A DNA stretch of 23,611 nt, taken from positions 1 to 23,611 of IMG/VR virus record IMGVR_UViG_3300009537_000182; one strand, written 5' to 3'. The notes beneath the pieces are model-generated. The model was not told the DNA's origin, searched no databases, and was given only the letters and a program-made list of their open reading frames with translations. Below, one piece after another: positions 1 through 23,611 of the stretch. The position numbers and the translations under genes are program-made. The DNA is from a virus. Position 1 is the stretch's first letter, and each line of letters starts with the position of its first letter.

Positions 1-327
1 CTCCATTGCAATCCCAGTATCGTATTCAATATAATCTACTGTAGAATTAATTGTAACTGCCACCATATCCATGGCAGCATCATTAGGATTAGCATAAAAC
101 GGTAGCACTGCATCGGGGTGTGTTTTTTTAATTTTTAACTTCATTTTTTTTGCTTTGCATTTATCACAGTATTGCGCTTCTAAGTCATAATCTCCGATAC
201 CGGGATCGCCAATCATTGCCTGAAACTCTTCTGGGGTGAATTCCCGGCCAGTTTTAATTATGACAGAGCATTTACTACAGAGTAGTGCGAAATTACCGTT
301 ATTGAATTTGAATATTGCCTTTTCCAT
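1..327 (-). CDS. dut: Zinc-ribbon protein fused to dUTPase N-terminus (partial)
   Basis: The gene runs off the left edge; 109 codons are visible. Residues 1 to about 60 hold two CxxC pairs (CSKC and CDKC) that look like a small zinc ribbon. From about residue 62 the sequence becomes a dUTPase: LPFYANPNDAAMDMVA matches conserved motif 1 of trimeric dUTPases, which hydrolyse dUTP to dUMP and pyrophosphate and keep uracil out of DNA. The catalytic motifs further on lie outside the window. The junction has a run of eight A followed at once by an in-frame ATG (142-144), so dUTPase might also start there as a separate product. The 327 start lies only a few bases below the -10 box of a promoter, so the mRNA may be leaderless. 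The dUTPase call rests on one motif, but it is a strong one. Confidence 0.75.
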   Translation of the reverse strand, partial: MEKAIFKFNNGNFALLCSKCSVIIKTGREFTPEEFQAMIGDPGIGDYDLEAQYCDKCKAKKMKLKIKKTHPDAVLPFYANPNDAAMDMVAVTINSTVDYIEYDTGIAME

Positions 328-399
328 AACTTTAAATATAAGAAAAATTTCTCAGACTACCAAAAAAAACCACCTATTACCGTTATTAAATTTGAATAT
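292..399. repeat. Direct repeat of 24 bases flanking the promoter
   Basis: Bases 292-315 and 376-399 are identical at 23 of 24 positions (the difference is g304 versus a388). The first copy encodes residues of the N-terminus of the zinc-ribbon gene; the second lies 84 bases upstream, beyond the promoter. This looks like a remnant of a short tandem duplication that included the gene start. Confidence 0.85.
334..363 (-). promoter_or_regulatory. Promoter of the TTTGGTAGTCT family, copy A
   Basis: On the minus strand TTGGTA (358-363), 17 bases, then TATATT (335-340). The expected start point coincides with the ATG at 327, which implies a leaderless message for the zinc-ribbon/dUTPase gene. Confidence 0.75.
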
Positions 400-419
400 C
401 ATCATTAATTATAATTGGT

Positions 420-1001
420 TCAGTTTTTCACAATTTCATTTCCTGTTATTTGGGTGTTTCCGGATACCTTAACATTATTAGCTATCCAAGCATCCTCATA
501 TACAGTAGCATTTCCAAATACCTTAGCATTTCCAAATACCTTAGCCTTACCAAATACCTTAGCCTTACCATATACCTCAGCCATCATGTATATCTTAGTA
601 TCACCATATACCCAAGCATTCTCATATACAGTAGCATTACCAAATATCTTAGCATTTCCATATACCTTAGCATTCCCAGCTACCCAAGCATTCTCATATA
701 CTTTAACATTACCATATACCATAGCATCACCATATACCATAGCATTACCATATACCATAGCATCACCATATACCATAGCATTACCATATACCTTAGCATT
801 ATCATATACCATGGCATTACCATATACCTTAGCCGTCCCAAATACCTTAGCATCTTTAGTTATCCAACAGTTACCCTTCTGGGATAAATTGACTTCTGAT
901 TCAACCATTCCACCAAGGTCACCTTGTTTTACTTTACCAAAGTTTCTCAGGGCTTTGATTCTGAATAAATTTCCTATGGGGATCAGTTCGTATTTTTTCA
1001 T
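420..1001 (-). CDS. Hexapeptide-repeat beta-helix protein, YdcK-like
   Basis: 193 residues. Residues 1 to about 50 form a conserved head (including RIKALRNFG and GDLGGMVESE) of the kind that precedes the repeats in YdcK-like phage and prophage proteins. From about residue 52 to 190 there are some 23 units of six residues with the pattern [KMTW]V[YF]GNA, the pattern of a left-handed beta-helix. No acyltransferase-type catalytic residue is evident, and function is unknown; such proteins may be structural or binding proteins. The start ATG follows an A-rich stretch (AAAAAGAT) rather than a clear Shine-Dalgarno site; the same leader precedes the gene starting at 18381. It lies 17 bases after the HAD phosphatase gene and probably shares its transcript. 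A long plus-strand frame over the same DNA is a by-product of the repeats. Confidence 0.85.
   Translation of the reverse strand: MKKYELIPIGNLFRIKALRNFGKVKQGDLGGMVESEVNLSQKGNCWITKDAKVFGTAKVYGNAMVYDNAKVYGNAMVYGDAMVYGNAMVYGDAMVYGNVKVYENAWVAGNAKVYGNAKIFGNATVYENAWVYGDTKIYMMAEVYGKAKVFGKAKVFGNAKVFGNATVYEDAWIANNVKVSGNTQITGNEIVKN
438..848 (-). repeat. Tandem 18-base repeats encoding hexapeptide units
   Basis: About 23 imperfect units of 18 bases, each encoding one [KM]VYGNA-like hexapeptide. Some neighbouring units are almost identical at the DNA level (for example around 715-800), which suggests recent unit duplication. Confidence 0.85.
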
Positions 1002-1018
1002 ATCTTTTTCTTTTTTTA

Positions 1019-1552
1019 TTAATGTTTGGCTAATTTTGTAACTATTTTTACTTTAGGATATTTTTTCTTAAGATTACCTATCGCAGCTAAATTTGCTGGT
1101 ACATCATCAATGAACATTATATCATCATAGCCAGCATTAATTTGTGCTTCAACCCAATCAGCTTTAAGTTTAGGATTGGAACCAGCCACTGTAATCACTG
1201 GAATTCTAATTCCGTGCTTAAGCAGAAAATCATAAATAGGTTTAGGATTAGCTCTTGCTGTTAATATTACAGTTCTCCTATCTCTACCTGATGCTTTTAA
1301 AACAGAAATTAATTGACTGATATTATGGGTTATTAACTTCCCACCTCTCACAGAATTAAAATCTCTGAAGTCTTCTTTCTCACCAGGCTTAAGGACGTAT
1401 GCGCCATATTGGGCCGGATCTAATTTAAGTTCTGTTCCATCTGGTTTAGATATATAAACAAAGTTATGAACCGTTGCTAATGTATGATCGAAATCAAATG
1501 CACGAAGTTTCTTCTCCGTTAAAATTTGTTTAGCAATAGTATATAGTTTCAT
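1019..1552 (-). CDS. HAD-superfamily phosphatase
   Basis: 177 residues, the size of a compact capless HAD enzyme. Motif I is FDFDHT (residues 19-24), with D20 the likely nucleophile and D22 the general acid/base. Motif II is the threonine of ILTAR (T98). A lysine near 129-131 could serve as motif III, and IDDVPANL (148-155) carries the acidic pair of motif IV that binds magnesium. The family hydrolyses phosphate esters through a phospho-aspartate. The substrate cannot be read from sequence; in T4-like phages related domains act as nucleotide or polynucleotide 3'-phosphatases, which would fit the neighbouring nucleotide-metabolism genes (inference). It lies 26 bases after the reductase gene and is probably cotranscribed. 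Confidence 0.8.
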   Translation of the reverse strand: MKLYTIAKQILTEKKLRAFDFDHTLATVHNFVYISKPDGTELKLDPAQYGAYVLKPGEKEDFRDFNSVRGGKLITHNISQLISVLKASGRDRRTVILTARANPKPIYDFLLKHGIRIPVITVAGSNPKLKADWVEAQINAGYDDIMFIDDVPANLAAIGNLKKKYPKVKIVTKLAKH

Positions 1553-1578
1553 CCTATATAATTATTAACTATAATAAT

Positions 1579-3858
1579 TTATATAATTTCACAGCTACCA
1601 CCTGCGCAAGCAACTTCACCTTGTAGATTAGTTTCATCATCTAATTCAATGACTCTACTTAAATCAATATTATGTAAATGGCTTACCATTTCATTATACT
1701 GTTCTTCTGTTATATCTTCAAATGGAGCTTGGATATAAGTTCCGCCATCGTATGGAAGAACTGATAAACCATTATATGATTTTCTATTCTTCCACATCCA
1801 CACTCCCACTTCATCCCATTCATCATTCTTAATAGAAATGGTGGCAGAAATATTATGCTGATTGCTACCATTCCTATGACCACCTTTTATCCAATCATTG
1901 TGAATTAGTTTTACCCTCTTTAATAAATCTAATGCTGACTCAGTTCTTAGTATAGAACCATCAGGTGCTTTTTGTGGGATATTAATTACAGCTGTATCAT
2001 GTGGTCTGAAATATTCATCTTCCACCAGCTCTGGGTGATGAATACTCAAATAAGTATAAATTCCTTCATTCTTACCTACACGCAATCTCCTAATATAATA
2101 ATCATTATGCCAAGCGTGGATACCTGAAGATGTTCCTAATACACAACTGGCGGTTCCAGATGGTTTGACCGCCGTAATCCTCGCGGCTTTATTAATCCCA
2201 ATAAGATCTGCTATTCTTGCATTTTCTACTTTTGCTATCTCTGCAGATTCTTTTAAATCATAGTTAAATATTACACCAGATCCAATACCAGTCATTGATA
2301 CTCCGAGCAAAGCATCTTTCTTTGTAGTCTTCTCCCATACTGGCCTTAAGTAATGAAAATCAGTATAGCCTGCTTGAAGTGTTCCTATGAATGATGCTAC
2401 CCTTACTCTTTCATTTAAATCTTCCTGGGATTCGATATCAGAAACATTTACTTCTGTTAAATTGCAAAATTGGTTTGGGCGTAAGCTGATTTCACAGTTA
2501 TGTGCTAATATTCCATTAGCAAAGAAATTATGATTGTTTTCTACCTCAATATCATATACATCGTAAGTTTCTGGCTCTAAATGAAGTATTACCTTGCCAT
2601 CCGTTAAATCATCCATCAATAAAATATCATCTGGTATTAAATCTTTACATTCAATCCACCCCCTATTAATAGTATAAAATTTATGGTCTGGTGTGCAGAT
2701 TACTTTATTATAATTTTCATTTGAATGAACTATCATCCCAGTAACAATGGCGCCTTTCTGAGTTAAACATCCTGTTATAACATTGTCGTATTGCAATGTA
2801 CCAGTTTGTTCATTATATGTTTTAACTTTACATGAGCCACCATTATTAATGGATTCAACTATATCTTTAATAGCCAACGAACCATTATCAGTTTCTATTA
2901 AAGTATCTCCTATAAAACAACATGGATTAGTTCCCCAATCTTTATCATTAGTAAAGAATATCCCAGGCTCACCCGCACCTGATGCTTTGATTCTATCCCA
3001 TAAATTCATAAAGAAATCTTCTGTAATTCTATGCCTCACCAAAGATGCCGAATTGTTTGATCTACCCCGTTGAGGATTTAATTCCCACCAATTACCAGAT
3101 TTACATGATATCATTTCCATATCATCCGCTGAGAATAAACTAATCAATGCTGATCTTCTTATTCCTCCAGCTAATACTGCATCAGCTATGTGACAAACAA
3201 TATCATGCACTTCTAATGGAGATAATTGTGAACCTTCCTCTTTAGATTCCAATATACCTTTTATCTTAACAACACATTCAATTAAAGGTTGTGGGCCAGG
3301 AGCTTTACCACCAGACGTAATTAATTTAGCTCCTTTTGGTCTTATATCTCTAAAATCAAATGCGATGGTTGGTCCACCAAAGAAATAACTTTTCATTAAT
3401 AATTTTATAGCATCTGACCACCCTTCAACACTATCACCCACCAAATATCGTTTAGTTCTATTAGGATTAGGTTTAGTAATATCTGGTAATAATTCGATAT
3501 GATGCTTTTGAACACTAAGTCCAACCCCATTACCACATAGTAAACAAAACATGATTTCCTGGAAAGCTCTCCAATCATCTACTGGGAGATATGCGCAGTT
3601 ATATAATCTGTTAGGAGTAATCTCAATAGGTTTCCCAGCGAACTGTAAACTACGCATTGATGGTAATACTTTCTTTTCTAATACTAATTTATAGGCTTCT
3701 AAAATTTCTTCCTCTAATTGAGGATACTTTTTAATATGCATCTGCATATTCCTATCAACCAATTCCTCCCAAGTTTCTCTTCTTTGTTCTTTTGGTAAGT
3801 ATTTTGCATACTTCATAAAAACTGTAATATCGGATAAAATTTTATTGTTTATGTCCAT
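1579..3858 (-). CDS. nrdJ: Class II ribonucleotide reductase with internal intein
   Basis: 759 residues as translated, about 618 after removal of the intein (residues 314-454). It reduces ribonucleotides to deoxyribonucleotides for phage DNA synthesis. N311-P-C313 precedes the intein and C455-E456-I-S-L follows it, so splicing restores NPCCEISL, which matches the active-site NPCxE motif holding the thiyl-radical cysteine and catalytic glutamate. C88 (LYNCAY) and C465 match the redox pair, and the tail has CAGGSC (751-756) for re-reduction. I call class II (B12-dependent, monomeric NrdJ type) from the resemblance to the Lactobacillus enzyme and because no small radical-generating subunit is seen in the window; that gene could lie elsewhere. 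The mature protein is shorter than the 739-residue Lactobacillus enzyme. Confidence 0.85.
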   Translation of the reverse strand: MDINNKILSDITVFMKYAKYLPKEQRRETWEELVDRNMQMHIKKYPQLEEEILEAYKLVLEKKVLPSMRSLQFAGKPIEITPNRLYNCAYLPVDDWRAFQEIMFCLLCGNGVGLSVQKHHIELLPDITKPNPNRTKRYLVGDSVEGWSDAIKLLMKSYFFGGPTIAFDFRDIRPKGAKLITSGGKAPGPQPLIECVVKIKGILESKEEGSQLSPLEVHDIVCHIADAVLAGGIRRSALISLFSADDMEMISCKSGNWWELNPQRGRSNNSASLVRHRITEDFFMNLWDRIKASGAGEPGIFFTNDKDWGTNPCCFIGDTLIETDNGSLAIKDIVESINNGGSCKVKTYNEQTGTLQYDNVITGCLTQKGAIVTGMIVHSNENYNKVICTPDHKFYTINRGWIECKDLIPDDILLMDDLTDGKVILHLEPETYDVYDIEVENNHNFFANGILAHNCEISLRPNQFCNLTEVNVSDIESQEDLNERVRVASFIGTLQAGYTDFHYLRPVWEKTTKKDALLGVSMTGIGSGVIFNYDLKESAEIAKVENARIADLIGINKAARITAVKPSGTASCVLGTSSGIHAWHNDYYIRRLRVGKNEGIYTYLSIHHPELVEDEYFRPHDTAVINIPQKAPDGSILRTESALDLLKRVKLIHNDWIKGGHRNGSNQHNISATISIKNDEWDEVGVWMWKNRKSYNGLSVLPYDGGTYIQAPFEDITEEQYNEMVSHLHNIDLSRVIELDDETNLQGEVACAGGSCEII
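2497..2919 (-). other. Contiguous mini-intein in the reductase
   Basis: 141 residues. Block A is C314-FIGDTLIETDNG, block B ends in CTPDH (about residues 388-392), block F is YDVYDIEV and block G is NGILAHN ending in N454, with C455 as the +1 nucleophile. There is no room for a homing endonuclease domain. It occupies the same NPC|x site as the split intein NrdJ-1 known from metagenomic fractured genes, but here it is unbroken. Confidence 0.9.
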
Positions 3859-3900
3859 TGTAAATTGTGTATATTAATGGGTGGAATAATAAATATATGT

Positions 3901-5256
3901 TTATAGTAATTCTTCGTAACGTTTTGTTAAAACTTGTTTCAAAACATTAGTTGAATCGTTTATCTCTCTCCTGGTTTTTAAACCATTACTACTGTTGCTT
4001 TCAAATATTTGTACTCTACCATTAGATGCATTCATTTTTGCTGGGTATTCAATACCATCAGGACCAAATCTATTTTTGATTATGAAGAATCGGCCAGTCC
4101 CAGCAACTTTATCTTCAACTTTTCTTGATAAAGATATCACTACATCAGAGATCATTAATTTTTCATATGACTCAGAAATCTGATTGCCCGTGACGATGTC
4201 ATCAGTTTCAGAACTTCGATTACTTTGGCTAGCGGAAAATATCGGTATTTGATACTCCCCAGCCAATCCTCTAAGCTCTTCATATATATTACCTAAAGCG
4301 TGTCGCAATTCTCTTTTAGCCATACTACCCTGAGGTTTTAATAAATCCGCATAATCCACAATAATTAAATCAGGTTTAAATCCATTAAGAATACATTTTT
4401 CGATATGGGCGGATATAGTTATTACCGATGCAGTTTTGGTAGGAAAATATTTTACTACTAAATTACCTTTAATGTCCTGAACTTTTTTGATTACTTCTTC
4501 CTCGTGATATTTTAATTCCTGCGCCGCAATTCCAGAGATGATACTATCGTATCTCTTACCAGTATATTCTTCACCTAACTCTAATGTGTAATGAATTACA
4601 TTGTAATTATTTAATATAGCATAAGCACCGATATTGGATAATAACCACGATTTTCCTACCCCACTGGGTGCTACAAAAATAAACATCTCCCCCTTACCAG
4701 CACCGCCATCTGTAATATCAGTGATTAATGGCCATGGCAATGGAATACAATCCCTAGCCGCCTGTCGGAATCTATTAACTACTTCTTCTTTATAATCATG
4801 ACCAATAGATCTATTTTGACCGGCCTTTAATGCTTTATCAATAACAGATCTTATATCATCATATTTACCTTGTTCTAATAGATCGGCTGATTCTAACACT
4901 GCTTGTTTAATAGCTTGATTCTGACAAAAGATTAAGGTCTTTTCTTTTACTATTTCTAAATCCGTTGCTTCTAATTGCTTATAAGCTTCCTTTAAATTTT
5001 CTACGATTGAAACTTTTAACACATCATCATCTAAATCATGGATGATCATTTTTAATGCTTCGAGGGTGGGTAGAGCTTTATATTTTTTATAGTAATCTGA
5101 AAATGTTTTTATTATCCACCTATTGGCTTCGGAATCAAAATATTCAGGCTCAATAATATCCAGAGTTTGTTGGGTAAATTGAGAATCTGTTAAAAGTGAT
5201 ATTATTAATTTGCATTGGTAACTATATCCATATTCGGATAATGTTGAAATTGACAT
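3901..5256 (-). CDS. Replicative DNA helicase, DnaB/gp41 type
   Basis: 451 residues, typical for the T4 gp41/DnaB family. The first 150 residues are the helical DnaB N-terminal region. The RecA-like motor follows: Walker A APSGVGKS (196-203), a helicase E in TLELGEE (about 224-230), Walker B LIIVDYADLL (297-306), and FSASQSNR, the conserved glutamine/sensor motif. It would form a hexameric ring that unwinds DNA 5' to 3' at the phage fork and recruits primase. The start is supported by a good Shine-Dalgarno site (AAAGGAG) about 9 bases ahead. No intein interrupts it, although this family is a common intein host. It lies between the 5' nuclease and the reductase in a replication operon. Confidence 0.93.
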   Translation of the reverse strand: MSISTLSEYGYSYQCKLIISLLTDSQFTQQTLDIIEPEYFDSEANRWIIKTFSDYYKKYKALPTLEALKMIIHDLDDDVLKVSIVENLKEAYKQLEATDLEIVKEKTLIFCQNQAIKQAVLESADLLEQGKYDDIRSVIDKALKAGQNRSIGHDYKEEVVNRFRQAARDCIPLPWPLITDITDGGAGKGEMFIFVAPSGVGKSWLLSNIGAYAILNNYNVIHYTLELGEEYTGKRYDSIISGIAAQELKYHEEEVIKKVQDIKGNLVVKYFPTKTASVITISAHIEKCILNGFKPDLIIVDYADLLKPQGSMAKRELRHALGNIYEELRGLAGEYQIPIFSASQSNRSSETDDIVTGNQISESYEKLMISDVVISLSRKVEDKVAGTGRFFIIKNRFGPDGIEYPAKMNASNGRVQIFESNSSNGLKTRREINDSTNVLKQVLTKRYEELL

Positions 5257-5273
5257 AACTGTTTTTCTCCTTT

Positions 5274-6308
5274 CTATCTACTACTATAATTATCTAACAC
5301 TCCAAAAGAATTTCTAATCCAGGTTTGAATATATGGAATTTGTAAGTTATCTTCTATCGTTAATTTGATAAACTCAACCTGGTTTAATCTATCAATATTT
5401 CTTTCGTAATTATTAATTGCTGAAATTTTAGAATGCCCTGATATATCTACATCATTTAATTGCATAAGAATATGGTTTAACTTAATAGTTTCCTGCTCTT
5501 TAGTAATTTGCTGGGAAACCTTATCGTCTTTATCTTTGCAATGTTCAAATAACATATCCAATGATATTGTTTCTGTTGAATCAAATAATACCGGTAGGAG
5601 CTTTTGCAATGTTTTATCTCCTATTCCATTAAGACCTTTTATATTATCAGAGCTATCTCCCAACAAAGATTTATAAAGAATATAGTTATCTGGTTCTAAA
5701 TTGTATTCTTCTTTAAAGGATGATTTATCATATAATTTCTTTTTAGTTGGACTCCATACAGTTATCCTATCATTTATTAATTGTAGATAATCTTTATCGG
5801 AAGATGCTATCACCACTTCTTGCTTACAAACCTGGGTAGCTAAATATGCTATTACATCATCCGCTTCAACATTATCTAATGTAATAATAGTAACTGGTAG
5901 CGTTTCCAAATAAGCAATCAACCTCATTAATTGCCACTTCATTGATTGTTGCTCATCAACAATATTTTCAAACCCAATTGCTCTTCTGGGTTTGGAAGAT
6001 GGTTTCTTATTATCCTTATATCCAGAATATAATTTTCTTCTTCGTTGTGACCCACCCTTACCATCAAATACTATCACACAGCGGGTTGGTTTATGAATAT
6101 TTATTATAGATGTTAAACTGGTTAAAAATCCATAAAGTCCCCCAACATGTACCCCATCCGAATTTAATGATGGATTGGCACTAAATGACCGAATGAAATG
6201 ATTTAACCCATCAACGAATAAAACTTTAGACTCCGCTGTTAATGGCTCTTGAGTTTTATTATGAAGTTCTTCCTGAAGCTTGTTAAATAAATCTAAATAA
6301 TTAGTCAT
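5274..6308 (-). CDS. 5'-3' exonuclease, RNase H/FEN family
   Basis: 344 residues, close to T4 RNase H. Metal-binding acids of the FEN/5' nuclease fold are in order: D33 (LFVDGLNH), D82 (IVFDGKGG), E148/D150/D151 (VEADDV), D171/D173 (SSDKDYLQL) and D218/D221 (LLGDSSDN). These are followed by a helix-3-turn-helix signature, GLNGIGDKT (225-233). The basic stretch from about 89 to 109 fits the arch that clamps 5' flaps. It would remove RNA primers and 5' flaps from lagging-strand fragments. Its ATG lies inside the end of the third recombinase piece (8-base overlap), so the two are probably translationally coupled. Confidence 0.9.
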   Translation of the reverse strand: MTNYLDLFNKLQEELHNKTQEPLTAESKVLFVDGLNHFIRSFSANPSLNSDGVHVGGLYGFLTSLTSIINIHKPTRCVIVFDGKGGSQRRRKLYSGYKDNKKPSSKPRRAIGFENIVDEQQSMKWQLMRLIAYLETLPVTIITLDNVEADDVIAYLATQVCKQEVVIASSDKDYLQLINDRITVWSPTKKKLYDKSSFKEEYNLEPDNYILYKSLLGDSSDNIKGLNGIGDKTLQKLLPVLFDSTETISLDMLFEHCKDKDDKVSQQITKEQETIKLNHILMQLNDVDISGHSKISAINNYERNIDRLNQVEFIKLTIEDNLQIPYIQTWIRNSFGVLDNYSSR

Positions 6309-7134
6309 GTATATCTAATGATTCGTCAGAAAATTCTTTATCTTCTTCTGGTATTTCGTTTGAATTATATTTCATAATCATTTTATCACATATCGCATTA
6401 TACATGGATTCTTTTAGATCTGGATTCTTTTCAAACATATCTGGTAGTTGTTTTAATTGGAATTTAGTTATCTCTCCAGTTTCTTGGTCGGTATAAGTAT
6501 ACCAGGCACCGCCTACAGTTACAATATCATAATCTTTTAATTTGTTTATCCAACCATTTAAATCATCAATGCCAGAATCGAAATAGATATCAAATTCAGT
6601 TTTTCTAAATGGTGGTCCAACCCTATTCTTAATTACCTTTGCTTCGGTCTTAACACCAATAATAGCATCCACCCCATGGATCTTTGCTTTAATTTGTCCT
6701 ATTGATTTAAGTCTAAGTCTTACTGAAGAGTGGAAGCCTAGGGCTTTACCTCCAGATGTGGTGTTGTGATTTAATCTTCCGTTAGCTAAATAGGTATGTT
6801 CATCTTCTACCTCACAGTCTACCACCTGAATCGGTTCTTCAACTAAATGAAAGTCGGGATGTTCTTTGGCGAGTATTTCTATTCCATTCTCAACAAATTT
6901 GTGTTCCGCGGTAACTTTAATAATACTGTCTGTATAATGATTCTCTGATGTGGGTTTCACCACAAAAGAGGTCATAGGTTTATAAACCTCATTATTATTT
7001 TTATCTAATGTTAATATTTCTATTCCCATATACTCAATATCATACACATCCGGTGTAGTAACATCATTATTTAACAAGAACCTTTCTGAAAATTCTAGAA
7101 AGGTCAATTCTTCGTAAATATAATCATCTGTCAT
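6301..7134 (-). CDS. recA: Recombinase RecA/UvsX, piece 3 (C-intein plus C-terminal extein)
   Basis: 277 residues. Residues 1-124 are a C-intein: block B SIIKVTAEHKF (70-80), block F around VVDCEVEDEHTYL, and block G NGRLNHN ending at N124. From T125 the sequence is the C-terminal core of RecA: TTSGGKALGFHSSVRLRL is the DNA-binding L2 region and following strand, and the protein ends in an acidic tail like many RecA proteins. It makes sense only if joined in trans to piece 2, whose N-intein ends at 8254. Its start overlaps the stop of the endonuclease gene by four bases (ATGA), so translation is probably coupled, and it overlaps the 5' nuclease gene downstream. Confidence 0.9.
   Translation of the reverse strand: MTDDYIYEELTFLEFSERFLLNNDVTTPDVYDIEYMGIEILTLDKNNNEVYKPMTSFVVKPTSENHYTDSIIKVTAEHKFVENGIEILAKEHPDFHLVEEPIQVVDCEVEDEHTYLANGRLNHNTTSGGKALGFHSSVRLRLKSIGQIKAKIHGVDAIIGVKTEAKVIKNRVGPPFRKTEFDIYFDSGIDDLNGWINKLKDYDIVTVGGAWYTYTDQETGEITKFQLKQLPDMFEKNPDLKESMYNAICDKMIMKYNSNEIPEEDKEFSDESLDIHD
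6763..7134 (-). other. Split intein 2, C-intein (124 residues)
   Basis: Contains blocks B, F and G and the terminal asparagine, so it carries all splicing elements except block A. The +1 residue is threonine. Its partner is the 15-residue N-intein at 8254-8298. Confidence 0.88.
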
Positions 7135-8183
7135 AATAGTTCTTTTATTTGTTGTTTACAATGTTCTAAATTATTATTAATATCGGTTTCATAAATATAA
7201 TGATAATTAATTGAATTATCTAGAAAAACTCTTTTTTTATTTTCGTCATATTCCCATACCATTTTAGCGGTTCTATTTGAATGAGTGGTATCAGTATGGG
7301 CGAATAAAGTTGGATTTGCATGCCAAAAATCTCCATAACATTCAATAACCAAATTAGACTCAGGAATATAAAAATCTGGTATATATGTATTATCGGTAAA
7401 CATAAATACATCCTCATATCTCCATACTACTCCCAGCTCATTTAGTGTGATAGCGATTAGATATTCAATGCTATTCATGTTATGCCCATTACATTCATAT
7501 TTTTTATTTTTACTAGATGTTATCATTCTATAAAATTTGGCCTTATCATATAATTTTGCATCTTGCCACATTTTTTTTGCTGCAGCACTAATTTTATCTT
7601 TTCTAGATTGTTGTCTGTTTCTAGTAAGAACCATACTTCTGTATTCTGGGTCGTTCTTATATCGTTCACTTTGCTTCTTCCCACCCTTTTTATGACCTGC
7701 CACTACCTTTGGATTGTTTTTATAAGCAGCGACCCATTCTTCGTCTTTCCATCTTTCTGAATTCATTTTACCTATTATAGGCGCCCATTTTGTAGATCTG
7801 CGTTTTAGTTTCTGTCGGGTTTCAATACCAGCGGGTGAATCGTAATGTGTTCTAAGACTACATGATAACTTCTGTCGCATAGCTATAATATTATTATTCA
7901 TCAACTCTTTAACCTCTTCAGTTAAATTCAAATTATCTATACACCATTTTATCGCTGATTCTTTGGGGAATAATTTCTTTCTTTCTTTATAAACCAATGT
8001 GCCTATATCGGTTCCTAAATAATAGATAAAATATTCGACGACAGAAGAGCTAAGCGGCATTTTACCATTACTCATTCTTGGATATGGTTTTATCTTGTAT
8101 TCGACTTTTAACTTAAACGAAATACGCGGAATGATATCATCCCATTTAATTTCCACATTAAAGTATTCTTTAATTACATTCAT
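7131..8183 (-). CDS. Free-standing Vsr/EDxHD-like homing endonuclease
   Basis: About 350 residues. I chose the ATG at 8183, not the one at 8216, because it has a strong Shine-Dalgarno site (AGGAGGG, 8190-8196) six bases ahead. The middle is rich in K, R and W with repeated short motifs (KMNSERW, KKMWQDA), as in DNA-binding NUMOD-like modules. The C-terminal third has a Vsr-type nuclease core: NSIEYLI (glutamate), YIPDFYIP (aspartate), NLVIECYGDFWHANP (E, D and W-H), matching the pattern of the EDxHD homing endonucleases first described beside split inteins. The gene sits exactly between the two halves of split intein 2. It probably cuts intein-free recombinase alleles and drives spread of the element (inference). 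Confidence 0.83.
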   Translation of the reverse strand: MNVIKEYFNVEIKWDDIIPRISFKLKVEYKIKPYPRMSNGKMPLSSSVVEYFIYYLGTDIGTLVYKERKKLFPKESAIKWCIDNLNLTEEVKELMNNNIIAMRQKLSCSLRTHYDSPAGIETRQKLKRRSTKWAPIIGKMNSERWKDEEWVAAYKNNPKVVAGHKKGGKKQSERYKNDPEYRSMVLTRNRQQSRKDKISAAAKKMWQDAKLYDKAKFYRMITSSKNKKYECNGHNMNSIEYLIAITLNELGVVWRYEDVFMFTDNTYIPDFYIPESNLVIECYGDFWHANPTLFAHTDTTHSNRTAKMVWEYDENKKRVFLDNSINYHYIYETDINNNLEHCKQQIKELL

Positions 8184-8189
8184 TTTTGT

Positions 8190-8196
8190 CCCTCCT
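8190..8196 (-). promoter_or_regulatory. Ribosome binding site that fixes the endonuclease start
   Basis: AGGAGGG six bases ahead of the ATG at 8183. The upstream in-frame ATG at 8216 has no such site. This is one of the strongest Shine-Dalgarno sites in the window, unlike the recombinase pieces around it. Confidence 0.8.
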
Positions 8197-8250
8197 ATTG
8201 TTATTATATTATTCATTGATTATACTAATATATATGGTGGGACTAAAAAA

Positions 8251-9102
8251 TCAAGGTTTATATCTAATCTTTATCTTAGTAGTAATAGGGTCTACACATG
8301 ATGCATCTCCGAAACTTACTCCAAGCTTAACTCTCAACTGATTCACATAGATTAACAATATTCTTTCCCTACCAATAAGATTAGTTAACTTTCTCATTGC
8401 TTTAGAAATTACAATTGCTTTGGTGGTAGACCAACCATCTTTCGTATAATCAGCTTCCATTTCAACCTTAGTTGATGCTGCAGCAACGGAGTCAGTAATA
8501 ATAGTAACTAATTTATTCTTTTCAGTCTTTCTAATAATTTCAATTATATTTTCAGTTACTTCAAAACAATCCTCGATACAATCGACTTGGATTAACATGA
8601 ACTTTTCTCTACTGGTATCTACCCCAATCGCTCTGAAGAAATCGGTGCTTACAGCATTCTCTGTATCAATATACACTACCATTCCGCCCTTCTTCTGAGT
8701 TTCTGCGCATATGTGGGCAGCCATTAAAGATTTTCCTGAATTATGATTTAGCATATCATTCCCAAAATAACATTGATCAGGATGATCCACGGTGATATCT
8801 ACTATTTTATGTAGCCCTATATAATTAATATTACTAACAAGGCTATAACTTCCATCAGAGCATAATATGCTATGGGTATTAGGTTGTATATTTCTTGTTT
8901 CTAACCAACCAGAATCAGTGAAAAATTTATGAGCGGCAGAAACTTTAATGGTGTTACCATTAGCTAATATAACTTCATAAGTATCTAAAATTCCTTTATT
9001 AATATAATTAGTGATAGGAACGTATTCACCATTCAATGACTTTACTTTAACTGTTTTACCAGCTCTTAATAAATCTTTTACTTCTTTAATTTGTATTTTC
9101 AT
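8251..9102 (-). CDS. recA: Recombinase RecA/UvsX, piece 2 (C-intein 1, core, N-intein 2)
   Basis: 283 residues in three parts. Residues 1-121 are a C-intein with block B NTIKVSAAHKFF (50-61), block F IVDITVDHPDQ, and block G NDMLNHN ending at N121. Residues 122-268 are the RecA core: S122-GKS completes the Walker A loop, MVVYIDTE follows, VTIITDSVAA is the Walker B strand, and LLIYVNQLRVKLGVSFGDAS leads to the L2 loop. Residues 269-283 (CVDPITTKIKIRYKP) are a second N-intein that stops at 8251. No clear Shine-Dalgarno site precedes the ATG; instead a small open frame ends in TGA overlapping it (ATGA), suggesting translational coupling. Without both trans-splicing events this piece is not a functional recombinase. 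Confidence 0.9.
   Translation of the reverse strand: MKIQIKEVKDLLRAGKTVKVKSLNGEYVPITNYINKGILDTYEVILANGNTIKVSAAHKFFTDSGWLETRNIQPNTHSILCSDGSYSLVSNINYIGLHKIVDITVDHPDQCYFGNDMLNHNSGKSLMAAHICAETQKKGGMVVYIDTENAVSTDFFRAIGVDTSREKFMLIQVDCIEDCFEVTENIIEIIRKTEKNKLVTIITDSVAAASTKVEMEADYTKDGWSTTKAIVISKAMRKLTNLIGRERILLIYVNQLRVKLGVSFGDASCVDPITTKIKIRYKP
8254..8298 (-). other. Split intein 2, N-intein (15 residues)
   Basis: CVDPITTKIKIRYKP directly follows the extein FGDAS and is ended by a stop codon. The cysteine is the block A nucleophile. The joined extein would read FGDAS-TTSGGK, which matches RecA/UvsX. Confidence 0.85.
8740..9102 (-). other. Split intein 1, C-intein (121 residues)
   Basis: Blocks B, F and G ending LNHN, with serine as the +1 residue. 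It pairs with the 13-residue N-intein at 9208-9246. Blocks are complete except for block A. Confidence 0.88.
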
Positions 9103-9221
9103 TTTTTATTTTTTTGTAGTCTTTGCAATTCATTCTCTGAGATCTGTATCTTACCTTCTATAATTTGGTTATTAATATATTCTAAAAATATAGGGATGAG
9201 AAATTTATTCAATGATAACAT
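9099..9221 (-). CDS. Small open frame in the intein 1 gap (40 aa, uncertain)
   Basis: Starts MLSLNKFLIPIFLEYINN and ends in QRLQKNKK. It begins inside the N-intein 1 coding sequence in another frame and ends in a TGA that overlaps the ATG of piece 2. GGAGG lies 12 bases before its ATG, rather far. The composition (hydrophobic, then charged helix) looks like real coding sequence. Two readings are possible: a coupling peptide that carries ribosomes to piece 2, or the displaced middle of an ancestral contiguous intein left after a frameshift. Function is not assigned. Confidence 0.4.
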   Translation of the reverse strand: MLSLNKFLIPIFLEYINNQIIEGKIQISENELQRLQKNKK

Positions 9222-9474
9222 CAATAATAGTATCCTCCGTAACACAGGCTTCCCACCCCTGCAGCTCCACAATTCTGCCAACGGGTAGCCCGCCATTCGG
9301 TTTATTAGAAATTGCTAAATCTAATAAAGTCGATCCAGTGGAGATCCATTCCGTTACATCAACATTAGCATCATCCGTTCCATCCAAAAAGAATGCAATT
9401 TTATTATCTTTAAATTTTTTATTCAATGAGTCAGCCAATAATGCTGATAGTGTGTCTTTATCTTTATTTGCCAT
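9205..9474 (-). CDS. recA: Recombinase RecA/UvsX, piece 1 (N-terminal extein plus N-intein)
   Basis: 89 residues. Residues 1-76 are the N-terminus of a phage RecA/UvsX: WISTGSTLLDLAIS and NGGLPVGRIVELQGWEA lead straight into the Walker A loop, where the protein is cut. Residues 77-89 (CVTEDTIIDVIIE) are a block A N-intein followed by TAA. Splicing to piece 2 would give GWEASGKS, a complete GxxxxGK[ST] loop. The mature recombinase would be 76 + 147 + 153, about 376 residues, normal for the family; it would coat ssDNA and catalyse strand exchange in recombination-dependent replication and repair. No Shine-Dalgarno site precedes the ATG; the leader carries two 15-base repeats and lies just below the terminator of the ssb gene. 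Confidence 0.9.
   Translation of the reverse strand: MANKDKDTLSALLADSLNKKFKDNKIAFFLDGTDDANVDVTEWISTGSTLLDLAISNKPNGGLPVGRIVELQGWEACVTEDTIIDVIIE
9208..9246 (-). other. Split intein 1, N-intein (13 residues)
   Basis: CVTEDTIIDVIIE with the block A cysteine, ended by TAA. This is shorter than the usual split N-intein of about 90-105 residues and in the size class of the ultra-short natural N-inteins such as VidaL (16 residues, recalled from the literature). Confidence 0.85.
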
Positions 9475-9479
9475 TATAT

Positions 9480-9509
9480 GTTATAGTTTAAAAAGTTATA
9501 GTTTAAAAA
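9480..9509. repeat. Tandem 15-base repeat upstream of recombinase piece 1
   Basis: gttatagtttaaaaa occurs twice in a row (9480-9494 and 9495-9509), immediately ahead of the start codon of piece 1. It fills the place where a ribosome binding site or promoter would be; role unknown. Confidence 0.85.
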
Positions 9510-9550
9510 AAGGGGGGATGGCTATAAGGTTATGAAGCTTGCCATCCCCA
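9504..9550 (-). terminator. Intrinsic terminator after the gp32-like gene
   Basis: GGGGATGGC (9514-9522) pairs perfectly with GCCATCCCC (9541-9549) and is followed on the minus strand by a run of seven T (9504-9511). It separates the ssb transcript from recombinase piece 1. Confidence 0.9.
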
Positions 9551-9571
9551 CCTAAATGAAAAAAAGAAAAA

Positions 9572-10387
9572 TTATTTACTGAACAGATCGTCAAACGCTG
9601 CGGCTACATCACTAGGCGCACTTTTTGGTGCTGCAGGTTTTGATGCAGCTGGGGCTGGCTTATCGAACACATCTACTGGGGCTTTGCTATTGGTAGCATC
9701 TGCTACACCAGTGTCGGGGGTCGGATTTAACCATTCTTTAAGAACGCCTGTTAGCTCTTCGTATGAAGGTTCTACAAATAATTCTGTTAAATTAATTTGC
9801 TTGCTCAGAGCATCCTCCACAATTTTAGGATCATTACTAATTGGTGATTGATTAGGTTTAATTCTGATGGAAGTTTTTGGATATCTTTCTCCGGCGTCTT
9901 TATTTGGTAACGTGTACTCGATAGTAAGATCTCTTCCTGATATCGGGTCGGTTATATCACCATAATCCTCGTCCAACATTATTCCTAATATTTCTTCGTA
10001 AATAGTTTTACCAAATCCCCAAAATTTAACACCTTCTGCTTCTTTGCCTCTAACTAATACTGGTACATACACCCGCATACCTGGTTCTGATAATTTCTTA
10101 CCGATTTTCCAATCTTCTTTAGAACCAGTCTTTCTGAGTTTTTGGCCAAATTCTGCTATAGGATCTGGGCGGCCGTATGTTAATGGTGACAGATAAGGCC
10201 TGTTTCCGATATCATAATGAAACTGCATTTCAGAAAATACATTGTCTTTATTAAATTGATATGGAATAATTCTTACTACAGTTTTACCAGGTTCTAGCGA
10301 AATTGTATTATCTTTAATCTTGCTGTTACCCGCTGTAGGTTTTGTTTGCAACGTTTGCAATTTGTTTCTTAATTCGTTAATGTTCAT
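9572..10387 (-). CDS. Single-stranded DNA-binding protein, gp32-like
   Basis: 271 residues, near the length of T4 gp32. The basic N-terminus (MNINELRNKL) fits the cooperativity domain, the middle (about 25-200) fits an OB-fold core rich in aromatics (VKFWGFGKTIYEEILG), and the protein ends in a proline/alanine linker (about 235-260) and the acidic tail AAAFDDLFSK, which in gp32-type proteins contacts polymerase, helicase loader and other partners. It would coat ssDNA at the fork. It has its own promoter (10506-10535), a leader of about 110 bases and its own terminator, as expected for an abundant, separately controlled protein. The assignment rests on overall layout and tail, not on one diagnostic motif. 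Confidence 0.82.
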   Translation of the reverse strand: MNINELRNKLQTLQTKPTAGNSKIKDNTISLEPGKTVVRIIPYQFNKDNVFSEMQFHYDIGNRPYLSPLTYGRPDPIAEFGQKLRKTGSKEDWKIGKKLSEPGMRVYVPVLVRGKEAEGVKFWGFGKTIYEEILGIMLDEDYGDITDPISGRDLTIEYTLPNKDAGERYPKTSIRIKPNQSPISNDPKIVEDALSKQINLTELFVEPSYEELTGVLKEWLNPTPDTGVADATNSKAPVDVFDKPAPAASKPAAPKSAPSDVAAAFDDLFSK

Positions 10388-10505
10388 TTTTAATTTATTT
10401 TAATTTTTAATTATTTAGTTATTTAGTTAATCTATGCATAGCCCATACGTCTAGCGTGTGTTAATTTAATATTTGAAGACTTCCTCCTTTCTAATTAATT
10501 TATAT
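10388..10505 (-). promoter_or_regulatory. Long A/T-rich leader of the gp32-like gene
   Basis: After the promoter the leader holds AAAGGAGG (10483-10490) with no start codon within reach, then a segment with a perfect palindrome CTATGCATAG, then about 50 bases of almost pure A/T (repeats like TAAATAA) up to the ATG. In T4 the gp32 message is repressed by gp32 binding to an unstructured A/U-rich leader; this layout would suit the same control (inference). Confidence 0.5.
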
Positions 10506-10535
10506 AAATATAATGAAAATATATGAGACTACCAA
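10506..10535 (-). promoter_or_regulatory. Promoter of the TTTGGTAGTCT family, copy B
   Basis: TTGGTA (10530-10535), 17 bases, TATATT (10507-10512) on the minus strand. It overlaps the 3' end of the preceding small gene and drives the gp32-like gene. Confidence 0.78.
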
Positions 10536-10732
10536 ATTTCATCGACACTATTTTCATATCTTTTTGCCTCTTGTTCGCTACCTATAAATCTAACCCATTC
10601 ATCCCACCAATAACTGGTAGTTACTGGTAAACGGAAGTATACCTGTATATTATATACAAAGTTAGCTTTATCGTGGGCACCCCCATCAGAGGAGTATTTA
10701 TCGTAATATCTATCAAAACTACCTTTTTCCAT
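10529..10732 (-). CDS. Small hypothetical protein (67 aa)
   Basis: Unrecognised. It is rich in aromatic residues (YY, FVYNIQVYF, YWWDEW) and acidic at the C-terminus; no signal peptide or membrane segment is visible. Its own promoter (copy C) lies immediately upstream, with the -10 box only seven bases from the ATG, so the transcript would be leaderless. The codon context AGTTATGGAAAA is the same as at the zinc-ribbon/dUTPase start. Its 3' end overlaps promoter B of the gp32-like gene. Confidence 0.65.
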   Translation of the reverse strand: MEKGSFDRYYDKYSSDGGAHDKANFVYNIQVYFRLPVTTSYWWDEWVRFIGSEQEAKRYENSVDEIW

Positions 10733-10738
10733 AACTAT

Positions 10739-10768
10739 AAATATAATGAATTTTTATGAGACTACCAA
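10739..10768 (-). promoter_or_regulatory. Promoter of the TTTGGTAGTCT family, copy C
   Basis: TTGGTA (10763-10768), 17 bases, TATATT (10740-10745) on the minus strand; drives the 67-aa gene starting at 10732, apparently without a leader. Confidence 0.76.
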
Positions 10769-10769
10769 A

Positions 10770-11156
10770 TTATTTTTCATATATTTTAAAAATCTTTGTT
10801 TGATGAATTCTAACTCCATCATCATCAGTTAGTAAAATGCTATTTTTATAATCTTCCCATTCTATTGGATAGGAAGAATCTAATTGCCCGGCATTCAATG
10901 TTTTGATTAAAGCGTTCAAAGCATTAATAGTATAAAATACATTGAAGTCTTTTTTCCTGTGTACCGATATAGTATTGGGTAGTATTTGTCTTACATTACC
11001 TGGATTAATATTATAGGTAATAATCTTATGATCATTATCTGATAATGATAATACAAATATTTTATTGAATACTATATCATAGCTTCTAAAAATTGTATCA
11101 ACTGTACTCTCTATCTCTTCATCCGAAGCAAATGTACATAGTAATTGTGGTTTCAT
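10770..11156 (-). CDS. Conserved-looking hypothetical protein (128 aa)
   Basis: No family recognised with certainty. It is a small soluble mixed alpha/beta protein with the segments FNVFYTINALNALI and SYPIEWEDYKNSILLT, a pattern I associate with uncharacterised proteins of T4-like marine phages (memory, not a search). It starts three bases after the stop of the large 678-residue gene, so it is in the same transcript and maybe coupled. No motif indicates a function. Confidence 0.75.
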   Translation of the reverse strand: MKPQLLCTFASDEEIESTVDTIFRSYDIVFNKIFVLSLSDNDHKIITYNINPGNVRQILPNTISVHRKKDFNVFYTINALNALIKTLNAGQLDSSYPIEWEDYKNSILLTDDDGVRIHQTKIFKIYEK

Positions 11157-11159
11157 ATA

Positions 11160-13196
11160 TTATTTCTTTTTTGACTTTTTGGATGTTTCCCAGGTGGCCA
11201 CACTTACTATTCTAGTAGGCCAAAAGTTGCCAGGCGCACCTAAATCAGTGAATACTCCGTAATTAGGAACATACTCCATCATTGATTTGTTATAAACTCC
11301 ATCCATTTTTTTAAATTCTGCACTCTTTTTACCCTTACTCACAGAAATATTTTCATATGTTTGATAATTCACATCTGTATTATGCAAAACCTGCATTAAA
11401 TAACCTAATTTATGCAAGGCCATCTGCTGTTCTGTTACCATTTTGGGACCATGTGTCCGTTGCATATTAGCAATTATAGACGGTAGCCCAGCAATTTTGG
11501 TTTCTAAAAATTCTATTGTATCTCTATCTAATAAATGTTTATGTTTCTCAAGCAATTGGTCGTAGAAATCTTCCGATTCTTTAAGACCTTCAGGGCCACC
11601 CTTAAATATTTTGTCATTCATCGACATTAATTTTTGTAAATCCTCCTGCATGCCTTCTGTTTTGAACTCAGTTTTTTCTATTTTAGGTGCGGCTGATGAT
11701 GCACCTCCCTTGCCAGATTTGACACTTAAAAACTCTGGGGATACATATGTATCAGTTAGCCCATGTTGGCTGAACACAAAAAGATCAGCGGTAGCGAAAT
11801 TGCTTGAAGCTGGGAAGAATGCTGGTCGGCCTTGTTTTAATTCTCTCATATAAACAACCAACTCTGTAAGATCGGCTGCAGTATTTTTTATTTCTGGTGT
11901 TTGATCTATAGTTTGTAATAATTCATTTAATGTAGCATCAAATTCTTCTTTGGGAATGCCCTTTAATTTTTCAAACTGGTTTAATAATTTATCCAGCTTG
12001 CGTGGGTCGATGCTTTTTGGTAATTTGTTGAGAATTTGTTTCTGTACTCCAGCCAGCACATTATTAATAATATTATCTCTTCCTTTTTCTGTATGCATAT
12101 CCTCCCCGGGGGCAGGATCTAATATTTCCAGGTCGTTGCTTTCAAAAAATACTCGCATATTTTTAACCGTGCTATTATGTTTTTTATGCAACGTTTTAAG
12201 CGTTCGGATTTTTTCTGCTACTTCATCAGCTGAATAACCTTGCTCCCCAAATTTATCTGCAGCGGCTTTATAATTATATTTTTTCGTGTCAATAAACTTA
12301 ATTTCTTTTCCTTCCAAGGTTACTCCATCATCAGTAATTTTAGCTTGCATTTTTCTCGATCCAGTTATTACTGCAGTAGGACTTAAAGTCTTGTTTCTTA
12401 ATCCATATGCCTCAGCTTCTATTTCTTCCCCCAGATCTGAAAATATATTTGCTAAGGCAGTAGACATTGTAGAATTATCACCTAATATTTTTGTCTCATC
12501 TCTAACAGTGCCAAATACTTTTGCATATATTTTAACTTTATCATTTTCTCCTTCTGGAGTAGCATTAAGTTTAAGCTGATATTTTTCTAACATATGTCTG
12601 GCTAATTTTTTAGCCTTACTAGGGTTTGTTTTTACCAATTCTAGTAATGATTCGGTATCAGATATAAAATCCCTAGTTATTTTTTTATGTTCTTCTGATT
12701 TTTTACTATCACTTTTATCTAAAGCTTTTTTTACTGTTTTTAATTTATTTTCTACCTGGGAGCTTCTTGATTCTAAATTTTGAATTTCCCCAGTGAACTC
12801 TTCTTCCTTACCGGTACCATCTTTTTGTTTATCAGGAGTTTTAGATTTTATTTCAGGATCATCATCCCCCACAGTCGAGCTAAAATCTTCTTTAGTTGCA
12901 GGGTCTAAACCCTGTTCTTTTGCAGTTTTAGGAGTAACAGCTTTCACATCATCTCCATCTTCAGTTTTATAATAATAGCGTGGTATTCCGGTGTCAGTAG
13001 GATCTGCGGGAATAATTCCTGTAGACTTAGTCTTCTTTTCTATAAGAATATTAATATACGCATCAATAAACGGTAAAGGATACTGTTGTTCCCTTAGTAC
13101 TGTTCTTAAAATATTAATATCTTTTGGGTTATGTAACCTGGGGTAACCTTTATCACATCTATAACACCACTCCGTTAGGATTAAATCAAAATTCAT
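11160..13196 (-). CDS. Large hypothetical phage protein (678 aa)
   Basis: The N-terminus (residues 1-50; WCYRCDKGYPRLHNP, INILRTVLREQ) resembles the start of large uncharacterised proteins in T4-like phages. Residues about 85-200 are low-complexity, rich in K, E, D and S, with likely coiled coil (NLESRSSQVENKLKTVKKAL). The rest is mainly helical with one glycine/serine-rich stretch (SGKGGASSAAPK) near 500, and the end is a run of lysine and serine. No enzyme motif, signal peptide or membrane segment is seen. It sits between the 128-residue gene and the polymerase gene; a structural or DNA-associated role is possible but unproven. Confidence 0.8.
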   Translation of the reverse strand: MNFDLILTEWCYRCDKGYPRLHNPKDINILRTVLREQQYPLPFIDAYINILIEKKTKSTGIIPADPTDTGIPRYYYKTEDGDDVKAVTPKTAKEQGLDPATKEDFSSTVGDDDPEIKSKTPDKQKDGTGKEEEFTGEIQNLESRSSQVENKLKTVKKALDKSDSKKSEEHKKITRDFISDTESLLELVKTNPSKAKKLARHMLEKYQLKLNATPEGENDKVKIYAKVFGTVRDETKILGDNSTMSTALANIFSDLGEEIEAEAYGLRNKTLSPTAVITGSRKMQAKITDDGVTLEGKEIKFIDTKKYNYKAAADKFGEQGYSADEVAEKIRTLKTLHKKHNSTVKNMRVFFESNDLEILDPAPGEDMHTEKGRDNIINNVLAGVQKQILNKLPKSIDPRKLDKLLNQFEKLKGIPKEEFDATLNELLQTIDQTPEIKNTAADLTELVVYMRELKQGRPAFFPASSNFATADLFVFSQHGLTDTYVSPEFLSVKSGKGGASSAAPKIEKTEFKTEGMQEDLQKLMSMNDKIFKGGPEGLKESEDFYDQLLEKHKHLLDRDTIEFLETKIAGLPSIIANMQRTHGPKMVTEQQMALHKLGYLMQVLHNTDVNYQTYENISVSKGKKSAEFKKMDGVYNKSMMEYVPNYGVFTDLGAPGNFWPTRIVSVATWETSKKSKKK

Positions 13197-13211
13197 TTAT
13201 AAATTCTTTTA

Positions 13212-14558
13212 TTATAAATATAAGGGTTGTAAATTTTTATAGTTTTTTCCAATTTTTATATGCACTGGAAAGGCATTTAGTATAGTATTAATTTGTAAAA
13301 GTACATCTTTGCCATCATTTTTATTAAAATCAAATAGGAATGAATCATAAGTATATAATATTAGTTTAGATTGTTTATCCTTTAAATAATTTAGTATTTC
13401 TTCAATCTTAATTACATTGTACTCAGTCTCTGCGTTTTGAATATAATAATTCATTAATTTCTGTGGAGTCCAATCGGTAGACTTAAAATATAACTGCCGT
13501 TTTAATTTAGGACTAACAACACATCCAGTTCGTTTAAAATCTTTCCAAATCTTTTTAATATGAGTATCAACCGCTTTAAAAAATTCAAAGTCTTTATACT
13601 CTTCCTGAATATGACCATAAAGTTGGCTAAAGGTGATATTTTTAGATTGAATATATTCTTCATCTGTTAAGGTTTCTTTATTAAAATATAACCTACCAAA
13701 ATAAGTATGCACAGATTCAATAGGTAAAGTGAAACCTACAATGTCAGCAATTAATCTTAAATGATAAGAATCATAATCAAATTCAATTAACATTCCATCA
13801 TTACCAAACCTACTAATAAAGGCTGATCTTAATTCTCCTTGTTTGGGAAGAGCTGCAAAATTAATCCTACTAAATTTATTTGATGGCCTACCAGCACTGG
13901 TGTATAGATTATATTCTGTATAAATAGTATCTGTTTTTAACGGCTTTCTACTAACAACATTTGCATTAAATATACCGACATCAACCTTTAAACCAGCGTT
14001 CTCAATTTCCTGAAAGTTGGATAGAACTTTATCATTAAAAAACCAATCACCCTCGTTATCCATAGTATTTACTTCCGCTATAATTGGTAATAATTGGACC
14101 TTCAATTTATTATATAGTTCAATGTGTTTTGATATTGGAATAATATGATTAATTTTTTTATACTTAACATCCCCCCACAAATGAGAAAATTTCCTATATA
14201 ATTCGTTAGTGTAAGTTAAATCTATTTGTTCGCCATTTTGTATCCAGTATAAGTACTCTAAATCTATTATACCATCTAAATGTAATAGGTGTAACAGCCT
14301 CTTTTTATCCAAGCAATACTTTTTATTATTAGTATTTAGTTCATTCATCCTATTTACAGGAATGGTAAAAGAATCAGGATGGTTAAGGTTAATACAATAA
14401 TCTTCCTTTGTATCCAATACAGTAATAAATAAGCAAGTTAATATATCCCTTGCTGGGTGCTGAGTATTGGTGGAAGTTATAGGATGTATTAATACATCAG
14501 ATTTACTATATAATAAAAGGAAAGAGTCAAACTCTTTCCCTGTTTGTATTATAACCAT
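13212..14558 (-). CDS. Divergent family A DNA polymerase-like protein
   Basis: 448 residues, short for a PolA protein. The C-terminal half carries the PolA order: TSAGRPSNKFSRINFAALPK (220-239), motif A IEFDYDSYHLRLIA (258-271), motif B SKNITFSQLYG (305-315), a conserved Q near NYYIQNAETEY (370-380), and motif C LYTYDSFLFDF (401-411). The two metal-binding aspartates (D261, D405) are present. However, the glutamate of motif A that follows the aspartate in Pol I is H266, and motif C reads YDS instead of HDE. The first 200 residues look like a degraded 3'-5' exonuclease fold without its acidic residues. It may be an active but unusual polymerase or an accessory protein derived from one. It follows a small unknown gene by nine bases. 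Confidence 0.78.
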   Translation of the reverse strand: MVIIQTGKEFDSFLLLYSKSDVLIHPITSTNTQHPARDILTCLFITVLDTKEDYCINLNHPDSFTIPVNRMNELNTNNKKYCLDKKRLLHLLHLDGIIDLEYLYWIQNGEQIDLTYTNELYRKFSHLWGDVKYKKINHIIPISKHIELYNKLKVQLLPIIAEVNTMDNEGDWFFNDKVLSNFQEIENAGLKVDVGIFNANVVSRKPLKTDTIYTEYNLYTSAGRPSNKFSRINFAALPKQGELRSAFISRFGNDGMLIEFDYDSYHLRLIADIVGFTLPIESVHTYFGRLYFNKETLTDEEYIQSKNITFSQLYGHIQEEYKDFEFFKAVDTHIKKIWKDFKRTGCVVSPKLKRQLYFKSTDWTPQKLMNYYIQNAETEYNVIKIEEILNYLKDKQSKLILYTYDSFLFDFNKNDGKDVLLQINTILNAFPVHIKIGKNYKNLQPLYL

Positions 14559-14567
14559 TTTATTGTA

Positions 14568-14915
14568 TTAACGACCCGTCCTCATATCTTCCGTGGGTGA
14601 TAATTGTCCTTTTTTTCCAAAAGCATATAATAAAAATTCTAATTCGTTCGGAATGCCCCCTATTAATGATACACCAGTTGGAGAGTCACTATCCAGACCA
14701 TAAACACTTATGTATCCATTCTTTTGCCGGGAATAAGAATACTTAGGATTAGTTAATACTTTTACATATCGCTCAATTTGAACCGGGGTGAATCCTATTA
14801 GGCCATGCATATTATCCCGGATTTCACCGAATTGGATATATCCATCAAACTGGGTTGATACTCCAGTGTATTTTGAATTCATAAGAGCTTTAGTGTGTTT
14901 TTGTAATGTTGTCAT
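14568..14915 (-). CDS. Small hypothetical protein (115 aa)
   Basis: The open frame extends upstream to 15209, but that part reads through three tRNA genes and a promoter, so I place the start at the ATG at 14915, 21 bases below the expected transcription start of promoter D, with AAAGG just ahead. The protein starts MTTLQKHTKALMNSKYTGVS. It has Y/G-rich segments (YSYSRQKNGYISVYGLD) and a hydrophobic stretch (NELEFLLYAFG) but no motif I recognise. It shares a transcript with the polymerase-like gene. Confidence 0.72.
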   Translation of the reverse strand: MTTLQKHTKALMNSKYTGVSTQFDGYIQFGEIRDNMHGLIGFTPVQIERYVKVLTNPKYSYSRQKNGYISVYGLDSDSPTGVSLIGGIPNELEFLLYAFGKKGQLSPTEDMRTGR

Positions 14916-14941
14916 AACCTTTATCTTTTTAATTATACCAT

Positions 14942-14971
14942 AAATATAATGAAAATATCTGAGACTACCAA
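14942..14971 (-). promoter_or_regulatory. Promoter of the TTTGGTAGTCT family, copy D
   Basis: TTGGTA (14966-14971), 17 bases, TATATT (14943-14948) on the minus strand, just below the last tRNA gene. It starts the transcript of the 115-aa gene, the polymerase-like gene and probably those beyond. Confidence 0.8.
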
Positions 14972-14981
14972 ATTTATTTTG

Positions 14982-15054
14982 TGGAAAGACCTGGGATCGA
15001 ACCAGATTCTCATGCTCTTCAGGCATGCGCGATAACCATACTCGCTCTCTTTCC
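14982..15054 (-). tRNA. tRNA-Phe(GAA)
   Basis: Acceptor GGAAAGA/TCTTTCC, anticodon stem CATGC/GCATG with loop CTGAAGA, T-loop TTCGATC. Complete cloverleaf. The last tRNA of the array in transcription order. The 3' end is encoded as A73-CA, not CCA. Confidence 0.93.
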
Positions 15055-15058
15055 ATTG

Positions 15059-15132
15059 TGCAGGTAGTCAGGATCGAACTGACTCTTTTCCGGTTTGGAA
15101 GACCAGCGCACCACCATTTATGCGTTACCTGC
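15059..15132 (-). tRNA. tRNA-Gly(TCC)
   Basis: Acceptor GCAGGTA/TACCTGC, anticodon loop CTTCCAA on stem CTGGT/ACCGG, T-loop TTCGATC. Encoded end A73-CA. Four bases from tRNA-Phe. Confidence 0.93.
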
Positions 15133-15135
15133 AAG

Positions 15136-15208
15136 TTATCCGGCCAGGGGTCGAACCTGGAGTCTTTTGGCTCAAAACCAAACGTGTTGCCAATTACACC
15201 ACCGGACA
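15136..15208 (-). tRNA. tRNA-Gln(TTG)
   Basis: Acceptor TGTCCGG/CCGGATA with one G-U pair, anticodon loop TTTTGAG on stem TTTGG/CCAAA, D-loop with AATTGG, T-loop TTCGACC. Encoded end A73-CT. Confidence 0.92.
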
Positions 15209-15213
15209 ATTAG

Positions 15214-15285
15214 CACACCCCCAAAGAATCGAACTCTGTCCATCCAAGGTTTTGGAGACCCGGTGCATACCTTATGCTGAGATGC
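15214..15285 (-). tRNA. tRNA-Trp(CCA), short D-loop
   Basis: Acceptor GCATCTC/GGGGTGT has three G-U pairs. The D arm has only a five-base loop (GCAT-AAGGT-ATGC), so the anticodon CCA (loop CTCCAAA) lies three positions earlier than normal. The first anticodon-stem pair is mismatched. T-loop TTCGATT is normal. Discriminator G, as in bacterial tRNA-Trp. Confidence 0.78.
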
Positions 15286-15291
15286 ATTTTG

Positions 15292-15363
15292 AGCTCAGGG
15301 AGATGATCGAAATCTCAACTCGTGTTTACAAGACACATATTATGCCACTTTAACTACCCAAGC
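15292..15363 (-). tRNA. tRNA-Thr(TGT)
   Basis: Acceptor GCTTGGG/CCTGAGC, D stem GTTA/TAAT, anticodon loop CTTGTAA on stem TGTGT/ACACG, T-arm GAGAT-TTCGATC-ATCTC. Discriminator T, then CA. Confidence 0.92.
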
Positions 15364-15369
15364 ATTTTG

Positions 15370-15443
15370 TACTTCCAGATGGACTTGAACCACCAACCTT
15401 CACGATATAAGCGTGCTGCTCTAACCAATTGAGCTATAGAAGC
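15370..15443 (-). tRNA. tRNA-Ile(TAT)
   Basis: Acceptor GCTTCTA/TGGAAGT, D stem GCTC/GAGC, anticodon loop CTTATAT, T-loop TTCAAGT. It would read AUA directly with an unmodified-type anticodon, useful in an AT-rich genome. Encoded end A73-CA. Confidence 0.92.
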
Positions 15444-15449
15444 ATTATG

Positions 15450-15522
15450 TATCACCAGAGAGACTCGAACTCCCAACTTCTTATATGTAAAACAAGCACT
15501 CTTCCAATTGAGTTATGGTGAT
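15450..15522 (-). tRNA. tRNA-Val(TAC)
   Basis: Acceptor ATCACCA/TGGTGAT, D stem ACTC/GAGT, anticodon loop TTTACAT on stem CTTGT/ATAAG, T-loop TTCGAGT. Encoded end A73-CA. Confidence 0.92.
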
Positions 15523-15527
15523 AAGTG

Positions 15528-15605
15528 TCTGCAAGGTAGGAATCGAACCTACATTTTCAACCAATTACCTTACTCCTGTATATCAGACAGGGTGGATACT
15601 CGCAG
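15528..15605 (-). tRNA. Aberrant tRNA-like gene with Ile(GAT) anticodon arm
   Basis: Acceptor CTGCGAG/CTTGCAG and T-arm GTAGG-TTCGATT-CCTAC are normal. A perfect anticodon arm CCTGT-CTGATAT-ACAGG (anticodon GAT) follows only six bases after the acceptor-D junction, so the usual D arm is missing. About 22 bases including a D-loop-like AATTGG lie between the anticodon arm and the T-arm. Either a D-armless tRNA with a large variable region, a rearranged gene, or a decaying one. Encoded end A73-CA like its neighbours. Confidence 0.5.
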
Positions 15606-15610
15606 AATTG

Positions 15611-15686
15611 TGGACCGAGTGGGAATCGAACCCACCACATGGTGCTTGCAAAGCACTATCGCCTAAGCCTTGGAACATGCCAGCCC
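15611..15686 (-). tRNA. tRNA-Ala(TGC)
   Basis: Acceptor GGGCTGG/TCGGTCC with wobble pairs, anticodon loop TTTGCAA on GTGC/GCAC, T-arm GTGGG-TTCGATT-CCCAC. The D stem is weak. It lacks the G3-U70 in E. coli position order only in orientation: position 3 is G and 70 is T, so the alanine identity pair is present. Encoded end A73-CA. Confidence 0.88.
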
Positions 15687-15697
15687 ATTTCATTTTG

Positions 15698-15780
15698 CGG
15701 AAGAAGTAGGAATCGAACCTACACATCATTACGATGAACGGTTTAGCAAACCGTGGCAGTACCATTATGCTTACTCTTCC
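15698..15780 (-). tRNA. tRNA-Ser(GCT)
   Basis: Acceptor GGAAGAG/TTCTTCC, anticodon loop TTGCTAA on ACGGT/ACCGT, long variable arm CATC-GTAA-TGATG as expected for serine, discriminator G. Encoded end G73-CA. Confidence 0.92.
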
Positions 15781-15781
15781 T

Positions 15782-15860
15782 TGGCGGTCCTAGAGGGGAT
15801 CGAACCCTCATTTTACTAACGTGACAGGCTAGTTCCCAGGCCAATTGGGCTCATAGGACC
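15782..15860 (-). tRNA. tRNA-Asp(GTC), with encoded CCA
   Basis: Acceptor GGTCCTA/TAGGACC, anticodon loop CTGTCAC on CTAGC/GTTAG, T-arm GAGGG-TTCGATC-CCCTC, discriminator G. The only tRNA in the array whose gene encodes the full CCA end (15782-15784). Confidence 0.92.
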
Positions 15861-15997
15861 AAGTAGCTCCTGTTTATTTTAAATGTCGGAGCCTCAAACA
15901 TTCTCGAGGTAATTTTCACTAGGTAACTACCCACCCAACAATTAATCATTTCGAACTAATTAACTATTTCGTGCTAAACCGATCTTGACCGGCTCAG
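15861..15997 (-). other. Unexplained 137-base segment in the tRNA array with several hairpins
   Basis: No cloverleaf could be completed. Visible on the minus strand: CCGGT-CAAG-ATCGG right after tRNA-Tyr, a seven-pair A/T stem around GTTCGAAA (T-loop-like), then GCTCC/GGAGC and CCTC/GAGG hairpins bounded by GTAG and CTAC. It might hold a decayed tRNA or a small structured RNA; no open frame of note. Confidence 0.35.
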
Positions 15998-16070
15998 TTG
16001 GCTACACTTGACTCGAACAAGATTGAGGTTCGGTTTTACAGACCGTCCTGCCTACCCCGGGCAATAGCCA
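15998..16070 (-). tRNA. tRNA-Tyr(GTA), short variable loop
   Basis: Acceptor TGGCTAT/GTAGCCA, anticodon loop CTGTAAA on CGGT/ACCG, T-loop TTCGAGT. The variable region is only about seven bases, whereas bacterial tRNA-Tyr usually has a long variable arm. Discriminator A, then CT. Confidence 0.85.
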
Positions 16071-16076
16071 ATTTTG

Positions 16077-16147
16077 AGATCACGAGTGGAATCGAACCAC
16101 TTTTGAGTATTTTGCAGACACTCGCCTCACCATTCGGCCACGTGATC
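16077..16147 (-). tRNA. tRNA-Cys(GCA)
   Basis: Perfect acceptor GATCACG/CGTGATC, anticodon loop CTGCAAA, D-loop with AATGG, T-loop TTCGATT. Discriminator U73, the main cysteine identity base. Encoded end T73-CA. Confidence 0.93.
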
Positions 16148-16153
16148 ATTCTG

Positions 16154-16224
16154 TAGCCCATACCAGTACTGACCTGGTCTTTCTAGGTTGAAAACCTAGC
16201 GTCCTACCAATAGACGAATGGGCC
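16154..16224 (-). tRNA. tRNA-Glu(TTC), unusual T-loop
   Basis: Acceptor GGCCCAT/ATGGGCT, D arm GTC-TATTGGTAG-GAC, anticodon loop TTTTCAA on perfect CTAGG/CCTAG. The T-stem ACCAG/CTGGT is perfect but the loop reads GTCAGTA, so the normally invariant T54 and A58 are both G. Encoded end A73-CA. Confidence 0.85.
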
Positions 16225-16233
16225 AATTGAATC

Positions 16234-16320
16234 TCTGGGGAAGGCGTCATCCTGCTACATTTCGTTAACGCAACCCTTCGCTTAATGTACACTCCACGAA
16301 GTCTAGCATTCTTCCCCAGA
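16234..16320 (-). ncRNA. Structured 87-base segment closed by a perfect 10-bp helix
   Basis: TCTGGGGAAG (16311-16320) pairs perfectly with CTTCCCCAGA (16234-16243). Inside, TACATT pairs with AATGTA and TGC with GCA, with small hairpins (AGCG/CGTT) between. It lies between tRNA-Met and tRNA-Glu and has the size of a tRNA, but there is no T-loop consensus or anticodon arm. It recalls the stable non-tRNA RNAs of the T4 tRNA cluster only by position. Function unknown. Confidence 0.55.
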
Positions 16321-16337
16321 CATTCCCTAATTCATTG

Positions 16338-16412
16338 TAGCGGGAGTGAGATTCGAACTCACGTCGTTCAGCTTATGAGACTGAGCTGGATCCATCTCCA
16401 GTCCACCCCGCT
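16338..16412 (-). tRNA. tRNA-Met or Ile2 (CAT)
   Basis: Acceptor AGCGGGG/TCCCGCT, anticodon loop CTCATAA on TCAGT/GCTGA, T-arm GTGAG-TTCGAAT-CTCAC. The 1-72 pair is A-T, not the initiator mismatch, so it is an elongator Met or a lysidine-type Ile tRNA; sequence alone does not settle which. Encoded end A73-CA. Confidence 0.9.
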
Positions 16413-16464
16413 ATATATTTTCATTAACCCCACTAAATCTCCAATTATATTTCTATAATCTTGT

Positions 16465-16498
16465 AGGCGTGGATTATTGTGAGTTATCACTGACGCCT
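16465..16498 (-). other. Hairpin between tRNA genes
   Basis: AGGCGT/ACGCCT (six pairs, 16465-16470 with 16493-16498) encloses GTGA/TCAC with a four-base loop. The rest of the 16413-16515 gap is A/T-rich with no feature I can name. Confidence 0.55.
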
Positions 16499-16515
16499 CG
16501 TTAATTATTTAGAGC

Positions 16516-16651
16516 AACCCAAGCCTGGATTCAAACCAGGATCTTTCGATATTAAACCATTAATTCGTCAATCATATGGTATTTTATTAAAGGTGGCCAC
16601 CTAGAATAAAATGAATAATAAAGACTGTGTTATCATTTACACTACTCGAGC
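16516..16651 (-). ncRNA. tRNA-like gene B with about 80-base internal insertion
   Basis: The 5' end GCTCGAG pairs (four wobbles) with CTTGGGT at the 3' end; TA and a D arm GTGT-AAATGATA-ACAC follow, and a perfect T-arm CCTGG-TTTGAAT-CCAGG precedes the 3' acceptor. Between them GTCTTT pairs with AAAGAT like an extended anticodon stem. Its interior holds a 32-base interrupted palindrome (16581-16612; core AGGTGGCCACCT) and an ACCAT/ATGGT hairpin. No anticodon can be named. Discriminator T is followed by G, unlike the other tRNAs. May be an intron-bearing, decayed or repurposed tRNA. Confidence 0.4.
16581..16612. repeat. 32-base interrupted palindrome
   Basis: attttatt (16581-16588) and aataaaat (16605-16612) flank the 12-base perfect palindrome aggtggccacct (16591-16602) with a two-base mismatch on each side. 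It lies inside tRNA-like gene B. Confidence 0.85.
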
Positions 16652-16659
16652 ATATTTTG

Positions 16660-16733
16660 TGCTCCTGATTGGGGTCGAACCAATACTGTACAGATTTTAA
16701 GTCTGTTGCGTCTACCTGTTGCGCCACAGGAGC
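16660..16733 (-). tRNA. tRNA with Leu(TAA) anticodon, class I
   Basis: Perfect acceptor GCTCCTG/CAGGAGC, perfect anticodon stem ACAGA/TCTGT with loop CTTAAAA, T-loop TTCGACC, encoded end A73-CA. The variable region is only five bases, whereas bacterial tRNA-Leu has a long variable arm. Confidence 0.88.
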
Positions 16734-16774
16734 AAAATATACTATTCAATATGTCAAAGAACTACTGTATTAAG

Positions 16775-16914
16775 AGATTGAGGCAGGACTCGAACCCGCA
16801 TCCACCATTTAAGAAGTGTTTCGCTTTGCAAAGCAATTCTCCTCCAACTCTGGCGTTTTATAAGAAACGTGTACTTAGTTTCTATCATAGTGTCTACCAT
16901 TTCACCACTCAATC
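16775..16914 (-). ncRNA. tRNA-like gene A, 140 bases with large insertion
   Basis: Perfect acceptor GATTGAG/CTCAATC, D arm GTG-AAATGGTAGA-CAC as in leucine tRNAs, and T-arm GCGGG-TTCGAGT-CCTGC. Between D and T arms are about 85 bases: a hairpin GAAAC/GTTTC extended by TATGA/TTATA with loop TAAGTACAC, then a long arm closed by CGCCA/TGGTG containing GAGAA/TTCTT and TTGCTT/AAGCGA. No standard seven-base anticodon loop is found. First gene below promoter E. It may be a tRNA-Leu with an insertion or a tRNA-derived RNA. Confidence 0.5.
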
Positions 16915-16949
16915 TTATATCAATGAACTATCTTTAATTTCTATACCAT

Positions 16950-16979
16950 AAATATAATGATAATTTTTCAGACTACCAA
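16950..16979 (-). promoter_or_regulatory. Promoter of the TTTGGTAGTCT family, copy E
   Basis: TTGGTA (16974-16979), 17 bases, TATATT (16951-16956) on the minus strand, inside the tRNA array. It starts a transcript at about 16944 covering tRNA-like gene A down to tRNA-Phe. Confidence 0.8.
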
Positions 16980-17002
16980 ATATTTATTTAACTTTTTTTT
17001 TG

Positions 17003-17095
17003 TGCACCCGGTAGGATTCGAACCTACGATGGAGGACTTGGTTACCTCTCCTGATTAAAAGTCAGGTACTGTCGGCCAGCTAAGCGAACGGGTGC
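17003..17095 (-). tRNA. tRNA with Lys(TTT) anticodon and long variable arm
   Basis: Perfect acceptor GCACCCG/CGGGTGC, perfect anticodon stem CCTGA/TCAGG with the Lys-like loop CTTTTAA, T-arm GTAGG-TTCGAAT-CCTAC. The variable region is 22 bases with a GAGG/CCTC stem, a class II form never expected for lysine. Encoded end A73-CA. Confidence 0.87.
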
Positions 17096-17100
17096 ATATG

Positions 17101-17174
17101 TACACCTGGTAGGATTCGAACCTACACTTAACTGTTTAGAAGACAGTTGCCTTATCCTTTTAGGCTACAGGTGC
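17101..17174 (-). tRNA. tRNA-Arg(TCT)
   Basis: Acceptor GCACCTG/CAGGTGT, D arm GCCT..AGGC, anticodon loop CTTCTAA on ACTGT/ACAGT, T-arm GTAGG-TTCGAAT-CCTAC. Reads AGA/AGG. Encoded end A73-CA. Confidence 0.93.
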
Positions 17175-17219
17175 TCTTGCGTCTTTCTTCGTTTTCGTTT
17201 CATTTTCATTTCGTTATAG

Positions 17220-17291
17220 AGGATCAGGAGAATTTCGAAATCTCGACCTGAGAGTTAACAGCTCCCCGCTCTACCCCTGAGCTACCGATCC
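17220..17291 (-). tRNA. tRNA-Asn(GTT)
   Basis: Acceptor GGATCGG/CTGATCC, D stem GCTC/GAGC, anticodon loop CTGTTAA on GGGAG/CTCTC, T-loop TTCGAAA with one T-stem mismatch. Discriminator T, then CT. Confidence 0.9.
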
Positions 17292-17296
17292 TAGTG

Positions 17297-17380
17297 CGGA
17301 AGAATGAGGTATCGATCCCCCGTCAAATTTGACGTATCCTGGTTTTCAAGACCAGTTGCTTGGCCACAAGCAATTCTTCC
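17297..17380 (-). tRNA. tRNA-Ser(TGA)
   Basis: Perfect acceptor GGAAGAA/TTCTTCC, anticodon loop CTTGAAA on CTGGT/ACCAG, long variable arm with CGTCAA/TTGACG, discriminator G. T-loop reads ATCGATA, so T54 is A. First gene below promoter F. Encoded end G73-CA. Confidence 0.9.
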
Positions 17381-17391
17381 ATTTAATTTTT

Positions 17392-17421
17392 AAATATAAT
17401 ATATTTTTTTGACACTACCAA
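17392..17421 (-). promoter_or_regulatory. Promoter of the TTTGGTAGTCT family, copy F
   Basis: TTGGTA (17416-17421), 17 bases, TATATT (17393-17398) on the minus strand. The most divergent copy (TTTGGTAGTGT). It lies directly below a terminator and starts the Ser-Asn-Arg-Lys tRNA transcript. Confidence 0.75.
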
Positions 17422-17433
17422 ATTTTTTACAAT

Positions 17434-17462
17434 AAAAAAACCCGAACTTTGTAGGTTCGGGT
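17434..17462 (-). terminator. Intrinsic terminator between tRNA groups
   Basis: ACCCGAAC (17440-17447 on plus) pairs with GTTCGGGT (17455-17462) around a seven-base loop; on the minus strand it is followed by seven T. It ends the transcript of the Leu-Pro-His-Arg group. Confidence 0.9.
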
Positions 17463-17493
17463 GGAATTTTTATTACAATATTAATATATTACA

Positions 17494-17598
17494 TTATTCC
17501 ACCCATATCTTACTATCTGTATTAATAAACGAACAGCCAGTTTCAGCTATCCAATAATTGGATAAACTGGTCTTCGTTTGTATATATCTTTGTTTCAT
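17494..17598 (-). CDS. Possible small protein (34 aa)
   Basis: Open frame starting MKQRYIQTKT and ending SKIWVE, between tRNA-Arg and a terminator. No Shine-Dalgarno site is visible. The frame overlaps a strong RNA hairpin, so it may be coincidental. No family recognised. Confidence 0.3.
   Translation of the reverse strand: MKQRYIQTKTSLSNYWIAETGCSFINTDSKIWVE
17527..17579 (-). ncRNA. 53-base stem-loop with 20 base pairs
   Basis: Three stacked perfect stems: AAACGAA/TTCGTTT (7 pairs), CCAGTTT/AAACTGG (7 pairs) and ATCCAA/TTGGAT (6 pairs), with a small internal loop, one five-base bulge and a three-base apical loop. It sits between tRNA-Arg(ACG) and the terminator. Possible stable small RNA or processing signal; the strand follows the surrounding transcript. 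Confidence 0.55.
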
Positions 17599-17631
17599 CT
17601 TATATAATTATATACTTTTTAAATTTTATAG

Positions 17632-17705
17632 TACCTCCAGTAGGACTCGAACCCACATCTAACTGGTTCGTAGCCAGTCACATTATCCAATTATGCTACA
17701 GAGGC
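17632..17705 (-). tRNA. tRNA-Arg(ACG)
   Basis: Acceptor GCCTCTG/TGGAGGT with wobble pairs, anticodon loop CTACGAA on ACTGG/CCAGT, T-arm GTGGG-TTCGAGT-CCTAC. A34 would need conversion to inosine by host TadA to read CGN codons. Encoded end A73-CT. Confidence 0.92.
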
Positions 17706-17716
17706 ATTAATATTTG

Positions 17717-17788
17717 GGTGTAAGGATGGTATCGAACCATCTTCTCGGAGTTCACAGCCCCGCGCTTCACCTTAAAGCTTCAAACACC
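17717..17788 (-). tRNA. tRNA-His(GTG)
   Basis: Anticodon loop CTGTGAA on CGGGG/CTCCG, T-arm GATGG-TTCGATA-CCATC. The extra G-1 pairs with C73, the histidine identity feature. The acceptor stem has two adjacent T-T mismatches (5-68, 6-67). Encoded end C73-CA. Confidence 0.9.
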
Positions 17789-17793
17789 ATTTG

Positions 17794-17868
17794 TCAGAGT
17801 GGCTGGATTCGAACCAGCGAGCGCCGACTTCCAAGGTCGGTCCATATAGCCATCTGTGGAACACTCTG
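17794..17868 (-). tRNA. tRNA-Pro(TGG)
   Basis: Perfect acceptor CAGAGTG/CACTCTG, perfect anticodon stem CCGAC/GTCGG with loop CTTGGAA, T-arm GCTGG-TTCGAAT-CCAGC. Encoded end A73-CA. Confidence 0.93.
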
Positions 17869-17871
17869 TTG

Positions 17872-17944
17872 TACACCTACCAGGATTCGAACCTGGAAGT
17901 CTGGGGTCTAAATCCAGTGCGGTTACCAATTACGCCATAGGTGC
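17872..17944 (-). tRNA. tRNA with Leu(TAG) anticodon, class I
   Basis: Acceptor GCACCTA/TAGGTGT, anticodon loop TTTAGAC on CTGG/CCAG, T-arm CCAGG-TTCGAAT-CCTGG. The variable region is only four bases, again unlike bacterial tRNA-Leu. First tRNA of the array. Encoded end A73-CA. Confidence 0.88.
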
Positions 17945-17948
17945 ATAA

Positions 17949-17979
17949 AAAATCCCCTTAATTTAGTTAAGGGGATTTT
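17949..17979 (-). terminator. Strong hairpin, likely (bidirectional) terminator
   Basis: AAAATCCCCTTAA (17949-17961) pairs over 13 bases with 17967-17979 around TTTAG; the minus strand continues with T. It ends the transcript of the 88-aa gene. Because it lies five bases ahead of tRNA-Leu(TAG), the first tRNA group needs readthrough or a promoter I cannot see. The 17985-18114 stretch upstream holds nothing else I can name. Confidence 0.82.
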
Positions 17980-18114
17980 AGTTAAATGCTGCAAATATTA
18001 TTTATGCTAACATTTCAATCCCCATCCAATTAGATTGGGTCGGTGGGCTGGGAGTATGCGAAGTTTATTCATTTTAAAGGTATAGTTTTTAATACGGTTT
18101 ATATGTATATGTTT

Positions 18115-18381
18115 TTATTTGTACCAGATTGGGAATGTATCAATATCATCAAAGGGACACTCACCCATCGGCTTACCGGACATCCTTACCTCTTCTGTTT
18201 TTGTTGCGGCTTCTGCCGGCGCTTTAGCTTTTTCTAGAAGATTAGCCAATGCATCTTTTTCAGCTTGTGCTATCTGGTCTGATAAACTTACATTAGTTTT
18301 GGTCCTGTCCATAATGTGTTCACCCCTACGAACATAACTAATCATTAATCTTTCTTGGGCATCTCCTCTATACTTTTTCAT
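18115..18381 (-). CDS. Small hypothetical protein (88 aa)
   Basis: Unrecognised. It has a charged N-terminus (MKKYRGDAQERL), a probable helix with alanine and lysine repeats (IAQAEKDALANLLEKAKAPAE-like, about 36-60) and a C-terminus with FDDIDTFPIWYK. No membrane segment. Its own promoter (copy G) ends about 20 bases above the start, and the leader AAAAAGAT directly ahead of ATGAAAAA is the same as that of the hexapeptide-repeat gene. A second ATG at residue 24 is possible. Confidence 0.65.
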   Translation of the reverse strand: MKKYRGDAQERLMISYVRRGEHIMDRTKTNVSLSDQIAQAEKDALANLLEKAKAPAEAATKTEEVRMSGKPMGECPFDDIDTFPIWYK

Positions 18382-18407
18382 ATCTTTTTCTTTTTTTAAT
18401 TATACAT

Positions 18408-18437
18408 AAATATAATGAAAATATTTCAGACTACCAA
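18408..18437 (-). promoter_or_regulatory. Promoter of the TTTGGTAGTCT family, copy G
   Basis: TTGGTA (18432-18437), 17 bases, TATATT (18409-18414) on the minus strand, just below the tail module; drives the 88-aa gene. Confidence 0.8.
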
Positions 18438-18468
18438 ATTTATTTTCATAGGTATACTTTCTTAAAAT

Positions 18469-19062
18469 TTATCTATAGTATTCTAACGCATTTGGTAATA
18501 TTTGTTCTAATCCGGGAAGGGTCTTACTTAATAGGGCTACACTTTTTCGATTAGTAGGAATAACACCTGGGTGAATAACTATACCCTTATTATCAACTAC
18601 ATTATGTTTTGGGCCTGATAGCTTCCATATTAACGATCCTACCATATATAAATTTTGGTTAATTCCAACCTGCTCACTATCATAGTTCTCGAATTGTGTT
18701 TTATCTATTTCAAATAATATTGATTCATTGCGTTTCTTAAGAAAATATCGGTCAACCTGAGCATCTTTATATTGTTCTTCTGTTGGTTCTGGTTTAACTG
18801 GTATTGGTGATAAAAAATTAAGATTTCTGGCACTATTCGTATTTAATATAGAATAAACAAATACATTTCTATCCTTTAATACAGGTAACGTGCCCGAATA
18901 TAATTTAATAGATATACCAGTTTTAAATTCAGCTTCACTGTATAAATCTCCCCAAGCATACTTATGATAATATCCTTTATAACCATTACCATTACCATCA
19001 ACATATTCTCCTCCCAGAGAATATAAATTTGTTTGAATAAGATATTTTGGTACACCTCTCAT
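18469..19062 (-). CDS. Hypothetical structural protein next to the baseplate hub (197 aa)
   Basis: No family named with certainty. The N-terminal segment with LYSLGGEYVDGNGNGYKGYYHKY is a glycine/tyrosine-rich pattern that I associate with uncharacterised virion proteins of T4-like phages. The C-terminus holds NLYMVGSLIWKLSGPKH and a final LPNALEYYR. Its ATG overlaps the stop of the hub-lysozyme gene by four bases, so the two are coupled and probably act in the same structure. No catalytic motif seen. Confidence 0.75.
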   Translation of the reverse strand: MRGVPKYLIQTNLYSLGGEYVDGNGNGYKGYYHKYAWGDLYSEAEFKTGISIKLYSGTLPVLKDRNVFVYSILNTNSARNLNFLSPIPVKPEPTEEQYKDAQVDRYFLKKRNESILFEIDKTQFENYDSEQVGINQNLYMVGSLIWKLSGPKHNVVDNKGIVIHPGVIPTNRKSVALLSKTLPGLEQILPNALEYYR

Positions 19063-21815
19063 ATATAAGTCCCATATTTAAATAAATATAGTTCTTTTTG
19101 TCTTCTTGCTACCAGATCTGGGTTATCTTCTTTTCTCTGAGTAGCTGTATTAAATGATTTTCTCCACATAAGGAACGCTTGTTCTATCCGCTCATAAGAT
19201 TCTTTTAAATTAAATCTGGCAGCAACGGTGGAAGTTCTAAATGCTTCTGTACCTATATTAAATGTTAGAGCTACCATAGCTTCATATTCTTGCTGTTTCA
19301 TAGGAACTTTAATTGTTTTCTTAACAGCAGATTCTGATTTTATTAAATCCGACTTTAATAAAACATGTACCTGAGAATCATCTATAATTGCGGTATTAAG
19401 ATGAGCCTCATGTGGTTGTATAAAATGTCCTACTCCAATGGATCTTCCATTAGCGTCAGGGTAAGATTTATAAGTCACACCTTCCCATCGCTTTAATGCC
19501 TGTATAAATTGATCCGTTACTGTTGCAGAAGCTGGAGTGTTGGGGTCAATTTGTCCTTTTGATGGGCCAGCCTTAAATTCTGGTACTAATGCGGTCTCTT
19601 GAGATTTAGTTATATTACCATGAATGGCATCTGCAGTATTAGCTGTTAATTTATAATTCCCTATATTGTTTGAATCTTTTACTGTTATATTTGCTACCCC
19701 CTCGATAGTAGTTGTCCAATCTGATTGTGCCACAGTATGTTCTACACCTATAGTAATAAATTGAACCCCTATACCAGCTTGCAAATACCGCTGAGGTAAT
19801 ACATTGTCTGATAATGTAAATACAGAGCCATTTCTGATGCCACTAATTCCATCTACTGTTAGTTTTAATTTATATGGGTGAGCGATTGGTAACTTAGCTC
19901 TACCGGTACCTACATTTGTTGAATCGCTAGTTTTATTATTTTTAGGCCAAGCTAACAATGTTGTCAGCACTTTCAGTGCAGCTGAAGTAGTATCATCTGT
20001 TGCTTTATTATACGCGTCATTCATCATTTTGTCATATTCTTTTCGAACTTCACTAAAAGTTGGTTTTTTAGTATCCGTGTTGGTATTTTTATCCCCGACT
20101 AAATCCGCAGTTTTTTGTAGTGTAGGTGGGCCTTGAGGATAAGATAATCTATCGACGGCTTGGCCTGCTATTAATCTAAACATAGCAGATGGCTCTGCTC
20201 CGAGCTCTTGCTCGTCTTCATGTTTATTTGTACCATATATTGCAATCGCACCTAATTCTGATGGTAATGTTACATCAAATTCTAATGACCTGACAATAGA
20301 ACTTTCGTTAAATGCGTTGAACACATATGGGATTGCTTCTTCTTTTGGTGATATAGGAGTAAAATTAGCATCATATACTATTAACTGGGCTGGATTTTTT
20401 TCAGCCGCTGCTATTTTAAAATTCCAAATATTCCCACAGGCTGCGGAGATCCTATTTAACATAAATAATACAAAGTCATTAATTGTATTGCTGGAACTAT
20501 AAGCACTAAATACTAAATCTAAATTAACCAAAATATATCTAAGTCTACCCGAATGTCCACCATCAGCTGACCAATGTGTTATAGATGTAAATTTAGGATA
20601 TTTCGTCTTACTAAAAGTGGTAGGCAGCACACAAATTCTAGGGTCACTGGATTGTAAATAAGGAGTACTCGATATTAGAATTGAGCTTTCGTTAATTACA
20701 CTTCGAAAAATAAATGTAGGCTCCCCTGCTGGTAATATTCCTCCATCTATAGCCCGGGTAAGTACTCCTGCATTTATTAATTGATCTTCAATATATCCCC
20801 AAGTAACAAAATATCCTGAGTCTGACGCCCCACCAAATCTACTAAATGATAGTGATGATATAAAAGCATCCATAGCAGTTTTTCCTGATTCTCGAGACTT
20901 AAACCCATCTATTTTAACTGCAGCTATTATAGTTTCGTTATCGAATTGATGGGGAGCCATTTTAAATAATTCACTATCATTAGATGCTGTAACTTTTATA
21001 GTTTTCTTAGAACTTAAAGTATCTTTTGTATCTAAAATAAGATATTCTACATTTGTTCTGGGTTCTTCTTTATCCGCAGCTTCTCCTTTACCACTTTCAA
21101 TCTTAAATTTATGTTTAGCATTCATACTATTAATTGATAATGGCATTCCCAGTAAAAATTCACCTGTAGATACAATTGAAATATTACAGTCAAAAAATCC
21201 ATTTTCATTTAAAGTCCAATTAAATTTTGATACTTTACCTATTAGGCCATCATATGTACCACCAGAATTAATCATATTCTGAAACATTTTCTTTTGCTCA
21301 TCTAATATCTGGGTGAAATCTAAATCTAATAAATGAGTAATATCAAACTCATGGCTCCATCCCCATTCCAATGATACCGTAATACCAGCGGTCATGTATA
21401 ATTTTTCTATTACATTAAAATCCTGATAATTTGGTACTATAAAATGTACATCTGCAGTTCTTAACGCGCCAAATTCACCTTTATTACTAACAGTAAAGTT
21501 TTCTATGCCAGGTATACTCCTATAAGAAAAATTATCTAAACCAGCGGGGGCAGTGCTATCAACATTATAAATTTCATCAAACGTTGTTCTAACAGGTATG
21601 CCATTAATAGGATTATTACTTATTATTCCTGAAGTAAATATATATTTTTTTCTGGCTTCATCATTGACTTCTTCTCCATTTTTAATTATAGCATTACTAG
21701 CCATTCTTACCCATGTAGCTTTACCAGCAACATGGTTTAAATTTTTATATGTACCTCGATCAGTTAATGTTTTTTGTACCGCTTGTGAGATAGATGTTAA
21801 ATTAAAAAATGGCAT
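19059..21815 (-). CDS. Baseplate hub protein with C-terminal GH24 lysozyme
   Basis: 918 residues. The N-terminal part (ENFTVSNKGEFGALRTADVHF, IEKLYMTAGITVSLEWGWSH) has the look of tail hub/baseplate proteins of contractile phages. Residues about 560-700 include a lysine- and asparagine-rich linker and a beta-rich domain. From about 767 to the end is a T4-type lysozyme: E778 in RWEG, D787 in SYPDANG, then SIGVGH, matching E11, D20 and the T26 position of T4 lysozyme, where serine (S792) replaces threonine. NPDLVARRQKE near the end matches the lysozyme R-R motif. It would locally cleave peptidoglycan during tail penetration, the role of T4 gp5. Coupled to the LysM gene upstream and the 197-residue gene downstream. 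Confidence 0.87.
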   Translation of the reverse strand: MPFFNLTSISQAVQKTLTDRGTYKNLNHVAGKATWVRMASNAIIKNGEEVNDEARKKYIFTSGIISNNPINGIPVRTTFDEIYNVDSTAPAGLDNFSYRSIPGIENFTVSNKGEFGALRTADVHFIVPNYQDFNVIEKLYMTAGITVSLEWGWSHEFDITHLLDLDFTQILDEQKKMFQNMINSGGTYDGLIGKVSKFNWTLNENGFFDCNISIVSTGEFLLGMPLSINSMNAKHKFKIESGKGEAADKEEPRTNVEYLILDTKDTLSSKKTIKVTASNDSELFKMAPHQFDNETIIAAVKIDGFKSRESGKTAMDAFISSLSFSRFGGASDSGYFVTWGYIEDQLINAGVLTRAIDGGILPAGEPTFIFRSVINESSILISSTPYLQSSDPRICVLPTTFSKTKYPKFTSITHWSADGGHSGRLRYILVNLDLVFSAYSSSNTINDFVLFMLNRISAACGNIWNFKIAAAEKNPAQLIVYDANFTPISPKEEAIPYVFNAFNESSIVRSLEFDVTLPSELGAIAIYGTNKHEDEQELGAEPSAMFRLIAGQAVDRLSYPQGPPTLQKTADLVGDKNTNTDTKKPTFSEVRKEYDKMMNDAYNKATDDTTSAALKVLTTLLAWPKNNKTSDSTNVGTGRAKLPIAHPYKLKLTVDGISGIRNGSVFTLSDNVLPQRYLQAGIGVQFITIGVEHTVAQSDWTTTIEGVANITVKDSNNIGNYKLTANTADAIHGNITKSQETALVPEFKAGPSKGQIDPNTPASATVTDQFIQALKRWEGVTYKSYPDANGRSIGVGHFIQPHEAHLNTAIIDDSQVHVLLKSDLIKSESAVKKTIKVPMKQQEYEAMVALTFNIGTEAFRTSTVAARFNLKESYERIEQAFLMWRKSFNTATQRKEDNPDLVARRQKELYLFKYGTYI

Positions 21816-22114
21816 TATCTTATATCATTTAACTTATTTAAATCTGAAACTATTTTTGGAACATTAAATGGGATTCTTAATTCGGTACCCACGGGGACAG
21901 ATAATGTTCCTTTACCTAAATTATTAGCTAATGCTAATATCCACCACAAAGATACTTTACCATAAAATTTATTCGCGATAACATCTAATCTATCCCCTAA
22001 TTGGGTAGTAATAAACGAATCATTTTCATTTGGTTCTATTGTAGGATAAATAGTAGTATCGACGTATCGTTTACCCTCATTAGTTTTTAATACAGTATTA
22101 TTTGGATATCTCAT
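21815..22114 (-). CDS. LysM-domain baseplate protein, gp53-like
   Basis: 99 residues. Residues about 33-85 form a LysM-like fold: TTQLGDRLDVIANKFYG, then SLWWILALANNL and VPVGTELRIP. This arrangement is found in small tail proteins such as T4 baseplate wedge gp53 and tail protein X. It would bind another baseplate protein or peptidoglycan. It overlaps its neighbours by one base on each side, so the three genes form a tight translational unit. Confidence 0.82.
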   Translation of the reverse strand: MRYPNNTVLKTNEGKRYVDTTIYPTIEPNENDSFITTQLGDRLDVIANKFYGKVSLWWILALANNLGKGTLSVPVGTELRIPFNVPKIVSDLNKLNDIR

Positions 22115-23611
22115 TATGTAATAGGTATGTTATAAACTCGAGTCTTTGCTGTTTGCATTTCCCTGCCTATTATAGTAAGTTCCATTGTGACATTAATTAC
22201 TAATGGCATTACCTCTGAATTTAAGGTTCCTATTTCCCATGGAGCATCTGCATTCATCTCGTAAGACAAACTAGTAATAATAGCGGGGGTGGCATTATAA
22301 TAAGATCCTAATGTTATTTCAATAAATTGACCTACCATCGCACCAACCTTTGAATCTGTATTAATAAAATCTGGGGCGGTCATTCTGGCTAATTTGGATA
22401 AATTCTGCCAGTTTAATTTATGTTCTGCTTGAGTTAATGGTGCTACTGTGAAATTTAGAGATAGCGTTCTATCATATCCAGCATAATTTTTTAATTTATC
22501 CGCTCTACCTATATATTTAGTATCCACCCATTCTGGGGTGAATGTTTCGTTCAGGGCTGTTATAGTAGATTTAAATTTAATATTTGTTCCTGTTCTGGGA
22601 GACCTAATAGTAATGTAATATATATTCCCGGGGTCATCGTTAATTCTAGTATCCCATTCCTTATAAGAATTATCATTTATACTATTTGTTATATAATCCT
22701 TTTTTATAGCTTTAGCTCTTGCTCTATCAATATTTGCCGGTGTATTTTCATTATGTATTGTATTAATATAATTTGGTGCTGATAGATTTTTATTATCAAA
22801 TGATTTAACTACCCTAACAAGTTGCTGACCTGTTAATGATCTATAAGATTGTAATGGATGGTCTTCAGGTCTATAATCTGGCCACGAGGTCTCTTTAGTG
22901 CTTCGGCGGTCCGAGGCCGCTCCAGTCACACCGAGAGTGCTTAAGTAAGAAGACGCTTCACCAGATGCGTTTTGTTTATATACTGTATAATCCTCACCTG
23001 ATGTATCAGTTAACGGTGTATTAGAAATATATGGGAACTCTAATGTATGGGTGTGGCGAGTTGACCCACTTAAGTCCTGTTGGTGTTTAATACTATTTTT
23101 TAAATTAACATTTAAATTTTCGTTAGGATTACTATCTTTATATTTGCCATTCAAATCAAATATAGAATTAGTAACTAATTCTGTAGAGCCGATATTGGGA
23201 GATGGTACTATACTATATAAGTTATCAGCATTATAACCTTGGCCAGATAGTCCTGGCTTTATACCAGGCGATCGTTCTCCTAATTGGTAGGTTTGTGAAA
23301 CTTCTAACGGCACTCCACTATCCGACCTTCTAATAGAAGTATAACCTATCCCAAATACAGACCCTGGCCCAGCAATACCTGAAACAAATGGTAGTTCGTT
23401 TGGGTCTGTGAGATTTAATGAATCTGTAATGCGTTGAAATGCTAACCTATTAGGTGAATCGCTGGGTGGAGTATAATAAGAACCAACCTTTAATGATGAT
23501 GCTAAATTTATTAATATATTACCTTCTAACTTATGTTTAGATATTGATATTTTATCAAATTTTTGTTCCCTGGATTTTAATATATCTTCATATTTACCAG
23601 CTAGCTGGTAA
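22114..23611 (-). CDS. Tail/baseplate structural protein (partial, 5' end outside window)
   Basis: A GTG at 23313 could be taken as a start, but the frame stays open above it to the window edge and encodes plausible sequence (for example SVFGIGYTSIRRSD), so the gene is longer: at least 498 residues are visible. The C-terminal domain (about the last 170 residues) has NIKFKSTITALNETFTPEW, GRADKLKNYAGYDRTLSLNF and SLSYEMNADAPWEIGT, a pattern I associate with tube-like baseplate proteins of T4-like phages. The central part is low-complexity and polar. It is upstream of and coupled to the LysM gene. A tail-tube or baseplate role is likely; the exact T4 counterpart is not clear. Confidence 0.8.
   Translation of the reverse strand, partial: YQLAGKYEDILKSREQKFDKISISKHKLEGNILINLASSLKVGSYYTPPSDSPNRLAFQRITDSLNLTDPNELPFVSGIAGPGSVFGIGYTSIRRSDSGVPLEVSQTYQLGERSPGIKPGLSGQGYNADNLYSIVPSPNIGSTELVTNSIFDLNGKYKDSNPNENLNVNLKNSIKHQQDLSGSTRHTHTLEFPYISNTPLTDTSGEDYTVYKQNASGEASSYLSTLGVTGAASDRRSTKETSWPDYRPEDHPLQSYRSLTGQQLVRVVKSFDNKNLSAPNYINTIHNENTPANIDRARAKAIKKDYITNSINDNSYKEWDTRINDDPGNIYYITIRSPRTGTNIKFKSTITALNETFTPEWVDTKYIGRADKLKNYAGYDRTLSLNFTVAPLTQAEHKLNWQNLSKLARMTAPDFINTDSKVGAMVGQFIEITLGSYYNATPAIITSLSYEMNADAPWEIGTLNSEVMPLVINVTMELTIIGREMQTAKTRVYNIPIT

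Follow-up and report, generated by a model that had tools for sequence, protein, structure and literature searches.

Conserved phage enzymes of DNA metabolism that are broken by a split intein together with a free-standing Vsr-related endonuclease were reportedly described as fractured genes by Dassa et al. in 2009. Other natural inteins are atypically split, at the S1 position after beta-strand 2 (PMC13014065), with a published range of 15-37 aa for their N-terminal fragment (IntN); in VidaL and PolB16 OarG this fragment comprises 16 and 15 aa, respectively (PMC13014065, PMC10189870). The joining of three segments by two split inteins is known as synthetic tandem protein trans-splicing (PMC12707363).

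The locus analyzed here is a variant of these already known kinds. The window, i.e. the whole stretch of DNA under analysis, is IMG/VR record IMGVR_UViG_3300009537_000182 (positions 1-23,611), a viral fragment of 23.6 kb whose minus strand (9474-6301) carries one RecA/UvsX-family recombinase spread over three frames (9474-9205, 9102-8251 and 7134-6301) and interrupted at the Walker A loop (GWEA/SGKS) and in the DNA-binding L2 region (FGDAS/TTSGG). As in the genes of Dassa et al., a conserved phage DNA-metabolism enzyme is broken by a split intein, accompanied in break 2 by a free-standing Vsr-related endonuclease gene; unlike in those genes, the same gene is broken twice, each intein is S1-split with an IntN of 13 or 15 aa, and break 1 holds only a scar, the endonucleases found at this site in relatives being of another nuclease group than the one in break 2. 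With VidaL and PolB16 OarG these inteins share the S1 position, a very short IntN and a long IntC, while differing in the 13-aa IntN 1, the recombinase host gene and the existence of contiguous and split forms at the same insertion site. The middle segment carries intein parts at both ends, as in synthetic tandem trans-splicing (PMC12707363), but in a natural, not engineered, locus. A RecA-family host and the HINT fold are also features of bacterial RecA inteins (Mtu RecA mini-intein, PDB 3ifj), which in contrast are contiguous, single and located in bacterial RecA. No split UvsX was described in the publications examined that name both intein and UvsX, a set separate from Dassa 2009 and Carvajal-Vallejos 2012.

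Our reading, to which we assign a probability of about 0.9, is that the recombinase gene has been broken twice by S1-split inteins, that its three polypeptides would be trans-spliced to a protein of 376 residues, and that the breaks derive from endonuclease entry. The elements of the locus are listed in Table 1.

Table 1. Elements of the interrupted recombinase locus in the window.
Feature	Position	Strand	Basis or remark
Extein 1, recombinase residues 1-76, ends GWEA within Walker A motif	9247..9474	-	Alignment with intact relatives
N-intein 1, CVTEDTIIDVIIE + TAA stop, 13 aa	9205..9246	-	Codon-position differences, 14 loci
Break-1 spacer, 102 nt	9099..9204	-	Holds endonuclease remnant
Break-1 scar, frame +1, FLEYINNQIIEGKIQISENELQRLQKNKK + stop, remnant of homing-endonuclease C-terminus	about 9185-9099	-	15.4 bits
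C-intein 1, 121 aa, MKIQIKEV...FGNDMLNHN	8740..9102	-	Pfam Intein_splicing match, below cut-off; contiguous homologue models as HINT
Extein 2, recombinase residues 77-223 (SGKS...FGDAS)	8299..8739	-	Pfam RecA match
N-intein 2, CVDPITTKIKIRYKP + TGA stop, 15 aa	8251..8298	-	Codon-position differences
Strong Shine-Dalgarno AGGAGG of endonuclease gene	8191..8196	-	Most neighbouring genes without one
Vsr-like homing endonuclease gene (putative), 350 aa from SD-preceded ATG, within break 2	7131..8183	-	Vsr E=0.0018 and motif
C-intein 2, 124 aa, MTDDYIYEEL...LANGRLNHN	6763..7134	-	Contiguous homologue models as HINT
Extein 3, recombinase residues 224-376 (TTSGG to stop)	6301..6762	-	Pfam RecA match

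The three pieces correspond to three consecutive stretches of the Pfam RecA profile, with matches above the cut-off for piece 2 (E 1e-26) and piece 3 (E 2e-14) and an E of 3e-5 for piece 1; the recombinase also matches phrog_97 (UvsX-like) and PF00154. Once joined (76 + 147 + 153 = 376 residues), they make up a RecA core that includes Walker A and the L2 region; compared with structures, the joined sequence matched RecA (E about 1e-50) and, less strongly, T4 UvsX. About 80 intact relatives can be aligned colinearly through the two junctions, nearly all of them gap-free. The three-piece recombinase is not due to chance, because the pieces follow one another along the RecA profile and the intact relatives are colinear. 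The overall span and extein lengths that the first-pass annotation had given for the three open frames were reproduced, and the N-intein ending in a stop and the C-intein running from ATG to HN, which it had placed at each break, are present at both. No second RecA copy lies within this 23.6-kb fragment, and the larger relatives, with records of up to 369 kb, were found to have no RecA-family gene other than the interrupted one. The only DNA match to sequenced phages was 58 nt of the endonuclease, in a Campylobacter phage.

Both inteins have the residues of class 1 at position 1, block B, block F, the C-terminal HN and +1, and they are clearly distinct from each other: intein 1 shows C1, VSAAH (block B), IVDITV (block F), NHN and Ser at +1, and intein 2 shows C1, VTAEH, VVDCEV, NHN and Thr at +1. 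These catalytic residues (Cys1, block B His, block F Asp, HN and Ser/Thr+1) are conserved in 18 sequences of intein 1 and 21 of intein 2, and the stops and new ATGs that place the fragments on separate polypeptides are kept across loci. Differences at the three codon positions amount to 0.19/0.05/0.54 inside N-intein 1 (14 loci) and 0.17/0.07/0.49 inside N-intein 2, and become flat, about 0.6 each, just past the N-intein stop codons, where the codon constraint stops. A non-covalent complex of the three pieces without splicing, in which the intein parts would be only docking tags or relics, could be held together by IntN-IntC binding alone, and T4-like phages have functional split enzymes that do without splicing, such as the split NrdA of phage Aeh1 and gene 43 of phage 25 (PMC2988022). 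However, docking alone needs none of the catalytic residues that are kept here, and break 1 lies within the Walker A loop itself, so that a chain end with a 121-residue C-intein would be located at the ATP site; we consider this alternative improbable and favor trans-splicing.

The search with intein profiles proposed in the first-pass annotation did yield a match (C-intein 1, E=2.7e-6), although both C-inteins stayed below the cut-off of Pfam Intein_splicing. With tblastn, C-intein 2 gave nothing against 50,697 phage records and C-intein 1 a single weak match, a terminase, while a genome scan with the intein 1 alignment gave one weak match in a proteobacterial MAG. A sequence search of the PDB with intein 2 matched no intein, and structure comparison was therefore used, with contiguous homologues of each intein standing in for the split pairs of the window. 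Their AlphaFold2 models (pLDDT 97.0 for intein 1 and 96.4 for intein 2) have HINT folds and match PDB inteins. For the intein 1 homologue, VidaL (TM 0.88, 1.8 A) was second by E-value and top by TM-score among the Foldseek matches listed, and every hit of the intein 2 homologue at E<=0.001 was an intein. Mapped on these models, intein 1 is split at residue 13, in the turn between strands 7-11 and 15-19, and intein 2 at residue 15, in the turn between strands 8-13 and 16-21; as modeled, both inteins are atypically (S1) split, with the break in the first beta-turn. The 15-aa IntN 2 falls within the published range and the 13-aa IntN 1 two residues below it, so that in the latter case the range is extended rather than matched.

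Relatives drawn from IMG/VR, with each site scored as empty, cis-intein or split-intein, fill all nine combinations of these states at the two sites. Contiguous inteins occur at site 1 (L084 and L185), site 2 (L089) or both (L190), and the split architecture is common to distant phages. Double splits, anticipated to be rare, are indeed limited to three contigs, compared with many single breaks; the tree requires three state changes to account for them. Because relatives keep each stage (empty site, intact intein, broken intein, decayed endonuclease), the origin of genes broken in this way can be read stepwise, and we infer the direction of the steps between intein states. The same relatives weigh against a decaying pseudogene, i.e. 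a recombinase killed by insertions whose pieces are drifting remnants: the endonuclease of break 1 is clearly decayed, but the three exteins and the two inteins all remain open and under constraint, with a codon-position bias ending at the N-intein stops, distant phages share the architecture, and the larger relatives have no substitute RecA. This makes it very improbable. Least credible of all is that the breaks are sequencing or assembly errors, or that read-through, frameshifting or an RNA intron joins the coding parts. Assembly error, raised as a possibility for the stop codons in the first-pass annotation, is excluded because identical break points recur in 14 loci (site 1) and 17 loci (site 2) from many independent metagenomes. 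Read-through would have to cross a 1.1-kb gene in break 2, and at break 1 joining by read-through or frameshift is ruled out by multiple in-frame stops in the 102-nt spacer. As for an RNA intron, Rfam gave no match in 6200-9700 at E<=1.

An intact endonuclease gene is present only in break 2. Its product matches Pfam Vsr below the cut-off, with no profile over threshold, and a pattern invariant in 11 homologues (PDF...EC-GD-WHA-P) fits the Vsr-like (EDxHD) family. It is predicted to be an active endonuclease; cleavage of the intein-free allele and homing are at most indirectly suggested by a patchy distribution and, for site 2, by 14 changes of state on the tree of exteins. The spacer of break 1 holds the scar of a deleted endonuclease gene; the match is short (27 residues), and 1/2000 shuffles scored equal or higher. 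Graded endonuclease remnants are found among site-1 loci, with scars retaining the 3' end that adjoins the IntC start. The S1 split with its 13- and 15-residue IntN, the scar, the unequal stages of the two breaks and the recurrence of double breaks are absent from the first-pass annotation.

The stop of the scar overlaps the ATG of C-intein 1 (ATGA), as does the stop of the break-2 endonuclease with the ATG of piece 3 (ATGA), and an overlap of 4-31 nt is found at both sites in most loci. A tentative addition to splicing, which we consider rather unlikely, is that the split is maintained because it benefits the phage or the endonuclease: the C-terminal pieces of the recombinase would be translated in a manner coupled to the endonuclease gene, which would tie the homing-required recombinase to it. 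These overlaps, the position of the retained 3' end, a strong Shine-Dalgarno on the endonuclease only, and the dependence of T4 td intron homing on UvsX/RecA (PMC2988022) are in favor of such coupling, but one relative (L086) stays split while its spacer measures 9 nt and contains no remnant, and coupling is therefore not essential. A scan for promoter and terminator consensus sequences in 6200-9700 gave no promoters in excess of shuffles.

Anatomy, constraint and relatives agree with the fractured-gene arrangement first proposed, i.e. one recombinase gene broken by two split inteins. In the explanation we favor, two distinct class 1 inteins would have invaded the recombinase gene at two conserved, function-critical sites, and endonuclease genes would have entered between the intein fragments, with their stop overlapping the new IntC start codon, giving rise to the breaks. 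Of each intein, an N-fragment of 13 or 15 residues would end one polypeptide and a C-fragment of 121 or 124 residues would begin the following one. Break 2 would have kept its Vsr-like endonuclease, and break 1 would have lost one of PD-(D/E)XK type save for the 3' end abutting the IntC start codon. Once the three polypeptides are made, each short IntN strand would dock into its own IntC, a pairing specificity that is presumed, and Cys1 thioester formation, a Ser+1 or Thr+1 branch and Asn cyclization would produce the continuous 376-residue recombinase. Two trans-splicing events would be needed, as initially suggested; the order attributed to them is not supported, as either end of the middle piece could be the first to react and the sequence sets none. 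With somewhat less confidence, we consider it probable that two S1-split inteins, selective for their own partners, assemble this natural enzyme from three polypeptides, that one of them has the shortest IntN so far described in nature (13 aa), and that the phage lineage shows every step from empty site to contiguous intein, endonuclease-broken intein and endonuclease-free permanent split, in which the 3' end next to the start of the C-piece is all that is left of the endonuclease.

To our knowledge, permanent splitting of genes by inteins has so far been discussed mainly on the basis of end states. In this case, one gene with two sites offers the nine empty, contiguous and split combinations and graded endonuclease decay, which makes the order of events directly testable. 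With their 13- and 15-aa IntN, which are easy to synthesize, both inteins are also candidate tools of the short-IntN type. That they coexist in one pathway implies that misjoining has been selected against, a point of importance given that S1-split inteins can show cross-reactivity of their small IntN fragments (PMC3443213, PMC7090010). The product at stake is the phage's essential DNA-recombination protein, encoded as three separate polypeptides.

The three separate frames that the first-pass annotation had read as consecutive parts of one recombinase were located on the minus strand of the IMG/VR virus record, a linear fragment of 23,611 bases that the window covers in full, between the genes for a single-stranded-DNA-binding protein and a 5'-3' exonuclease. 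Joining their exteins of 76, 147 and 153 residues gives a RecA-family protein of 376 residues, as had been claimed, which matches phrog_97 ('UvsX-like recombinase') and Pfam RecA; against solved structures, bacterial RecA was matched at E about 1e-50 and phage UvsX at best at about 1e-15. Break 1 lies inside Walker A (between GWEA and SGKS) and break 2 in the L2 region (between FGDAS and TTSGG). Both splice junctions are well defined, since around 80 intact homologues (46-57% identity) are colinear across the two break points, with junction gaps in almost none. The closest sequenced relatives, at 43-52%, are Microcystis phage Mel-JY01 (recombinase and helicase) and Flavobacterium phages (helicase too).

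Features of the window and of related recombinase loci
Feature	Record	Position	Strand	Remarks
First recombinase frame	window	9474-9205	minus	
Second recombinase frame	window	9102-8251	minus	
Third recombinase frame	window	7134-6301	minus	
Endonuclease gene	window	8183-7131	minus	350 aa; in break 2
AGGAGG ribosome site	window	8191-8196	minus	strong
Ribonucleotide reductase gene	window	1579-3858	minus	
tRNA gene array	window	14981-17944	minus	21 genes; most amino acids covered
Tandem-repeat protein	window	420-1001	minus	many short VYGNAKV-like repeats; probably a repeat-built beta-helix
Third-site intein, contiguous	L211	2701-3876		
Third-site intein, split	L222	2737-3453 and 4434-5876		IntN of 16 aa
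Apparent re-interruption of third extein	L185	4800-6500		also in L225 and L230

N-intein 1 (CVTEDTIIDVIIE, 13 residues) and N-intein 2 (CVDPITTKIKIRYKP, 15 residues), each ending at a stop, are accompanied by C-inteins of 121 and 124 residues, and Cys1, the block B His, the block F Asp, the terminal HN and Ser+1/Thr+1 are all in place, with conservation across 18 and 21 relatives. Mean differences at codon positions 1/2/3 were 0.19/0.05/0.54 among site-1 N-inteins (n=14) and 0.17/0.07/0.49 at site 2 (n=17), while the ten codons past the usual stop position, a few of which are still intein where the N-intein is longer than that of the window, gave flat values (0.58/0.59/0.60 and 0.62/0.63/0.66), indicating that constraint ends at the stop. 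The break-1 spacer carries several in-frame stops, and no RNA family was found in it with Rfam.

In models of contiguous inteins from relatives (L084 for intein 1, pLDDT 97.0; L089 for intein 2, pLDDT 96.4), each natural split point lies in the turn that joins the first long strand to the second (7-11/15-19 in intein 1, 8-13/16-21 in intein 2). The intein 1 model structurally matches VidaL (TM 0.88, rmsd 1.8 A), itself an atypically split intein, and other inteins. A PDB sequence search gave no intein match for intein 2, and structural matches of its model at E<=0.001 were inteins only. VidaL and PolB16 are split at S1 (PMC13014065; PMC10189870). The 13-residue IntN, found in 12 of the 14 split loci at site 1, is below the range that a 2026 paper lists for naturally occurring atypical IntN (15-37 residues, with a record of 15; PMC13014065).

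Recombinase loci of relatives, gathered by searching with the spliced protein, with piece 2 and with both C-inteins and their alignments, were classed at each site as empty, contiguous or split, and all nine combinations are present. Intein 1 is contiguous in L190 (as is intein 2), in L084 and L185 (site 2 split) and in L186 (site 2 empty), and intein 2 is also contiguous in L179 (site 1 split) and in L089, L221 and L233 (site 1 empty). A split site 1 with an empty site 2 occurs in L086, L168, L169, L172 and others, many loci are empty at site 1 and split or empty at site 2, and both sites are split in the window, L085 and L087. Exact insertion points are visible where empty and occupied sites are compared in close relatives (L064, L097, L102, L085; 71-85% DNA identity). 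On the extein tree (n=53, quick method), an unrooted count that carries no direction gave 13 state changes at site 1 and 14 at site 2, the long branches L189, L180 and L179 being uncertain. The double-split state requires three changes, also with well-supported branches alone, and so was either gained or lost repeatedly.

Further inteins were observed. The reductase gene of the window contains a contiguous mini-intein (CFIGDTLIETD...GILAHN before CEIS; Pfam Intein_splicing, 47 bits), which brings the fragment to at least three inteins in 23.6 kb. The recombinase also has a third insertion site (between KLG and TSFGD), lying a few residues before site 2; it holds a contiguous intein in L211 and a split one in L222, where the IntN (CVNPETTNIIIRKKIT, ending at a stop) is accompanied by its own endonuclease-like ORF and intein 2 is contiguous. 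Past split intein 2, the third extein of L185, L225 and L230 appears re-interrupted by a group I intron with an endonuclease ORF (partial Rfam matches in L185, E 8e-7 and 4e-5, both below gathering; GATATAGTCC motif in L225 and L230).

The endonuclease in break 2 matches Vsr weakly (E=0.0018), and its PDF...EC-GD-WHA-P core is invariant in 11 same-site homologues. The gene has a strong Shine-Dalgarno sequence and leaders of most neighbouring genes are A-rich and SD-poor, as if it had come with its own expression signal. Site-1 endonucleases (L087, L169, L172, L173, L179, L180) form a distinct group, and the two with Pfam matches resemble PD-(D/E)XK nucleases and phage endonuclease I. Break 1 of the window has 102 nt and no gene. 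Its frame +1 (FLEYINNQIIEGKIQISENELQRLQKNKK, ending at a stop) matches the site-1 endonuclease C-terminus at 15.4 bits, using a profile built without the window sequence (1 of 2000 Markov shuffles scored as high), and its stop and the C-intein start overlap just as they do where the endonuclease is intact. Together these features argue that break 1 is a split intein that outlasted its endonuclease. The endonuclease-less breaks of L184, L174, L168, L183 and L085 contain remnants of this 3' end, some longer and some shorter, and L189 retains both ends. Intact endonucleases overlap the next C-intein start by 4-31 nt, and the 3' end may be retained because it gives the following piece its translation start; it is not indispensable, since L086 is split with a 9-nt spacer and no remnant. 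Endonuclease loss seems to have occurred at site 2 too, judging from L092 and L094 (28-aa IntN and just 65 and 106 nt of spacer).

One operon-like stretch would most likely yield three polypeptides, the short IntN strand of each pair would complete the sheet of its own IntC, and ordinary class 1 chemistry would join the exteins twice. The two splicing events had been proposed to be ordered; no order is required, and none is indicated. Selective pairing is plausible, since a profile alignment of inteins 1 and 2 gives only about 21% identity and the two N-fragments are very different. Misjoining of exteins 1 and 3 would nevertheless be a real hazard, given that cross-splicing has been reported between an atypical IntC and small foreign IntN, embedded ones included (PMC3443213), and that cross-talk in a large orthogonality test came mostly from atypical-site split inteins with a short fragment (PMC7090010).

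This arrangement is known from 'fractured genes', and the inteins belong to the likewise known atypically split kind. Judged by the literature consulted, the new elements are the occurrence of two such breaks in a single recombinase, a natural IntN of 13 residues, and the complete set of states together with endonuclease scars. The 2009 paper of Dassa reportedly covered eight enzyme types, and this recombinase may or may not be among them. Homing requires a recombinase, as shown for T4 td (PMC2988022), and the endonucleases would be located in the gene of their own helper. Larger relatives (records of up to 369 kb) have no RecA-family gene other than the interrupted one, so its assembly is probably of importance for the phage.
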